From Limisphaerales bacterium (lineage in GTDB: Bacteria; Verrucomicrobiota; Verrucomicrobiia; Limisphaerales; SXTU01), in NCBI GenBank assembly GCA_009773355.1, contig WRPG01000009.1, positions 1-64,000 on the forward strand: a stretch of DNA of 64,000 nt, read 5' to 3'. The notes beneath the pieces were generated by a model, which was given only the letters and a program-made list of their open reading frames with translations, ran no database searches and was not told the origin of the DNA. Below, piece by piece: positions 1-64,000 of this stretch (the first letter of the stretch is position 1; every line of letters starts with the position of its first letter). The translations under genes were made by a program, and so were the position numbers.

Positions 1-608
1 GCGGCGGCCTGCGCGGCGGCGGCGGTCGCGGCGGCGGTCGGGGGCGCGGCAATCACGGCGACGCCCAACTGTTTGGCCTTGCCCTTCTTCTTGACCGGGG
101 GCGGCTTGGGATGGAACGCCGCCCAGATGCCGGCCACCGCCAACGCGACCATCATGCCCCACAGCAGGATCGGCCCCAGCTCGATGTCGAAGACCTTGAT
201 CTTCTTCTGCGCCTTCTGCTCGCGCAGCACGTCCTCGAAGCGCGGCCCCTCGCGCTTGACCTTCGCCGCCAGCCCGCCGGGCGTGGGCTTCGGCTCCTGG
301 CCCGGCGACGGACGCGGGATCGGCATGCCCTGCTCGTAGCGCAACTCGACCTCGCCGAGCTTGAGCACGTCGCCTTCCTTCAGCGACGCCATGCTGACGT
401 GACTGCCGTTGACCGCCGTGCCGCCGCCGCTGCGGTCCTTGATGCGGCAGCCCTCGGGATCCACCGTGAGCAGGAGATGCTGGTTCGCGACGGACTCGTC
501 CGCGACGACGAGGGTGTTCCCCACCTGCCGGCCAATGGTGACAATGCCGGGGGGCAGCTCGAAGCGCTGCCCCCGGCGCGCGCCAGTCAGGATGGTGAGT
601 CTGGCCAT
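1..608 (-). CDS. FHA-domain membrane protein, C-terminus cut by window edge
   Basis: An open frame starts at the ATG complementary to 606-608 and runs to position 1 without a stop, so the gene continues outside the window. Residues 1 to about 93 form a forkhead-associated fold: MARLTILTGARRGQRFELPP, then TIGR, later SVANQH and a late DRSGGGTAVNG segment, which are the usual FHA phosphothreonine-binding landmarks. A basic linker follows, then one hydrophobic segment near residues 150-165 (LLWGMMVALAVAGIWAAF), then a Lys-rich and Ala-rich tail. This suggests a cytoplasmic FHA domain anchored by a single membrane helix, perhaps reading Ser/Thr kinase signals. It is divergent from the ABC permeases at 746. 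FHA assignment is confident; the partner is unknown. Confidence 0.8.
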   Translation of the reverse strand, partial: MARLTILTGARRGQRFELPPGIVTIGRQVGNTLVVADESVANQHLLLTVDPEGCRIKDRSGGGTAVNGSHVSMASLKEGDVLKLGEVELRYEQGMPIPRPSPGQEPKPTPGGLAAKVKREGPRFEDVLREQKAQKKIKVFDIELGPILLWGMMVALAVAGIWAAFHPKPPPVKKKGKAKQLGVAVIAAPPTAAATAAAAQAA

Positions 609-745
609 GAGCAGCAGCGGACGACGGGCGCGGAAGCTAACAAGAGTTGCCGCCAAGTCAAAGCGGGGAAACTCCTTGCCCGTGCTCCGGCTCCCAATCC
701 TAATCTTGCTCCCCGCCGGCCAGCGGCCGGCGGGAGCACACGGCG

Positions 746-1549
746 ATGAAAAAATACTGGCACGTCCTGAACATCGGCCTCCAGAACACGCTGGTGTATC
801 GGATGAACTTCCTCTTCCGCGCCACCTTCGGCCTCATCCCGCTCATCGCCGTCATCTCCGTCTGGCGCACCATTTACGCGGGCAAGCCGGGCGGCCAGAT
901 CGCCAGCTACGAGCTGACGCAGATGATTTCCTACTACCTCGTCATCACCATCGTGGACGCGCTCACCGGCGTGACCGAGGACGACTGGCAGATCGCCGCC
1001 GACATCAAGGACGGCAACATCAGCCAGTTCCTCCTCAAGCCGATGGACTACCTGACCTACCGGCTCTGCCTCTTCGGCGCGGGGCGGCTCGTGTATGCCG
1101 CCGTCGCGCTGGTGCCGACGTGCGCGTTCATCTGGCTGCTGCGGGACAACTTCGTCCTGCCACCCGACGCCGCGACCGCCGGGTGGTTCGTCGTGTCGCT
1201 CGCGCTCACGGCGCTGATGCAATTCCTCCTCAGCTTCACGCTCGCGCTGCTCGCCTTCTGGCTGCTGGAGGTCGCCACGGTCATCTTCATCGCGTTCGCC
1301 TTCGAATACATCGCCGGCGGCCATCTCTTCCCGCTCGATCTCCTGCCGCCTGCCGTCGCGGGCGCGCTGGACTACACGCCGTTCCCCTACATGCTGTTCT
1401 TTCCCGTGAGCATCTGGCTGGGCCGCGTGGGCGGCGAGGCGTTGTGGCTTGGCGTGCTGGTGCAACTCCTCTGGGTCGTGGCGGCCTACGCGCTGGCACG
1501 AATTGTCTGGAGCCGGGGCATCCGGAAATACTCGGCGGTCGGGGGATGA
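746..1549 (+). CDS. ABC-2 type transporter permease (DUF990-like), first of pair
   Basis: 267 residues beginning MKKYWHVLNIGLQNTLVYR, the typical opening of the PF06182-type ABC-2 permeases. Five to six hydrophobic segments are visible (about 25-45, 60-80, 110-130, 145-200, 225-260). The stop TGA overlaps the ATG of the next permease (ATGA at 1546-1549), so the two subunits are translationally coupled and probably form a heterodimeric exporter. No ATPase gene lies in the window next to them. Substrate cannot be inferred; members of the family are annotated as daunorubicin-like exporters or are of unknown role. The preceding divergent gene encodes the FHA protein. Confidence 0.85.
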   Translation: MKKYWHVLNIGLQNTLVYRMNFLFRATFGLIPLIAVISVWRTIYAGKPGGQIASYELTQMISYYLVITIVDALTGVTEDDWQIAADIKDGNISQFLLKPMDYLTYRLCLFGAGRLVYAAVALVPTCAFIWLLRDNFVLPPDAATAGWFVVSLALTALMQFLLSFTLALLAFWLLEVATVIFIAFAFEYIAGGHLFPLDLLPPAVAGALDYTPFPYMLFFPVSIWLGRVGGEALWLGVLVQLLWVVAAYALARIVWSRGIRKYSAVGG

Positions 1550-2406
1550 ACATGAGTTCCGAGTTCAAAGTTCAAAGTTCAAAGTCAATGGGCGCTCCCC
1601 ATTCGCCGTTCCCCATTCGCCATTACCTCTCGCTCTACGGCGCGCTGTGGCGCAACTCCGTCATCCGCGAGCTGGGCTTCAAGGTGAACTTCCTGATGTG
1701 GATCATCGTGGAGGGGCTGTGGTTCGCGCTGCAGCTCACCTTCATCGGCGTGCTCTACCTGCACACCGAGAACATCGGCTCGTGGACCAAGTGGCAGGTC
1801 GTCGCGCTCGTCGGCACGAGCCATCTCATCCAGCAGCTCTTCACCGCCATCTTCCTCACCAACCTCACCGCGCTCTCCGAGCACATCCGCACCGGCAAGC
1901 TCGACTTCATGCTGCTGCTGCCCGTCAACACGCGCTTTCTCGTCAGCTTCCGGCAGGTGGACCTCGGCGGCTTCGTCAACGCCGCCGGCGCAGTCTGCGT
2001 CATCGGCTACGCGCTGCACCGGCTGGACTACGTGCCGGGCGTTGCGCAAGTCATCGGCTTCCTCGCGCTCATCGTCGTCGGCATCCTCATCCACTACTCG
2101 CTGATGCTGATGCTCTCGGCGTCGAGCTTCTGGACCGTGCGCGCGCAGGGCATCGTCTGGGGCTACTACAACCTCTTCAACATCGCCCGCCTGCCCGACG
2201 AGGCGTTTCGCGGCGCGTTCAAGGCCGTGTTCACCTTCGCCCTGCCGATGCTCCTCGTCTCCAACGTCCCCGTGAAACTCCTCGTGGACAAACTTGGCTC
2301 CCCGTTCGAGATGCTGCTGCTCACGTCGCTCGCCCTGCTCATCTTCGCGGCGTCGGAACTGCTCTGGCGCACCGCACTCAAGCGCTACACCAGCGCCAGT
2401 TCGTAG
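1546..2406 (+). CDS. ABC-2 type transporter permease, second of pair, with repeat-derived N-terminus
   Basis: 286 residues from the ATG at 1546. The permease body (LSLYGALWRNSVIRELGFKV onward) has about six hydrophobic segments and the same family character as its partner. The first ~25 residues are translated from a word-like repeat (GTTCAAA repeated three times, then CCCATTCGCC words) and look unrelated to the transporter. The in-frame ATG at 1588 is a possible later start but would still leave repeat-derived residues. It overlaps the upstream gene by ATGA. It is probably the second subunit of the same exporter. Confidence 0.8.
   Translation: MNMSSEFKVQSSKSMGAPHSPFPIRHYLSLYGALWRNSVIRELGFKVNFLMWIIVEGLWFALQLTFIGVLYLHTENIGSWTKWQVVALVGTSHLIQQLFTAIFLTNLTALSEHIRTGKLDFMLLLPVNTRFLVSFRQVDLGGFVNAAGAVCVIGYALHRLDYVPGVAQVIGFLALIVVGILIHYSLMLMLSASSFWTVRAQGIVWGYYNLFNIARLPDEAFRGAFKAVFTFALPMLLVSNVPVKLLVDKLGSPFEMLLLTSLALLIFAASELLWRTALKRYTSASS
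1554..1626. repeat. Word-like dispersed repeat inside the start of the second permease
   Basis: Three tandem GTTCAAA heptamers (about 1563-1586) are followed by two copies of CCCATTCGCC-type words. Similar GTTCAAAGTT words occur in the intergenic inverted repeat at 6781-6872. Here the repeat sits in coding sequence and extends the protein N-terminus in frame. Confidence 0.6.
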
Positions 2407-2473
2407 CGTCCGGGCCGGACTTTTTTCGTGACAAGGCGCGGGGCGAACCGCCTAAATGCCCGCGTCCGAGGCC

Positions 2474-2548
2474 GACCCTATCGTCCAGCGGTTAGGACAC
2501 CGCCCTTTCACGGCGGTAACCGGGGTTCGAATCCCCGTAGGGTCGCCA
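2474..2548 (+). tRNA. tRNA-Glu (anticodon TTC), with encoded CCA
   Basis: The acceptor stem GACCCTA (2474-2480) pairs with TAGGGTC (2538-2544). The anticodon stem CCGCC/GGCGG (2500-2504 with 2512-2516) holds a CTTTCAC loop with TTC at 2507-2509. The T-arm contains GGTTCGAATCC. Discriminator G2545 is followed by encoded CCA at 2546-2548. tRNA genes are common integration sites, and an accessory-type gene block starts about 380 bases downstream. Confidence 0.97.
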
Positions 2549-2926
2549 CTTCCAAAACACCCCAGTAAAATCAAGGAATTCCTAGCTTTTGCATAGATTT
2601 GAAAGCAGTCAAAACGTATGCAGAACGTATGCAAATTGGCGATTTTTGGGGGTCTTTTTCACTGGCCTTCATGGTCGTTCACAGCCGTTCAATTCGGCTG
2701 CCGGTCACAGCCAGAAGCCGGTTCCAGAGAACTTTTTTCTCTCCACTAAGAGAACGGGCGCTTCCTCACAAGCGGGTCGCTCTCGGTAACAGCCCCCCAT
2801 TCCGTGTCATAAGCCTGTGAGACGGACTGTTTCTGTCTCGTGAACGCAGGCCTTTTCGGCCCGCCTCACCTCATCCCGCGCCGGCCCTTCGCCAGCGCGT
2901 CCCCGCAACCCTCAACCCCATCCCTC
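2549..2926. other. Gene-free stretch between tRNA-Glu and the accessory block
   Basis: No convincing gene is visible. The first 100 bases are AT-richer than their surroundings and contain a near-direct repeat (AACGTATGCAGAACGTATGCAAA, about 2612-2635). The short plus-strand frames here show no recognisable domain. It could hold a decayed integrase start or the promoter of the downstream block; neither is demonstrated. Confidence 0.4.
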
Positions 2927-3436
2927 ATGGCCATCACCCTTGAAGCGAATTACAGCAAGAAGCTCGGTCTGCCGGGCTACTCCTCCCACCAATACATGCT
3001 CACCGTCCGCGCCGAGTTGAGCGACATCAGCCAAGTCGGCCCGGAGAGCCAGCGGCTCCACGCCCTGCTCCAGGCCAGCGTGGACCGCGAACTCCAGCAG
3101 CCCGGCTGGCTGCCCGAGCCAAAGCCCGCCACCGGCAACGGCCGCCCCGCCGCCACCAATGGCAACGGACATCAGCCCCGCAACGGCACGGCTCAACCGC
3201 CCGCCGAGCGCTGGGTCTGCTCGCCCAAGCAGCAGGCGCTCATCCTCAAAATCGTCGAGGAGCACCAGCTCGACAAGAACGCCATCGAGCAGCTCGCCCA
3301 GGACCGCTTCGGCACGGGTGTCAAACAGCTCAAGACCCTCGAAGCCTCCGGGCTGATCGAGGAACTCATGGCCAAGCATCCCCGCCAGCGCGCCAACGGC
3401 CACGCCCCGCAGCGCTCGAACTACGCCGTGCGATGA
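2927..3436 (+). CDS. Hypothetical protein, first gene of the accessory block
   Basis: 169 residues starting MAITLEANYSKKLGLPGYSS, at the ATG following an A/C-rich leader (CAACCCTCAACCCCATCCCTC) without a Shine-Dalgarno site. The N-terminal ~65 residues look like a compact alpha/beta domain, followed by a low-complexity Gly/Asn/Pro linker. A predicted helical C-terminal domain (about 100-155) contains KQQALILKIVEEHQLDKNAI and resembles a small UBA- or helix-hairpin-type fold. This N-terminal type is often seen in ICE and plasmid hypothetical proteins, by recollection only. Its stop overlaps the nuclease ATG by ATGA, implying co-translation. Confidence 0.75.
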   Translation: MAITLEANYSKKLGLPGYSSHQYMLTVRAELSDISQVGPESQRLHALLQASVDRELQQPGWLPEPKPATGNGRPAATNGNGHQPRNGTAQPPAERWVCSPKQQALILKIVEEHQLDKNAIEQLAQDRFGTGVKQLKTLEASGLIEELMAKHPRQRANGHAPQRSNYAVR

Positions 3437-4245
3437 TTGCGACCCTTGAACCCCAGGCCGCGTCCGCGCGGCCCATCGAGGAACTCCGCGCCACCGCCAG
3501 CGCCTCGCGCCTGAACACCTGGCTCAGTTGCCGGTTGAAGTTCTACTTCCACTACGTGCTGGGCATCAGGAAGCCGCGCACCGCGTCGCTCTACGTCGGC
3601 CACGCCGTGCATGGCGTGCTCAAGCTGTGGAACCAGGCGCGGTGGCGGCGCGACGTGCTCACCACCGAACAGTTGAAGCGGCGCTTCAACACGCTCTGGT
3701 GGCAGGACCAGCGCCACTCACCCGTGCGCTGGGACGACGGCGAGGAAGCGGATGAAAAGCAGACCGCGTGGTCGCTGCTGGACCTCTACTTCCGCGAATC
3801 GCCCATCCCGCCCAACGAACGGCCGCAGGCCGTCGAGGTCAGCGTCGAGGCCGACCTGTCGGCGCACGGCCTGCCCCGGTTGATCGGCATCCTCGACCTC
3901 GTGCGGGCCGGGCGGCGCATCGTGGACTTCAAGACCGTGGGCCAGACGCCCAGCGACGAGAAGGCCATCCACGCGCACCAGGTGCAGCTCACGGCCTACG
4001 CGCTGCTCTACCGGGCCAACGCGGGCGACATCGAGGGCGGGCGCGACCTGCACCATCTGGTGAAAACCAAGACGCCGAAGCTCGTGGTCACGCAGCAGGG
4101 GCCGATGACGGAGGCGGAGCGCACGCGCCTGTTCAAGCAGTTGGAGAGCTACAGCGAGGGCGTGGCGCGGCAGGACTTTGTGCCCTCGCCCGGCTTGCAA
4201 TGTTCCTTCTGTTCGTTTCTGCCGGACTGCAAAGCCTGGCATTGA
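3433..4245 (+). CDS. PD-(D/E)XK nuclease with Fe-S cysteine set (Cas4/AddB-like)
   Basis: 270 residues. The nuclease core shows H60, the catalytic Asp155 in LIGILDLV, Asp165-x-Lys167 in IVDFKTV, and the Q-x-x-x-Y motif QLTAYALLY near 185-193. Cys33 near the N-terminus plus Cys257, Cys260 and Cys266 near the C-terminus (CSFCSFLPDC) match the four-cysteine 4Fe-4S staple of Cas4, AddB and related RecB-family exonucleases. This predicts a DNA end-processing nuclease. It overlaps the upstream gene (ATGA) and is followed two bases later by a small gene. Neighbouring ligase and clamp genes support a DNA-repair or recombination role for the block. Confidence 0.88.
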   Translation: MIATLEPQAASARPIEELRATASASRLNTWLSCRLKFYFHYVLGIRKPRTASLYVGHAVHGVLKLWNQARWRRDVLTTEQLKRRFNTLWWQDQRHSPVRWDDGEEADEKQTAWSLLDLYFRESPIPPNERPQAVEVSVEADLSAHGLPRLIGILDLVRAGRRIVDFKTVGQTPSDEKAIHAHQVQLTAYALLYRANAGDIEGGRDLHHLVKTKTPKLVVTQQGPMTEAERTRLFKQLESYSEGVARQDFVPSPGLQCSFCSFLPDCKAWH

Positions 4246-4247
4246 CC

Positions 4248-4553
4248 ATGACCATTCCCCGTGTGAACCGCCTGCTCGTGGTCGGCCCGGCGCGAACCCT
4301 CCGCGCGTTCGTCCGGGATGACCGGTGGATGCGCGGCCTTGGGGCCAGAAGCTTCGACCTGCTGGAATGCGCCCCTTCGCGGCACGCGTGGCAGTTCGAA
4401 ACGGACGCCCCGCCAGTAACCTGGCTGCGGCGCGAGTCGCGCGGCTGGCCGGCGCTCGTGTTCGTGCTGGACTACGACCGCGAAGCGTGGCGCGAGAAGG
4501 GCCTGCTCAAGGCCCGTCGGGGACGCGTGGCTCATCACCGCGTCCGCTACTGA
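4248..4553 (+). CDS. Hypothetical 101-residue protein
   Basis: It starts MTIPRVNRLLVVGPARTLRA two bases after the nuclease stop, so it is almost certainly in the same transcript. Arg/Trp-rich with an alternating alpha/beta pattern and no recognisable motif. The chosen ATG at 4248 is the first one after the nuclease; longer readings in this frame merely shadow the nuclease gene. A strong hairpin follows it at 4580-4611. Function unknown. Confidence 0.6.
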   Translation: MTIPRVNRLLVVGPARTLRAFVRDDRWMRGLGARSFDLLECAPSRHAWQFETDAPPVTWLRRESRGWPALVFVLDYDREAWREKGLLKARRGRVAHHRVRY

Positions 4554-4579
4554 ACCAACCCCAACAACCAAACCCCGGC

Positions 4580-4611
4580 GGAGCCGGGCATCGTTCGCGG
4601 TGCCCGGCTCC
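4580..4611 (+). terminator. Perfect 11-bp GC hairpin in gene gap
   Basis: GGAGCCGGGCA (4580-4590) pairs perfectly with TGCCCGGCTCC (4601-4611) across a 10-base loop. The tail is CTGCCGCATTT with only a short T run, so it may be an attenuator or RNA-processing hairpin and not a classical intrinsic terminator. It lies between the genes at 4248 and 4625. Confidence 0.5.
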
Positions 4612-4624
4612 TGCCGCATTTACC

Positions 4625-5281
4625 ATGAACCAACCACTTCCCTTCACCCGCGCCCAATGGGACGCGCTCAATCCTGACGAACAGGCGGCCGTGGCCGCCG
4701 TCCATGAACAGCTCATCGGCCTGCCGCCACCGGAAGGCGCCGCGCTCACCGACGAGCACCTCTCGACCGCGTTGCGCCTGCTGCGTCCGCTCACCGAGGC
4801 CATCCTGCCCGACGAAGAAAACGACGGTGACGTGACCGGCGGCGTCCAGCGCAAGTTCCACACCATCCACGATGCCGCTCGCCGGCTGGCCGAGGCGCGG
4901 CTGGCGCAGTTCCCCGGCCGACCACCGCGCCTGCGCATGCTCGTCGAGACTGACGCGCAGGACCACACCCGCGTCGTGGTCTTCGACGAGGACTCCCAGC
5001 GCCTGCTGTTCCACGAGAACAACGACGCGGCGGAGTTTCAGTTTGCAGACCTGCGGGCCATCGCAGTGAAAGTGCTCGCCATGCGCGACGCCCTGGTGGC
5101 CGCCGCCCGCCGCGAGCGGATCATCCATGTCGTCGTGCAGGGCGGCTTGGTGCAGGAAGTGACCGACGTGCCGCCGGGCATCGGCGTGCAGGTCGTGGAC
5201 TACGACGTGGACCGCGCCGGGCGCGAGCACATCACCCGCAGCCCGCTGGATGGCGAGCCGTGCGTGCTGACGAAGTTTTGA
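4625..5281 (+). CDS. Hypothetical protein of accessory block
   Basis: 218 residues starting MNQPLPFTRAQWDALNPDEQ. The N-terminal half is acidic and helical. The C-terminal half has beta-rich segments (RMLVETDAQDHTRVVVFDED and VQVVDYDVDRAGREHITRSP). It contains two internal repeats of the type valine-rich strand then acidic turn. I do not recognise a family. It is preceded by the hairpin at 4580-4611 and followed after 6 bases by the SymE-like gene, so these two are likely co-transcribed. Confidence 0.7.
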   Translation: MNQPLPFTRAQWDALNPDEQAAVAAVHEQLIGLPPPEGAALTDEHLSTALRLLRPLTEAILPDEENDGDVTGGVQRKFHTIHDAARRLAEARLAQFPGRPPRLRMLVETDAQDHTRVVVFDEDSQRLLFHENNDAAEFQFADLRAIAVKVLAMRDALVAAARRERIIHVVVQGGLVQEVTDVPPGIGVQVVDYDVDRAGREHITRSPLDGEPCVLTKF

Positions 5282-5287
5282 ACTGAC

Positions 5288-5539
5288 ATGAACCACGACT
5301 CACCCCCTGTCCCATCCCCGGCCCGCACCCTGAAGATCGAGGCCGACGGCGACTTCGCCCAAGGCCGGCTCAAGCCGAAGATCCGGCTGATGGGCCACTG
5401 GCTGGAACGGGCCGGCTTCGCGCCCGGCGGCCGGGTCCACATCACCTGTGAACGGCCCGGCGTGCTGGTCCTGCGCGAAGTTGCGCCCGACCGCAGCCCG
5501 CCGCGCCAGATGGCCGAACGGCTGACTGACCCAACCTGA
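5288..5539 (+). CDS. SymE-like (type I toxin family) protein
   Basis: 83 residues. The core RLKPKIRLMGHWLERAGF followed by GGRVHITCERPGVLVLRE matches the SymE family pattern (I-R-L-x-G-x-W-L-x-x-A-G-F then G-x-x-V-x-V and G-x-L-V-I), a swapped-hairpin AbrB-like fold. In Escherichia coli SymE is an SOS-induced RNA- or nucleoid-associated toxin repressed by the antisense RNA SymR. Here it follows the previous gene by 6 bases and precedes the ligase. Whether an antisense RNA exists is not evident. The protein could be a DNA-binding adaptor with no toxic activity. Confidence 0.75.
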   Translation: MNHDSPPVPSPARTLKIEADGDFAQGRLKPKIRLMGHWLERAGFAPGGRVHITCERPGVLVLREVAPDRSPPRQMAERLTDPT

Positions 5540-5543
5540 TGGC

Positions 5544-5608
5544 ACCGCAGAGGCGGGAAAGGCGCAGAGGAAGATGTCTTCTCTGCGTCCGTCCCGCCTC
5601 TTGCGGTG
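5544..5608. repeat. Imperfect inverted repeat, CGCAGAGG word family
   Basis: ACCGCAGAGGCGGGA (5544-5558) pairs with TCCCGCCTCTTGCGGT (5592-5607), and the inner GCGCAGAGGAAGA pairs with TCTTCTCTGCGTC. The arms use the same CGCAGAGG words as the inverted repeat at 13816-13926. It lies between the SymE-like and ligase genes. Confidence 0.75.
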
Positions 5609-5649
5609 TCTCCCCAACTCGAAACCCCAAACCAGAAACTCGAAACCAC

Positions 5650-6741
5650 ATGTTGACCACCACCACTCCAACCCTCCCGACCACCAGCCTCTACTGCCGT
5701 GAAGGCACCAGCGACAAAGAGTATCACGTCCGGCTTGTGCCCGAGGGCGGCGGCTTCGCCGTCCACTTCGCCTACGGCCGGCGCGGCGCGACGCTCTCGA
5801 CCGGCACCAAGACCAGCCGCCCGGTGCCCCTCGCCGACGCGCAGCGCCTGCACGACAAGCTCGTGCGCGAGAAGAAGGCCAAGGGCTACACCGAAGGTGC
5901 CAACGGCACCGCGTATCAGCCGGCCAGCCAGGACGAGCGCGCCACGGGCCTCGTGCCCCAGCTCCTCAACCCCGTGGACGAGGCCGAGGTCGCCCGGCTC
6001 GTGAGCGACCCGCGCTGGTTCATGCAGGAGAAGAAGGACGGCCGGCGGCTGATGCTCCGCAAGGCCGGCACGACCGTCACCGGCAGCAACAAGCTGGGCC
6101 TGGCCGTCGGCGTGGCAGACACCATCGTGCAGACGGCGCTGGCCCTGCCGGGGGACTTCGTCCTCGACGGCGAGGCCGTCGGCGACCGGCTGCACGCGTT
6201 CGACCTGCTGGAGCGCGACGGCGTGAACCTGCGCAGCCAGAGTTGCGAGCGGCGCTACGGCGCGCTGCTCAACCTGCTCGCCGGCGGCCTGCCCAAGCAC
6301 ATCCACCTCATCGCGTGCTGGGTTGATCCCCGGGACAAAGCGTCGTGGCTGCTCACGCTCCAGCGCGAGAAGGCGGAGGGCGTGGTGTTCAAGTTGAAGA
6401 CCGCGCCCTACACGCCGGGCCGGCCCAACTCGGGCGGTCCGCAGCTCAAGCACAAGTTCGTGGCCACGCTCAGTGCCGTCGTCGCGCAGGTGAACCGCCA
6501 GCGCAGCGTCGGCCTGCGGCTCCTCGACCACGAAGGCTGGCAGCCCGTCGGCAACGTCACCATCCCGGCGAACCACAAAGTTCCCGCCGTTGGTGCCGTG
6601 GTCGAAGTGCGGTTCCTCTACGCCTACCGGGACGGCTCGCTCTACCAGCCGGTCTATCTCGGCGAGCGCAGCGATGTCCGCCAGGACGAGTGCGGCGTGT
6701 CGCAACTGAAGTTCAAGCGCGACGAAGACGAAGAAGTTTAG
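5650..6741 (+). CDS. WGR-domain ATP-dependent DNA ligase
   Basis: 363 residues. Residues 1-82 form a WGR-like domain (AYGRRG at 41-46), a nucleic-acid/PARP-associated module. The ligase adenylation domain follows. Motif I is EKKDGRR (127-133) with Lys128 as the predicted adenylated lysine. Further motifs are LDGE (172-175) with FDLL (184-187), EGVVFK (243-248, motif IV) and the lysine pair in LKHKF (266-270, motif V). A C-terminal beta-rich OB-like domain (about 290-355) is also visible. It would seal nicks with ATP, unlike the NAD-dependent LigA of the host. The start at 5650 begins the conserved reading and follows an A/C-rich leader. It lies upstream of the sliding-clamp paralogue, a known ligase partner type. 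Confidence 0.88.
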   Translation: MLTTTTPTLPTTSLYCREGTSDKEYHVRLVPEGGGFAVHFAYGRRGATLSTGTKTSRPVPLADAQRLHDKLVREKKAKGYTEGANGTAYQPASQDERATGLVPQLLNPVDEAEVARLVSDPRWFMQEKKDGRRLMLRKAGTTVTGSNKLGLAVGVADTIVQTALALPGDFVLDGEAVGDRLHAFDLLERDGVNLRSQSCERRYGALLNLLAGGLPKHIHLIACWVDPRDKASWLLTLQREKAEGVVFKLKTAPYTPGRPNSGGPQLKHKFVATLSAVVAQVNRQRSVGLRLLDHEGWQPVGNVTIPANHKVPAVGAVVEVRFLYAYRDGSLYQPVYLGERSDVRQDECGVSQLKFKRDEDEEV

Positions 6742-6780
6742 CCGCGAAAGGGCGCAGAAAGCACAAAGGGGGAAGACCGA

Positions 6781-6872
6781 AACGTCCAACTTTCAACGCT
6801 CAACGTCCAACGTCGAACGTCCAGAGCGCGTGCTTTGGACGTTGGAAGTTCAAAGTTGAGCGTTGGACGTTT
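6781..6872. repeat. Long inverted repeat, AACGTCCAAC/GTTCAAAG word family
   Basis: The left arm (about 6781-6823) is made of CGTCCAAC, TTTCAACGCTCAACG and CGTCCAACG words. The right arm (about 6833-6872) carries their complement, TTGGACGTTGGAAG and AGTTGAGCGTTGGACGTTT. It lies between the ligase and clamp genes and would fold into a long, low-GC hairpin. Confidence 0.8.
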
Positions 6873-6931
6873 CCCCCTTCAACCGTTCCTCCGTGTCTCC
6901 GTTCGGAGCCACAGCCACCCCACCCAAACCC

Positions 6932-6972
6932 GGCCGGCCGGTCCCGTTGTCCCCCGACGGGGCTGGCCGGCC
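6932..6972 (+). other. GC-rich hairpin before the clamp gene
   Basis: GGCCGGCCGGTCCCGT (6932-6947) pairs with ACGGGGCTGGCCGGCC (6957-6972) with two mismatches. There is no T run. The clamp ATG follows 25 bases later after an AACCAACCAACACCCC leader, so this could be a 5' UTR stability or attenuation structure. Confidence 0.5.
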
Positions 6973-6996
6973 TTCCCCTTAACCAACCAACACCCC

Positions 6997-8472
6997 ATGA
7001 ACGAAACCATCGAAATCCCCCAGTTCGCCCTCCGCCCGGCCCTTACCGGCCTGGGCAAAGTCATCAGCAAACGCAGCACGCTTCCCGTGCTCGGCCACGT
7101 CCGCGTCACCCGCGACCGCGCCGGGCAGGTGTTCCTGCAAGGCACCGACCTCGACACGTTCGCCGTGTATCGCGTGCCGGACGCCACACCCGGTCCGGCC
7201 TGCGACTTCCTCGTGCCCTTTGCGTCGTTGCACGCGGCGGCCAAGGGCGAGCGCATCGAGCTGGTGCGCGAGTCCGACACGAGCGTCCGGCTCCGCACGC
7301 ATCTCGGCGCGGCCCCCATCGAGCAGGTGCTCCCCGCGCTCCCGGCCGACGAGATGCCGCCGCTGCCGGAGGTGACTGGCCCGGCGCAGCCGCTGGACGA
7401 CCAGTTCCGCGACGCGCTGCGCGAGGCACTCACCTGCTGCACCACGGACATCAGCCGGCCCGTGCTCACGCACGCCTGCCTGGATGTCCGCGACCCGCAC
7501 GGCCACCACGTCGTCGCCACCGACGGCCTGCAGCTCTACTGCGCCAACTCGTTCACATTCGGCTTTTCGGAGTCCGTGCTCATCCCCAACCAGCGGTTCC
7601 TCCACTGGCCGGGGTTCATGAGCGATGGCACCGGCGAGCTGACCGTGCGGCGGGCGGACAAGCGCGGCGGCCCGTGGCTCAAGCTCGTCTCCGGCCTCTG
7701 GACCTTCATCACCAAGGCCGGCGAGGGCGCGTTCCCGGAGTGGAAGCACCACCTGCCGAAATCCAAATACGGCCGGACGCGGGTGGTGTTCGGCCCGCCG
7801 GCGGTCGCAACGCTGCTCGCCGGCCTGCCGCAGCTCCCGGCGGCGAAGGAGGATCACGCACCCATCACCCTCGAAGTCACCGAGGCCGGCATGAGCTGCA
7901 AAGCCATTGCGAAGGACGCGGCCGAATGGTCCGTGCTGGCGGTGCCGGGCGCGCAGGTCAACGGGAGGCCGGTGAGCGTGAAGCTCAACCGCGAGCCGCT
8001 GCTCAAGGCGCTGCGCCTCGGTCTCACCGCCCTCGAAATCCAGGACGACCACACGCCGCTGGCCTGCTGGCACGACGGTCGCACGCTGCTCATCGCGCCG
8101 CTGCGGCCACCGGAGCCGCCGGCCGCCGAACAAAAATCCTCTCCACCAGAGACCCCGGCGAGCGCGACTCCGTCCGCGCCGCCGGTGGCAACGCCGACGG
8201 AAGCATCCAAACCCACCATGCCCCAGCCCGCTCCCCACCCCACCGAACGCCGCAGCGTCACGCCAACCGCCGGCGATGAGACTCCGCCCACCGCGTTCGC
8301 GGAAGTCATCGCGCACGTCGAGGCCGTGCGGACCAAGTTGAAGGAGGTCGGCAACGACCTCACCGAGACGCTGGTCCTGCTCAAGGCCGCCGAGCGCGAG
8401 AAGAAGGCGACGCAGAAGGAGTTCGAGGCCGTGCGCGCCACGCTGCGCTCGCTCCAGCGCGTGCAGCTCTAA
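6997..8472 (+). CDS. DNA polymerase III beta-clamp (DnaN) paralogue with C-terminal tail
   Basis: 491 residues from MNETIEIPQFALRPALTGLG. The DnaN-like landmarks are visible: KRSTLPVLGHVRV in domain 1, an LQGTDLDTFAVYRV strand pair, and SRPVLTHACLDV with VVATDGLQLY at the start of domain 2 (the family usually has RPVLxG and ATDGHRL). Sliding clamps are about 370 residues. This one continues with a Pro/Ala/Thr linker (~375-430) and a terminal coiled coil (~435-491, EVIAHVEAVRTKLKEVGNDL), an extension I do not recognise. It is likely an element-encoded processivity clamp for polymerase, ligase or nuclease. It follows the ligase gene. Confidence 0.82.
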   Translation: MNETIEIPQFALRPALTGLGKVISKRSTLPVLGHVRVTRDRAGQVFLQGTDLDTFAVYRVPDATPGPACDFLVPFASLHAAAKGERIELVRESDTSVRLRTHLGAAPIEQVLPALPADEMPPLPEVTGPAQPLDDQFRDALREALTCCTTDISRPVLTHACLDVRDPHGHHVVATDGLQLYCANSFTFGFSESVLIPNQRFLHWPGFMSDGTGELTVRRADKRGGPWLKLVSGLWTFITKAGEGAFPEWKHHLPKSKYGRTRVVFGPPAVATLLAGLPQLPAAKEDHAPITLEVTEAGMSCKAIAKDAAEWSVLAVPGAQVNGRPVSVKLNREPLLKALRLGLTALEIQDDHTPLACWHDGRTLLIAPLRPPEPPAAEQKSSPPETPASATPSAPPVATPTEASKPTMPQPAPHPTERRSVTPTAGDETPPTAFAEVIAHVEAVRTKLKEVGNDLTETLVLLKAAEREKKATQKEFEAVRATLRSLQRVQL

Positions 8473-8491
8473 ATCCCTGAAGCGGCCCACG

Positions 8492-8520
8492 CGCGGACGG
8501 AGTCCAAACCTCCGTCCGCG
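8492..8520 (+). terminator. Perfect 11-bp hairpin after clamp gene
   Basis: CGCGGACGGAG (8492-8502) and CTCCGTCCGCG (8510-8520) pair perfectly across a 7-base loop. No T run follows; the next gene begins 17 bases later. It is a terminator, attenuator or processing site. Confidence 0.5.
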
Positions 8521-8536
8521 ACGCCGCCATCACGAT

Positions 8537-9139
8537 ATGCTCGGCCAACTCCTCGCCTCTGCCGGAGACATGTTCTCCGACCTGACCGGCTACGCCGCGA
8601 CGCGCGTGCCGCTGACCCGGGCCACCGCGCCGAACGAAGTCACGCTCGACCTGCCGGGTTACGGGCAGATTGACAGCTACAGCTGCGGCGTCGTGGCCGG
8701 CGTCATGGCGTTGAAGCAGTTCAAGCCCGCCACCCGCTTCAGCGACTTCTACGCGCGGTGCGACCCGCACCCGGTCTGGGGCACGTCCACCGCGAAGCTC
8801 GTGCGCGCGTTGCGCCATCACGGCCTGCGCGTGCGCGAGCGTGACGACCTGGGCTTCGCCAGCCTGTGCGCGGCGATTGACGCGGTCTCGCCGGTGCTGG
8901 TGTGCGTCCACAACCCCGGCACCGACTGCGCGCACTGGGTGGTGGTGTATGGCTACGGCCGGCGGCCCAGCCGCGTGTTCCTGGCGACCAACGGCCTGCC
9001 GTTCCTGGACCGCAACGTGGTGCCGTTCGGCGAGTTCACGCGGCTCTGGTGCCCGCCGGGCAACGGCCTGGTCTGCGCCGCGCCCCGGCGTCGCCAGGGT
9101 CGCCAGCGCCGCACCCGGCGCGTGACCCGATCGAAGTAA
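8537..9139 (+). CDS. C39-like (papain-fold) cysteine protease
   Basis: 200 residues. The pattern QIDSYSCGVVAGVMAL places an oxyanion Gln44 six residues before Cys50. His133 lies in CAHWVVVYGYG, and Asn152 in FLATNGLPF is the likely third residue. This order (Q, C, H, N/D) is that of peptidase C39-like domains. No signal peptide or transporter partner is visible, so it is not a typical bacteriocin processing protease. Its C-terminal ~20 residues are very basic. In a block that also encodes ubiquitin-like conjugation genes, an intracellular deconjugating or processing role is a plausible inference. Confidence 0.7.
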   Translation: MLGQLLASAGDMFSDLTGYAATRVPLTRATAPNEVTLDLPGYGQIDSYSCGVVAGVMALKQFKPATRFSDFYARCDPHPVWGTSTAKLVRALRHHGLRVRERDDLGFASLCAAIDAVSPVLVCVHNPGTDCAHWVVVYGYGRRPSRVFLATNGLPFLDRNVVPFGEFTRLWCPPGNGLVCAAPRRRQGRQRRTRRVTRSK

Positions 9140-9162
9140 AGCCTCGGTTGCCGGGGCCCCTC

Positions 9163-9181
9163 GGACGCCGGGAGGGCGTCC
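9163..9181 (+). other. Short hairpin between protease and small membrane gene
   Basis: GGACGCC (9163-9169) pairs with GGCGTCC (9175-9181) around a short loop. It is another of the gap hairpins of this block and has no T run. Confidence 0.35.
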
Positions 9182-9234
9182 CATCCCAACCCGCCGGGCG
9201 GCGTCATGTCGTCCCGGTTCATTCATTCCTCACC

Positions 9235-9492
9235 ATGACTCAAACTCCGACTGCAAAAATAAAACCCCGCAAGAAGACGAAGACCAAGCGCAAGCCCAGC
9301 CCGAAGTCCACCACCCTGCGCCGCGTGCTGCTGGGCATGGGCATCGCCGCCGCGGCGGTGACCGCCATCCTGGTGGCGCTGCACTTCGCGCCGCTGCTCA
9401 TCGCGCTCCTGGCCGTGCTGGGGCTGTGCGCGGCGGTGGCCGTGTTCCGCCGCCTCACCAGCATGAACCCCATGCCAACCATCCCCACCTGA
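9235..9492 (+). CDS. Small basic membrane protein
   Basis: 85 residues starting MTQTPTAKIKPRKKTKTKRK. A strongly basic N-terminus of about 35 residues is followed by two hydrophobic segments (about 36-53 and 54-72), giving a predicted membrane hairpin. The ATG follows an open leader (ATTCATTCCTCACC). No family is recognised. It may simply be membrane cargo of the element. Confidence 0.65.
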   Translation: MTQTPTAKIKPRKKTKTKRKPSPKSTTLRRVLLGMGIAAAAVTAILVALHFAPLLIALLAVLGLCAAVAVFRRLTSMNPMPTIPT

Positions 9493-9507
9493 GCGCGCCG
9501 AACCGGT

Positions 9508-9636
9508 GCAAGTTCGAACTTGCCGCCGCAACGAAACTACCGAAGTTAACCACCAAATGAACCGGCCACCCAGCGGCGCAGCCGACACGAGGAGCAGCAG
9601 ATCCTGCCCGTGCCGGCTGAGGCTTTTGGGTGGCCG
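9508..9636 (+). other. Gap with perfect 16-bp palindrome and long stem-loop
   Basis: GCAAGTTCGAACTTGC (9508-9523) is a perfect 16-base palindrome, a possible operator for a dimeric regulator. Downstream, CGGCCACCCA (9563-9572) pairs with TGGGTGGCCG (9627-9636), enclosing CAGCCG/CGGCTG and CACG/CGTG sub-stems. The next gene starts at 9670. Confidence 0.5.
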
Positions 9637-9669
9637 CTCCGGCTCCCAACCCCCAACCCCCTGACGCAC

Positions 9670-10089
9670 ATGGCCAGTTACTTCACCAGCTTCAGTCTCC
9701 TGTTCCCGCTCCCCGATGAGGCGGCGCGGCGTTACGCGCTCGAACTTCATCAACAGGCGGACCGCCTCCGGCAGGAGGAGGATGTCGCCGGGTTCCCCGC
9801 CGACCTGCGCGACCAGGTCGAGGACTGGGCGTTCGAGGCAACGGCGGAGGAAGTCGAGGGCCGGCCCGGGCTGTGGCTGCATTCCAGCGAGGGCGGCATT
9901 GATGCCGTCTGCGCGTTCCTCCGGCACCTGCTCCAAAAGTTTGATCCCGCTGGGCGGGTGACCTTCGAGTGGTCGCACGATTGCAGCCAGCCCAGGACCG
10001 ACGCCTACGGCGGCGGTGCGGCCCTCATCACCGCCACTGAAATCAAAACCATGAGCACGCACCAGTGGCTCCAAGCCCAGGCCGCGTGA
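9670..10089 (+). CDS. Hypothetical protein (MASYFTSFS-type)
   Basis: 139 residues. It starts MASYFTSFSLLFPLPDEAAR at 9670 and contains a conserved-looking C-terminal motif, FEWSHDCSQPRTDAYGGGA. Similar small proteins occur in ICE and plasmid accessory modules, a recollection not checked here. It is followed 40 bases later by another small gene with the intervening leader made of CTCAACCTTCAACTCTCAAC words. Function unknown. Confidence 0.65.
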   Translation: MASYFTSFSLLFPLPDEAARRYALELHQQADRLRQEEDVAGFPADLRDQVEDWAFEATAEEVEGRPGLWLHSSEGGIDAVCAFLRHLLQKFDPAGRVTFEWSHDCSQPRTDAYGGGAALITATEIKTMSTHQWLQAQAA

Positions 10090-10129
10090 CTCTCCTCTCA
10101 ACCCTCAACCTTCAACTCTCAACCAACTT

Positions 10130-10426
10130 ATGGGCGACCGTTGTTACATGAAACTCACCTGCCGCCGGCAGGACCTGCCCCGCGACGTGCCCTTCCTGGC
10201 CGAGCACGGCCCGGGCGGCAACTACGGGAATGGCCGCGTGGCCTGTGACCGCCGGCGCTACGCCGACATCGAGGCCGGCCACGACGGCGGCTTCGTCATT
10301 GCGTGGACCCGGAGCAGCAACCGGCCCAACGCTGCCAGCCTTCAGGCCGTGCGCGACTACCTCGCCATCGAGCGGGCCGTGCAGCGCGCCTTCCTGCGGC
10401 TCGCCCGGCCCCAGCCCCATGCCTGA
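10130..10426 (+). CDS. Hypothetical protein
   Basis: 98 residues, MGDRCYMKLTCRRQDLPRDV, with Gly/Asn-rich loops (HGPGGNYGNG) and a helical C-terminus. No domain recognised. Its 3' end overlaps the start of the next gene by 8 bases in a different frame, which supports the reading of both as real coupled genes. Confidence 0.6.
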   Translation: MGDRCYMKLTCRRQDLPRDVPFLAEHGPGGNYGNGRVACDRRRYADIEAGHDGGFVIAWTRSSNRPNAASLQAVRDYLAIERAVQRAFLRLARPQPHA

Positions 10427-10751
10427 GTTCCTCTGCTCGTATGCCCACGACATTGCCTGCTACGCGGACTTCGTCGTGGAAGCGCCGAGCGAACGGGCCG
10501 CGCTGCGCCAGATCCAGAAGGCGCTGCGCGAAGGCCGGTTCGCTGATGTGAACGCCCAGCCCTGCTGGGAAAACGGGGCCACCCATGAGCGAGTGTCCGT
10601 TCAGCGCGTGGCCGATCCTGACACCACCCATCCCACCCTCGCCGAGCTGACCGGCGAGGCCCACCGATTCAGTCCGCAAACCCGCCGCTGCATCCACTGC
10701 GGCCGGCACGCGGACGACGACGCGGTGGAAGCCCAACCCTGCCCCGCATGA
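10419..10751 (+). CDS. Hypothetical protein with C-terminal Cys/His cluster
   Basis: 110 residues beginning MPEFLCSYAHDIACYADFVV. The first ~60 residues resemble a compact alpha/beta sensor-like fold. The end carries RCIHCGRHADDD followed by another Cys, a possible partial zinc knuckle. It overlaps both the upstream gene (8 bases) and the downstream gene (ATGA at 10748). Function unknown. Confidence 0.6.
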   Translation: MPEFLCSYAHDIACYADFVVEAPSERAALRQIQKALREGRFADVNAQPCWENGATHERVSVQRVADPDTTHPTLAELTGEAHRFSPQTRRCIHCGRHADDDAVEAQPCPA

Positions 10752-10945
10752 AGGTCATCACCATCCGCCGGCTCGACCTCCAGTTCGACGCCGGCCAAAT
10801 CACGCACGGCTCCGCCGAGGAACAAGCCCGGCAGGCGCTGGACCTCATCAACCGCACGTTGCAGCGCGAACCCTTCGGCCTCGGCGCGCAGCTCTACGCG
10901 CACCCCGACGAGATCGAAGTCGAGAGCCACGACCGAGTGGAGTGA
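10748..10945 (+). CDS. Hypothetical 65-residue protein
   Basis: It starts MKVITIRRLDLQFDAGQITH at the ATGA overlap with the preceding gene. Predicted beta strand then helix (EEQARQALDLINRTLQ). Its terminal codons run into the inverted repeat at 10935-11015, so the last residues may be repeat-derived. No family recognised. Confidence 0.55.
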   Translation: MKVITIRRLDLQFDAGQITHGSAEEQARQALDLINRTLQREPFGLGAQLYAHPDEIEVESHDRVE

Positions 10946-11015
10946 TGGAGTAATGGAGTAGCGGAGTAGGGAGCCGCCAGCACTCCATCACTCCCACACT
11001 CCATCGCTCCACTCC
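10935..11015. repeat. Inverted repeat, GGAGTGATGGAGTAATGGAG word family
   Basis: GAGTGGAGTGATGGAGTAATGGAG words on the left are matched on the right by CACTCCATCACTCCCACACTCC and CTCCACTC. It lies upstream of the ubiquitin-like gene and next to a second inverted repeat with different words. Confidence 0.75.
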
Positions 11016-11029
11016 CGGAAACCAACTCA

Positions 11030-11097
11030 GCCACAAAAAGGCACAGAAGGCACAAAGAGGAGTTCTTCTTCTTGTGCCTTCTGTGCCTCTTTGTGGC
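11030..11097. repeat. Inverted repeat, GGCACAGAAGGCACAAAGAGG word family
   Basis: GCCACAAAAAGGCACAGAAG and CACAA on the left pair with TTGTGCCTTCTGTGCC and TCTTTGTGGC on the right. The same words form the inverted repeat at 15018-15083, so the two flank the ubiquitin-like cassette and JAB gene. Confidence 0.82.
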
Positions 11098-11214
11098 CAC
11101 TCCCGTCTTCGTGGCGAAAGTCGAAACGCCCTCCGGGCGTCTGTGCGTCATGCGCACACTGACGAGACTCGCAAGCTCCCAGCACCAGCAACCCCAAACC
11201 AACAAACACACAGC

Positions 11215-11436
11215 ATGAAAAACATCACGGTCAAATACGGCGTGGACAGCATCACCAAGCAGGTCGAGGACGGCTTCACCTTCGGCGACCTGCAGGACAG
11301 CGACACCTTCAAGGCGGCGCTGGGCTTCGGTGACCGCACCAAGACGCTGGTCAGCGGCATCGAGCAGTCGCCCGACACCGTCATCCCGGCCGGGGCCACC
11401 GTCGTCGTGGAGACCGCCGCCAACACCAAGGCGTAA
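11215..11436 (+). CDS. Ubiquitin-like beta-grasp protein (ThiS/MoaD/Ub-type)
   Basis: 73 residues. The layout matches a beta-grasp fold: a first strand pair (KNITVKYGVDS, TKQVEDG), then FTFGDLQDSDTFKAALGF as turn and helix (compare TVGDLL in ThiS/MoaD and Ubls), then strands TKTLVSGIEQ and the DTVIPAGATVVVET end. The C-terminus is AANTKA, with no Gly-Gly, so it either needs processing or is recognised differently. It is preceded by an A/C-rich leader and followed by a strong hairpin. The downstream E2-like, E1-like and JAMM genes support a Ubl role. It is not clearly the PRTRC protein C type. Confidence 0.72.
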   Translation: MKNITVKYGVDSITKQVEDGFTFGDLQDSDTFKAALGFGDRTKTLVSGIEQSPDTVIPAGATVVVETAANTKA

Positions 11437-11454
11437 GCCCAAACCAAACCAACT

Positions 11455-11492
11455 GCGCAGGCCCGCTTCCTTCACCGGGAGCGGGCCTGTGC
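11455..11492 (+). terminator. Hairpin with T run between Ubl and E2-like genes
   Basis: GCGCAGGCCCGCT (11455-11467) pairs with AGCGGGCCTGTGC (11480-11492), followed by TTTCCCC. This is the most terminator-like structure in the block. It would permit partial termination, giving more Ubl transcript than E2/E1 transcript. Confidence 0.6.
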
Positions 11493-11502
11493 TTTCCCCA
11501 AC

Positions 11503-12198
11503 ATGGAATCCACCGAAATCCTCCTGCGCGCCGACGGCTCGCTCGTCGAGCGCACCGTCCGCGAACGCGAACTCAACGCCGGGCCGGCCGTGCTCGATGC
11601 GCTGACCGAGTCGGTCACGCGCTCCGTGCGGAACGTGCTGCGGCTCCCCGAGTGGGGCGCGGTGCACGCCAACGTCGGCCTTGATGACACGCTCTACACC
11701 GTGGCCCTGGACCGGCTGCCGCTGCACACACGGTTCCGCCTCGTCGCGGATGTGCTCGTCCCGGCCTTTGCCGCCGAGAGCGACCTTGAGCTGGCGCTCG
11801 TGTGGCAGGCACCCAAGGACATGCGCCTCGCCTTCGCGATCCACACCGAGGCTGCGGACGGCGCGGTCGTCATCCTCAACAACTACCTGTTCGCCTGCGA
11901 CACCCGGAACCGGGCGTATCGCCTGCCGCTCCCGAACCTGTTTGACGACTGCAAGGTCTGCACGGGTGAGTTTGCGCGCACGCAGCCTTCCGGCGCGGCG
12001 GCCGTGGCCGCCAGCATCGAGCAGTTCCGCGCCTCCCAGTGGAACGCGGACCTGATGCGGACGGTGGAGAAGTCGCAGCAGTGCTTCCGCTTCCAGCCGA
12101 CGAACGACACGTTCACGACGCTGCCCGTCGCGGTGCCGGACTGGACCACGCTCTGTGACAAGGTCTCGACGGCCGTGTCGGAAAGGATCGTGTTGTGA
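11503..12198 (+). CDS. Prokaryotic E2-like protein (PRTRC_B / Prok-E2_D type)
   Basis: 231 residues. The segment YRLPLPNLFDDCKVCTGEF (about 139-157) matches the family signature I know from PRTRC system protein B and the E2 family D proteins (L-P-x-x-N-x-[FY]-D-D-x-x-V-C-x-G). Cys153 is then the predicted catalytic cysteine. Upstream strands (LELALVWQAP, LAFAIHT) fit the UBC beta meander. Iyer, Burroughs and Aravind described such E2-like proteins in bacterial operons with E1, Ubl and JAB genes. It follows the Ubl gene by 66 bases and overlaps the next gene by GTGA. Family call from memory of motifs. Confidence 0.68.
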   Translation: MESTEILLRADGSLVERTVRERELNAGPAVLDALTESVTRSVRNVLRLPEWGAVHANVGLDDTLYTVALDRLPLHTRFRLVADVLVPAFAAESDLELALVWQAPKDMRLAFAIHTEAADGAVVILNNYLFACDTRNRAYRLPLPNLFDDCKVCTGEFARTQPSGAAAVAASIEQFRASQWNADLMRTVEKSQQCFRFQPTNDTFTTLPVAVPDWTTLCDKVSTAVSERIVL

Positions 12199-12521
12199 GC
12201 ACGGCGAAACATCCGCTCCTGCCCCTCGTGCAGGAGCTGCGCGTGTGCCCGACGCGGGACACGAGCCTCACCGAGCAGTCCCTGCGCGACGCCTGGGACC
12301 GCTTCAAAGGCAACGGCTGGGACATGGGGCGGCAACCACCGTTCTCCGTGCTGGCCGCGCTGGTCATCCATGATGAAGTGGCGGCCACGCTGCTGACCAC
12401 AGAGGAACTCGGTCAGTTGATCGCCCTCGGTGAGCTGGCGCTTAACCGCTACCGCGAACGCACCCAACCACTCAACCACCTCGGCAAGCTCCTTGTCGCA
12501 ACCATCAAAGAAAACCCATGA
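12195..12521 (+). CDS. Hypothetical protein between E2-like and E1-like genes
   Basis: 108 residues starting at GTG 12195 (GTGA overlap with the E2-like stop) and ending in an ATGA overlap with the E1-like gene, so it is tightly coupled to both. Mostly helical, with one Cys (ELRVCPTRDTSL). No domain recognised. Its position suggests an accessory subunit of the conjugation cassette. Confidence 0.65.
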   Translation: MSTAKHPLLPLVQELRVCPTRDTSLTEQSLRDAWDRFKGNGWDMGRQPPFSVLAALVIHDEVAATLLTTEELGQLIALGELALNRYRERTQPLNHLGKLLVATIKENP

Positions 12522-13183
12522 ACTACCTCATCGGCTGCGGGGGCGTTGGCTCGGCCATCGTCCCCTCGTTCTGCCGGCTCAAAGCCCCACAGGAAGTGAC
12601 CCTTGTGGACGGCGACACGATCGAACACAAGAATCTGGATCGGCAGATGTTTGATGCCGGCCAGGTCGGGAAGAACAAGGCGTCGGCGCTGGCGGGGAAG
12701 TTTGGTTGTCACGCGCTGCCGCAGTGGTTCAGCCGGGGCAGCCTGCGCCTGACGCGGGCCGACTGGCTGCTGTGCCTGGTGGACAACCACCGCACGCGGC
12801 TGGAGGCCATCGAGTCGTGCGACGAGCACGGCTGCCAGGCCGTGTTCGCCGCCAACGAGACGCACTCGGCGGAGGCGTATTACTACCGGCGGGCTTGGAA
12901 GGGCACGCCCCGCGACCCGCGCGTGTATTACCCGGAGCTGCTCACCGACCGTTCGGGCGATCCCCGGGCCGCCGCCATCGGCTGCACCGGCGAGGCGCAG
13001 GAGCGCAACCGGCAGTTGGTGTCGGCGAACCTGATGGCGGCGGCGTTGGCGGAGCATCTCTACGTGCTCTGGCACTGGAAGGCTCCGCGCCTCGATCGGG
13101 ACACGGTCGAACGGCTGCCGCACAAACTCGTCGCCAACCTCACGCGCTTGGAGACGCACACGCTGGCGGGGAGGCTCGCATGA
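12518..13183 (+). CDS. ThiF/E1-like Ubl-activating enzyme
   Basis: 221 residues. The adenylation fold starts directly with the nucleotide-binding loop GCGGVGS (6-12). It continues with VDGDTIEHKNLDRQMF (30-45, the usual D-x-D and N-x-x-R-Q elements), Lys54 in GKNKA and Asp89 in CLVDN. Cys156 in AAIGCTGEAQ is a candidate thioester cysteine. It is shorter than MoeB/ThiF proteins at the N-terminus because the cassette form begins at the Rossmann loop. PRTRC systems encode a similar ThiF-family protein. It overlaps genes on both sides (ATGA). Confidence 0.85.
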   Translation: MNYLIGCGGVGSAIVPSFCRLKAPQEVTLVDGDTIEHKNLDRQMFDAGQVGKNKASALAGKFGCHALPQWFSRGSLRLTRADWLLCLVDNHRTRLEAIESCDEHGCQAVFAANETHSAEAYYYRRAWKGTPRDPRVYYPELLTDRSGDPRAAAIGCTGEAQERNRQLVSANLMAAALAEHLYVLWHWKAPRLDRDTVERLPHKLVANLTRLETHTLAGRLA

Positions 13184-13800
13184 GCGCGGTGCTCACCCCG
13201 CCGGCTCTGGCGGCGCGCAAGTGTCTCATCGGGCAGGTGCTCGGACCGCAGATGCTGGCGCTGCTGGAGCGCGTGCCGCGCAACCCGCAGGTGCGTGCGC
13301 TGGTGCTCAAGCTCGCCGGCAAACTTCCCCCGCCCGAGTGCGAGACGTTCGAGCAGGTGAAGGAGTGGATCGAGACGCACTGCGAGCCGCGCAAGGTGGC
13401 GAGGTCTTCGCCGCCCGCCGCCCGCCGGGTGGTCGAGGAAGGCATCCGCCTCACGGTGCGCTTCAGCGACACCGAGTATGGCCGGGCCGATTACTCGGTC
13501 CGCCGCCATGCACGGGAGGAGTTTCATCTGGACGCCGACGACCTGATGGAGCTGGTGCGGACGGCGATAGAGAACGGCGACAGTCTCGATGAGATCGTCG
13601 AGGCCGCCGCGCGGAAGATTGATGACGATGCGTGGGAGCTGTGCGACCCGAGCATGGATGACACCGGCGACTACGACTACTCCAACCACGATGTCTCCGA
13701 CACGCAGGACTGCGAGACCACGTTCGACCGGGGCGACCTGCGCCGGGTGATCCTCGCCTTCCTCCGCGAGCGCCATCCTGAACTCGCCGCCGAACTGTGA
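13180..13800 (+). CDS. Hypothetical acidic protein coupled to the E1-like gene
   Basis: 206 residues beginning MSAVLTPPALAARKCLIGQV at the ATGA overlap with the E1-like stop. An N-terminal helical domain (1-80) is followed by a middle alpha/beta segment (RLTVRFSDTEYGRADYSV). A very acidic stretch comes next (DDDAWELCDPSMDDTGDYDY), and the end is helical. No family recognised. Co-translation with E1 suggests a role in the same system, possibly as substrate or adaptor. Confidence 0.62.
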   Translation: MSAVLTPPALAARKCLIGQVLGPQMLALLERVPRNPQVRALVLKLAGKLPPPECETFEQVKEWIETHCEPRKVARSSPPAARRVVEEGIRLTVRFSDTEYGRADYSVRRHAREEFHLDADDLMELVRTAIENGDSLDEIVEAAARKIDDDAWELCDPSMDDTGDYDYSNHDVSDTQDCETTFDRGDLRRVILAFLRERHPELAAEL

Positions 13801-13815
13801 CTGTCGTCGCGCTCA

Positions 13816-13926
13816 TTCAACGCAGAGGACGCAGAGGACGCAGAGGACGCGGAGAGGCGCGGAGAAGAAAACTCTTCCGGCAGTCTTCTCTGCGTTCCTC
13901 TGCGTTCTCCGCGCCTCCGCGTTGAA
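13816..13926. repeat. Inverted repeat, CGCAGAGGA word family
   Basis: TTCAACGCAGAGGACGCAGA and tandem GGACGCAGA copies on the left pair with TCTGCGTTCCTCTGCGTTCT and CGCGTTGAA on the right; the inner stem is GGAGAAGA/TCTTCTC. It lies between the acidic protein gene and the JAB gene. Confidence 0.8.
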
Positions 13927-13954
13927 GGATGCGCCACCCGTTCACCGAAAGGCT

Positions 13955-14020
13955 GGCAGACGAATGGGGGCAAACGAATAAATCCCTTTCTTCCCATTCG
14001 TCTGCCCCCATTCGTTTGCC
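13955..14020. repeat. Inverted repeat, CAGACGAATGGGGGCAAACG word family
   Basis: GGCAGACGAATGGGGGCAAA (from 13955) is matched by CCCATTCGTCTGCCCCCATT and CGTTTGCC (to 14020). The right part repeats its own words, so the arms pair in two registers. It immediately follows the inverted repeat at 13816-13926. Confidence 0.75.
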
Positions 14021-14044
14021 ATTCCCTCCGAACTCCCAACTCAA

Positions 14045-15010
14045 ATGATGACCCTGACCCAACTCAACCAGACCAAGCTCAGTGAAACCAAAGACGTGCC
14101 CGGCCTCCTGTCCTGCCGGGTGGATTACGAGGTCAAGTCGGCTCAGGGCCGGCTCGACTACACCGGCCCGCCCATCGCGCCGGAACTCTGGCATCAGGTG
14201 CTGTCCTTCTTCCGGTGGACGCACAAGGAGATGAACAGCGAGAGCCAGGTAAGGCTCTACGTGAACCTCCGGCTCGGTCGCTGGGGCGCGTGGGCCTTCC
14301 CGCAGGAGGCCCGCACCGGCATGACCGCCCGGGAACTCCCGGTGCCGGAAACTCCGGAGCAGGCGCTCACGCGCTTCGCTTCGTGGAACTCCGAGCCGTC
14401 CGATGACTGGCTCTACTTCGGCACCGTGCATCATCACTGCGCGGCCAGCGCGTTCCAGTCGTCCACGGACGAGCAGAACGAGCGCAATCAGGATGGCCTG
14501 CACCTGACGGTGGGCCGCATGGACGCGGAGCACCACGACGTGCATGCCCGGTTCTACCTGGGCGGCAACGCCTATGAGCCGGACCTGAGCCGGTTCTGGG
14601 CGGTGGACTCCGCGCTGGCCGCGTTGCTCCCGCCGGAAGTGCTGCCACTCGTGGCCCGCTTCCAGATGGGGGCGAAAGTGACGATGGACTTCCCCGATGC
14701 CTGGCGGGCAAACCTGATCGAGGTCCGGGAGCAGCGGCGCGAACGCCGGGAACTGGTCCACGCCCCGCGCTGGCAGCTCGAACTGCCGGAAGTGGATCAG
14801 CCCTATCGCTTCCGGCTGGACGATGCGCTGGAGGACATCCATCGCCGGTCAGGGCACAACGGCATCACGGAGCAGCAGTGGCTGGCCGAACTGGGCCGGC
14901 TCGCCGCCGATGATGTGAGCCAACTCCTCTTCACCACCTGTCTCGAACACGGCGTGCATCCCGACGAGCTCCTCGCCGAGCTGGCCACCGCCGAGACGGC
15001 AATGGCCTGA
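14045..15010 (+). CDS. JAMM/JAB metalloprotease (deubiquitinase-like)
   Basis: 321 residues (ATG at 14045; 14048 is an alternative). The motif HHHCAASAFQSSTD (129-142) aligns position by position with the JAMM motif of AMSH-type deubiquitinases (H-x-H, then S-x-D after ten residues): His129, His131 and Asp142 are the predicted zinc ligands. The following DGLHLTVG (150-157) is typical of prokaryotic JAB domains. Glu66 in ESQVRLY is the candidate catalytic glutamate. The C-terminal ~100 residues are helical and unassigned. It is separated from the E1 module by two inverted repeats. It probably processes the Ubl or removes it from targets. Confidence 0.8.
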   Translation: MMTLTQLNQTKLSETKDVPGLLSCRVDYEVKSAQGRLDYTGPPIAPELWHQVLSFFRWTHKEMNSESQVRLYVNLRLGRWGAWAFPQEARTGMTARELPVPETPEQALTRFASWNSEPSDDWLYFGTVHHHCAASAFQSSTDEQNERNQDGLHLTVGRMDAEHHDVHARFYLGGNAYEPDLSRFWAVDSALAALLPPEVLPLVARFQMGAKVTMDFPDAWRANLIEVREQRRERRELVHAPRWQLELPEVDQPYRFRLDDALEDIHRRSGHNGITEQQWLAELGRLAADDVSQLLFTTCLEHGVHPDELLAELATAETAMA

Positions 15011-15017
15011 ATCATCA

Positions 15018-15083
15018 GCCACAAGGAGGCAAAGAAGGCACAGGAGGGAACTCTTTCTTGTGCCTTTTTGCGCCTCTTTGTGG
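15018..15083. repeat. Inverted repeat, GGCAAAGAAGGCACA word family
   Basis: GCCACAAGGAGGCAAAGAAG and GCACA (15018-15041) pair with TTGTGCCTTTTTGCGCC and TCTTTGTGGC (15058-15083). It is closely related in words and layout to the inverted repeat at 11030-11097. Confidence 0.82.
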
Positions 15084-15127
15084 CCCTCCCCCCAGACCCT
15101 TAACCCGACAACCCAGACCCGATCCCC

Positions 15128-16077
15128 ATGCCTTCTGAACTCTTGGCCGTTCTGCGCCAGACCATCCTCAGCGCCAAACCCCGCCGGCCCCGCCACTCGC
15201 GGCTCCGCTCAAACTGGAGCACGGGTGGCTGCTGCCTTACCTGCTCACCATCGAAGGCCAGCTCTGGGGCCGCTGGGACCATTGGCACGACACCATGCTC
15301 GCCGGCCGCGTCATCGGCTCCATCCCCCACATCGACTGGGAATCCCACCCCGCCGCCCGCCGGATGCTTGAAGCCGCTCTCAACTGCACCACCACGCACG
15401 GGAGCTGGCAGGGCTGGGACTCGTGGCAGGTGTTCGACTACTTCCTGGACTGGCTGCTGTTTGGCTTCGGCCATCGCGGTCAGTCGGTGTTGCCGGTCGA
15501 ACCCGCCGACTTCACCGGGGCCAGTGAGCGGCTCTACCAGGTGTTCAACCTCGAAACGCTGCTCGCGTGGCCGCACGACTACCTCGGCGAAATCCTCGCC
15601 GAAAACCGCCACGGCCAGCACCTCGGGTTCTACCCGACGCCGATGGCGGTCGCCCGGATGATGGCGGCGATGACGCTGGGTGGTGAGGATGCCCGGTGCA
15701 AATCGGTGTGTGACCCCTGCGTGGGCACGGGCCGGTTGCTGCTCGCGGCCTCCAACCACTCGTATCGCCTCTACGGCTGCGACCTCAATCCGACCGTCCT
15801 CAAGGCCACGCTGGTCAACGGCTGGCTGTATGCGCCGTGGCTGGTGCGGCCGTTCCCGTTCCTCGACCCGCACAACTGCGATCCCGCTGCCAGCGCGGCC
15901 GTCAGCGACTCCCTCATCGCGCAGGCGCGGCCCGAGCAACTCCAACTCACTGAGCACGACGGGGACTCGCAGGCGCTCTTCGAGCCCTTGAAGAAGCGAC
16001 GACTCCGACGACGCCCAGTCGCCCACGAAGCCGGCAATCCGCCTGACGTGGGGCTTGCTTTGGGACTCCCAACCTGA
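15128..16077 (+). pseudogene. N6-adenine methyltransferase-like gene with apparent frameshift
   Basis: The natural start MPSELLAVLRQTILSAKP (15128) is in one frame, while the body (LKLEHGWLLPYLLTIEGQLW onward) is in another. A one-base shift between about 15175 and 15200 would join them; in the second frame no ATG, GTG or TTG exists before 15295. The body carries methyltransferase landmarks: GFYPTPMAVARMM, motif I DPCVGTGRLLLAAS, then GCDLNPTVLKATLVNG. The catalytic NPPF/Y motif is missing. It may be a sequencing error in a live gene or a degenerate enzyme. Confidence 0.65.
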
Positions 16078-16126
16078 TGGCGGACACCGGTCTGCGCCTG
16101 TGCGCCAAAGATGTTCGGCCACCGCC

Positions 16127-16163
16127 CCCGCCGCCTTGGAGCGCAGGCTCTGGAGGCGGCGGG
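16127..16163. terminator. Hairpin between convergent methyltransferase-like and jetD genes
   Basis: CCCGCCGCCT (16127-16136) pairs with AGGCGGCGGG (16154-16163), with an inner GAGC/GCTC stem. Placed between convergent genes, it could terminate both strands, although neither side has a long T run. Confidence 0.5.
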
Positions 16164-16200
16164 AGGACTTGAGGAAATCCGCCAGAGGGCGAATTTCCCT

Positions 16201-17460
16201 TTAACTATCATGCCGCAGAGCTTGGGCGGTGAGAGTTGGCGGGTGAACTGATTGTCCTCCAACAGCACCGGAGCCTTTGCTCGGTGCGTCCTCAAAAGTT
16301 GGGTGTTCAACCGCCTGCATGCCGCGCAACAATTCCGGCCCCGAAACACAGTTGGGTATCCGCTCCTGCTCCAACAACAAGCCGGTCTCGATCAGGCGAT
16401 GGTAGATGGCCCGTTCCTCCTGGGTCAGCTCCAACAGTTTCTGGCTGGTCGAGGGAGATGCCTTCACGGCAAAGCCGGCGTGCGTGTCGAACGTGCGCTC
16501 ATCCATCAGCACGCTTTGGATCGAGGGGAACGCCGTGCGGAGTTGCGCGAGCGTCTCAAACCCGTGCGAATCCAAATCACCCCAGTAGAGCAGCCGACAT
16601 TGGTTCAACCAGGCCACCGTGGTCAGCATGGTCGCCGCGTCGCCGGATCCCCAGATGGCGATGGTCTTCGGCAGCACTGGCAGCGTGAGGAAGGTCATCT
16701 CGTTCTCCACGATCAGCACGACGACGTCTGCGACTGGCAAGCCGCGAAACTGGTCCAGTGGCGTGGCAAAGTCGCTGACCGGGAAGCCAAGCCGTCCGGC
16801 CAGTGCGGGATCCAGCAAACGCGCTCGCACCATCGGCTGCTTGAACCGGAAGCCAAACCGAGTCTCGAAGCGGCTGACATCCGGCCCCACGGTCGCGGGG
16901 GCCACCACCGGCAGCAACTCGGCGAGCACGCCGGTGTGACGCTCGATGAACTTCGTGTCGGCCACGACGGGAAGCTCACGGAGGTAGCAGTCCGGGCGGG
17001 GATGTTCCTTCAGGTAGCCGCACACGTTCAGCAGCCCTTCCCATGCGCCGGCATGATGCACGACTTTGAGCGGCTTGGCCTGTGCCCACGAGCGAAGTTC
17101 GGGACAGCGCGCCACAATGAGATCATAGTCCGCTTGGAACTGCCGGACCTCGGATGACTTGCCCAGGAAGCGCACGAAATCGTTCTGAGTTGGAAACACG
17201 ACCTCGTCGGGCACCTTCTGCAATCCCAAGCGCCGGAACTGGTGCTCCTTCCAAGTGATGGCATAGCCAAATCCTGCCTGCTCCTTGGACTGGCTCCGCA
17301 AGGCCTCGATGGCCGCCCGGTCGGTGGCGAAGTCGTTCGGCCGCGACAGGCCGGAACCAAACACGGCCAGCGGAAGGAGCGCTTCTCCGGTGCATAGTGA
17401 CCGGAGGAACTCCTCGTAGCGCTTCGACGCCCGTCGGCGGATCTGATCAGGGGTCAGCAT
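16201..17460 (-). CDS. jetD: Wadjet protein JetD (DUF3322 + DUF2220 nuclease)
   Basis: 419 residues. The N-terminal half is the DUF3322-type domain. The C-terminal half shows the DUF2220/Toprim-like signature, with Glu252 in VENEMTF, GSGDAA (271-276) and YWGDLDSHGF (292-301) carrying Asp295 and Asp297. In Wadjet systems JetD is the topoisomerase VI-A-like nuclease that cleaves closed circular plasmids held by the JetABC SMC-like complex. Its start overlaps the jetC stop by 14 bases. It is the last gene of a complete jetABCD operon. Catalytic residues look intact. Confidence 0.93.
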   Translation of the reverse strand: MLTPDQIRRRASKRYEEFLRSLCTGEALLPLAVFGSGLSRPNDFATDRAAIEALRSQSKEQAGFGYAITWKEHQFRRLGLQKVPDEVVFPTQNDFVRFLGKSSEVRQFQADYDLIVARCPELRSWAQAKPLKVVHHAGAWEGLLNVCGYLKEHPRPDCYLRELPVVADTKFIERHTGVLAELLPVVAPATVGPDVSRFETRFGFRFKQPMVRARLLDPALAGRLGFPVSDFATPLDQFRGLPVADVVVLIVENEMTFLTLPVLPKTIAIWGSGDAATMLTTVAWLNQCRLLYWGDLDSHGFETLAQLRTAFPSIQSVLMDERTFDTHAGFAVKASPSTSQKLLELTQEERAIYHRLIETGLLLEQERIPNCVSGPELLRGMQAVEHPTFEDAPSKGSGAVGGQSVHPPTLTAQALRHDS

Positions 17461-20400
17461 GGCCGGGTTGGATGGGTGCCTGTCGGGCCAGGTGCTCGCG
17501 GATCTCCTCGACCGAAATGGTGCGGACGGTGGAGGCCTGCGTGGTCGGGTTCAGCGTCAGGTGGTAGCTCGACACAAACGGCTCGACCACCCGCGCCCGG
17601 GCGTCGAACGGACAAACGATGAGCAGTTGCAGGTGAAACTGCGCGAACAACTGGAGCGCGTATCGTGAGTTGGTTTCGTCGGAACGAGAAAACATCTCGT
17701 CCACCACGACGAACCGGAACGAGTCGGGATTCTGCCGGTTCTTGGCGATGCCATACTGGTAGGCGACCGCCGAGGCGAGGATGGTGAATGCCAGCTTCGC
17801 CTTCTGTCCGCCCGACTTGCCGCTGGTGTCCTCGTAGATGTTCTTCTGCTCCCCGCTTTCGCGGTCCCGCTCCTCCACCGCGAACGTGAGCCAGTTGCGC
17901 GTGTCGGTGACCTTGGCGGTCCAGTCCGGACGCGCGCGGAACTGGTCAATCAGGTCGCTGATGCGGCGAAAGGCGTTCTCCCGCGCGGCGGCATCGGGAG
18001 CGAGCCCGAAATCGAGGCACGCCTTGAGCCGGTGGCGGAAGTTGCGGATGTCCGGGTCGGACGCCTGGGTGGCCCGAATCTTGATGAAGGTGCGGGGCGA
18101 ATACTCAATGCCCTTGAGCGCCGTGTTCAGGTGCTCGATCTTGCCCAGCATCTCGTCGCAGTGATCCTGCAACGCATCCTGGAACTTCGCCACATGCACG
18201 AGCACATCGCGGCTCATCAACTCCTGGAACTTCTCCTCGTGGCGCGGCAGGTCATCCCGGGCCACCGCTTGCTGGAAGCGGAGGAAGTCCGGGATGAATT
18301 CCTCCCCGGCGCCCAGGTCCGCCTTCAACTCTGTGAACTCGCCCAGAAACCGCTCCATCTGGCGGGCCACGGCCTCCACCACTTTCCCGCGTGAGTCACT
18401 GAGCCTGACAAGTTCGTTCCCGACCGCAGTTTGAGCCTTGAGCTTGGCGACCGACTCGTTCGCAATCGAAAGCTCGGTGTCGCCCAGAAGCGCCGTGAAA
18501 GCCGGGGCGAAATCGGCCAGGTCGGACTCATTCACGCCAGACAGCGTGGACAGGCACTCGCCCAATCGGGCGCTGAAATCGGTCTGCCGGGTAAGCAGTC
18601 CGCCCCGGTGCCCGATGGCTCGGGTTTTGGCCGCGTCCTGTTCGCCGATGGCCGCCTCCACTCCGGCCAACTGCTCGCTTAACTGTTTGATCTTGTCTGA
18701 ACTCCGCTCCAGTTCGTGTTTCTGCTGTTCCAGCTCGGCCTGCCTCGCCGCAGCGGAACGCCAGTCAATCTCGGCGAAATCACGATAACCATGCAGGCGT
18801 CCGGCTTGGGTGGCACGATGCGTGGCGGACCGCTGCCGCGACTCGGCCCTGCTGATGGCGTCCGCCTGTTGCTGGGCGGCAAGCTTCAGTTGATGCTGCT
18901 CCGCTTCCAGCGTGCGGATCTTTTCCCGGTTCGACCAGCCGAGGATATGGTGGCGCGGATCATTGATGTCCGTCGAGTCGTCCTTGGTGTGCCGGGTTCC
19001 AGCGGAACGGATCAGCCCCTGTCGCGTCAGCGCGAAGCCGGTGGAGTTTTCAAACTCCTGCAGACTCTCGCAGCACCGGTAGTTGAAGTGGGTTCTCAGC
19101 TCGCCCTCCACCCAGCGGGACAGCGGGTGGCCTTCCTTCACCCGCATCCGCTCGATGACGCGGCCCCGATCGTGGGGAGGCTGCGATGTCGGGGGGGCCT
19201 TGGGCACGCGATGATAAACGACGCGTCCACGGAGGTTGTGATCGTTGATGAACCGGTTGACCTGCGAATACAGGTGCTCCGGCACCAGCAAGGAGAGGCC
19301 GAAACCATGCAGCAAGCGTTCCAATGCCCCCCGCCATTGCGCGTGATGCTCCGGCCGCACGTCCATCAACTCGCCGGCGAAGGGAAGGTCCGCCACTTCA
19401 ACTTCCGCACCGTCGGCGATGAACTGGCGCATCCGACGGTGCGCTTCCGGGATCAGGTCGGGTCGCTGGCGGAGTGATTGCAGTTCGGCCTCCAAACTGG
19501 CGTGCTGCTGCCGCAACCGCCCGAATTCCTGCGTTGCGGTCGCCTTCGCGTCCGAAGCCTCCGTGATGATCCCGCTCTGCTCCTTCTGCTCCTCCTCGGC
19601 CCAACGCCTCAGCTCACCAAACTTCGCCTCTGTCGTGACCTCCTCCTTTACCCCCAGCTCCGCAAGGCACTTGTGATACTGGCCGGCCAGCACTTGGCGC
19701 TGCTGACCGGTTTTCATGACCGCCGTCAGCTCCTCCTTCACGCGCGCCAGCTCCTGGCCCACTTCGTCGTTGGCAATGGCCTGCCTGAGGTTGAACTTTT
19801 GCCGGTCCAACTCTTCGAGCGCTTTCGTCAGCCCGCTGATCTCGCCGTCCAGCGACCGGACATGTTCCGCCAAGGCGGCCAGCTCGGACTCCAACAGCGA
19901 CCTGAGCCGCAGGGCGAAACACGCCGGCAGGGCGTCGCGGAGCCGCACGGCCGCGCGAACCTGCTCGTCGAGGCCGTTGATTTCCGCAGCCTTCTCCACG
20001 ACGGGCTGGAGCAGTTCCAGTTGCCGCTTGGCGCGCTGAATTGCGTTCCGGCACTCAATGAGGTCTTGGTAATGCCGGTCGAGGCGCTCCACCTGTTCCT
20101 TGGTGTCCAGCCGTTCCAGCATGTGGTCGCGGATGAAGCCGCTCACCTGGGTGATCTCCTTGATGGCCACCGTCTGGCTGAACAGTGCGAGGGTCGTGGT
20201 GGACTCCATGCGCAGATAGTGCACTGCTTTCTCGGCATACGGGGGAAAGCTGTCCTCGACCTCGAAGCCACGCTGACGAAACGCCTTCTTCCACGCCCGG
20301 GATTCGCCTAGGCCGGTGAAGTCCCTGTTAATGGACCGTTCGTCGCGCGCGATCAGGTAGAGGTGGCGGACGTCCTCCTCCTGAATCCAGATCAACTGCG

Positions 20401-20806
20401 CCAGGGTCACGGCCTCGCCGGTGGCCGCGTTGGTGAAGCAGGCCAGCAGGATGGACGGCGGTCCCCCGGGCTTGCGCAGGAACTTGGTCTGCGCCCGTGA
20501 CTCCTCGGATTCACTGTGGCTGCCATAGGCCCCGAGCACGTAGGTTCGCTCATCGCGCTCCTTCTTCTTGGCTCCTCCCGCGGAGAGGTTGTAGTTCCGC
20601 TTGGTCCGGGGCACCAGCAGCGTGAGCAGGGCGTCCACGAGCGTGGATTTGCCGCTGCCGTTCTCGCCGATCAGCAGGGCCGTCTGCCCCTGCGGATCAA
20701 GGATGTGGACCTTTTCGTGAAAGGTGCCCCAGTTGCGGATTTCCAGCCGTTGCAGCCGGAAGCCGGGCGGCAGGTGCGGGCTATTGCTGGTCGTGCGCGT
20801 TGACAT
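17447..20806 (-). CDS. jetC: Wadjet protein JetC (MukB-like SMC ATPase)
   Basis: 1,119 residues from MSTRTTSNSPHLPPGFRLQR. Walker A is GENGSGKST (47-55), preceded by LEIRNWGTF as in MukB/SbcC-type SMCs. Long coiled-coil arms follow, and a C-terminal GKSGGQKAKLAFTILASAVA signature and FVVVDEMFSRSD Walker B lie in the last 150 residues. The protein would extrude DNA loops and sense small circular DNA. I prefer the ATG at 20806; a longer frame to 20983 would invade jetB with low-quality sequence. It overlaps jetB by 26 bases. Confidence 0.95.
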   Translation of the reverse strand: MSTRTTSNSPHLPPGFRLQRLEIRNWGTFHEKVHILDPQGQTALLIGENGSGKSTLVDALLTLLVPRTKRNYNLSAGGAKKKERDERTYVLGAYGSHSESEESRAQTKFLRKPGGPPSILLACFTNAATGEAVTLAQLIWIQEEDVRHLYLIARDERSINRDFTGLGESRAWKKAFRQRGFEVEDSFPPYAEKAVHYLRMESTTTLALFSQTVAIKEITQVSGFIRDHMLERLDTKEQVERLDRHYQDLIECRNAIQRAKRQLELLQPVVEKAAEINGLDEQVRAAVRLRDALPACFALRLRSLLESELAALAEHVRSLDGEISGLTKALEELDRQKFNLRQAIANDEVGQELARVKEELTAVMKTGQQRQVLAGQYHKCLAELGVKEEVTTEAKFGELRRWAEEEQKEQSGIITEASDAKATATQEFGRLRQQHASLEAELQSLRQRPDLIPEAHRRMRQFIADGAEVEVADLPFAGELMDVRPEHHAQWRGALERLLHGFGLSLLVPEHLYSQVNRFINDHNLRGRVVYHRVPKAPPTSQPPHDRGRVIERMRVKEGHPLSRWVEGELRTHFNYRCCESLQEFENSTGFALTRQGLIRSAGTRHTKDDSTDINDPRHHILGWSNREKIRTLEAEQHQLKLAAQQQADAISRAESRQRSATHRATQAGRLHGYRDFAEIDWRSAAARQAELEQQKHELERSSDKIKQLSEQLAGVEAAIGEQDAAKTRAIGHRGGLLTRQTDFSARLGECLSTLSGVNESDLADFAPAFTALLGDTELSIANESVAKLKAQTAVGNELVRLSDSRGKVVEAVARQMERFLGEFTELKADLGAGEEFIPDFLRFQQAVARDDLPRHEEKFQELMSRDVLVHVAKFQDALQDHCDEMLGKIEHLNTALKGIEYSPRTFIKIRATQASDPDIRNFRHRLKACLDFGLAPDAAARENAFRRISDLIDQFRARPDWTAKVTDTRNWLTFAVEERDRESGEQKNIYEDTSGKSGGQKAKLAFTILASAVAYQYGIAKNRQNPDSFRFVVVDEMFSRSDETNSRYALQLFAQFHLQLLIVCPFDARARVVEPFVSSYHLTLNPTTQASTVRTISVEEIREHLARQAPIQPGHADP

Positions 20807-21371
20807 GGGCTTGCAGTTGTTCCCGCAGTTCCTTGAGTGTCTCGACCGGAAACCGCGCCTTGAGGATGCGCCGGACTTCAAAGCGCTCCTCGCCCTCGGC
20901 TCCCGGCAGCCGGCGGAGCAATCCCATCTCCTCGGCCTTGCGGATGGCCCCCTCGATTCGCTTGTCCGTCCGAATTTCGTCATTGGTGGCGGAGAAGAAC
21001 GGCGCGGCGAGCTGCACCAGGTCTTCCATCCGCAGGATCAGCCGGCTCTCATCGTGAATCTTCTCGTCGAACCGAAGGAGCTGTTCCCGCAACACGACGC
21101 CGATGATCGCGACGCCCTTGGTCAGTTTGTCGCGGCGAAAGAGCCGGGGCATCCCGGCCTGTTCCTCCTGTTGGGCCTGCTTGAGGTAGGCGAAGCCGTC
21201 GTCCTCATGCACGACCAGTTCAAGGCCGATTTCCTGAAAGTAGTGTTCGATGTGGGGGCGATGGCGCAGGAGCGCGGGCCACAGCTCCTCGTCTTCCGAA
21301 TAGACGGCGTCCTGGAGCAGCCGGACTTTGACGGCGGCCGAGGGAAAGGTTCTTTGCGCTGGCGGACTCAT
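20781..21371 (-). CDS. jetB: Wadjet protein JetB (DUF4194, MukE-like)
   Basis: 196 residues from MSPPAQRTFPSAAVKVRLLQ. Winged-helix kleisin-associated subunit: GLELVVHEDDGFAYLKQ and LRREQLL-like helices are typical of DUF4194, and the C-terminal RRILKARFPVETLKEL is conserved-looking. The ATG overlaps the jetA stop by ATGA, and its end overlaps jetC. In the Wadjet complex JetA, JetB and JetC form the MukBEF-like motor. Confidence 0.92.
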   Translation of the reverse strand: MSPPAQRTFPSAAVKVRLLQDAVYSEDEELWPALLRHRPHIEHYFQEIGLELVVHEDDGFAYLKQAQQEEQAGMPRLFRRDKLTKGVAIIGVVLREQLLRFDEKIHDESRLILRMEDLVQLAAPFFSATNDEIRTDKRIEGAIRKAEEMGLLRRLPGAEGEERFEVRRILKARFPVETLKELREQLQAHVNAHDQQ

Positions 21372-22813
21372 GTGTTGGAGAAGATGGCTTGGGGGATGCG
21401 ATACCGGCGGGCCAGGTCGCCGGGAAGCTCCACCCAGTCGTAAGTGTCCAGCACGGCGTGCGGGCCGTCGGTCTCGGCGATGAGGAGATACGCCAGCACT
21501 TCGAGGATGCCGTTGCGTGGCGGCCGGAGCGCCAGCAGCTCCGGGAGGGTGATCTGGACCCGCGTTTGCAGACAGTCCCGGACGTTCTGCCGGAGCCGCT
21601 CGAAGTCCACCGGGTGCAGGCGCAGGAATGCCTCCAGGGTTTCCCGATAATCCCCGCCTGCGCTGACCTCCAGGCTGCCGCCAAACTCGACCTTGGCCGG
21701 CGGCGACCACGGCGACTTGGACATGAGCGAGGCGAGCGCCAGGCCCGCGTCCACCTCAAGCAGGTCGGTCTGAGGCGGGAGGTCGCGCGTGCGATGAGCG
21801 AGCGTCTTGATCTCCTGAAGCAGATGGCTGAGTTCGCGGCGCTCTGCTGACTCGCGCACATCGAGCACCCGGCGAAGTTGCGCCACGAGCCGCTCGTTCG
21901 ACGCCACGACCTTGTTGCCTTCGGCCCGCAGGCTGGGTTGGAGCCGTCGGAGCAGAATGTCCTCCCGGAGGTCGTCGGCCAGCGCGGGAATCGCGTAGGC
22001 CTGCGCCACCAACTCATCGAACTGCCGCCGCCGTTCCGGGGCGAGCAGGAAGTCCCAGAAGGCGTAGAAGCTCTGGCCCTGGCTCGACTGGCGGAGTTGC
22101 TCCTGCGCGTCGAGGGTGTGGCCGACGATGGCCCCTCGGGTAGCCCCTGCTTCCGCCTGCTGAACCGCGATGTTCTCCGTGACACGGCGGAAGTGGCGTT
22201 CCACCTCGCGGAAGTCGCCCAGCAGCCGGCGCGCGGTCTCCAGCAGGGCCGCGAACCGCTCGTTGACCTGGGTGGCGGTGAAAACCGGTGCCACGCCCGT
22301 CCGCTGAATCTCCTCGATCTGCTGTTGCAGCCGGGCCTGCTCCTCCCGCAGCCGTCGGATCCGGACATCCGGCTCGCGGGTCGAGTTCTCAACGACCTCC
22401 GTGAGGGTGGCGGCGAGGCTCTTGAACTTGGACTCGGTGCCGACATGGCTTCTGGGCTTCAGGGTTTCGAGCCACTGAAACACCAGTTCAATTTCGGGCG
22501 TCAGCTCGTAAACCGGCTCGTCCTCCCCGTCTGGCTGGTGACGGCGCAGATAGCCATGCGCTGGATCGGTCCATTCCAGCAGGTAATCCTTGGCGCTCTT
22601 GCCGGCGGGCGCATCCCCGGCGTCGCGCAGCTCCTCCAGTTCAGCCTCCAGCACCGCGCGCAATCGACTCTCCGCAAGGACCGACCGGTGCTCTCGTTTG
22701 AACGCCGTGGCCAGCACCGCCAACACCAGCGGTGCATTGTCAGCCCGCAGCAGCCGCAAGGACGCGGACTGGCTGAATTGCAGCAATAACTCGGCGTGGT
22801 TCACGGGTTCCAC
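21368..22813 (-). CDS. jetA: Wadjet protein JetA (DUF3375, kleisin/MukF-like)
   Basis: 481 residues from a GTG start at 22813 (first residues MEPVNHAELLLQFSQSASLR). Typical DUF3375: an N-terminal winged-helix region, YELTPEIELVFQWLETL near 100-117, a central coiled coil, and a C-terminal winged helix. It is the kleisin-like bridge of the JetABC motor and the first gene of the operon; its promoter should lie in the 194-base gap to the Shango-like helicase gene. Confidence 0.93.
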   Translation of the reverse strand: MEPVNHAELLLQFSQSASLRLLRADNAPLVLAVLATAFKREHRSVLAESRLRAVLEAELEELRDAGDAPAGKSAKDYLLEWTDPAHGYLRRHQPDGEDEPVYELTPEIELVFQWLETLKPRSHVGTESKFKSLAATLTEVVENSTREPDVRIRRLREEQARLQQQIEEIQRTGVAPVFTATQVNERFAALLETARRLLGDFREVERHFRRVTENIAVQQAEAGATRGAIVGHTLDAQEQLRQSSQGQSFYAFWDFLLAPERRRQFDELVAQAYAIPALADDLREDILLRRLQPSLRAEGNKVVASNERLVAQLRRVLDVRESAERRELSHLLQEIKTLAHRTRDLPPQTDLLEVDAGLALASLMSKSPWSPPAKVEFGGSLEVSAGGDYRETLEAFLRLHPVDFERLRQNVRDCLQTRVQITLPELLALRPPRNGILEVLAYLLIAETDGPHAVLDTYDWVELPGDLARRYRIPQAIFSNT

Positions 22814-23007
22814 GGACAGGTTCTCATTTCAATTTCAGCCACGCAATCGCGTAATCCCAAAGGGCCGCCGGACAACCCTTCGCGTCGAACCCAATGGGCA
22901 TTGAGGAGCGAAGATCCCTGTGACACCGCGGTTCTCAGCCAAGCCATCGAAATCACATCCGGGCAACTGTTTTGGTTGATTCGCACGCGCTCAGAATCGC
23001 GCGACCG

Positions 23008-25314
23008 CTAGGACAACCGCTGTCTGGCCCCTTCGATTGCTGCAATCGCCTCCGCCACCGCGAGGCGCTCGATTGCGGCTGCCTGATCGAGGAGTTCGTC
23101 CGGGATGAACTCGTCGAACTTTTCCACGGCGCGCGGTGTGACCAAGTGCCCCAAGGCGATGGGGTCATACTTGGTGGCAGTCAGCAACTTGAGGAAGTCG
23201 CGGAACCCGCCCATTCCTTCCACCGACAGCCAGAGGGAAAGGCGATCCGTTTCAGCATTTACCTTGTTCGCCTTTGCGAGCAGCGCCAGAGTCCGGAGAC
23301 AGCGCGTGCCGGCCCACGGAAACCAGCGCACGCCACCCGGAGCCGGGAGCACGTCGGTTTTGTCCAGACCGACGGTGTGAGCGACGTGACGGGCGGTGCG
23401 CAGGAGTTCCAACGCTGGCTCATCGAGGAAGGACGGCTCGTCATCGCCAAGCAGCACGGCCTTCATCTCCTGCACGATTCGGGGATGAAGCTCGCCGCCG
23501 CTGCCGACGAAAACGGGTGCCTTCCCTCCGTGGGAGGGAGTCACCCACACCGTCTTCGCCCCGGCGTCAATTTCGCCGACGAGCCAGCGCCGGCCGGCGA
23601 GGATGACAAGCTGTCCAACCGGCGGCACCGCGTCGAAAGCAAGCTCGCCGATCTCGTTCTTCTCATGCCGCACGCTGAACATCTCCGTGCCCTTGAACGC
23701 GGAATAGAAATCTTTGGCCGCCGTGATGCGTTCGCCCGCCGGGGCCAGAATCAAGTCACCGGTCGGCACCTGCTCGATGAGCTGGTGCGCCGCCAGGCCG
23801 CGCAGCAGCCCGGCGAAATCCGCCGGGCCGATCTTTCGGAACGGTCCAGCCACGACCAGCGCGGCGTGCAACCGCGCGGCCGGCATCCCGCCCGTCTGCC
23901 GCAGCCAGCTCAGGATCTGGTGGACGAGCGTGCTGAGGTGCATCCGCTGCTGCTCGGCGGGTTCCAGCCATTTTTCCCGCATGAGCCGGGTCAGCGCGAT
24001 GCCGCGCAGCAGATCGGGAAAGAGCAAATCGGTGAGCCGGCTACCGGCATGAGGCGATTCCTCCCGGACGTAGAGGCGCATGATGGACGACTCCCCTTCA
24101 CGCCGCCCAGAACGCCCAAGACGTTGCACCAGCGACGCGACGCTCCACGGCGGATCTATCTGGCCAACCGACCGCACGGAGCCAATGTCGATCCCCATCT
24201 CCAACGTGCTTGAACAGATGGCGGTGGTCGGAAGACCACTCTTGAGCGCCGTTTCAGTCTCTTCGCGCAGTTCCTTGGCGACCGATCCGTGGTGAATCAT
24301 GAACGGATCATGCGGCCACTTGAGCTTCGTCACTCGATCATGCAGGCGGACGGCGAGTTCCTCGGCCGTGCGCCGGGAGTTCACGAAGACAAGGTTGGTG
24401 GAGGTTGCTAAGTGACGGACGAGGTCTTCGGCGATGTCGTCCAAGTCATCGGGCAGCGCAGGTTCTGAATCCGCTTTGGCCGGCTTGCTCTCCGTGCGGG
24501 GCGATTCACCAGCAGCGAGGAGCTGTTCAGCCGACTTCTTCTGGATGAACTCCCTGGCACTTGCTGGTGTGAGCCGTCGTGCGCCGCTCCCGCCCTTGGC
24601 TGGATCGGGTGTCTTCAAGACGCCTTTCAAAGCGAAGCGGATGGAACGGCCGGTCGCGGCATCCTGAATGTGCGTGACAGTCGCCGGTGCGTCGGGAGCC
24701 AGAAAACACTTGCCCATCTCCGGGTCGCCGAGGGTGGCGGACAGGCCAATCATGCGCGGCTGTCGTCCGGTGGCGGCGCGAAGCCGTGAAAGCAGGCTCA
24801 ACAAGTGAACCCCGCGCACGTTGCCGAGAAATGAATGCAGCTCGTCAATCACCACAAACTCCAGGCCGCGATAGAGCCGGGGCACCTGGTTGCCATAGTT
24901 GATGAAGTTCGATTCGAGTGATTCCGGTGTGATGAGCAGGATGCCGCTGGGGTCGCGGCGCAGCGCTTGCTTGTGCGAGGCCGTGACATCCCCGTGCCAG
25001 CGGTGGACGGGGATGTGCATCCGCTCGCACAGGCGGTCCAGCCGGCCAAACTGGTCGTTGATGAGGGCCTTCAACGGCCCGACGTAGATGGCGCGGATGG
25101 AATCTTGTTCGCCTGCCGCCAGGCGGGAAATCACCGGCAGAAATGCGGCTTCGGTTTTGCCGCCAGCGGTGGCCGCGCTGATGAGAACGTGGCCCTCCCC
25201 TTCCAAAAGCGCATGAATGGCCTCCGTCTGAACCGGACGGATTTGCTTCCACCCCAAATCGTAGATGGCGCGCTGCACCCCTTCGTGCAACAAGGCGAAG
25301 GCGGCCTGGCTCAT
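23008..25314 (-). CDS. sngC: DEAD/DEAH helicase of Shango-like system (SngC; BrxHI/Lhr-like)
   Basis: 768 residues. Superfamily 2 helicase with Q-motif RPVQTEAIHAL, Walker A ATAGGKT (48-54), DELH (157-160), motif III SAT and motif VI QRLGRSGRR, plus a long C-terminal part like BrxHI or Lhr-core helicases. The ATG overlaps the sngB stop by one base. The trio TerB protein, BrxD-like ATPase and helicase is the composition of the Shango anti-phage system (Millman et al. 2022). A similar pair occurs in type 2 BREX, but no pglX/pglZ genes are present here. Confidence 0.85.
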   Translation of the reverse strand: MSQAAFALLHEGVQRAIYDLGWKQIRPVQTEAIHALLEGEGHVLISAATAGGKTEAAFLPVISRLAAGEQDSIRAIYVGPLKALINDQFGRLDRLCERMHIPVHRWHGDVTASHKQALRRDPSGILLITPESLESNFINYGNQVPRLYRGLEFVVIDELHSFLGNVRGVHLLSLLSRLRAATGRQPRMIGLSATLGDPEMGKCFLAPDAPATVTHIQDAATGRSIRFALKGVLKTPDPAKGGSGARRLTPASAREFIQKKSAEQLLAAGESPRTESKPAKADSEPALPDDLDDIAEDLVRHLATSTNLVFVNSRRTAEELAVRLHDRVTKLKWPHDPFMIHHGSVAKELREETETALKSGLPTTAICSSTLEMGIDIGSVRSVGQIDPPWSVASLVQRLGRSGRREGESSIMRLYVREESPHAGSRLTDLLFPDLLRGIALTRLMREKWLEPAEQQRMHLSTLVHQILSWLRQTGGMPAARLHAALVVAGPFRKIGPADFAGLLRGLAAHQLIEQVPTGDLILAPAGERITAAKDFYSAFKGTEMFSVRHEKNEIGELAFDAVPPVGQLVILAGRRWLVGEIDAGAKTVWVTPSHGGKAPVFVGSGGELHPRIVQEMKAVLLGDDEPSFLDEPALELLRTARHVAHTVGLDKTDVLPAPGGVRWFPWAGTRCLRTLALLAKANKVNAETDRLSLWLSVEGMGGFRDFLKLLTATKYDPIALGHLVTPRAVEKFDEFIPDELLDQAAAIERLAVAEAIAAIEGARQRLS

Positions 25315-26651
25315 CAGAGTTTGAACGTGGTCAAATCGCTATCTGGCTCATCGTTCGGCACCACGCCGCTGGCAACTTCCTCCTCCACCGACACCGCGCC
25401 GGTTGGCTTTTGGATGAAGTTTGCGCCGACGAAGTCCTGCCAGCCTTTGCCGGGGTTCTGTTCCAGCACGCTCAAGAGGCCGACAAACGCGCGCACCACT
25501 TCGCGCGGGGTCTTGTAAAACTCCGCGCCAAGCGTCTCGTTGGCCTTCTGCAAGACCGCGACCAGCGCGTCGTCGGGCACCAGATACTTCTTCGGGTCGC
25601 CGCCGGCGTGGACATGACGGATGTTGCGAAGCAGCACAAACAGGTCTTCCGGTGTCAGGTTCGCCAGCCGGATGACCGGGCCGGAGAAGTCCACGACGCC
25701 CTCGCCGGCAAAACGGTTTTCCGCCAGCCGGGTGCGCAGCGCCTCGTAGCTGAACAAGCCGCGCCGCTTGTCCTCGATGCACTCGTCCGTGCCGGCCAGC
25801 AGGAAGCCCAGACCGCTGACACTGCCTTGAAGCGCGTCGTTCAGGATGGTCAGGATGGCCTCGTAGTTGGCCTGCCTCGCCCGGCTGTTGGGGAGGCGAT
25901 GCGAGAGCACGACCATTTCATCCAACCCCACCAGCAGACCGCCGTGCCCCGCGTGACGACAGAACGCCGCCATGAGCTTGAGGCTGTCGTAGAAGTTTTC
26001 GTCGTCGATGATCCGCCGCACGCCCAGCGCCTCCCTCGCCTCCGTCTTGGTGGCAAACTCGCCGCGCAGCCAACGCAGGGCCGCGCCTTGCAATGCCTCG
26101 TCATGGTTGACGTGGCCCTCGTAATAGCGCGTCAGAACCTCCGCGAACTCGAACCCGCCCACATGGTCTTGCAGGCTGCGCAGGTCGGCAAAGATGCGCT
26201 TCTTCACGTCCTCCGGCGTCCCGCCGGCCTGGGTGACTTCGTGATGGAGGTGAGAAATCCAGCCTTCGCAGAGGTTCCGCAGCGCGCCGCCCTCCGGCTT
26301 GCCCTTGGTGGCGAGGTTGCGCATGAGTTCGGACCAGAGCGCGCGGGCCTGGCCCTGCGTCGCCTGAATGCGCCGCTCCATCGTGAAATCCGCCTGCGCG
26401 ACCACGAGACGGCGCTGCAAGGCTAGCGTCCGAACGAGGTTCAGGAAGAAGCTCTTCCCGCTCCCGAAACGGCCCACGACTATGCGGAACGCCGCACCAC
26501 CGTGCTCGATGCGTTCCAGGTCGGACAGAAGCGCGGCGACCTCCTGCTTGCGGCCGACCTGGATGAGGTGCAGGCCGAGCTTCGGCACCAGCCCCGCCTG
26601 CAAGGATTGCAGCACGGCGTCACGTTCACGGCGTTTGATGGGTTCGCTCAT
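25314..26651 (-). CDS. sngB: BrxD-like P-loop ATPase of Shango-like system (SngB)
   Basis: 445 residues from MSEPIKRRERDAVLQSLQAG, the conserved DUF2791 opening. Walker A is GRFGSGKS (60-67), and LLVGLDEMVVLSHRL is the Walker B region. It is a DUF2791/BrxD-type AAA+ ATPase, which usually works with the adjacent SF2 helicase on DNA. The start at 26651 lies one base after the sngA stop; the longer frame only shadows sngA. Confidence 0.87.
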   Translation of the reverse strand: MSEPIKRRERDAVLQSLQAGLVPKLGLHLIQVGRKQEVAALLSDLERIEHGGAAFRIVVGRFGSGKSFFLNLVRTLALQRRLVVAQADFTMERRIQATQGQARALWSELMRNLATKGKPEGGALRNLCEGWISHLHHEVTQAGGTPEDVKKRIFADLRSLQDHVGGFEFAEVLTRYYEGHVNHDEALQGAALRWLRGEFATKTEAREALGVRRIIDDENFYDSLKLMAAFCRHAGHGGLLVGLDEMVVLSHRLPNSRARQANYEAILTILNDALQGSVSGLGFLLAGTDECIEDKRRGLFSYEALRTRLAENRFAGEGVVDFSGPVIRLANLTPEDLFVLLRNIRHVHAGGDPKKYLVPDDALVAVLQKANETLGAEFYKTPREVVRAFVGLLSVLEQNPGKGWQDFVGANFIQKPTGAVSVEEEVASGVVPNDEPDSDLTTFKL

Positions 26652-26652
26652 A

Positions 26653-29598
26653 TCAGGGAAGGAGGTTGCGGTGGATGATGATGGTGGCTTCACCTTCCAA
26701 AAGGAAGTCGCCAAGTTGCTGGTCCGCCCACTCGTTGATGGCGTCGAACACACTGAGGGGCATCAAGTGGTGTTCCCGTGCCACCGCCTCGAATTCAGGT
26801 CTGGCCCATGTGTCGCGGACCACCAACCGCACGGCGACCGCACGGTATTTCACGTCGAGGGAATCGAACGCCGCACCCATTGGTGCCGTCGCTGCAATGA
26901 TTGCTTCGACATGCACCATCGCGTTGGGCTGCGGGGCCGGGTTGGCAACCGGCGGCACCGGCGCAACTTCTTTGACCGGCGTCGTGGCCGTCTCCGGTTG
27001 GCCGAACAGTCTCGGCACTGGTTCGGTGGCTTCGTCCTCGGCCATCGCCTTGGCAAGCAGGCCAATGACTTCATGCGTTTCCGCCGAGATGGCCGCAACC
27101 CGGGCCATGTCCAATTTGAAAGGTGCAGCAACGTCGCGCCCACCCGGAGCCGGAATTGGTTCACCGGGTCTGGTTGGTTCGGCGCTCTGGATGACCACTT
27201 CCCGGCCGGTGGCGGGCAGGTTCCGAATCAAAGTTTCCAGCGTGTCCTCACTGAGGCCCAGTGCCTCGAAGATGCGCGCCATCGCCTTGTGCTCCTTGGG
27301 CGAGATGACCCCGTCCACCGCCGCCACGTCCACGAGAAACTGCGCGATGACGATATGCTTGTCCTGCGGGACACGCTTGGCCGTGCGGCCCAGTGTCACC
27401 TTGGCCGACGCGGCGTTCCGCGCCAGCAGTGTTTCCAAGACGATGAGTCGTTGGTGCTCATCCGGGGTGAACTGAAACTGGCTTTCGATGAACTGCCGGA
27501 ACTGGTCGAGTTCGCCCCGGTCCACGGAACCGTCCGCTGCGGCAACCAGCAGGCAGAGCTGGAGCAGCGCCGCCGCGCCCTGAAAATGTTCCGCCGGTGC
27601 CTGCACTGCTCCACTGGGCGGCTGAAAGAGACCGACTTCGCGGTTGCCCCAAAAATTGCCCGCCCCGTGGCGTGGGTCAGGTTCGAGGCAGTAACCGTAG
27701 CGCTCCACTTCGCGCGCGAGAGCCTTGCTTTCGGGCAGGGTGAAGTTGTCCTGGGCGGGCCGGGCCAGCAGTCCGGCCAGCTCGTTGGCCGTGAGGCGCA
27801 GGAAGCCGAACTCAATTTCGTTCCGCCGCAACGCCTCGGCCCATTGGGCGGCGAATGGATTGAACGGCGCGGCGGTGGCCGCGCTTCCCGGCTGGCCTGG
27901 CCCGGCAGCGGTCAAGTCTTCCGGTTTCAGCGGAACAATCGGGACGAACGCGCCCGAACGCCGGGAGGCCCGGAAATCCCCGCGATGCAGGAAATTGTCC
28001 ATCGCATCGGAGGGGTCGAGCGGAGCGCCCCGGCAGCTGTCCGTGAAGTTGAGCGTCTGCATTACCGCACGCGGCATCGCCACGGACAGGATGGGCTGCT
28101 CGGTCGTCTGACCGGTGCGGGAGTCGGCCACATCGGCCGTGGCGGTGACGAGCACGGTGTCCACCGGCAGCAGGGCCAGCACTTCCCGCCCGATGCGCAG
28201 CACGCAGCCGCACACATGATCCTGATAGATTTCGTGGAAGCGTGCCTTGGGCATGGCCTTGACGGAGACTTTGCCGCTGGCGGTGAGTGAAGTGATTCGT
28301 GAGGGGATGGCCTGCTTGCCGTTCACCTTCACGCCCACCTCGATGAGCTTCGGAGGGTGGAGGTGGAAGTCCAGCCGCGAACCAAGGCTCGAAATCTCCT
28401 GAAACGGCGACAGCTCCCGCAGAACGTGGGCGTAGGCGTCGCGTTCGCCGGCCAGCACTGCCTCCGCCAGCGCGTGGTTCTCCCGCCAAGCCTGCTCCGC
28501 AGCGACAAAGGGCTGCCACACTGCCTGGTAATTCCGTTCGTCCTCTTGCCGTCCGGCTTCGATTCGCGCCTCCGCTGCCGCACGCTCGGCCATCCGCTGC
28601 TGCCACTCGGCCACGGCCCGCCGATAATCGGTTTCATCGGCTTCACGCGCCGACACGACGACCTGCTCCAGTTCCTTACCCCGCGCGACGAGTTGTTGAT
28701 GCTCGGCCCACGCCTGCTGGAACTCGGCCTCATCCGACTGCCGACCGGTGACCACCTCCTGCTCCAGTTCCGCTTTCGCGGCGAGGTGCTGCTGATACTC
28801 CTGCCATTCTGCCTGAAACCGGGCTTCATCGGCCTGCTTGGCCTCGGCCAGTAGTGCCTCCAATTCCGTGTGCCGCCGCCGGAGTTCGTCGTATCGAGCC
28901 ATCTCCTGCTGATGCTCGGTCTCATCCGCCTGCATCGCCTGTTCAAGCTCGGCTTCCAGTCGCAGGAGTTCTTCGGACTTCTTGCCAAACAGCCGGCCCA
29001 GCAGGTTGGGCCGCTTGGCTTCCCAGCGCTCCCGCGCCGGCAGTTCCCGGGTGCGTCGCCGGGTCGGCGGCTCAGGCAGAGGTGGCTCTTGCGCCAGCCG
29101 GGCGGCAATCTCCGCCTCATGGATGCCTTTTCGCTCCGGCTCCGGCAGCGAGGGCAGGGACTGCAGCTTGGCCAGGGCATACGCCTCGTGTCGATCGCCT
29201 GGGCTGGGCGGAGCTGGAAGCGGTGGAAAGGCGGCGAGAGCCGTCAGGGCCGCCGCTTCCCGGCTGGTCTGCCGCATTGGAGGTTCCGGGGCCGGGCCAA
29301 GGCTCGCCAGGTGTCGCCGGGCGGCGTTTTCCCGGGCGGGAACACGATCGGGCGGCGTTGGCGGCGGCGTGTCCCGGATGGCTTCCCAACGCCACTCTTG
29401 AACTTCCTCCTGGTGGATCGAGAGCAACAGCGCGAGCCGGTTCTCGTAGGTTGCCACCTCCAGCCGCGCCTGCTCCTGCGCATTTAGCTTCTCCTGATGC
29501 TCGGCCTGTTTCTGCAACTCCCGCAGCCGGCGACGGTCCTCCCGTTCGGCGCGGCTCTGCGCGGCTTGAATGGCTCGAAGTGTCCCGGTCCAACCCAT
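26653..29598 (-). CDS. sngA: TerB/TerB-C protein with 32-residue helical repeats (SngA-like, atypical)
   Basis: 981 residues. The C-terminal third is recognisable: TerB-like helical domain about 670-790 (LLQLCLLVAAADGSVDRGEL and VDVAAVDGVISPKEHKAMAR, each with an acidic metal-type turn), then TerB-C to the end (LPLSVFDAINEWADQQLGDF-like ending). The N-terminal half is different from what I expect of SngA. It has a helical start, a Pro-rich segment (78-180) and five repeats beginning DExxxxQ near residues 225, 257, 289, 321 and 353, an exact 32-residue period. A beta-rich domain (about 400-550) with paired Cys (HVCGCVLRIG) follows. It is first in the operon and divergent from the K+ channel gene. 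Confidence 0.8.
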   Translation of the reverse strand: MGWTGTLRAIQAAQSRAEREDRRRLRELQKQAEHQEKLNAQEQARLEVATYENRLALLLSIHQEEVQEWRWEAIRDTPPPTPPDRVPARENAARRHLASLGPAPEPPMRQTSREAAALTALAAFPPLPAPPSPGDRHEAYALAKLQSLPSLPEPERKGIHEAEIAARLAQEPPLPEPPTRRRTRELPARERWEAKRPNLLGRLFGKKSEELLRLEAELEQAMQADETEHQQEMARYDELRRRHTELEALLAEAKQADEARFQAEWQEYQQHLAAKAELEQEVVTGRQSDEAEFQQAWAEHQQLVARGKELEQVVVSAREADETDYRRAVAEWQQRMAERAAAEARIEAGRQEDERNYQAVWQPFVAAEQAWRENHALAEAVLAGERDAYAHVLRELSPFQEISSLGSRLDFHLHPPKLIEVGVKVNGKQAIPSRITSLTASGKVSVKAMPKARFHEIYQDHVCGCVLRIGREVLALLPVDTVLVTATADVADSRTGQTTEQPILSVAMPRAVMQTLNFTDSCRGAPLDPSDAMDNFLHRGDFRASRRSGAFVPIVPLKPEDLTAAGPGQPGSAATAAPFNPFAAQWAEALRRNEIEFGFLRLTANELAGLLARPAQDNFTLPESKALAREVERYGYCLEPDPRHGAGNFWGNREVGLFQPPSGAVQAPAEHFQGAAALLQLCLLVAAADGSVDRGELDQFRQFIESQFQFTPDEHQRLIVLETLLARNAASAKVTLGRTAKRVPQDKHIVIAQFLVDVAAVDGVISPKEHKAMARIFEALGLSEDTLETLIRNLPATGREVVIQSAEPTRPGEPIPAPGGRDVAAPFKLDMARVAAISAETHEVIGLLAKAMAEDEATEPVPRLFGQPETATTPVKEVAPVPPVANPAPQPNAMVHVEAIIAATAPMGAAFDSLDVKYRAVAVRLVVRDTWARPEFEAVAREHHLMPLSVFDAINEWADQQLGDFLLEGEATIIIHRNLLP

Positions 29599-29707
29599 GG
29601 CTTTGAGTGCTGAGGGTAGCGAGGGGCTTTGCCACCCTCAACGGTAGAATGAGTTTGCGGCCGAGGAAATTCGTGCATGGCCAGACCGATTCGGATACGA
29701 AAGACCA
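29599..29707. promoter_or_regulatory. Divergent promoter region, Shango-like operon / K+ channel
   Basis: A 109-base gap separates the starts of the two divergent genes and must hold both promoters or share regulation. It includes an inverted repeat, GAGGGT...ACCCTC (about 29615-29640), which might be an operator. I cannot assign -35/-10 boxes with confidence. Confidence 0.45.
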
Positions 29708-30493
29708 ATGGAAACTCCCAGCACTCACCCGGCTGAACGACTCACGATCTTCCAGCTTGCGCTGCTCATTCTCTCCATTTTGGTGCTGCTTGCGCTCATC
29801 GCTGATGCCATCGCTCCGGTGCCGCCCGAGGTCTCGACCATCATTCAGTCCCTGGACCTGGTGTCCTGCTTTCTGTTCTTCGTGGATTTCGTCATCCGCT
29901 TTTGGCGGGCCGAATCGAAACTCGCTTTCATGCGGTGGGGTTGGATTGACCTGCTCGCGTGCATTCCCAATGTGGACCTGCTGCGCGTCGGCCGGCTGGC
30001 CCGCGTGCTGCGGATCATCCGGTTGCTGCGCGGAGTGCGAATCGGGCACCGCATCATCTCGCTGATTCTCCAGAACAAGCCCAAGAGCGCGTTCGCCTCG
30101 GTCCTGCTCACCAGCATGCTGCTCGTCACCTTCTCCTCCATCGCCATCCTCATCGCCGAGGTTGGCCCGGACGTGAACATCAAGAGCGCCGAGGACGCGA
30201 TCTGGTGGAGTGTCACCACCATGACCACGGTGGGCTACGGCGACAAGTATCCGACCACCACCGAAGGCCGCGTCATTGCGATGGTGTTGATGTTCGCAGG
30301 CGTGGGCTTGTTTGGCACCTTGAGCGGCCTGGTGGCATCCTTCTTTCTCGGCAAGCAGGAAGCGGAGTCGGAGGAGCTGCGGCAAATCTTGGCGAGGCTT
30401 GACGACCTCGAAGGCAAGCTCATCCAGCATGCCAAAACACGAGCGGAAGACTCCATTCCGTCGAGAAACCAGAACAGCTCGCTTCAATCGTGA
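29708..30493 (+). CDS. Voltage-gated K+ channel (6-TM, TVGYGD filter)
   Basis: 261 residues from METPSTHPAERLTIFQLALL. There are six hydrophobic segments. The S4-like helix RVGRLARVLRIIRLLRGVR carries regularly spaced arginines. The pore has the selectivity filter TTVGYGD (about 174-180) and a final S6 helix (VIAMVLMFAGVGLFGTLSGL). A coiled-coil C-terminal tail (ESEELRQILARLDDLEGKLI) should aid tetramer formation. It is a cytoplasmic-membrane potassium channel. Its divergent pairing with an anti-phage operon is unusual and suggests either an effector role (membrane depolarisation) or chance adjacency. Confidence 0.9.
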   Translation: METPSTHPAERLTIFQLALLILSILVLLALIADAIAPVPPEVSTIIQSLDLVSCFLFFVDFVIRFWRAESKLAFMRWGWIDLLACIPNVDLLRVGRLARVLRIIRLLRGVRIGHRIISLILQNKPKSAFASVLLTSMLLVTFSSIAILIAEVGPDVNIKSAEDAIWWSVTTMTTVGYGDKYPTTTEGRVIAMVLMFAGVGLFGTLSGLVASFFLGKQEAESEELRQILARLDDLEGKLIQHAKTRAEDSIPSRNQNSSLQS

Positions 30494-30679
30494 GCTTGCC
30501 CGCTCGGTTCGATGACGCGCCCCTCCCGCCGGGCACGTTGCAGGGCAGTCCAGATTCTCAGCGAGACTGGGTGAGCGCCAAGCCCGGCGAATGCGCTGAA
30601 TCGTGGCCTGACGACCAGCACCTGCGTCGATCTGCTTCCGTGTGCCAGCGGCCATCGGAACGCCGTTCAACAAGCTCAA

Positions 30680-33600
30680 TCATGGTTGAGTGCGGCGGCG
30701 GCTGGGATGGATCTTGAACCCTGTGGGAGTCGGCTTGAATGGTTGATCGGGGCTGATTGCGTGGGTCTGAAAGAAGCGTAAGGCGCTTATGTCCAGGCTG
30801 ACCACCGTGAAGTAGTCGAGCTCACCGCCTTTGACCCGAGTTAGATCCCGTAACCAAGCATCCTGGTGTGGCTGCCGCACTCGCGAGTCGCCATACCTGC
30901 GGTTGTTCACCTGAACCACATAGGCGGGGAGATCAAGGGCGGTCGCTTCAACCAAGGCATTGAAGGAGTTCACATCCTTGTTCCACTCCGGAACAATCAG
31001 CCCATCCACATTGCCGCGGAGCGCGGTCCGCGCCTCCAAGTCGGTGAGCTCGTTGCAAATCAGCAGGCCAAATCGCCACGCACCGTGAACTACGATGTCG
31101 CGGCGAACGAGTCCGCCATTCGAGAGAGTGGAGTTATTCAGTTGGGCCAGTTCGACCCGCTCGACAGGCGCAGGCTCCTGCTTGTTCTGGACGTAAAACG
31201 CCGGGCTGCGGTAACCCGACGCGGTGGTCACAAGGGAGCACCGGACTTGATTAACCAACCGATAGGATCCTGCGGGGCCAGTGTTTGATCCAGGTGCCAG
31301 TTGGTAATCCAGTCCGGCGATCAGCGAGATTCCCGAACGGGCCAGTCGGACAGCGAAGCGATTAAACCAGTTTGACCGCAACGACAGCTCCGGAAAAATC
31401 ACGTAATCAGGACGAGTGCCGGAATGCAGGACGGCGTTGATGAGGCTGGTGGCGCGGCGATACCTATCCAAAGTGGGCTCGGGAACTTGATGGACTCCCG
31501 CCCTGAACGAGCTGTCCTCGGTGAGGAAGCATGTGATGGCGAGTTTTACTTTTCGTGGCTGGGTGCGGTCAGGTGCTTCCTCCGGCGAGACCGGAAAGTG
31601 GACTTCTCCCAGGCCGGCAGAGCCGGCTTTGCAGCTGCCGAAACCCACCTCTGGGCCGCCAAAACTGCCCCGGAGCGACTGCAGCCACTCACCCAGTTCC
31701 GCAGCCACCAATTCTCCTTCACCCCGGGAGGACGAAAGCAACGTCAACTCAGCGAAGGAAAACGGACGTGTCGGGAACAGCAGCGGGGCCGGAACTCTTC
31801 TTCCGTCATAGCCCCACATCTCCCGGAGAAAGCGAAAGAGCGCCTTGTGGACCATTGTGCTTTTTGGACCCCACCAACCTGCGCTGCTGCGGATGGAGAA
31901 CGCCGGGGCATCGTTCAGGAAATCTCGCCCCACTCCATCGAACAACGCAGCCCGAAATGGGCGCAACGCGAGGTCGCGAGAAAACAACGCTTCGTGGGCA
32001 AAGGCCAGTCGCTTGGATGTCCGGCCTTTGTGGGACCATGTCAGGCGATCCGCGCCAAAATCCCGGGCCACTCGGTCAGCCCAAGCCTCCCATTTGGCAA
32101 CCTCGGCCTTCGATGGTCGGGTCGCGGTCGGCCACGCTCTCGCCACGGCCGTCAGCAACTGCTCGCCGAATCTGGCGCGTGCGTCCTTGAACTCCTTCCA
32201 CTTGGCCTGAGTTGTTTGCCCCTTCGGCGAAGCGGAGGGCCGAAGAATCCTCGAAACAGCTGCAAAGCCCTGACGAATTGAACTGACAAGCTTTGCGGCG
32301 GACTCCAAGTCATTGGACGCAACTGCCAAACTCAAGACTCTGGGCAGGTAGCTGGCGAAATTGAACAGCTCGGGCGTCTCCGCGATTTCTCGCCGGACCG
32401 TGCCGATGAATGTGCGCCGAATGCCGGCCCACTGCGCCGGAGCGAGGTCTTCACAGACGGCTTCCAGATCGCGCAGCCGCATCGCAAACCGCGACCGCCG
32501 GATGCTCACCCGATCCGCCTTGCGCAGCACATCGGGCATTTCCGCAGGGGAGCTGCTGTGGCTGAGGAAGCACAAATCCGCCAGCTCCTCCGCGTCAGCC
32601 AGCTCGGGGAGGTGATTCCAGGCACTGCTGCTTTCACGAATGTGGCTCTCGATGGAAGCCATCAGCGTGGGGCCGCCAACTGGATCAAGGAAGAACGCCT
32701 TCTGCTTCTTGCCCTCGAAGACCAGGGGTTTCTGGTTGGCTCCGCCGAAACTTGGTGCGACTTCCACTTTGAATCCCTTACCCGATCCGGTGACGGAAAC
32801 CATCCCGGCAACCTCGCGGTTCAGTTGGGCAGCCAGCTCAGCCCAGACCTCCTCCAGCTCCCTTGCGATTCCAACATCACGAACGACGAGAAAAATATCA
32901 TCCACATAGCGCCCGTAGTAGAGCGGGTTGACGCGTTTCAACATCGCGCGATCAAACTCAACCAGCATGGCGTTGGCGATGAGCCTGCTCGCCCCTAGGC
33001 CGACGGGAAGGCCTTCAACTTTGTTGCTGGTGGCCCAGAAACCGATGGATTCAATCATGTCACTGTGGAAGCCCTCCTCGCTTGGCAACAGCGAATCCTG
33101 AGCCAGCAGTTTCAGGAACTGTGGCGAGGTCATGAAACTGGCATCCACCTCGTGATAGAACCGCTTCACATCCGCCGTCACCCCAATGACCGGCACCTTT
33201 GCTTCGAGCTGCTTCTTCATGACCGCAAGCCCGGCGTCCCGCCACCTCCGGTAAGCCGGCAGGTAGGATTCGAAACTGCCCAGCCCGAATACGTGGAATG
33301 GTCCGAGCGGTTCAGTTTCGCGCTCAAGCTCAGGTTCCCGGGGTATCACCCGGCGAACGCGGTTGCCATGACACGCCCGGTCAAGGAGCGCGTCGAACCG
33401 GTGTCCCACCTTGGCAACCCAAAGGGCTGAGAGGATATGCCATTCCACGCTGCTGTGGCAGTGGGGTCGAAATTCGACCTCCGGCGTTTTCTCAAGCAAG
33501 CGCCACCGGCCCGCGCTGGCCGTGTGGATGGCTGAGCTCGTCTCGCTTTGAGAACTGTCAGCCCTGATGGACTTCGGGGCATATCGGACAGTGCCGACAA

Positions 33601-33790
33601 CTTTTCGGTCGCGAGTCCAATCACGCAGTTGAATCCGCCTTCGCAAGGCGCGCAATTTGGCCGGCAAGTCTTCCTCAAACTTGCAGAACTCGTGAGCCAG
33701 GTCCTGGTCGCGCTCATAATAGACGTCCACTTTCGCCTTGCGGTATGCGCGCAGGAGGTCCGCATCGTCGCAGATCATCAGTTTTGGCAT
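30680..33790 (-). CDS. drt1: Reverse transcriptase-nitrilase fusion, DRT type 1 (UG1-like)
   Basis: 1,036 residues. The RT domain (about 90-380) has Asp207 in GVTADVKRFYHEVD (motif A) and the catalytic YVDD at 295-298 (YGRYVDDIFLV). A helical linker of several hundred residues leads to a C-terminal carbon-nitrogen hydrolase domain (from about 747) with Glu801 in IFPELSL, Lys870 and Cys912 in LLICNEL, a complete nitrilase E-K-C triad. RT-nitrilase fusions form defence-associated RT group UG1 (DRT type 1), shown to be anti-phage by Gao et al. 2020. It is convergent with the K+ channel gene. An upstream AT-rich TTTAATTTAGC directly before the ATG suggests a short or absent 5' leader. Confidence 0.92.
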   Translation of the reverse strand: MPKLMICDDADLLRAYRKAKVDVYYERDQDLAHEFCKFEEDLPAKLRALRRRIQLRDWTRDRKVVGTVRYAPKSIRADSSQSETSSAIHTASAGRWRLLEKTPEVEFRPHCHSSVEWHILSALWVAKVGHRFDALLDRACHGNRVRRVIPREPELERETEPLGPFHVFGLGSFESYLPAYRRWRDAGLAVMKKQLEAKVPVIGVTADVKRFYHEVDASFMTSPQFLKLLAQDSLLPSEEGFHSDMIESIGFWATSNKVEGLPVGLGASRLIANAMLVEFDRAMLKRVNPLYYGRYVDDIFLVVRDVGIARELEEVWAELAAQLNREVAGMVSVTGSGKGFKVEVAPSFGGANQKPLVFEGKKQKAFFLDPVGGPTLMASIESHIRESSSAWNHLPELADAEELADLCFLSHSSSPAEMPDVLRKADRVSIRRSRFAMRLRDLEAVCEDLAPAQWAGIRRTFIGTVRREIAETPELFNFASYLPRVLSLAVASNDLESAAKLVSSIRQGFAAVSRILRPSASPKGQTTQAKWKEFKDARARFGEQLLTAVARAWPTATRPSKAEVAKWEAWADRVARDFGADRLTWSHKGRTSKRLAFAHEALFSRDLALRPFRAALFDGVGRDFLNDAPAFSIRSSAGWWGPKSTMVHKALFRFLREMWGYDGRRVPAPLLFPTRPFSFAELTLLSSSRGEGELVAAELGEWLQSLRGSFGGPEVGFGSCKAGSAGLGEVHFPVSPEEAPDRTQPRKVKLAITCFLTEDSSFRAGVHQVPEPTLDRYRRATSLINAVLHSGTRPDYVIFPELSLRSNWFNRFAVRLARSGISLIAGLDYQLAPGSNTGPAGSYRLVNQVRCSLVTTASGYRSPAFYVQNKQEPAPVERVELAQLNNSTLSNGGLVRRDIVVHGAWRFGLLICNELTDLEARTALRGNVDGLIVPEWNKDVNSFNALVEATALDLPAYVVQVNNRRYGDSRVRQPHQDAWLRDLTRVKGGELDYFTVVSLDISALRFFQTHAISPDQPFKPTPTGFKIHPSRRRTQP

Positions 33791-34010
33791 GCTAAATTAA
33801 AGGATCACAGACCCAATGGCGTCATCGGAAACCGCCGGAGCCAATGCCTGAAGTTGAGAATGCACTGGCATTCGACTTCCGATCGCGTCAATCACCCGCG
33901 TCGCCTGCCCCCATCCGGTTTCGCACCGCATACCGAACCACCGACGATTCCTGGCCGGGCGGTTTCCGTGTTGCGGTCACGCAAGTGAGACTCCGAATGT
34001 GGAGGAACCC

Positions 34011-35861
34011 TCAGTTCAACAACCGCGCGCGATACAGCACGACGTTTGTCTGAACAGTGTTGGTGTCCACGAAGCTGACGCTGCCGGTGACGTTTTGCAG
34101 GACTTGAAACGGCAGCCAGCCGGACGGAGGCACCCGCTTTTCGATCACGTAGGTGGAGCCGGGTTCTCCGGTGAGCGACCATTGGAAAGTGCTGTCGTTG
34201 ATGGCTGGCAGGGCGCCAATCCGACCCGTGGAGAAAAGCGGCTGCCCCGCCTGAAGACTGATTGATCGGGGTTGATACAGCTCGGTCGGGGGCAGGGGCA
34301 CTGGCGCTCCTCCAGGCACAACTCCCCCGCACTGAACCGTCATGATCTCCGAGCAGCCAAATCGTCCGCCGCGTGCGCGCGCTGCCTCGTAAGTCTCCCC
34401 CACTGTCCGCTCCCAGATGCGAACCTGGACATACGCGGTCTGTCCCCCGACCACATCCGCCAGAGTAACGAACACTGGGTAGAAAAATCCGGCGTATATG
34501 CCGTCCTTGAAGGGGCGCACCAAGCCAACCGGATGCATGTCTGTGGGACTGGGACCGGCGTAGGCTTGCGCCACAAAATTGCTTCCGGCCAGCCGGGTAA
34601 CTCCATCGGTGTCGAAGACGAAGGCAGGAGCCGCCATCCATGGCGTTAAACCGTTATACAGCGTGAACTGGCCGCCGCCGAGTCCGTTGGTGGCCACCAT
34701 CGTTGCCGGCAAGCTGGTGGCAGAACCGAAGCTGTTGCTGACGACCGCATGGTAAACTCCGGAGTCGGTCGCGAGCATGTTCGTCAGCACCAGCGCCGCA
34801 TTGGTCCGGCTTGATAGCGGCAGGCCGTTCTTGTGCCACTGATAGCGCAGCGGTGGGGAACCCGCCGCCACGGCCACCAGCGTTGCCGAGTAACCCGCAG
34901 CCAGCGTGCGGCCGTCGGGCTGCACGATGATGAGCGGCTCCTGCGGCAACGGGTCCACCGCGAGCGAGACCACGCTGCTGGTCACCGAGCCATACGAATT
35001 CGTCACGACCACCTGATAGCTTCCGGCATCTGCGGCTTGCAGGTTGGTGATAAGCAACGTGGTGTTGGTTGCGTCCGGAATGGTCGTCCCTTGGTGCTGC
35101 CATTGGAGTTGGAGCGGGCGCACGCCCCCGGCTACGACGCGCAGCGCCACCGCGCTGCCTTCAAACCCACTGCGGCTCTGCGGCTGGGCGATGATCGAGG
35201 CCGGCTCAGTCAGGGATGAAACGCTGATCCCGTCCAGGTCCAGCCCGCGCGAATTGTCGGTGGAATTCTCGAAGCTCAACCGGGCATTCGTGCCGGTCGC
35301 CACCGCCGTGAAATTGGTCACCGTCCAGTTTGTGAACGTCGCGTTGGTGAAAGCGCCGATTACCTGGCCGTCCCACAGCACCCGCGCCTCGACTCCCGAT
35401 CCCCGGACGGCGAACTGCACCGAGTAGGCGGTCCCGGCCTGCGTGGCCACGTCCTGCGACAGCAGCCCAGCGTGATTGCTGGACGTGGCGACATACGTGA
35501 TGCTCGTGGAGACGATGACGCCGATGATGGGAAACGTGTTGGTCGTGACATTGGTCGTCAGGACATAGATGGGCGTAAGACCCCTCACCGTGACCCAGTT
35601 GGTGCCCTCAAACGCCTGGCCCGGACTGACGGTGTCGCCCGCTCCATTGGTCTGCCACCCGTTGAAAAAGAACGGCCCCACTTCGAAACTCGAATTCACC
35701 ACGATATTGCTCGCCTCCGCGAAGGCGTTCGGCGCGGCGGCAAGGAGCATCAGGCACGCGGCGGCCCAAACCGGCCGGAGCCAAGTGCGCATGAGCGTCA
35801 TCCAGAGCTGGCGGAATCCCAGTGCGTTTGGCCACGCGGCGAGGAGTCGGAGGGTTTTCAT
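34011..35861 (-). CDS. Secreted protein with Ig-like domains
   Basis: 616 residues from the ATG at 35861. A signal peptide with an unusually long basic n-region is followed by a hydrophobic core ending AAAPNAFAEA (about residue 50). Next comes a carbohydrate-binding-like domain (VVNSSFEVGPFFFNGW, DUF642-like), then two Ig-like domains (IIAQPQSRSGFEGSAV and IIVQPDGRTLAAGYSA, each with the LQWQ or YQWHKNG tryptophan strand and the DAGSYQVVV or DSGVYHAVV end). A C-terminal domain of unknown type follows. This architecture is common in Verrucomicrobiota surface proteins. The G-rich tandem repeat lies upstream. Confidence 0.85.
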   Translation of the reverse strand: MKTLRLLAAWPNALGFRQLWMTLMRTWLRPVWAAACLMLLAAAPNAFAEASNIVVNSSFEVGPFFFNGWQTNGAGDTVSPGQAFEGTNWVTVRGLTPIYVLTTNVTTNTFPIIGVIVSTSITYVATSSNHAGLLSQDVATQAGTAYSVQFAVRGSGVEARVLWDGQVIGAFTNATFTNWTVTNFTAVATGTNARLSFENSTDNSRGLDLDGISVSSLTEPASIIAQPQSRSGFEGSAVALRVVAGGVRPLQLQWQHQGTTIPDATNTTLLITNLQAADAGSYQVVVTNSYGSVTSSVVSLAVDPLPQEPLIIVQPDGRTLAAGYSATLVAVAAGSPPLRYQWHKNGLPLSSRTNAALVLTNMLATDSGVYHAVVSNSFGSATSLPATMVATNGLGGGQFTLYNGLTPWMAAPAFVFDTDGVTRLAGSNFVAQAYAGPSPTDMHPVGLVRPFKDGIYAGFFYPVFVTLADVVGGQTAYVQVRIWERTVGETYEAARARGGRFGCSEIMTVQCGGVVPGGAPVPLPPTELYQPRSISLQAGQPLFSTGRIGALPAINDSTFQWSLTGEPGSTYVIEKRVPPSGWLPFQVLQNVTGSVSFVDTNTVQTNVVLYRARLLN

Positions 35862-35950
35862 GCAACGGCTGGGAAGATGGGGCAAAAATGCCGATTTAGT
35901 CGAACCGAAAGACCGCTCCGCCCCGGGTCCGAACTGCGCGCTCGCAGGGG

Positions 35951-36190
35951 TGGAGGTGGGGAGGGGCACCTGAAGAGCTGCGACCGCGCAAGGGTCGAGG
36001 TGGGTGGGGGTGCCTCAGGTGCTCCGACGGCGCAGGTGATGAGGTGGGGAGGCGTGCCTGTCTGGCTCCGACGCCGGAGGGGTCGGGGTGGGGAGGGGCA
36101 CTTGGGTAACTCCGACCGCGCAGCTACCGGGGTGGGGAGGGGTGCTTGGTGAGGTGGGGGACCCCACCTATGCAGGTAGGGGGTGCCAGT
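35951..36190 (+). repeat. G-rich imperfect tandem repeat, about 45-bp unit, five copies
   Basis: Each unit reads roughly GGTGGGGAGGGGCACCTG, about ten variable bases, then CTCCGACCGCGCAG; the last unit ends in a GGTGGGGGACCCCACC palindrome. Several GGGG runs per unit on the plus strand give G-quadruplex potential. It sits 5' of the Ig-protein gene, in a 605-base gene-free stretch (35862-36466) where I see no coding sequence; 36440-36470 carries one arm of the GCGTCTTTGCGTC word family. Confidence 0.8.
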
Positions 36191-36466
36191 CTTAACATGG
36201 CTTTTCATAGGCAGTTGCACAGATTGGCTGATTTTGACCAGAGCCGACCTCTCCACCACCGGGGAGAAGGCTGGTTTTCGATGTAGGGCGGCGCTTCCAG
36301 CCCGCGTTCTGTTCTTTAAGAAACCGCTCCAGCGGGTCGTTTCCAGATGGATGTCGGGCGGGACGCGCTGACCTGCTTTTGCCGGGTCAGAGACCGGCGC
36401 TCCGAAGTGACAGGCCGCCCTGTAGTCTGGCCGTTCCATGCGTCTTTGCGTCATTGCGCCTTTGCG

Positions 36467-36952
36467 TTAAGGATTCGGTGCGGGAGCCGGGGTGGGTGCG
36501 CCGCCGCCGTTGTGCTCGAAGTGGGTCTTGAGGTCGGCGTGGATTTCGGTCGCGCCGGGGAAGTTCACCTTCGCGGCCTGGCCGGCGGAGTTGTAGATGG
36601 AGAGGCCCGCCACGTAGCTCTCGCTGCCCACGGCCATGCCGGTGTCGTCCAGGCTCTGGGTGAAGGGGCGGAAGATCTGCAGCAGTTGCAGCACGCGCGC
36701 CGTCAGCGCCGGATCCTTCTGCAATTCCGCCAGGCTGGTGAAGGGCGGGACGATCTGCGGGAACTGCTGCCCGTAGGTGAGCGACTTGGTGACGAACGGC
36801 AGCTTGTCATTGCCCATCTTGGGGAGCGACTGCCGCTCCTCCGGCGTGAGGTTGATGAGAAACGGCAGCAGGGCCTTGATTTCGTTGAGCTTGACGACGA
36901 TCTGGTCGAACGTCGCCTGGGTGATTTCTGCGCTGATGTTTTGATACGGCAT
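36467..36952 (-). CDS. Hypothetical conserved-looking helical protein
   Basis: 161 residues from MPYQNISAEITQATFDQIVV. All-helical with no signal peptide; it contains LPFLINLTPEERQSLPKMGN and a Pro-rich end (TPAPAPNP). Similar small proteins are frequent hypotheticals in Verrucomicrobia and related phyla, by recollection only. It stands alone between the repeat region and the AT-rich immunity/toxin region. Function unknown. Confidence 0.75.
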   Translation of the reverse strand: MPYQNISAEITQATFDQIVVKLNEIKALLPFLINLTPEERQSLPKMGNDKLPFVTKSLTYGQQFPQIVPPFTSLAELQKDPALTARVLQLLQIFRPFTQSLDDTGMAVGSESYVAGLSIYNSAGQAAKVNFPGATEIHADLKTHFEHNGGGAPTPAPAPNP

Positions 36953-37171
36953 TGCGTTCTTTTTCTATTTTGTTGGTTTGACTGACTAAAAGTGATTACA
37001 GGGTAGACTATGCCGGGATGCGGGCGAGCAGGTTTCGGTGGCAGTGAGCGCCGTGTTGAACTCCGCAAGTTCTCCGGCAGTATGAGCGGTGTCAATCTGA
37101 GTTGGGAGCATTGCGGTGCTTTTAGGTTATGGTTGAATGCTTTTTTGAAAACCAAGACTGGCTATGGCTAG

Positions 37172-37831
37172 TCATGGGCGAACCGTGAGCACAAAAAAGG
37201 CATCTTCACTGCTTTCGTTAAAAAACAAACGCCGTTCCTTTCGTCCCTCTTTGAGTAAATAGGTAGTCCAATTCCCAGTAAAATCAGGGGAGATTCCGGC
37301 GTTCATTTCGATGAGCTTTCGCCATCGCTCAAGATCATGGTCTTTTGCTTCTTTCACAAAACGAGATTCGTTAACGAGCTGCAGGAATTCGTCTTTGGCG
37401 ATCTTGAACTGCAATACCCAGAACTCGCTGTCCATCGTGACCAGCCCACCTTGCCGGGCAATTTTGGCGGACTTCGGGATTGGAGTGATGACCAGCTTTT
37501 CAAAACGTGCTTTTGGTGTAGTCAGCATGAATTGATGTGAGATCCAAAGGCAACCAATCGCAATTATTGCTATGCTGGTCATGAAAGAGCGCCAAACTGT
37601 TGAATGAGATTGCCGTCGCTCACAAAAAACTCCGACCAAACAAACAAAACCGATTAGAAATGGCAAAGTGAATATCCAAGTCCCAATTGCCAAAAAGCAT
37701 GCCCATATGCTCCTTGCCGATAGATCGGTAGAACCTCCAAAAAAATGCCCGAAGAATGCTATTAGATATGATAACGCAAGCGCAGGCACATAAACAATGA
37801 AAAAAGTCTTGGCTTTAGCATTTTGTGTCAT
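37172..37831 (-). CDS. Membrane protein, candidate immunity protein for the RHS toxin
   Basis: 219 residues from MTQNAKAKTFFIVYVPALAL at 37831, 14 bases after the RHS stop. Three to four hydrophobic helices (about 8-28, 40-70 and 75-105) precede a soluble alpha/beta C-terminal domain. The gene is clearly AT-richer than the rest of the window, as is the RHS C-terminal tip before it. Placement directly after an RHS C-terminus is the usual position of the cognate immunity gene. No family match is claimed. Confidence 0.65.
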   Translation of the reverse strand: MTQNAKAKTFFIVYVPALALSYLIAFFGHFFGGSTDLSARSIWACFLAIGTWIFTLPFLIGFVCLVGVFCERRQSHSTVWRSFMTSIAIIAIGCLWISHQFMLTTPKARFEKLVITPIPKSAKIARQGGLVTMDSEFWVLQFKIAKDEFLQLVNESRFVKEAKDHDLERWRKLIEMNAGISPDFTGNWTTYLLKEGRKERRLFFNESSEDAFFVLTVRP

Positions 37832-37845
37832 GGTGTCATCGGGGC

Positions 37846-40800
37846 TCACGGAATGATAAACGGTTCGAATTTGTTTCTTGGCTGACAGCAATCAATAGTG
37901 CCCCTAATTGTCCATCTCCCATAAATCACCTCTCGAGAAGGTCCAACCAAAAGCTCAGCCGCAAATTGTGAGGCAGGTGTGTGGGTGTATTTTATCTCTG
38001 CCCCCTGCTTGTCCACCAATGCAATTCTTGCTTCGTATTGCATACGCCCTTCTACAGTGGGTTTCAAAAAATAAAAGTTGTCGAGTCTAAACTGATACCA
38101 TCCCAACCAAAGCATTGACTCCCACATTCCTTGTTGAGGATCTCCCAATTCTGCCTCTGATTGTCCGGCCGGCCCAACCCATTGTGGCCCAACGAAAAAA
38201 TCATCTATTTTAGCAAGGTCGCCACCGGGGCAAAGACGATCCTTCTGAGCTTGCACTTTGTCATTGAAATATTTCTTTGCCGCTGCGATGGAATTTGGCC
38301 GATTCCTATCAAACCATTCAGTGTCGTCCCATTCGTTTTTTATTTTTGAAAGTGGACGGCGAAATAACCAACTAGTCATACTCCGACCTGCAGAAAATGG
38401 CATCATCGGGTTTAAAGCAGAAGGTTTTGGCATTCCATGTGGAGCCATCCATCTGCCGTTTGGATCATAATAGACTCCCATGGATTCGCGTCCATCAGTA
38501 TCCACAAAGTTCACGGGATTGTTATCAGAAAATCCATAGAGATTGGGTCCTCCCCATTCATGAATCGGGTCGCGAGATAGCCATCTCCCCTTATCCGTGT
38601 CATAGTAGCGGTATCCGTAGTAAACCAGCCCGGTCTCGTCATCGGTGTATTTGGTGGAGAAGCGGAAGGGGTTCAGGCCCGCCATCGGCCCGTTCATGCG
38701 TATCGGCTCGCCAAACGGCCCGTATTCATACCAGGCCGCCACCGTGCCCGCCACGCCGTCCAGCAGCGCCATCACGTTCCCATTCCCATCATGATGCACA
38801 AAATACGGCTTGTTGTGCACCGTGGAGCCTGTGCCGGTGGAGGCATGCTGGTAAACCAGCAGCAGCCCCCCCACCCCGCCTGCCCCCTGCAACGTGCCGC
38901 TCAGGTCCAGCCCCCACGCGTAGCTCCGCTGTAAGTTGTTCGCCCCGTCATATTCCGCCAGGAGATTCCACCCGTCATACACATACCGCCGCTCTTTGAC
39001 GAGCGTGGTCACCCCGGCAACCTTGTGATAGACCTTCTTGACAATCCTGCGCCCAAAAAAGTCGTAAGAGAACTGAATGGTCAGGTCGGGCAGATTCGCC
39101 ACGACCTGCTGCGAGGGCGGCACCAGGTCCATCCGCGTGGTCATCGAAATCAACCGGCCTTCGGAATCCCATTGGTAATACCAACGGTCGTCATACATCA
39201 CATTGCCTTCGGCATCATGGGTGGGGCTGATGTCGGTATAGCTCGCCGGGATCAATTTGAATCCGGCGAAGCTGTTTGCCGCCAACCCTGAGCCTTGCGG
39301 CATGAGGCCATCATACTTCACCGTGATCGGGACATACTGCGGTCGGTTGTCGGCACGCGGAAACTCAAGGAGCTTTCTGAAATAGTTGCCCTGCCAGATG
39401 ATTCCGTCCCGCGATCCATTGATGGCTATGGCAGTGTTCTCCGCAACGGCTTCACCCGTGATGTTCACAAACCGGGGATAAGTCCGTGCTTCCGGCTGGT
39501 TCAAATCGTTGGCCTGCGATTCACCGCCAAAGCCATAATTGACGATCTTAAGGTCGCCCCCGGCGGCATCTCCGCCGAACTTGTTCCATCGCCGGTTGCC
39601 AATGTCATCAAATTCAAATTCGAACTGCTGCCCGCCAACGAGCTCCGGCGTTGTCCCGATGGTGAAGTAGCGCTTGGCGGAGGTGAGCTGGCCGAGCGTG
39701 TCGTAGTCATATTTCCAGGCGTTCGTGCGGCTCACCGGGCTGGGGCCGGACCATGATTCGTTAATCGGCGGCGCAACCTGCGGCTTGACGTCCATCTGCC
39801 TTCTTTGATTCGCCGTGTTGTAGTGATAGGAAAAGTTCGCCAGCCGTGCCGGGGCTCCCAGTTGGGTGGGTGCAGCTGGATGAGGATAGGACGGCAACAC
39901 TGAATGCTCAACGGCAGTTAGACGACTGAGCTTGTCATAAACGCGCTTCGTCCGTGCATGGCCGGTGTTGTCGGCGTAAAAAGTAACCGTATCAACCTGT
40001 GGCCGATTCGGAACATACGCATAGTCTGCTCTCGCGTTGTTCAAGGTGACCCGGCGCAGCCGGGAACTGGAATCATAGTTGTAGTCAACCGAGACGTCAG
40101 TCGAAGTGACGCCGTTGACAGTGCGCTTCGCGGCCACATCATCCAAACGAGACAGACTGTCAAAACTCTTCGCAACCGAAAATCCATTCAACGGCCCGCC
40201 ACTGTAAGATTCCTTCGTCATTTGTGCGCCATCGTTGTATTCCCGATTGATGGTCATGTCGCCTTGGACGATCTTCACCAACCGACCCAAGCGGTCAAAA
40301 TCCAAGTCCGCCGTCGGGGCCGGGAGGGTGCTGCCGCCCAAACCGGTGCTGACAATCGTGTCTATTTGGCCGATCTGGTCGTAGGTGTAGGTGGTGGTGA
40401 TCCCAGAGGCGTTTTGGCGCTTCTTCAAACGCCCGGCAGCGGTGTATTCGGGATACTGGATGCTTCCCTGGAATTCGCCCACCGCAGGGTATCGCTTTTC
40501 CGTGAGAAAGCCACGGGCTGCATCGTAATTCCACGTCGTGACAGCTTCGGTCGCCACCGCCCCGTTACCAACAGACTTCCTCCTGGTGGCCATGGTGCGC
40601 ATGCGTCCCTGAGGATCGTAGGTGTAGGTCACCCAGTAGGTTCGCGCACCAGATGTGCCGTGAATCTCCCCGGTCTGATAATAGTCCGTTGACGTAGTCG
40701 TTGCATCAGGATGCTGAACAGTTACCGTCCGTCCAAATGGATCGTAAGTATAGGTTGTGACCTGCGCAGCTTCTCCTGCGGCCGCAGGAGGTGCCGCGAC

Positions 40801-43800
40801 CGTCTGTATCTGGTCGGTGTCGTAGTAGGTGAAGGTGTAGGTGCGGCTGTCGTTGCCATCAACGCCAGTCTCGACGATGGATTTGACGCGGCCGTGTGCA
40901 TCCCCCGTATAGACGTAGCTGGCCTCCTCAATAATTGCCCCGTCCTTGTCGTAGCTGGTGGCCTTCATCAAACGGCCGTTTTCATAGCGCGCCTCCCGAT
41001 ACGATAAATCAGCGTTGAATACCTTGTCCGTGCGGACAGTGATTCCGCCGGCAACGGAATACGCCGTTTCGGTCTTCCCGACCTCTTTGCCATCTACCGT
41101 CGTCCATGACCTAAGGCCATCCGTAGTAGTTTCCACGGTCTTCAAAACGGTTTCCGTCGCGTTGTCAGCCGTCTTGTAACCGATGGTTTTGGTCCGCACC
41201 ACATCGTAAGCCTGCTGTCCAACGGTTTTTACTTGGACGTCCCTCAATGTCTTGACCACTCGATCCTTGCCATTCAGCTCAATGGCGTCGTTCCGGTTAG
41301 TATCCAAGGCAACCATCTCCACTTCGCCCAATGAATTGTAAGCGTAAAGCGTTCTGACCAAGTCGGGATCAACTTCCTTCTCCAAACCTTTTGCATTGTA
41401 GAGGTATTGATGAGCCACCGTGGTGTTGGCTGTGGCACCCGGAAAAACAACCTTCTTGACCCTCCCGGCAAGGTCGTAATAGCGCTTGGTCCACTCCGTT
41501 GCGGCCGGCGGATCCCCTTCCCCAAGCTTGATCTCTTTGACGAAATATCCGTCGGCATCGACGCCATACTCATACTCCAGTGGATGAGCCGCTCCACCCT
41601 CCACTTTCCAGAGTGTTCCGTCTTGGTTGAAGATTTCGGTGCGCGGGACAGTTGAAACAATGCCACTTCCGGTGATGGGCTGGCTTCTTGTAACCATCAA
41701 TCCCGCATTGGGATACAGCTCCCGCTTAAAGCTGTAACGATGGTTCAGACCCGGAGTTGCATCATCGCGCTGGAAATACTTCTCAGTCACCTCGTCAGCC
41801 GAATTGTAACTCGCTTGCTCCAGGAGAATGATGGAGCCACCTGAGCCATGCCGGGTGATTTTGCTGATGCGTCCGGCAGCATCGTAGTGGTTCATGGTCG
41901 AAACGCCGTCTATGATGCGCGTCGTGATCGTCAATCGTTTCAAAGCGTCATATGCATAGTGCGTTGCAGCCCCATTTATGTCGGTTTCAGATTCCAGGCC
42001 GCAGCAGCCGTATTGCCGAGTCGCCGAACGTCCGTTCAGGTAAGTGACTACTTCCGTGTATTCAGCGGGCCAGTTGTAGTTCTCCTGACTTAGCGCCTCT
42101 GAAGTCTCGATATCGGTGACCTTAACCTCAACCACCTTCCCTTGTGAATCGGTTACAGTGCGGGTTACCGTTCCTCCGGTGAACTGCCATCCACTCGGAA
42201 AGAGTGGATTCGCAGCTCCACTATTTTGCTCTACGATCTTGTTTCCGTTGCCCTGCGTCGAATAGTCGTAGGCATCTACTGTTCCATTTGGATGCTGGAC
42301 GCTGATTGGCTCGCCATCATGGTCACCCCCAAAATGCAGCTTGGAGATCGTCACGAGATTCGCCGAAGCGGACTCAAGGGCCCCCGGCTCCGTGCAAACC
42401 GATTCCGTGACTGTCCGAACATTGCCGACCACTTGATTCCGGTAGTAGCTGCGGTTCAAGGTAGTGGTGCCGATTTTGGTCTCGGATAGAATAAGGCGGA
42501 CGCCGAGCTGCGGATCGTAGGTGTAGGTCGTTACGCGATTCTCAGCTTCCGGTGTTGAGGCGGCGTTGTTTTGGAATTGAGCGATCCGCTTGGTAAGGAG
42601 ACCTTGGCTGTTGTAGGAAGGAAACTGCTCCCATCTGCCCGATGGCAGCGTGACCTGCTTGAGCAATCCGTAATTGTCTGGCTCCATGTCGTCGGAGTGA
42701 TACTCGAAAAGCGTCGTCTGGATGAAGCTGTTCGTCAGCGTCGAAGCCGGAGCCACGGCGGAAGCGGGGCTGCGCACCTCTTTCAGCAGTTCCTCGCCCC
42801 ACGGAAAAAAGCGATACGTCAGCGTGCGCTCGGAGAAAACCACGCCATTGACATCGGTCATCAAGTGGCGCTCGACACGCTCCTGATAGCTGGTGGTGTC
42901 AACAACTGTGGTCTGGGGTTTCTTCAAAACCGCAAGCTTGTCGAAGACAATGGCTCCCGGGTCCGTTCCGCTCTTCCGGGTCCGCTGCCATCCGGCTTCC
43001 CCGGTAGTTGTGTCTGATACCCATTGCCACTCGGTGACCAGCACCGCGCCCCCCTCATTAACCTTGACGCGCAGTTGATCGAACTTCGTCAGGGGGTTGC
43101 TGATGTTGACCACTTCGACGCTCTTGAACGCGGGTCCGCTCACATCATACTTGCCAGCCGTGGAGTTAAACGCACCGAGAGCGCTCCCTTTGTAAAAATT
43201 GACGGCGTATCCGTTGGCCATGGGTGCAAAGTTCAAAACCAGTTTCGGCGTTGATACGCTGGGAGAAACGACCTGCTGAACCGGCCCAGGCGTCTGCCCC
43301 GGAGTCAGGGAGACATACACGCTGTCAACCTTTTGGACACTCACTCCGTCGAGACTGCTGGCCCGCAGGCTTGGTCCCGGCTCGTTCATGGTCACCTGAC
43401 CGGCGGAATTCTCTCCATCAATCGTGCCCAGATCGATGGAAAACGAGGGTGTTGAACCAAACGGAGGGCCACCCGAAGGGCCGCTGCCTGAGGAGCCGCC
43501 GCCACCACCACCACCACCACTACCGCCCATCCCTCCCGGCGAGCAGCGCCCCGCGCACCCGCCCCCGCAGCAGTCCACATCATCGGGGGAGAGATCATAG
43601 TCCGGTTTGAAGACGGCAACGCTGTCCAAAAGTCGCCATTCTGAAGTCTTGTCATTATTGACAAGGTCAGGAACTCCTGCCGCAAAACTTGGCTGACCAT
43701 CCGCTAGTTTCGGCGATTCATATATGCCAAAGGCTGTGCTAGCCTGCCATAGTTGCAATGTCCCAAGTTTGCTCAATTGTTGGACAAGTGGATTCGGCTT

Positions 43801-44703
43801 CAGCGGCTGGTTGAGATCAGGCGCGCCGCGCACATTGGATACATTTACAAACAATCGTATCTCACCAGCCAAACCATTCAAGTCGACGCGCAGACGACCT
43901 CGGACTGAATGGGCGAAGGCCGAGTAATATTTTGTCAACACACCATTGGCGTCATTCTGCTCATAGGCATATGAATAATCATATTGTCCAATGGTTGAGT
44001 GAAAACCATCTGGCTCGTAGAATTGCCATTGTGCCCATGAGTTATTATTGTCATTCCAATCCGCAATTGCCGAGGCGACTGCGGCACCATGGCTTGTCAA
44101 TGGGTCCGGACTGGTGGTCACTCCACTACGGTAATGCGTTCCAAGCGCAGAATTTTCCGCATCTACAGGCGTTGTGCCGATTGACAAGTATTGCAACCGC
44201 TTGATATAGCCACGTAATTCCCTCAAAATGCGAAGGAAATTATCCGTCGCGATAAGGGAACTGTCGGCAACCGGCTTCGGAAAATCACTCGCACTGAAAT
44301 ACGTGACAGAAGTCAAGCCTTGGATGTTTTCAATCCCATCCGAAGTATTAACAAATGAACTGATGATACTGTCATTATAGAAGGCATTGTAAAGCGCGGC
44401 GACCACAATCACACCCATTTCCGGATCCTTCTCGACGTCGCCGTAGAAGCCATCCTTGGGAAAGCGCGGGGCGGGGCGATGTCGGCAAGCAGGCCAGGCG
44501 ACATACTGCGAAGGATCACCATTGAGGACATGAAGCTGATGATACCGCGCCTGATAATCCCGCAGTGTCTTTTCAAGCTGATGCTGACCGGCGCCTTTCG
44601 CATCAAAAGCAGCAAGCAAAACTGACGCCCAAATTAAGGCCCCGCAGAAGAAGTGCGCTCGGGCTAAAAGTGTCAAAACTATGATATTAACCATTGTTTT
44701 CAT
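37846..44703 (-). CDS. RHS-repeat protein with likely C-terminal toxin tip
   Basis: 2,285 residues. An N-terminal signal-like segment (FFCGALIWASVLLAAFDAKG) is followed by a large domain, a Gly-rich linker (GGMGGSGGGGGGGGSSGSG, about 43.5 kb) and dozens of YD/RHS repeats (YDALKRL, YDPFGRT and similar). The RHS core ends with YYGYRYYDTDKGRWLSRDPI and then PVNFVDTDGRE. After this comes a variable tip of about 208 residues (37846 to about 38470) containing YFNDKVQAQKDRLCPGG and a final TIDCCQPRNKF. The tip matches no toxin I know. The tip DNA is AT-richer than the core, as is usual for exchanged polymorphic-toxin tips. It is 107 bases downstream of the giant gene. Confidence 0.9.
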   Translation of the reverse strand: MKTMVNIIVLTLLARAHFFCGALIWASVLLAAFDAKGAGQHQLEKTLRDYQARYHQLHVLNGDPSQYVAWPACRHRPAPRFPKDGFYGDVEKDPEMGVIVVAALYNAFYNDSIISSFVNTSDGIENIQGLTSVTYFSASDFPKPVADSSLIATDNFLRILRELRGYIKRLQYLSIGTTPVDAENSALGTHYRSGVTTSPDPLTSHGAAVASAIADWNDNNNSWAQWQFYEPDGFHSTIGQYDYSYAYEQNDANGVLTKYYSAFAHSVRGRLRVDLNGLAGEIRLFVNVSNVRGAPDLNQPLKPNPLVQQLSKLGTLQLWQASTAFGIYESPKLADGQPSFAAGVPDLVNNDKTSEWRLLDSVAVFKPDYDLSPDDVDCCGGGCAGRCSPGGMGGSGGGGGGGGSSGSGPSGGPPFGSTPSFSIDLGTIDGENSAGQVTMNEPGPSLRASSLDGVSVQKVDSVYVSLTPGQTPGPVQQVVSPSVSTPKLVLNFAPMANGYAVNFYKGSALGAFNSTAGKYDVSGPAFKSVEVVNISNPLTKFDQLRVKVNEGGAVLVTEWQWVSDTTTGEAGWQRTRKSGTDPGAIVFDKLAVLKKPQTTVVDTTSYQERVERHLMTDVNGVVFSERTLTYRFFPWGEELLKEVRSPASAVAPASTLTNSFIQTTLFEYHSDDMEPDNYGLLKQVTLPSGRWEQFPSYNSQGLLTKRIAQFQNNAASTPEAENRVTTYTYDPQLGVRLILSETKIGTTTLNRSYYRNQVVGNVRTVTESVCTEPGALESASANLVTISKLHFGGDHDGEPISVQHPNGTVDAYDYSTQGNGNKIVEQNSGAANPLFPSGWQFTGGTVTRTVTDSQGKVVEVKVTDIETSEALSQENYNWPAEYTEVVTYLNGRSATRQYGCCGLESETDINGAATHYAYDALKRLTITTRIIDGVSTMNHYDAAGRISKITRHGSGGSIILLEQASYNSADEVTEKYFQRDDATPGLNHRYSFKRELYPNAGLMVTRSQPITGSGIVSTVPRTEIFNQDGTLWKVEGGAAHPLEYEYGVDADGYFVKEIKLGEGDPPAATEWTKRYYDLAGRVKKVVFPGATANTTVAHQYLYNAKGLEKEVDPDLVRTLYAYNSLGEVEMVALDTNRNDAIELNGKDRVVKTLRDVQVKTVGQQAYDVVRTKTIGYKTADNATETVLKTVETTTDGLRSWTTVDGKEVGKTETAYSVAGGITVRTDKVFNADLSYREARYENGRLMKATSYDKDGAIIEEASYVYTGDAHGRVKSIVETGVDGNDSRTYTFTYYDTDQIQTVAAPPAAAGEAAQVTTYTYDPFGRTVTVQHPDATTTSTDYYQTGEIHGTSGARTYWVTYTYDPQGRMRTMATRRKSVGNGAVATEAVTTWNYDAARGFLTEKRYPAVGEFQGSIQYPEYTAAGRLKKRQNASGITTTYTYDQIGQIDTIVSTGLGGSTLPAPTADLDFDRLGRLVKIVQGDMTINREYNDGAQMTKESYSGGPLNGFSVAKSFDSLSRLDDVAAKRTVNGVTSTDVSVDYNYDSSSRLRRVTLNNARADYAYVPNRPQVDTVTFYADNTGHARTKRVYDKLSRLTAVEHSVLPSYPHPAAPTQLGAPARLANFSYHYNTANQRRQMDVKPQVAPPINESWSGPSPVSRTNAWKYDYDTLGQLTSAKRYFTIGTTPELVGGQQFEFEFDDIGNRRWNKFGGDAAGGDLKIVNYGFGGESQANDLNQPEARTYPRFVNITGEAVAENTAIAINGSRDGIIWQGNYFRKLLEFPRADNRPQYVPITVKYDGLMPQGSGLAANSFAGFKLIPASYTDISPTHDAEGNVMYDDRWYYQWDSEGRLISMTTRMDLVPPSQQVVANLPDLTIQFSYDFFGRRIVKKVYHKVAGVTTLVKERRYVYDGWNLLAEYDGANNLQRSYAWGLDLSGTLQGAGGVGGLLLVYQHASTGTGSTVHNKPYFVHHDGNGNVMALLDGVAGTVAAWYEYGPFGEPIRMNGPMAGLNPFRFSTKYTDDETGLVYYGYRYYDTDKGRWLSRDPIHEWGGPNLYGFSDNNPVNFVDTDGRESMGVYYDPNGRWMAPHGMPKPSALNPMMPFSAGRSMTSWLFRRPLSKIKNEWDDTEWFDRNRPNSIAAAKKYFNDKVQAQKDRLCPGGDLAKIDDFFVGPQWVGPAGQSEAELGDPQQGMWESMLWLGWYQFRLDNFYFLKPTVEGRMQYEARIALVDKQGAEIKYTHTPASQFAAELLVGPSREVIYGRWTIRGTIDCCQPRNKFEPFIIP

Positions 44704-44809
44704 ATTGAATTAAATCCGACACGGCCGCGCTAGTTAAAGTTTTCCTTGTCCTACTGTAGGTTTTCATCTAGCAGATACTCACATTGCTTTGCAAAACTAC
44801 ACCGGCAAG

Positions 44810-47800
44810 TTACCGATCGACCCCTGGCGCACGATTTGGACGACCTCTGCCGCTTCCAACACCCCACGGATCTTCCAGGGGGGTAAACAGTATGATGTAT
44901 TGAGGTTCCGGATATACTGCGGGGGTAACTGAAGATGAAGGCGACGACCACGATGAAGACATCAAATACTCCACACCATCATCTAAACCATCCCCGTCTG
45001 AATCAATGAGCGACGGATTCGTCCCAAAGAGAGCTTCCTGATAGTTGGAGAGACCATCTCCATCACTGTCATACGGAGAATTTGTCAACAAGCTTGCAGA
45101 AACCTCCGCCTCAGTCAGTGGATAATTGTAGGTTTCAAGCTCATCGAACTGTCCGCCAGCCCAATTGGCGCCCTCCCAATCGCTGCCCACCCGGAACCCG
45201 GTGGCTGCACGAACCCCAATCTCCGGCCAGGCGGAGATGCCATATCCCTCCGTGACGGCGGCCACGCCATCAAGGTAGAGCTGCGAATTGGTGGGGGTGT
45301 AGGTGAGGCAGACGAGGTGCCATTGATTGGACTGCCAACCTATCGGACGCGTGAAATATACAGCCGGAGATTGCCCCGAACCCTGCGCCTCAAAGGTGAG
45401 CTGCGTCCCATTGGTGTCGGTGTAAAGCGACCACCACTCATTGGTGGACTCCGGAATCCGCCGGCCCACCTCGATGAGCCGGGCCTCGCAGCCCGGGCCC
45501 GTTCCACCGGAGGTGGTGCTGGCCCAGTTGGGCTTGAACCAGAAGCAGATGCTCCCGCTCCGGAGGTTGAGGTTCGCGCGACCATTGGTTTCCTCGCAGC
45601 GGTAGGCCAGTTGAGCGATGTTCGTGCCCGTGATGAGCAGGGCTTTCGTGTTCCAACTGGTTGCCAGACTGGTGTTGGTCTGGAAGAGTGGCGACTGTCC
45701 CTGCGCCCCGGTGTAGCCGGCATCAAAGTGCCAAGTAGCCAGTTTCACCGGCAGCACACTGTCCGGATTGACCGAATCAGTGCCGTCCGCCAGCTCCTGC
45801 GCATCGTTGCGCCCGTCGTAATCGCTGTCCACCAGCGCCATGCTGGCGAGGGCATTGGTGTAGGCCTGACCGACTGCGGCGGCACTGAGCGGATAGTTGT
45901 AGGTTTCCAGCTCGTCGAAGACGCCATCGGCGGACTGGCCGCCCTCGGCGGCATCGCCCATGAGCAGTCCGTAGCTCTGGCGGGTGGCAGCATCCGGATA
46001 GAGGCTCACGCCGGCACCGTTGGTCGCGATCTGGCCGTTCACATACAGGGCCGAGCCGGTCGGCGAATAGGCAAGCGCAAGGTGATACCACCGGTTCGAC
46101 TGCCACTGGATCGGCGCGCTCAGGAAGGTGGCGGCCTCGCCGTTGGTCTGGGCGGAGAAGGTCAGCAAGTTGCCCTGGGCATTGAGACTGACGCCCCACC
46201 AACAGGCCAGCAGATTGGTGTCCCGGGAGCCGAGCGAGAACAGCTGGCCCTCATGGCCGGGGCCGCCCTCGGGATTGGCCGCCGAGGCGGTGTCCCAGTC
46301 GGGCTTGAACCAGAAGCTGACCGTTCCCTTGCGGCAGTTGATGTTGGCAATGCCATCGGCCTCGGTCTCGTAGTAGCCGAGCACGCCATACCCATACATC
46401 GTGGCGTTGATCCGCACGCCGTTGGTCCGCATGGTCGGGATGGCCTGGGCATAGGGCATCCACGGCCACTGTCCGCGATCTCCCACCCATTGCCATTCAT
46501 CATTGAAGGACCAGTAGCCCAGCCGCAGCGGGGGCACGCTGTCGGGGTTGAGCGGGTCGGAACCATTCTGAAGCTCCGCCGCATCGCTCAGGCCGTCGTA
46601 ATCGCTGTCCACGAGGCTGGCCGCCTGCAACTGGGCGGCGTAGTCCTGAGCCACCTGATTGGTGTCCATCGGGTAGTTGAAGGTCTCCAGATTGTCGAAC
46701 CACCCCCCGGCCAAGCGGCCACCGAGATGATCGCCGCCGAGGTGGATGCCGTAGGCCCGACGCACGCCCAAGTCCGGATAGCACATCGCGTTGGTCTGGG
46801 TGGCGAGGAGCTGGGCATCGACGAACAGATCCTGGTTGGTCGGGCCGTAGCTCAGGACAACCTGATGCCAAACACCCGACTGCCAGGAGACGGGCACGCT
46901 GAACGACGTGGTGTTCGTGGTGAGGCTGTTCGACCGGGACAGGAACCCGAGCGTGTTGCCATCCGCCGAGACGAAAACGCGCCACACGCCAAAGTCCGTG
47001 CTGGCATCATCGGCACCGACCTCGACGAGGGAGGCCTCGACGCCCGGACCGGCACCGCCCGCCGAGGCGCTGGCCCAGTTCGGCCGGAACCAGAAGCGGA
47101 CGGTCCCGTTGCGCAGGTTGATGTTCGGGTTGCCATCCTCCTCCGCGTCACGGTAGGCGAGCCGCGTCGCAACGGCCCCGCCGGCGACCGAAAGCGCGCT
47201 GCCATCCCAGCTCAACACGCTTTCGAGGTTGGTGGCCACCAGCGGCGCGAACTCCGTGCCATACCAGTAGTTCCAGCCCCAGTCGTGGTTCACGACCCAG
47301 TTGGTGTCACTGAACTGCCAATAGGCCAGCCGCACCGGATATGTGCTCGCGGCGTCGGCGGGATCGGTGCCATACCAATACATTTCCGCCTGGTCGGGAA
47401 TGCCGTCGTAGTCACTGTCGAGCTTCGCCAGGTGAACCGCCTCCTGGGTGAAGCGGGTGTAAACCGCGTCGGCATCCAGGGGATGATTGTAGGTTTCAAC
47501 CAGCTCGAAGCTGCCCTGCGCCTGTTGGCCGCCGAACCGGTCGCTCCCGAGGCTGAAGCCGTGCGCATGCCGCACGGCGAAGTCCGGGTAGCCATCCACG
47601 CCGCTGTCCCCCTCCGCCAGAAGGGAGCCGTTCCCGTAGAGCAGGATGTTCGTCGGGCTGTAGGTCAGGGTGAACTGCATCCACCCGCCGTAGCTGTAGC
47701 TCGACCAGGTCGGCATCCAGACGCCCCACGGGAAGTGTTCGCGCTCCTCGCCGCCAGCGGACTGCGTGGTGAAGTGCAGCAGGCCCTGCTCATCAAAGTG

Positions 47801-50800
47801 CAGCGCCCACCAGCCCTCGGGATTCTCGCCGCCGCGGGTGCCAAGCTCGATCAGCCGACCAGGTTGGGCCGGCTGGCTGTAATACATGTCCCAATCCGGA
47901 CGGAACCAGAACCGGATGGTGCCGTTGCGCACGTTGAGGTTGGCGGTGCCGTCGGCCTCGACGTCACGGTAGGCCAGCCGGGCGGCGTTGGTGCTGTTGA
48001 TCCGCACCGCCCCAGCGGAGAAGCCGGGCGTGTAAGCCGCGTTGGAGGCCACCAACGGCAGCTGGCCGCGTTCCCCGGCAAGCCAGTTGGTGCCGACAAA
48101 CGGCCACGCCGCCAGCCGCACCAGCGTAACGCTGGCGGGATCCAGCGGGTTGGTGCCATCCACCAGTTCCTGCTGGTCGCTCCGACCGTCATTGTCCGTG
48201 TCCGGCTGGAGGGGATCGGTGCCGATCAGATGCTCATGCGCGTCGGTCAGGCCATCCCCGTCACTGTCCGGGAAGGTGTAAACCACCACGGTGACCGCGC
48301 TGTCGTAGTAGCCGGGGCAGATGGTCTTGGCCAGGATCACGGTGTTGGTGATCAAGGATTGCAGGGAGACTCCGTTGACATAGTCCAGCCAGGTGACACC
48401 CCCATCCACCGAGTAGCGGTAGCCGGCTCCCAGCGGTCCCCCGGTGATCGTCACGGACACGGCGTTGCTGTAGAGGCCGCTGGCAGGTGAAACGACCGGC
48501 ACCGGGGCCGTGGGGAGGATGACACTCACTGTGACCACGGCGGAGGTTGCCTTCACGCCAACCGAATCCACCGCCACGGCGGTGAAGTCGAAGGAGCCGA
48601 CGCTGCCGCTGCGCCATGCGACCGCATACGGGGACCCCGCCGCCGTGCCCAGATAGTTGGTGCCCTGATAGAATTCAACCCGGGCGATGGACACCGCGCT
48701 GCTGGCCGCCGTCGCCCCCAGCGTCAGCATGTCGAGCGTGGTGATGGTGGTCGGAGGAACCGGGTTGGTCAAAGCCACGCTGGGCGGGGTATCGACGATG
48801 ACCTGGACGGTCGGGCTGCTCCACTCCAGTCCGAGTCCATCCAGCGCCCGGGCGGTGAGCGAACGGTATCCCAGCGGGGCGTTGCTGTAGATGAGCGAAT
48901 AGGGCGGGTTGGTGACGGTGGCCAGCAGGTTCGTCCCGTCGTAGAAGCTCACCTGCTGGATGGTGCCGTTGGTGTTGCTGTTGGTCGCGCTCGCCGAGAC
49001 CGTGAAGGCCGCCGGCGACAGGAAAACCGAACCGGCTGGCGGCTCGGTCACGCTGACCACCGTCGGGGCGTCCATGACCAAGGTGACCGGGGCCGAAGTC
49101 GCCCCAAGCCCCCAACTGTCGAAGGCCACGGCCGTCAAGTGATACTCCCCGCCTTGGAGGAGCAGCGTCCGGGTGTATGCCCCGTTGGTGAACACGCCCT
49201 GCCCGAGGAACGCACTGCCGCTGTAGAAATCAACATTGGTCACCGAACCAAAATTGCCAGTGGCGCTGGCGGTCAGGGTGACGTTCGCCGGGGCGGCCAG
49301 CACCGTGCCGTTGGTGGGGCTGACCATCGTGACCGACGGCGGGATGTCCACCACCACCGGCGTGATCGCGGAAGTCCCCGACACGCCCAGCACGTCCGTC
49401 GCCCGGGCGGTGATCTGATGGACATTCGTGCCCACATTGGTCCACACCATGCCAAACGCGGTATTGGAGAAGGGAGCGGCGTTCGTGACCACCTGCAGGA
49501 GGTTGGTGCCGTGGAAGAACTCGACCTGCACAATCCCCACGGTTCCCGAGGCCGTGACGTTGATCGGAATCTCAGCCGGAGCCTGATACACGGCATTGAC
49601 CGCTGGTGCGGTGATTTGGACCGTCGGCGGGATCGCCACGATGATCTGCGCCACTGCTGAGGTGGACATGACGCCGTAGATGTCCCGCGCCCGGGCCGTC
49701 ACGTAGTTGGTGCCGGCCGCCACCGGCGTCCAGGTGAAGGTAAACGAGCTGCCATTGGTGGTGCTGCCGGGGCCGATCAGGGCATTGCCATTGAAGAACT
49801 GCACGCTGGCAATGCTGCCGAAGTTGCCGCTGGCTGTTGCGCTGAGGGGGATGGTGGCCGGCGCGGGAGTGAAGACCTGACCACTCGCCGGACCAGTCAG
49901 GGTCACGGTCGGCGGGTGCTCCACCACGAGATTGGTGACCGCCGCCGTGCCAGTGAGGCCCAAGGTGTCCGTGGCGCGAACGAAGAGCGAATACACGTTC
50001 GTCCCCACGTCCGGCCAGACGAACGAGAAGGCGGTGTTGGTGTAGGGCGGGGCATTCGTCAACACGGCCAGGAGGTTGGTGGCACCGGCCACCGTCGTTC
50101 CCACGCCCTGGAACAGCTCGACCTGGGTGACGCCCACGCCGCTGCCCGCCGTGATCTGATTGGTCACGTTGGCGGGCGCAAGGAACACCGTGTTGTTCAC
50201 GGGCTGGTGGAAGACGATGGCTGGGCGCGTCCCAACAATCAACGTCACCGGATCGGAGTTCTTGCTCATGCCCAGCACGTCCGTGGCCCGGGCGGTGATT
50301 GAATTGGTGCCCACCGCCGCATTGTTCCAAGTCAGCGTGTAGGGGCTGGCGGTGACCACCCCGAGGCTATTGGTGCCCCGGAAGAACTCCACCTGCTGGA
50401 TACCCACCAGGCTGTTGCTGGCCGTCGCCGAGAGCACCACGCTGGCCGGGGCCGCCACCGCCGTCCCGTTGGTGGGGGCCGTGATCGCCACCGTCATCAC
50501 CGGATCCCCGATCACCATCACCACCGCCGAGGTGGAGGTCATCTGCAGGTTGTCCGTGGCCAGGACGGTCAGATAGTTGGTGCCCACCGGCACGTTGGTC
50601 CACGCCAGCGTGTAGGGGCTGCCGGTGTTGGTGGCCACGCCCAGGCTGTTGGTGCCCAGGAGGAACTCCACCTGCGTCAGGCCGATCTGGCTGGTGGCCG
50701 TGGCGGTCAGCCCCAAATCCGTGCCCGCCAGCACCACCGTCCCGTTGGTCGGACTCGTCAGGCTCACCTGCGGCAGCGCGTTCACGATCAGCGTCACCGA

Positions 50801-53800
50801 AGCCGAGGTGGCCGTCACGCCATGGTCATCCGTCGCCCGGGCCGTCAGTGAATTCGTGCCCGCCGGAACATTGCTCCAGGTGAACGAATATGTGGTCCCG
50901 TTTGCGGTTCCGGTTCCGAGCAGGGTGCTTCCAGCATAAAACTGCACATTGGTCACGGTCCCGTAATTGCCGTCCGCCTCCGCCGTCAGGGTGACGCTGG
51001 CCGGAGCGGGCAAGGCCAGATTGGTTGCCGGATGCGTCAGCACCACGGACGGCAGCGCATCGACGATGACATTGGCGACGGCGGAGGTCGCGGTCACCCC
51101 CAGCCGGTCGGTGGCCAGCGCCGTGAGCGCATACGCCCCCACCGCCGGATTGGTCCATGTCAGCGCAAACGCCGTGTTGGTGTAAGGCTCGGCATTGGGC
51201 ACCACCCCGAGACTGTTCGTCCCCGCGAAGAACTCCACCTGTGCAATCCCCACCCCGTTGGTCGTTCCCGCCTGCACCTCCAGCCGTGGACTCACGGGGG
51301 TCACATACACCGAGTTCGTGGTGTTGATTGGCTCCTTCCACGTCACCCACGGCCGGCTCGCCACCACCACGTTCACCTCCGCCGCGCCGCTCACCCCGTA
51401 GCTGTCCGTCGCCTGCGCTCGCAGGATGTTTGTCCCCACCGGCGCATCGTTCCAGATGAACTCATACGGCCCGCTGGTCCATGTCGCCAGCACGTTGGTC
51501 CCCGCTGTCAGCGTCACGTTGGTGATGCTGTTCTCCGGGTCGGTTGCGGTGATGCCCACCGGGATCGCCGTCCCCAGCACCACTGCCGTCCAGTTCGTCA
51601 GATTGGTGATCGCCACCGTCACCGCTCCGTTGACGACCACGTTCGTGACCCACACCGAGTCCGTGCTCACCCCCAAGTTGTCCGTCGCCACGGCCCGCAG
51701 CGCGTAAACCCCGCCCACCACGTTGCTCCACGCGTAACTGAAGTTGGTTCCCGGACTGGTCAAATTTGCCAACAGCGTGGCCCCCTGATACACCGCCACG
51801 TTGGTCACCGTGCCATTGGGGCTCGCACACTCGCCCGTAATCGTGATCGTCGCCGGGGCCGGTGTGAACATCTGGCTGTTCGTCGGGCTGGTCAGCGTCA
51901 CCGTGGGCGGCACATCCACCACCACCCGCACCACCGCCGCCGTCGCCGCCACGCCCAGACGGTCCGTCGCCACCGCCGTCAGGTAATTGGTGCCCGCCGG
52001 GGCATTGGTCCAGTTGATGCCATAGGGGCTGCCGGGGTTGGTGGACACACCCAGACTGTTGGTGAGACCGGCACCACTCAAGCCTTGGAAGAACTCGACC
52101 TGCTGGATCCCCACCAGGGTGTTGGTGGCCACCGCCGTCAGCGGGAGGCTCGCCGCCCACCGCACAATGGTGTCGTTGGTCAACCCGGTCAGGCTAATCG
52201 TAGTCGGCGCATCCACGATGAGTTGCACGGTTGCCGAGGTGCGGACGATCCCGAGCAGGTCCGTCGCCCGGGCCGTGATCGCGTTGGTGCCCACCGCCGC
52301 GTTGGTCCACGTCAGCGCGTAGGGGCTGCTGCTGGCCGCTCCCAGACTGGTTGTGCCGTTCAGGAAGAACTCCACCTGCGCGATGCCCACCAGGTTGCTG
52401 AACACGCCCGCCGTCAGCGTCACGTCCGTCGGGGCCACCACGATCGTCCCGCTCACCGGGGCCGTCACGTCCACCCCCCACGCCGGCTCCACCACCACGC
52501 TCACCGCGTTGGTCGAGGTCGCCACCAGCCCCAGCCGGTCCGTCACCCGGGCGCTCAACTGGTTGGTCCCCACCAGTGCGTTGGTGCCCACCAGCGCGTT
52601 GGTCCAGCTCAACGCGAACACCGTGTTGGTGTAGGGTGCCGCGTTGGTCACCACCCCCACCACGTTGGTCCCCGCCAGAAACTCCACCCGGCCCAGCCCG
52701 TTGGTGCTCGCCCCCACCGCCGTCAACGGCAGGTCCGCCGGCAGCACATACACCGAGCCATTCACCGGACTCGTCAGCGCCACCGTCGGCGCCACCGCCA
52801 GCCGCACCGTCCGGGTCGCCGTCGTCGTCACTCCCAGGTTGTCCGTCGCCACCGCCTTGAGCACGTAGTTCCCCACGCTGTTGTTGGTCCAGGTCACGCT
52901 ATAGGGCGCGTTGGTAACCACGCCCAGACCGATCCAGTTGGTGACCCCGGCCGCGTTGGTGCCCACTCCGTAAGAGAACACCACCTGGGTCGCCTGCCCG
53001 TCCGCGTCCGTCGCCGTCACCGTCACCGGGATCGTCGCCGGGATCGCATACACTGCCCCGTCGCTGCCCGGACTCACGAACGCCACCACGGGGGGAGTGT
53101 CGTTGGTGACGGTCAGGTAGCCCGACTGCCGGATGGCACCCCGGTCGTCCACCGCCTTCGCATACAGTCGGAACACCCCGACCGGCGCATTGGTCCAGGC
53201 AAAGGTGAAGTTGGTGGCGGCCGGGTTTGTGTTGGTGACAGCGCGCAGCAGAATCGCGCTGGGCGTGGCCTCCCGGTAGAATTCGATCCGCCCGATCCAA
53301 CCGTCCTCGTCCACCGCCGTCGCACCCAAGGGAACGGTCTGGGGTGGAACATACAGGCCGCCGGTGGGATCGGTCATCGCGACAACGGGGGACTTGTTCA
53401 GGATGATGGGCACGCTCGCGGAGGTTCCGGTGACGCCAAAGGCATCGACCGCCACGGCCCGCAGCCAGTTGGTGCCCGCCGCCGCGTTGGTGGCGGTCCA
53501 AAACCTGGCAAAATCCGGCGCTGTGGCGGTGCTGCCAATCGTGATGCCGCCCGATGAATTGGAGGCGTAATAGGTGACATTGGTCACGGTTCCAAATGTG
53601 TTGGTGATCGCCACGGCGAGTTGGAACGTGCTGCCATGCGGAATGACCGCGCCGGCCACCGGCAGAACCAGTGTCACCTCGGGCACCCGGTCACGGATCA
53701 CCTGCCGCACCGCCGAGGTGGCGGATCGGCCGAGATCGTTCCGCGCCACCGCCCAGAGCGAATTGGTGCCCACCACCAGGTTGGTGCAGACAAACGCGTA

Positions 53801-56800
53801 GGGGTTGCCCGAACTCGCCGAGGTTCCCTGGCTGTTCGTCCCCAGGAAGAATTCCACGTTCGTGACGGCCGCCACATGGTTGGCCACGACGGCTTCGAGA
53901 CTCACGGTGGCGGTGGTCAACACAGTGCCGTTCGTGGGTGTTGTCAGGCTCACGGACCACGGCGTATCGACGATGACATTGGCGACGGCGGAGGTCGCGG
54001 TCACCCCCAGCCGGTCGGTGGCCAGCGCCGTCAGGGCATACGCCCCCACCGCCGGATTGGTCCATGTCAGCGCAAATGCCGTGTTCGTATAAGGAGCGTT
54101 GTTGGTCACCACTCCCAAGCTGTTGGTCCCGGAGAAGAACTCCACCTGCGCCACGCCCACCCCGTTGGTCGTCCCCGCCTGGACCACCAGCGCCGGACTC
54201 ACCGGCGTCACCAGCACCGCGTTGTTCGTCGGGCTCACCAGCGTCACCCATGGCCGGTGCTCGACGATCACGGTCACTTCCGCTGACACGCTCGTCACCC
54301 CGTAGCCGTCCGTCGCCTCTGCGCGCAGAATGTTGGTGCCCAACGGCGCGTTGGTCCAGGTGTAGGAGCAGGGTCCGTTGCCCCACACCGCCAGCACGTT
54401 GGTTCCCGCCTTGAGCGTCACGTTGGTGATGCTGTTCTCCGGGTCGGTCGCGCTGATGCCCACCACCACCAGCGTCGGCGGCACATACACCGCCCCGCTG
54501 GCCGGATTGGTGATCGCCACTGTCACCGCCCCATTCACCACCACGTTGGTCACCCACGCGGACTCGGTGCTCACCCCCAGGTTGTCCGTAGCCACCGCTC
54601 GGAACAGGTAAATGCCGCCCACCACGTTGCTCCAAGCGTGGCTGAAGTTCGTTCCCGGGCTGGCCAGGTTCACCAGCAGGTTGTTGGTGCCCGTTCCTTG
54701 GAAAATGGCCACATTGGTGACCGTGCCATTCGGGCTCGCGCACACGCCCGTCACCGTGATGGTCGCCGGAGCCGGCGTGAACATCTGGCTGTTGGTCGGG
54801 CTGGTCAGCGCCACCGTGGGCGGCACGTCCACCACCACCCGCACCACCGCCGCTGTCGTCACCACACCCAAACGGTTCGAGGCCACCGCCGTCAGATAGT
54901 TGGTTCCCGCCGGGGCGCTGGCCCAGTTGATGCCGTAGGGGTTGCCGGTGTTGGTGGACACGCCCAGACTGTTGGTCACCCCGGTGCTGGTCAGGCCCTG
55001 GAAGAACTCGACCTGCTGGATGCCCACCAGGGTGTTGGTGGCCACCGCCGTCAGCGGCAGGCTCGCCGCCCACCGCACGATGGCGTCGTTCGTCACCCCG
55101 GTCAGGCTTACCGTCGTCGGCGCATCCACGACCAGCGTCACCGGGGCCGAGGTGCGCACGATCCCACCCAAGTTCGTCGCCCGGGCCGTGATCAACCAGT
55201 TGGTTCCCGCAGTCGCGTTGGTCCAGACCACGCCATACGGGCTGCTGGTGTCCACCCCCAGGCTGTTGGTGCCGTTCACGAAAAACTCCACCTGCACAAT
55301 CCCCATCAGGTTGCTCACCACACTCGCCGTGAGCGTCACGTTCGTTGGTGCCACCGCCACTAGCCCGTTCGCCGAAGTCGCCAGGCTCACGGTCCAGTTC
55401 GGCTCGACCACGACGTTGGTCGCGCTGGTCGAGGTCGCCACCAGCCCCAGCCGATCCGTCACCCGGGCGCTGAAGGTGTTGGTCCCGGTCGCTGGGCTGT
55501 TCCAAGTGAACTCATAGGGCGCATTGGTCACCGTGCCCACCACAGTCGTCCCCGCCAGAAACTCCACACGGTCCACCCCGTTGGTGCTCGTTGCCACCGC
55601 CACCAGCGGCACGCCCGCCGGCAGCGCATACACCGCTCCGCTGGCGGGACTCGTCAGCGCCACCGCCGGCGGCACGGCCACCTGAATGGTTCGTGTCACC
55701 GTTGTCGTCACCCCCAGATTGTCCGTTGCCACGACCCTGATCACATAGTTCCCCACCGTGTTGTTCGTCCACGACACACTAAACGTGTTCGTGTAGGGGG
55801 CTGTGTTGGTCACCACGCCCAGACTGTTGGTCGCGCTGGCCGCGTTCGTGCCCGGCCCGTGGTAGAACGCCAACCGCGCCACCTGTCCGTCCGGATCCGT
55901 GGCCGTCACCGTCACCGGGATCGTCGCCGGTGCTGCATACACCATCCCGTTGCTCCCGGGACTCACGAAGGCCAAGGTCGGAGGAACATCGATGGTGACG
56001 GTCACCGGTGCGCTGGTGCTGGTGAGGGAGAGGTTGTCGGTGGCGACGGCGGTGACCACATTGGTGCCGGCTGGAATGTTCATCCAAGGAAACGAGTAGT
56101 TGGTGCCGGGCAGGGCGGGAATGTGCGCCAGCAAGGTGCCGTTGGCGTAAAAGTCCACGCTCTGGATCGTGCCGTCGGCATCGGTCGCCGTCGCGTTCAG
56201 CGTGAGGTTTCCCGGCGCGGTCACCACCGTCCCGTTGGTCGGGCTGGTCAGTGTGATGTTCGGGCGTTTGTCCAAGAGGATCGTGACCGGGGCAGAAGTT
56301 CCCATCGCCCCATGAATGTCGGTCGCCCGGGCGGTGAGCCAGTTGGTTATCGTCGTGGCATTGCTGCTGCCCCACCAAGTGAGCATGTAACTAGGGCCGA
56401 CCGAGGTTGTGCCGATCAGGGTGTTGCTGGTGCCGTTCGAGACGTAGTAGGCCACGTTGCTGATCGCCGCATAGAAATTGGTGGCGGAGGCAGTGAGCGA
56501 GACGGCATTACCATGCGGGATGAGCGCGTTGGCCGCCGGTGCGATGAGCGTGACGGTCGGCTGGGGATCCACGAGAATTTCCACCACCCGTGAGGTGGAA
56601 ATGTTGCCCAACAGATCTGTCGCCCGGGCCGTCAGATAGTGAATGCCCGCCAGCGCATTGCTCCAGACGAGGGTGTAGGGGCTGGTGGCGGCAGCGCCCA
56701 GCCAATTCGTGCCGGAGTAGTAGTTCACTTGCGCGACCTGGCATTCGTTGGTGACGCTCGCTGTCAACGTGAGGTTGGTGGGCTGTAGAAAGACCGTGTT

Positions 56801-59800
56801 GTCATAGGGGCTGGCAATGGCCACCGGCGGGAAGAAATCCTGAACCCAATTCGTCCCCTGCGGAAAGCCGCTCACCCAGAATGCGTCGCCCACTGCCACC
56901 GACGGGGGCGCGGACGGAAACCAGCCCAGACCGGAGTAGTATTGATATACCGAGTAATTGGTGGTGGCATTATTCCAGAAATCGAGCCTCAATGCGCTCG
57001 CCACTGGGAGCCCCAGCACGGCCTCTAGCCTGCCGCCCAAGGGCACCGCTGAACCGTAGATGCCGAAGTTGGTTCCAATGGGCGTCACGATGTGTCCCTC
57101 GGGAATTTCGCCAATGAAAGTGAGTGTCGTCGCATTTGTTTGTGAGTTTCTAAAGGACACGCCCTCACCCGGGTTCAGCGTGAGGTTGCCCGACCAAGTT
57201 CCAAACGCGTAAGAGGCGCTCTCGAATCCACCAGATGCCGGGTTATACTTGAACACGCTGCTGCCAGGGGGAGCGCTGGAAAAGTGCGAAGGAACGCCGT
57301 TGTTGGCTCCGTTGAACGGAATCGAGATCATGGAATCACCCGTAGGGACAGTCTTCCGCAGGTAACCAAACACGTTGACCGACCGGTCGCAGCCATTTCT
57401 TGCCCGGTAGAACCGGTAGGGATAGTTGGTCGCCCCCGCATCCACCACGGTGACGTTGCCGCCCGTGGCCGTGATGTTCGTGACCGCCGTCCAGTTGAGC
57501 AGGTCGCTCGACGCCTGCACCGTCCAATTCGAACCGGAAATACCACCACCCACCTGAAGCTGGAACTGTCCCCCGCTGAGGAACGTCCCCGCGCCCAGCG
57601 CCAGCGGTTTGGCAATCTCGCTGGCCGCAAGCGGGTAGTTGAACGTCTCGAAGTCCCGGAACTGGCCGTTGACCGTCTGGCCACCGTAGTAATCGTTGCC
57701 GATGCTGAAGCCGGTCGTTGCCCGCATCGAGGCATTTGGCCAGGCGGTGATCCCGCTCCCGGTCTGCACGAGCTGGCCATCAATGTAGAGTGCCGAGCTA
57801 CTGGGACTGTAGGTCAGGGTGATCTGGTGCCACTGATTGGAGTGAAACGAGATGTTGGCGGCGAGATACCCCACGCCATAGTTGGTCTGTCCGTCGAATC
57901 CGTTGAAGGTGATTTGATTTCCTTCCGGATGGAACTGCAGATCCCAAAAACCGACGCTCCCGTCGTAGGTGAACCACCCCACGGACACCAAACGCCCCCA
58001 TGTGCCCGGTCCGGTGCCACTCGCGTTGGTGCTCGCCCAATTGGGCTTGAACCAGAAACGGACGCTGCCCTCCCGCAGGTTGATGTTGGGGCTACCGTTG
58101 GTCTCCACGTCGCGGTAGGTCAGGAAGCGCCAGGAATCGTTGGTGCCCACTTGTAGTCCGCGCCCGCTCCAGCTGATGATGTTCTGGGCGTTGGTGGTGA
58201 ACAAGGGCACCTGCCCCTGCTCGCCCAGCCAGTTCGTGTCGTGGAAACGCCACAGGCCCAGCCGCCGGGGACGCAGCACGTAGCTGTTCGGGTCGGTGGG
58301 ATCGGTGCCGTCGAGATGCTCGTCGATGGCCCAGACGCCGTCGTAGTCGAGGTCGGAATACGCATCGGACAGGCCGTTGCCCGCCGTGGACCAAAGCAGC
58401 CAGCTCGTCTCCCCCGCGTCCACGGTTCCGTTGCCGTTCCGATCTTCAAAATGATCCGGCAGGCCGTCGCCGTCGGTGTCCAACGGCAGGCCGTTGGTGT
58501 TCAGCGCGACGTAATGATAGCCGATGTCCACTGTGGAGTTGGTCTCCTTGACCTGGTTCGTGGCGGTCGTGAAATGGTATAAGCCCGCCGCAGCAGCAGT
58601 CTGGCTGCCGGCGTTCACGATGGCGTTCCCGTTGGTCAGATAGTATGAACCCAGCGGTCCCGCGACAAACCCGGCTTGATCTACCAGCACGTCATTGGTC
58701 TGCGCCGGAGACAGGCGGGTGAAGGATCCGCTGTTGGTCGTGTAGCCATTCCAGCCGTGGGCCGTGGGGGTGCCAGAAACCGCCGTTCCGTCAAAAAGGG
58801 AATCGTAAACGGACACCCCACCCCACCAGGCAAAATAGCTGAATGATGCGCTTCCTCCTATGAAAGTGCAGTTGCGAAACGTGTTCGCCCCCCAGCTCGT
58901 GCCGGAGACAGTGGTTCGGTCGAAGAGGCAGGAGTGATACTCAATCGTGTGGCCCTTGACCTCCAGTCGGCCGCCTTGGAAATGGCAGTGTTCGAACCTG
59001 AACGAATCATCAGGATAGGAACTATAGTCGCGGAAGACTCCGATGTTGGTGGTTCCCATGACTACGAAATCGGTGAATCGGCAGCCACCGCTCAGAGTGC
59101 CCGAACCGCTCGACACTATCAGTGCGTCGATGTTCTGGTTCCAGAAAGTTGAAGCGCTCTCCTGCACCGCGTTGAACATGACCAGTCGATTGCGTTCGGT
59201 TGGCAAACCAGCGCTTTCCCATCGGTTCAACCCTGCGTTGGGATTGATGTAGATTCCATAATAGGCATAATTGGTATAGGGGTTGACTACTCCAACGCTG
59301 ACTCCCGGTTGGATGGTCACGCCGATGCCAGTGTTGGGAGCAGTGGCCGCGAAGACGTAATCCAAAGCAGCGTAGTGGTAACCCAAGTCAGGCGTGTCCA
59401 CATCCCGTTCCACCCGTTTGCCAAACACGGCGTTGGTATTGATCCAGCCCGAAACCAATAGCGGCGGCTCGGTGGTCCGCTGCTGGATGGCGGCGGTCGT
59501 CAGCGGGTCAATGGCGGCGGAACCGACGTTGCGCCAGGCGGAGTTGGTGGGCAGGTAGTAGCCGCCACCGCCCATGATTTGGAACGGGTTGCTGGTCGCA
59601 GTGAAACCGTTGGCCTGAGACAGGGCTGGCGAATCGTAAATGCCGTTGTAGTTCGCCGTGAGATTGGAATAGGAGCCGTAAGTCGTGACCGACGCAAAGA
59701 TGTTGTTGGTGGCCCGAACATCTCCGCTCCCGAACGCATAGAAAACATTTGAGCACGCATTGAAGGTGCTGTTTTCCACCAAAATCGGTTGCTGGTAATT

Positions 59801-61543
59801 GTCCCCAACCACAGCGTAGGTGGTGTTGGCGATCAGCGAGTTGAGCACTTTCATGCCTGCGTTCCCACCCCACAGGCCGACGAAGCAATTCATCACTTGG
59901 ATGTTACGGAAGGTCAGCAAACCCCGGTAATTGGCGGCGACCGCGTAATTGGCGTAAGCAAATCGCATATGCTCCAATGTCAACGGTTCAGTCGTCACAA
60001 TGTTGAAGCACATCGCTCCGTGGTAGTAGTTCGTTGGATTCCCAGTGGAGCCTGAGATGGTTTCGCCCACGGTGTCGTCGTCTCGGATGGTAAAGACTGC
60101 CGGCCGATACTCGCTCGTCTTTAGAAGCAACGGCCCATGGAATAGAAGATATGATGTGTTTGTCGGCGAGTATTTCACAACGGCTCCGCCTTCAATCGTC
60201 GTCGTTCCGTTCAGCGTCACGTCTCCGCTGACATAGTAAGTCGTGTCGCCTTGAAAGGTGAAATTGGTGAGCGTCCCCCCAAGATTGTAATCCACCACCA
60301 GCCCCGGACCGGACAACGGGAGCGAGGCCACCTGCATCCGGCCGCGAAAATTCGGCAGTTCGCGCTGGGGAGGCGCACACGTCGCCAGCAGCCGTTCCAG
60401 CTTCATGACGGGCCGGCGGTTCCACGCCTGCGGCCGGCGGGGCAACTGCGGCAGGAAGGGCTGCAAGTCGGGATACTCAACCGCCTCCAGAAGGAATACT
60501 CGTCCTCCCTGCTTGAGCCAGCGCTTGCCCACGGGCACCGAGCTGTCCGACTTGCCCGGCAACAAGTTTCCCTGCTCGCCCAGCTGAAAGGCCCGGCCCG
60601 GCCCCATTTTCATCGCGCCAAACTCCAGGGTCTCGTCCTGCAAGCCGTCCACTTCGCGCCCGTTCACGAGCTTCTTCTTGAGGACATCGACCTTGCGGGC
60701 GGGTTCCGGTGCATCCAAAAACTCCGTCATCACCACCAGTTGCGAGCTAACTGGGTCCAGCCCGAAATCAGCGGGATTGGGCGGGCGCTCCCGCAGGATG
60801 ACATCCTGTTCGATGCCGCTAAGCCGGTAGGTATAGCGCAAATCTGCTTTCAGTTCCTTGAACGCGTCCGCATACACCACCTCGTTGGGTGGGTGGATGG
60901 CTCCCGGGCTGTTCTTGAGACTGGAGATTTGAACCGACCTTCCGGTGGTGGTTTCAAGGTAGAACAGGCCCAGCACATGACTCCTCAACCGTTTGCCGTC
61001 GGGCGTGTTGACTTCGAGAAAACCGGCGCGGTTCGCGTTGGCCCCGAAGTTGACCTGATGAGATCCGCTCTTCGCCTCCGCCCCGCCGGGAGCCAGCTCG
61101 ATGAGCGCTCGGGCCGGAACCCATTGCCCGGCGTCCAGCCGGTTCACGCCCGTGGCAAGCTCGACGTAGGAGTTGGTGCGCACTTCCCGCCGCCCGACTG
61201 CGTTGGTCAACGTGCGGTAGGTTTCCCAACGGTTGTGATGCGCCCCGCGTTCAACCACCTGTGGGATCGCCGGCGGAGGCGAGGCTGTCCGCTCCTGCTC
61301 GGCGAGAAAATCCTCCACCTGTTTCTGCCGCTGCGCGCGAAGCGCCGGATCCACGCCGGAGGTATTGCCCTGCCCCGGCGGCGGCGCTCCCACTCCATTG
61401 GCCCTGGCACCATCCGGCGTCCGTGTGGGCCCGCCCGAAGCGGCGGCCCCGAGCGCGCCGCCGAGTGGAAGCAGGAGCACCAGCGTTCCCGCAAGCGCCA
61501 CGGCGCGCTCCCGCATCCGTTGGAGGGGCAAGAATCCATTCAT
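44810..61543 (-). CDS. Giant secreted multidomain surface protein (Ig-like, LamG, TSP3-like)
   Basis: About 5,577 residues from MNGFLPLQRMRERAVALAGT (ATG 61543). The domain order starts with a signal peptide, a Pro/Gly linker, and a conserved N-terminal region. A right-handed beta-helix-like region (about 59-60 kb) and TSP3/EF-hand-like DTDGDGLPDHFEDRNGNGTV follow. After these come a LamG domain (~57.7-58.2 kb) and roughly thirty Ig-like repeats of ~90 residues (VTLTSPTNGTVV ... VQVEFFxGTNSLG ... YTLTWTNAPVGTN ... RATDxLG). The end has a chitobiase-C-like domain (~48.4 kb) and four TSP3-LamG modules. The short Thr/Asn/Gly-rich strands suggest a calcium-stabilised cell-surface adhesin or stalk. 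It is probably co-expressed with the RHS gene. Confidence 0.9.
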   Translation of the reverse strand: MNGFLPLQRMRERAVALAGTLVLLLPLGGALGAAASGGPTRTPDGARANGVGAPPPGQGNTSGVDPALRAQRQKQVEDFLAEQERTASPPPAIPQVVERGAHHNRWETYRTLTNAVGRREVRTNSYVELATGVNRLDAGQWVPARALIELAPGGAEAKSGSHQVNFGANANRAGFLEVNTPDGKRLRSHVLGLFYLETTTGRSVQISSLKNSPGAIHPPNEVVYADAFKELKADLRYTYRLSGIEQDVILRERPPNPADFGLDPVSSQLVVMTEFLDAPEPARKVDVLKKKLVNGREVDGLQDETLEFGAMKMGPGRAFQLGEQGNLLPGKSDSSVPVGKRWLKQGGRVFLLEAVEYPDLQPFLPQLPRRPQAWNRRPVMKLERLLATCAPPQRELPNFRGRMQVASLPLSGPGLVVDYNLGGTLTNFTFQGDTTYYVSGDVTLNGTTTIEGGAVVKYSPTNTSYLLFHGPLLLKTSEYRPAVFTIRDDDTVGETISGSTGNPTNYYHGAMCFNIVTTEPLTLEHMRFAYANYAVAANYRGLLTFRNIQVMNCFVGLWGGNAGMKVLNSLIANTTYAVVGDNYQQPILVENSTFNACSNVFYAFGSGDVRATNNIFASVTTYGSYSNLTANYNGIYDSPALSQANGFTATSNPFQIMGGGGYYLPTNSAWRNVGSAAIDPLTTAAIQQRTTEPPLLVSGWINTNAVFGKRVERDVDTPDLGYHYAALDYVFAATAPNTGIGVTIQPGVSVGVVNPYTNYAYYGIYINPNAGLNRWESAGLPTERNRLVMFNAVQESASTFWNQNIDALIVSSGSGTLSGGCRFTDFVVMGTTNIGVFRDYSSYPDDSFRFEHCHFQGGRLEVKGHTIEYHSCLFDRTTVSGTSWGANTFRNCTFIGGSASFSYFAWWGGVSVYDSLFDGTAVSGTPTAHGWNGYTTNSGSFTRLSPAQTNDVLVDQAGFVAGPLGSYYLTNGNAIVNAGSQTAAAAGLYHFTTATNQVKETNSTVDIGYHYVALNTNGLPLDTDGDGLPDHFEDRNGNGTVDAGETSWLLWSTAGNGLSDAYSDLDYDGVWAIDEHLDGTDPTDPNSYVLRPRRLGLWRFHDTNWLGEQGQVPLFTTNAQNIISWSGRGLQVGTNDSWRFLTYRDVETNGSPNINLREGSVRFWFKPNWASTNASGTGPGTWGRLVSVGWFTYDGSVGFWDLQFHPEGNQITFNGFDGQTNYGVGYLAANISFHSNQWHQITLTYSPSSSALYIDGQLVQTGSGITAWPNASMRATTGFSIGNDYYGGQTVNGQFRDFETFNYPLAASEIAKPLALGAGTFLSGGQFQLQVGGGISGSNWTVQASSDLLNWTAVTNITATGGNVTVVDAGATNYPYRFYRARNGCDRSVNVFGYLRKTVPTGDSMISIPFNGANNGVPSHFSSAPPGSSVFKYNPASGGFESASYAFGTWSGNLTLNPGEGVSFRNSQTNATTLTFIGEIPEGHIVTPIGTNFGIYGSAVPLGGRLEAVLGLPVASALRLDFWNNATTNYSVYQYYSGLGWFPSAPPSVAVGDAFWVSGFPQGTNWVQDFFPPVAIASPYDNTVFLQPTNLTLTASVTNECQVAQVNYYSGTNWLGAAATSPYTLVWSNALAGIHYLTARATDLLGNISTSRVVEILVDPQPTVTLIAPAANALIPHGNAVSLTASATNFYAAISNVAYYVSNGTSNTLIGTTSVGPSYMLTWWGSSNATTITNWLTARATDIHGAMGTSAPVTILLDKRPNITLTSPTNGTVVTAPGNLTLNATATDADGTIQSVDFYANGTLLAHIPALPGTNYSFPWMNIPAGTNVVTAVATDNLSLTSTSAPVTVTIDVPPTLAFVSPGSNGMVYAAPATIPVTVTATDPDGQVARLAFYHGPGTNAASATNSLGVVTNTAPYTNTFSVSWTNNTVGNYVIRVVATDNLGVTTTVTRTIQVAVPPAVALTSPASGAVYALPAGVPLVAVATSTNGVDRVEFLAGTTVVGTVTNAPYEFTWNSPATGTNTFSARVTDRLGLVATSTSATNVVVEPNWTVSLATSANGLVAVAPTNVTLTASVVSNLMGIVQVEFFVNGTNSLGVDTSSPYGVVWTNATAGTNWLITARATNLGGIVRTSAPVTLVVDAPTTVSLTGVTNDAIVRWAASLPLTAVATNTLVGIQQVEFFQGLTSTGVTNSLGVSTNTGNPYGINWASAPAGTNYLTAVASNRLGVVTTAAVVRVVVDVPPTVALTSPTNSQMFTPAPATITVTGVCASPNGTVTNVAIFQGTGTNNLLVNLASPGTNFSHAWSNVVGGIYLFRAVATDNLGVSTESAWVTNVVVNGAVTVAITNPASGAVYVPPTLVVVGISATDPENSITNVTLKAGTNVLAVWGNGPCSYTWTNAPLGTNILRAEATDGYGVTSVSAEVTVIVEHRPWVTLVSPTNNAVLVTPVSPALVVQAGTTNGVGVAQVEFFSGTNSLGVVTNNAPYTNTAFALTWTNPAVGAYALTALATDRLGVTATSAVANVIVDTPWSVSLTTPTNGTVLTTATVSLEAVVANHVAAVTNVEFFLGTNSQGTSASSGNPYAFVCTNLVVGTNSLWAVARNDLGRSATSAVRQVIRDRVPEVTLVLPVAGAVIPHGSTFQLAVAITNTFGTVTNVTYYASNSSGGITIGSTATAPDFARFWTATNAAAGTNWLRAVAVDAFGVTGTSASVPIILNKSPVVAMTDPTGGLYVPPQTVPLGATAVDEDGWIGRIEFYREATPSAILLRAVTNTNPAATNFTFAWTNAPVGVFRLYAKAVDDRGAIRQSGYLTVTNDTPPVVAFVSPGSDGAVYAIPATIPVTVTATDADGQATQVVFSYGVGTNAAGVTNWIGLGVVTNAPYSVTWTNNSVGNYVLKAVATDNLGVTTTATRTVRLAVAPTVALTSPVNGSVYVLPADLPLTAVGASTNGLGRVEFLAGTNVVGVVTNAAPYTNTVFALSWTNALVGTNALVGTNQLSARVTDRLGLVATSTNAVSVVVEPAWGVDVTAPVSGTIVVAPTDVTLTAGVFSNLVGIAQVEFFLNGTTSLGAASSSPYALTWTNAAVGTNAITARATDLLGIVRTSATVQLIVDAPTTISLTGLTNDTIVRWAASLPLTAVATNTLVGIQQVEFFQGLSGAGLTNSLGVSTNPGSPYGINWTNAPAGTNYLTAVATDRLGVAATAAVVRVVVDVPPTVTLTSPTNSQMFTPAPATITITGECASPNGTVTNVAVYQGATLLANLTSPGTNFSYAWSNVVGGVYALRAVATDNLGVSTDSVWVTNVVVNGAVTVAITNLTNWTAVVLGTAIPVGITATDPENSITNVTLTAGTNVLATWTSGPYEFIWNDAPVGTNILRAQATDSYGVSGAAEVNVVVASRPWVTWKEPINTTNSVYVTPVSPRLEVQAGTTNGVGIAQVEFFAGTNSLGVVPNAEPYTNTAFALTWTNPAVGAYALTALATDRLGVTATSAVANVIVDALPSVVLTHPATNLALPAPASVTLTAEADGNYGTVTNVQFYAGSTLLGTGTANGTTYSFTWSNVPAGTNSLTARATDDHGVTATSASVTLIVNALPQVSLTSPTNGTVVLAGTDLGLTATATSQIGLTQVEFLLGTNSLGVATNTGSPYTLAWTNVPVGTNYLTVLATDNLQMTSTSAVVMVIGDPVMTVAITAPTNGTAVAAPASVVLSATASNSLVGIQQVEFFRGTNSLGVVTASPYTLTWNNAAVGTNSITARATDVLGMSKNSDPVTLIVGTRPAIVFHQPVNNTVFLAPANVTNQITAGSGVGVTQVELFQGVGTTVAGATNLLAVLTNAPPYTNTAFSFVWPDVGTNVYSLFVRATDTLGLTGTAAVTNLVVEHPPTVTLTGPASGQVFTPAPATIPLSATASGNFGSIASVQFFNGNALIGPGSTTNGSSFTFTWTPVAAGTNYVTARARDIYGVMSTSAVAQIIVAIPPTVQITAPAVNAVYQAPAEIPINVTASGTVGIVQVEFFHGTNLLQVVTNAAPFSNTAFGMVWTNVGTNVHQITARATDVLGVSGTSAITPVVVDIPPSVTMVSPTNGTVLAAPANVTLTASATGNFGSVTNVDFYSGSAFLGQGVFTNGAYTRTLLLQGGEYHLTAVAFDSWGLGATSAPVTLVMDAPTVVSVTEPPAGSVFLSPAAFTVSASATNSNTNGTIQQVSFYDGTNLLATVTNPPYSLIYSNAPLGYRSLTARALDGLGLEWSSPTVQVIVDTPPSVALTNPVPPTTITTLDMLTLGATAASSAVSIARVEFYQGTNYLGTAAGSPYAVAWRSGSVGSFDFTAVAVDSVGVKATSAVVTVSVILPTAPVPVVSPASGLYSNAVSVTITGGPLGAGYRYSVDGGVTWLDYVNGVSLQSLITNTVILAKTICPGYYDSAVTVVVYTFPDSDGDGLTDAHEHLIGTDPLQPDTDNDGRSDQQELVDGTNPLDPASVTLVRLAAWPFVGTNWLAGERGQLPLVASNAAYTPGFSAGAVRINSTNAARLAYRDVEADGTANLNVRNGTIRFWFRPDWDMYYSQPAQPGRLIELGTRGGENPEGWWALHFDEQGLLHFTTQSAGGEEREHFPWGVWMPTWSSYSYGGWMQFTLTYSPTNILLYGNGSLLAEGDSGVDGYPDFAVRHAHGFSLGSDRFGGQQAQGSFELVETYNHPLDADAVYTRFTQEAVHLAKLDSDYDGIPDQAEMYWYGTDPADAASTYPVRLAYWQFSDTNWVVNHDWGWNYWYGTEFAPLVATNLESVLSWDGSALSVAGGAVATRLAYRDAEEDGNPNINLRNGTVRFWFRPNWASASAGGAGPGVEASLVEVGADDASTDFGVWRVFVSADGNTLGFLSRSNSLTTNTTSFSVPVSWQSGVWHQVVLSYGPTNQDLFVDAQLLATQTNAMCYPDLGVRRAYGIHLGGDHLGGRLAGGWFDNLETFNYPMDTNQVAQDYAAQLQAASLVDSDYDGLSDAAELQNGSDPLNPDSVPPLRLGYWSFNDEWQWVGDRGQWPWMPYAQAIPTMRTNGVRINATMYGYGVLGYYETEADGIANINCRKGTVSFWFKPDWDTASAANPEGGPGHEGQLFSLGSRDTNLLACWWGVSLNAQGNLLTFSAQTNGEAATFLSAPIQWQSNRWYHLALAYSPTGSALYVNGQIATNGAGVSLYPDAATRQSYGLLMGDAAEGGQSADGVFDELETYNYPLSAAAVGQAYTNALASMALVDSDYDGRNDAQELADGTDSVNPDSVLPVKLATWHFDAGYTGAQGQSPLFQTNTSLATSWNTKALLITGTNIAQLAYRCEETNGRANLNLRSGSICFWFKPNWASTTSGGTGPGCEARLIEVGRRIPESTNEWWSLYTDTNGTQLTFEAQGSGQSPAVYFTRPIGWQSNQWHLVCLTYTPTNSQLYLDGVAAVTEGYGISAWPEIGVRAATGFRVGSDWEGANWAGGQFDELETYNYPLTEAEVSASLLTNSPYDSDGDGLSNYQEALFGTNPSLIDSDGDGLDDGVEYLMSSSWSSPSSSVTPAVYPEPQYIILFTPLEDPWGVGSGRGRPNRAPGVDR
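51059..53095 (-). repeat. Supra-repeat copy B within giant gene (about seven Ig-like domains)
   Basis: This segment repeats the one at 53966-55975 with the same domain order: AFVSPGS, LTSPVNGSVY, VDVTAPVSG, TISLTGLTND, LTSPTNSQMF, VAITN and VTPVSPRL. The last ~130 bases (ATCGACGATGACATTGGCGA onward) are almost identical in both copies. Confidence 0.8.
53966..55975 (-). repeat. Supra-repeat copy A within giant gene (about seven Ig-like domains)
   Basis: Partner of the copy at 51059-53095, spaced about 2.9 kb. Stretches such as RWAASLPLTAVATNTLVGIQ and VDVPPTVALTSPTNSQMFTP are shared almost unchanged, while the other domains have drifted, which indicates an older duplication with partial gene conversion. 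Confidence 0.8.
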
Positions 61544-61969
61544 AGGCGGCTTCCTCCGGGCGCACTCGGTGCCCGACAAAATTCCTTCCGACTGGCGCTG
61601 ATTAAGTTTTTCCGACAGCAAAAGGCCCGGTTCCCGAATCAAGGCGTTTGGCTATGCCGTCTTTGTGAACCTCCTGCCCCGCCCGAGTCAAAGAAAAGTT
61701 ATTCACATTCCGCTTGTTCACCCGGTCGTCACAATTGCGGGTTGATTATGACGATTCGTGGGACATCTGCGGTCCGAGTTGCTGAGGCCCGGTGGTTTCC
61801 CTGTCGGACGAGACGCCTGAACGACTTGATCCGGCCTGCGGCACGTCGGGCAACCCACCCGGGGGATTCTTGGAAGGCCAGTCCAGCGGGACACGCCCGG
61901 GCCTCCGTTCAGCGCGTGCAATTCCCCGAGCAAGGCATCACATGATGCCAGCGCTTGCTTCCAGGGTGG
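61544..61969. other. Gene-free stretch upstream of the giant gene
   Basis: About 426 bases without a supported gene; the frames across it are shadows. A short AT-richer patch around 61690-61750 (AAAGAAAAGTTATTCACATT) is the likeliest site of a minus-strand promoter for the giant gene, but no clear -35/-10 pair is visible. Confidence 0.4.
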
Positions 61970-64000
61970 CTAACTCAGTGCCCGGAGCTCAAGTTGCAGC
62001 GGGATCCAGGCAGCTTGGCACGCCACCGGAAGCTGAGTCGCCAAGTGGGTGAGTGACAGTTGGAATTCACTGGCGAGTGCGGGCCAGGCGCGGAGCATGG
62101 CTGCGGCATCGGAGAAAAATGCAGCTGATGTCGCGGCCGGATCATCGGGGACCGCATTCAGATTCCAGCTGGTGGCCAAGAGAATTCCACCAAGCTGCTG
62201 CCACTTAGTCTCCGTGCCGGACTTGGCTGGGTCGGTTGTCAATCGCCTGGAGGCTTGACCCGCAAGCTCGACGATCTGTGCTCGGAAGCTGCGCTTCATG
62301 TCCTCATCCCCCAAAGCAGCGGCGTATTGGCCCGTCAGCATGACCAGTTCCCGCAGGTTTGAGTGGGTTTCAATTTCAGCGGCCAAGTTTATCTTGGACA
62401 ACGCGCCCAGCAGCAGGCTTCTTTCGCCATCACCAACATTGTCAGCTCCACAAAGGAACTCGACGAACGCCCAGAGTCCGGCGTCGGCCGGGCGTTGCTG
62501 CAACTGGTCGAGCGTAGCCTGCAAACTTGCCTCCGCCTCCAAATCAAAGTGCTTCTTGAATGAGTCCACACTCAGCAATCGCGGAAGGAAGTCTTCACGC
62601 GGCCTGGCAAGAAAGGATCCCAACTGATTTGGCTGCCGGGCGACTGGTCGCCAAAGGGACGGGCTGCCCGCGAGCTTTCTGCCCTGGCGCTCCAGCGCCA
62701 ACGCGAGCGATTCTCGCACGCCGCTCCTTAGGACGAGATCCTCCGCGGCGCCCTCGAAGAGAAAGGCCAGCCCGCGAAGCATCACCCCTCCTTGATCCAC
62801 ATTTCGTGGGTGGCAAACGTCACGCGTGAACGGCGTGGCTATCCCGGCACAATCAGCGTCAATCCCACGACTGTGCTCCGCAAACCATTCAGCCAGTTCG
62901 CCCGGTGTTCCTCCACCAGCGAAGACAGCCTGTAGTTGTGCCGCATGGGTCCACACGGCGCGAAGCCTTGCATCTGAAGGCCACCCACGGACCGCCTCCA
63001 TCCAGCTGAACCGTTGGTGAACCCAGCGCAAGATCGCCGCAAGCGCCTTGGCCTCACCGCCACCTCTTTCAGGGTCGCAAACTGAGTCCACCAGGCCTTG
63101 CGCCCGTTCGATGCCCTGATCGGCTTCCATCGAACCCCGAATCCACAAGCGTCCAAGGTGCAACTTTTGGATGAAGCTGGTGAGTTTGCGGGTGAGGTCA
63201 TCGAGCAACTTTCCACGACCCCCGCTGGTTAACGCGTCGAATTCCACGAGGACAGCGGACGACAGAGCGCAGGGCAGGCACGACAGCCGGCAAATGGTCT
63301 CCTCCAGCCCCTCGTTGGCAAGCAGCCGGATCGCCGGATCCGGGAGCTGACCAGAATCAACTGCCGCACCCGAAGTTGGGTGGCGGACGAACCGGAGCAA
63401 CGGCTCGACGGAGTCGGGGATGAGTTCATCTATCCCAAGACTCTCATTCTGGCGGAATCTCCTGCGCAGCCGGGCGTAGAAGTTCGCCATCGAACTGTCG
63501 CGAAAGGTGTCAAGCAAGGCGACGCGATCCGCCGGACGCCTTTCCGCAACGATCCTCTCAATGGCCTGTTCCCGTGGTTCGGCATCAAGGTCAAACCACC
63601 GGGGATGCGCACGCAGAAGATGTCGGCGACGCTCTATTTGCGGGTGAAACAAATCAAGCACCGGAAGTTTCAGGTTTCCGTCCTTGCCGACTCGCAGTGC
63701 GTTCGGACGCGGACCACGCGAAAAGCGCAGCCTGTTCTTACCATCCGCCGTGACCAGCGTGGCTCCGCCGCGTTCGACGGTTCGTTCGACGGCCGCCCAG
63801 AATTCGGCCTGCGTGAATTTCAGCCCGGCCACTTCGACACCGGACGTCTGGGCTTGTAGTCCCCATCGCTCCAGGCATTCGTCTGACAGGTTCATCTCCG
63901 CCAGCAGCTCCGCAGGCAAATCCGTGACGAGCTTGCCAATCAAGAGTCGCAACGCCACTGCCTCAAGACTGTGGTCTCCGTGCCTTTTTCGAGCTTCGTC
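61970..64000 (-). CDS. Large unrecognised protein, N-terminus beyond window edge
   Basis: An open frame enters from the right edge without a start and ends at 61970, giving at least 676 residues; a GTG at 63958 exists, but upstream codons read naturally (DHSLEAVALRLL), so the true start is probably outside. The sequence is Leu/Ala-rich and mostly helical. A small alpha/beta segment near the start (TLVTADGKNRLRFSRGPRPN) and Cys in CRLSCLPC are its only distinctive features. I do not recognise a family; the length and helical solenoid look would fit a scaffold or STAND-like sensor. It is followed by the giant gene. Confidence 0.7.
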   Translation of the reverse strand, partial: DEARKRHGDHSLEAVALRLLIGKLVTDLPAELLAEMNLSDECLERWGLQAQTSGVEVAGLKFTQAEFWAAVERTVERGGATLVTADGKNRLRFSRGPRPNALRVGKDGNLKLPVLDLFHPQIERRRHLLRAHPRWFDLDAEPREQAIERIVAERRPADRVALLDTFRDSSMANFYARLRRRFRQNESLGIDELIPDSVEPLLRFVRHPTSGAAVDSGQLPDPAIRLLANEGLEETICRLSCLPCALSSAVLVEFDALTSGGRGKLLDDLTRKLTSFIQKLHLGRLWIRGSMEADQGIERAQGLVDSVCDPERGGGEAKALAAILRWVHQRFSWMEAVRGWPSDARLRAVWTHAAQLQAVFAGGGTPGELAEWFAEHSRGIDADCAGIATPFTRDVCHPRNVDQGGVMLRGLAFLFEGAAEDLVLRSGVRESLALALERQGRKLAGSPSLWRPVARQPNQLGSFLARPREDFLPRLLSVDSFKKHFDLEAEASLQATLDQLQQRPADAGLWAFVEFLCGADNVGDGERSLLLGALSKINLAAEIETHSNLRELVMLTGQYAAALGDEDMKRSFRAQIVELAGQASRRLTTDPAKSGTETKWQQLGGILLATSWNLNAVPDDPAATSAAFFSDAAAMLRAWPALASEFQLSLTHLATQLPVACQAAWIPLQLELRALS

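Follow-up and report, generated by a model that had tools for sequence, protein, structure and literature searches.

Six genes at 11,215 to 15,010 of the window, i.e. the whole 64,000-nucleotide stretch of contig WRPG01000009.1 from a Limisphaerales bacterium that was analysed, encode a ubiquitin-like modifier (Ubl), an E2-like enzyme, a ThiF-type E1, a JAMM/JAB protease and two small accessory proteins, sm1 and sm2. Among the known E1/E2/JAB/Ubl (PRTRC-like) operons, we judge this cassette to be a new variant associated with phages. The initial annotation had proposed a Ubl/E2/E1/JAMM cassette at this location, and all six open reading frames were confirmed together with the motifs quoted for them, namely LPNLFDDCKVCTG in E2, GCGGVGS and NLDRQ in E1, and HHHCAASAFQSSTD in JAB. 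The genes are arranged as follows:

11215..11436, + strand: Ubl modifier, 73 aa, ending in NTKA (alignment, structure model and fold matches to ubiquitin)
11503..12198, + strand: E2-like conjugating enzyme, 231 aa, with putative catalytic Cys153 and, eight residues upstream, Asn145
12195..12521, + strand: sm1, small accessory protein between E2 and E1, 108 aa (conserved position, homology and dN/dS)
12518..13183, + strand: E1, ThiF-type adenylation domain with Cys156, 221 aa (PF00899, E=1.5e-12; alignment and hhalign)
13180..13800, + strand: sm2, accessory protein between E1 and JAB, 206 aa (alignment and model)
14045..15010, + strand: JAMM/JAB protease, 321 aa (alignment, PRTRC_A matches and hhalign)

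A 4-base overlap was found at each of the E2/sm1, sm1/E1 and E1/sm2 junctions. The small coupled genes annotated at 12195 and 13180 are indeed present, and synteny comparison showed that sm1 and sm2 keep their places in relatives. The cassette is more than a chance arrangement, since its gene order recurs in related bacterial contigs and in 27 viral contigs, and since synonymous changes exceed amino-acid changes, with dN/dS of ~0.09-0.32 across the cassette genes and up to 0.47 for sm1.

Comparison of the three enzymes with PRTRC profiles in hhalign gave probabilities of 99.9% for E1 with PRTRC ThiF, 96.7% for E2 with PRTRC B and 91% for JAB with PRTRC A, and all off-diagonal pairings were below 2%. 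By these profiles, E1 is a remote homologue of PRTRC ThiF, E2 of B and JAB of A. E1 is a single 221-aa ThiF-type domain, and its residues Asp31, Asp33, Arg42, Gln43, Lys54, Asp89 and Cys156 are invariant in 28/28 homologues. Asn145 and Cys153 of E2 are invariant in all 25 homologues, and a conserved histidine downstream of Cys153 was not found, the maximum being four histidines per column among the 25. The E2-like identity given in the initial annotation is upheld at the sequence level as membership of Prok-E2_D / PRTRC B; Prok-E2_D was matched by 17 of the 25 E2 members (best E=0.0003), with the window's own E2 falling under the Pfam cut-off. In JAB, Glu66, His129, His131, Ser139 and Asp142 are invariant (28/28) and satisfy the JAMM pattern E ... 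HxH(x7)S(x2)D. This protease had been likened to AMSH-type deubiquitinases, and the spacing of its JAMM motif is AMSH-like. The best family, however, is PRTRC_A, matched weakly by 20 of the 28 JAB homologues; AMSH/STAMBP matched only at E about 0.5, and AMSH-type was discarded as the nearest family. No E3 was recognised for the cassette.

The Ubl had no database match by sequence, and NCBIfam and Pfam scans of it gave nothing useful. Its AlphaFold model (pLDDT of 87) matched ubiquitin in Foldseek (E about 1e-4), and structural comparison with ubiquitin gave a VIA Z of 9.8 and 1.9 A over 70 residues. A ubiquitin-type beta-grasp fold is clear in this model; the initial annotation had assigned this fold to the 73-residue protein, and the claim survived what had been set beforehand as a refutation test. 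The window's Ubl ends in Lys-Ala, with a conserved Lys72 near the C-terminus, and position 73 is Ala in 22 of the 25 Ubls, with Gly (L030 only), Gln and Asn found once each. The C-terminal residue of a Ubl is usually Gly, and E1, E2 and JAB would thus need to tolerate the Lys-Ala end. Furthermore, the C-terminal tails are variable in several phages, and tandem Ubls occur in L025-L029.

The accessory proteins had been described as new. NCBIfam and Pfam scans of sm1 and sm2 returned nothing useful, and neither protein matched a PRTRC model. Profile comparison of sm2 with PRTRC E and F revealed no similarity, a search against PDB sequences gave no match, and the sm2 model (pLDDT of 80.6) showed no recognisable fold, with a best Foldseek E of 0.75 and a VIA Z of 3.9. 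A minus-strand open reading frame at 13060-13776, the choice of the codon scorer, was discarded, as the conserved protein is the plus-strand sm2. Homologues of sm1 were detected among the cellular relatives and in a small number of phages; in most phages, sm1 is too divergent for profile scoring.

Apart from a handful of genomes within the order, the nearest relatives were 27 IMG/VR contigs of uncultured bacterial viruses, 2 with terminal repeats and 17 with a direct TerL match. The Ubl/E2/E1/JAB core order is kept in 25 of them, and the remaining 2 are cut by the locus end. The viral cassettes usually adjoin DNA-copying genes, and in the 56-kb phages the cassette lies inside the early replication/recombination block and outside the structural block. 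The whole cassette variant formed its own clade apart from PRTRC ThiF (support 100/99), and the tree nested the window, L002 and L003 within phage sequences (support 90/93). The AU test did not reject the phages as a single clade (p=0.364), and we therefore make no claim on which way the cassette moved between phages and bacteria. Searches of GenBank phages found neither a close E1 nor any JAB match, and no paper on a complete phage-borne set was found in the literature searched.

The cassette is carried by an integrative element of ~83.6 kb at a tRNA-Glu gene, with an integrase and attL/attR; an exact copy of the 33-base attL lies at contig positions 86117-86149. The other features of the element in the window are as follows:

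2474..2548, + strand: tRNA-Glu (TTC), by ARAGORN; its last 33 bases (2516-2548) are attL
2610..2634, + strand: two AACGTATGCA repeats at the left end of the element, read directly; also found beside the right end
2840..3436, + strand: uncharacterised protein, no Pfam match, common to L081, where it also lies ahead of the nuclease and cassette
3433..4245, + strand: PD-(D/E)XK nuclease (PF12705, E=4.7e-30)
5288..5539, + strand: SymE-like protein (PF08845, E=5.8e-9), directly preceding Ubl in L002 and L083
5539..6741, + strand: protein with WGR and ATP-dependent DNA ligase domains (PF01068, PF05406)
6997..8472, + strand: beta sliding clamp, DnaN-like (phmmer to solved clamps, E=3.6e-7)
15295..16077, + strand: N6-DNA methylase-like open reading frame (PF02384, E=2.9e-5)
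16201..22813, - strand: Wadjet-type system, with JetD (16201-17460) and JetC (17447-20983) by PADLOC
about 21368-22813, - strand: further Jet gene, assigned only by position
23008..29598, - strand: Shango (SngC, SngB, SngA), by PADLOC

The AACGTATGCA repeats are possibly integrase arm sites. Pfam and phmmer matches verified the DNA ligase, clamp and nuclease neighbours listed in the initial annotation. Its reading of a variant without the PRTRC ParB partner was also borne out: the search for ParB genes found none within the element, and PF02195 matches are confined to the genome's other contigs. The tRNA-Glu element, Wadjet and Shango, and, most notably, the phage-borne relatives were absent from that first reading. 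In L080, the ligase homologue comes after JAB and shows 52% identity to the element's WGR-ligase. In relatives, genes for SSB, primase, RecT, an exonuclease and a helicase are additional neighbours.

Judging from sequences and models, the cassette is probably a self-contained reversible Ubl conjugation pathway on mobile elements and phages, with a DNA replication or recombination protein as its likely target. We infer its enzymatic activities, the roles of sm1 and sm2 and the target as follows. E1, with its ThiF fold, would adenylate the Ubl C-terminus using ATP and then hold the Ubl as a thioester on Cys156. From there, the Ubl would be handed to Cys153 of E2, with Asn145 aiding catalysis, and E2 would join it to a target lysine. 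The JAMM protease would take the Ubl off the target and would also trim the Ubl precursor in those relatives whose Ubls are tandem or bear C-terminal tails. The two small proteins may be dedicated adaptors or target selectors, and the target may be a protein with which the element or phage replicates or recombines its DNA. It is the neighbourhood that points to such proteins, and this argument is circumstantial, because early genes of phages lie clustered in any case and the island also carries defence systems. A more specific proposal, which we find doubtful, is that the ~56-kb phage lineage has a complete reversible Ubl system modifying replication or recombination proteins such as its sliding clamp, SSB, primase or recombinase, as a bacterial and viral counterpart of the modification of PCNA by ubiquitin/SUMO, with a Lys-Ala modifier and two new dedicated target selectors.

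The defence systems of the island raise the alternative that the cassette acts against phages, tagging incoming phage proteins (cf. Bil) or a host sensor (cf. type II CBASS). Among bacterial Ubl systems, Bil and CBASS serve in defence (PMC11354881, PMC10097602), and Wadjet and Shango lie directly downstream within the same element. However, their genes are on the opposite strand and outside the conserved unit, PADLOC had no model matching E2 or JAB and matched E1 only to the ThiF core of E1-E2 fusions, and phages themselves carry the same cassette next to RecT, exonuclease and helicase genes; we consider a defensive role unlikely. It is likewise improbable that the phage versions modify structural proteins as virion or tail assembly factors, with the cellular copies being captured phage genes. 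A Ubl-JAB pair serves tail assembly in lambda-type phages (PMC1779556), and gp246 (E1-like) and gp248 (E2-like) of the cultured phage Arash were labelled 'structural protein' after mass spectrometry of purified particles, but many non-structural enzymes are also part of the Arash particle proteome. The early location of the cassette in the 56-kb phages also argues against assembly, and no structural genes were recognised near the cassettes of cellular relatives.

A ThiS/MoaD-like sulfur carrier for small-molecule or nucleotide modification, acting without protein targets, would account for the ThiF-family E1, the weak ThiS matches of 3 of the 25 Ubls and the best PDB sequence match of the Ubl, MoaD (E=0.43). 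This explanation is very unlikely, given that the set always includes a JAMM protease and an E2-like enzyme whose Cys is invariant, that the Ubl has no Gly-Gly end, and that no rhodanese, sulfurtransferase or cofactor genes were seen within the set. The idea of a degenerate PRTRC remnant, a plasmid maintenance cassette that has lost ParB, E, F and its function, fits the upstream clamp, the downstream N6 methylase and the absence of ParB from the element, but is hardly credible for intact genes under purifying selection with invariant active sites and a clade of their own away from PRTRC ThiF.

Should the reversible conjugation pathway prove active, phages would have a complete ubiquitin-like pathway of their own and would not be merely its victims. 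PRTRC-type E1/E2/JAB/Ubl operons were reportedly predicted in 2006, and to our knowledge they have no known target; the recurrent neighbours of the present cassette provide a short list of candidates. The cassette has just six genes in a fixed order, its active sites are invariant and it has relatives in phages, which makes it an unusually small system for reconstitution.

Comparison with known systems showed that the Bil operon (BilABCD) likewise combines Ubl, E2, JAMM protease and E1. However, BilD contains a Cys domain in addition to an inactive and an active adenylation domain, and the Ubl domain is present twice in BilA (PMC11354881), whereas the cassette has a one-domain E1 and a single Ubl, and Bil has no sm1 or sm2. 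The cultured phages Arash of Salmonella (gp246-gp248) and ME3 of Acinetobacter (ThiF/PRTRC protein A) carry genes of the same broad E2/JAB/E1 type, but with about 30% identity across part of E1, the order E2-JAB-E1 and large phage genomes; no Ubl was recognised with these genes. The row 6d operons of Iyer, Burroughs and Aravind 2006 (PMC1779556) resemble the cassette as one mobile operon with separate Ubl, E2 (family D), E1 and JAB plus extra conserved genes, and differ in having a Ubl with a C-terminal Gly and an E2 with a downstream histidine, neither of which is conserved here. Compared with PRTRC, the cassette has two unrelated accessory genes in place of ParB and recognised E or F, and the order Ubl-E2-sm1-E1-sm2-JAB as opposed to E-C-F-B-A-ThiF. 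Its Ubl ends in Lys-Ala and PRTRC protein C mostly in Lys-Gly, with no kinship detectable by sequence comparison (hhalign 1.7%, no NCBIfam match). E1 and JAB scored far below the cut-offs of the PRTRC models, with 35.4 bits against 144.75 bits for TIGR03736 (ThiF) and 19.2 bits against 101.8 bits for TIGR03735 (protein A). Both systems nevertheless share a small Ubl and homologous E1 (ThiF), E2 (protein B, Prok-E2_D) and JAB (protein A), and both reside on mobile elements, where DnaN and an N6 methylase often adjoin; in the canonical PRTRC loci L051 and L053, the N6 methylase comes next, as it does downstream of this cassette.

The six open reading frames (ORFs) of the initial annotation were all recovered on a single (+) strand at 11215-15010. 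They encode the 73-aa ubiquitin-like modifier (Ubl), E2, the small accessory protein sm1, E1, the second accessory protein sm2 and the JAMM protease (JAB). Neighbouring genes overlap by 4 bases at E2/sm1, sm1/E1 and E1/sm2. In family scans with the window proteins alone, E1 belonged to the ThiF family (PF00899, E=1.5e-12) and reached only 35 bits against PRTRC_ThiF, E2 scored 16 bits against Prok-E2_D and JAB 19 bits against PRTRC_A, and Ubl, sm1 and sm2 gave no meaningful match. Taken alone, these family matches are weak.

Alignment of the relatives showed invariant Asp31, Asp33, Arg42, Gln43, Lys54, Asp89, Asn90, Arg94 and Cys156 in E1, Asn145 and Cys153 in E2, and Glu66, His129, His131, Ser139 and Asp142 in JAB. 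The E2 asparagine lies eight residues N-terminal to the cysteine, spaced as in the HPN motif of eukaryotes. The beta-grasp fold claimed for the 73-residue protein agreed with its predicted model (pLDDT 87; strands 2-8, 11-17, 42-46 and 62-67, helix 23-36, loose C-terminus): the best 50 Foldseek hits were nearly all ubiquitin or ubiquitin-like chains, and VIA-align superimposed the model on linear di-ubiquitin (Z 9.8, 1.9 Å, 70 residues). The conserved Ubl end is Asn-x-Lys-Ala, with Ala in 22 of 25 sequences. Several phage Ubls extend beyond it, and L025-L029 carry a tandem pair of Ubls, suggesting that Ubl precursors are processed, presumably by JAB. A working E1-E2-Ubl-JAB pathway is strongly predicted from the sequences.

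A scan of genome contigs found E1 at 77-78% identity in two MAG contigs. E1 matches occurred in 9 of 320 genomes of the window's order (seven besides the window, 72-81% identity) and in 5 of 388 phylum-wide, four of them remote. The whole cassette was present in the same order in four loci (L002, L080, L081, L082) and was interrupted by contig or locus ends in three (L003, L083, L084). Among cellular copies, dN/dS was about 0.09-0.32 for Ubl, E2, E1, sm2 and JAB, and 0.14-0.47 for sm1.

IMG/VR searches returned 3, and later 27, viral contigs with relatives, whose E1 proteins formed 23 clusters at 90% identity. With profiles built in this analysis, the order Ubl-E2-E1-JAB was found on one strand in 25 of the 27; in the other two, the core was truncated by the locus end. 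Conserved synteny of the genes at 12195 (sm1) and 13180 (sm2), a check proposed initially, was observed: nearly all the viral contigs have a small ORF between the E2 and E1 genes, the sm1 profile picking it up in only a few, and our sm2 profile recognised sm2 in 22. A different protein (537-583 aa) occupies the sm2 position in L031-L034. ORFs between E1 and sm2 in three phages (L026 10710-11912, L027 10720-11571, L029 10756-11862) end in a similar HNH-like HIDHIKP motif and are possible homing endonucleases.

The TerL profile directly matched 17 of the 27 contigs (1e-24 to a weak 4e-4), the weak matches in four contigs being ORFs of 607-686 aa. Viral contigs G389, G390 and G392 gave no direct TerL match above threshold and encode homologues (about 49-84% identity) of these weakly matching ORFs. 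Direct terminal repeats of 123 and 127 bases in G389 and G390, and a TerL gene bridging the ends of G392, make them look like complete ~56-kb genomes. G390 encodes RecT (phrog_148, E=2.5e-66) and a DNA helicase (phrog_16); its eight other large proteins scanned had no PHROG match, indicating a poorly known phage group.

The last 33 bases of tRNA-Glu (2516-2548) are repeated exactly, in the same orientation, at 86117-86149 of contig C37, resembling attL/attR. A tyrosine integrase (PF00589, E=4.1e-15) starts about 70 bases from the latter copy, and AACGTATGCA is repeated at both ends. The cassette thus lies inside an integrative element of ~83.6 kb, which reaches beyond the window. Other features were as follows.

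16201-22813, minus strand: Type I Wadjet genes in the same element (PADLOC; JetD E=2.3e-126, JetC E=0)
23008-29598, minus strand: Shango system SngC, SngB, SngA in the same element (PADLOC)
30680-33790, minus strand: ORF of 1036 aa, weakly similar to reverse transcriptases (PF00078, E=0.0003)
37846-61642, minus strand: two very long ORFs of 2285 and 5610 aa

At least one further ORF behind JetD/JetC may be a Jet gene, judging by its position. The 1036-aa ORF is possibly a defence reverse transcriptase. The 2285-aa ORF, the first of its pair, lies in a lower-G+C stretch (about 55%). Long intergenic inverted repeats, GGCACAGAAGGCACAAAGAGG and its complement, occur at 11025-11110 and 15015-15090; relatives of these repeats recur on well over ten further contigs of this genome, forming a dispersed REP-like family.

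The ligase, clamp and nuclease setting described initially was confirmed near the cassette (PD-(D/E)XK nuclease, WGR-ligase, clamp), with SymE also among the neighbours. In the cellular locus L080, SSB and a DnaG-like primase precede the cassette, and WGR-ligase and AAA follow it. Phage neighbours include RecT (7 loci), a DUF2800/PDDEXK-type protein (9) and a helicase-like protein (13); by BLAST of the genes compared, no window gene beyond the cassette had a counterpart in the phages. We infer the enzymatic activity of the cassette, what sm1 and sm2 do and which proteins Ubl is attached to; replication or recombination proteins would be the leading target class, because such a context recurs in three settings. 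Cultured Salmonella phage Arash (L085, OQ632216.1) carries unannotated E2 (gp248c), JAB (gp247c) and E1 (gp246c) at 1479-4499. Its E1 and E2 are labelled as structural proteins after particle mass spectrometry, which favours a role in virion assembly, a role that we nevertheless consider unlikely. Antiphage defence appears equally improbable as the role of the cassette.

Compared profile against profile with the canonical PRTRC proteins of plasmids, E1 paired with ThiF (99.9%), E2 with B (96.7%, upholding the E2-like call for 11503-12198) and JAB with A (91%), with all off-diagonal comparisons below 2%; Ubl against PRTRC C and sm2 against PRTRC E/F gave nothing. Canonical PRTRC has the order dnaN-E-C-x-F-B-A-ThiF-N6 methylase in two plasmids and ParB-E-C-F-B-A-ThiF elsewhere. 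Near the window cassette, a clamp (phmmer E=3.6e-7) lies about 3 kb upstream and a methylase-like ORF immediately downstream; as initially inferred, the ParB partner appears to be lacking, with no ParB_N protein on the contig. JAB, ThiF, DnaN and methylase genes also adjoin in the unannotated gut scaffold MT835919.1 (L059, 1-4992), its N6-methylase-like gene being assigned by reading the sequence, and the annotation of Acinetobacter phage ME3 (L086, KU935715.1, 224-4361) reads PRTRC system protein A and ThiF. In the E1 tree, the window, L002 and L003 were nested among phage sequences (support 90/93), a placement whose opposite was not rejected by the AU test. The same tree set the cassette family apart from PRTRC ThiF (support 100/99). 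Among the known prokaryotic E1/E2/JAB/Ubl operons, we class the cassette as a variant that is new relative to the open-access literature and distinct from PRTRC proper.
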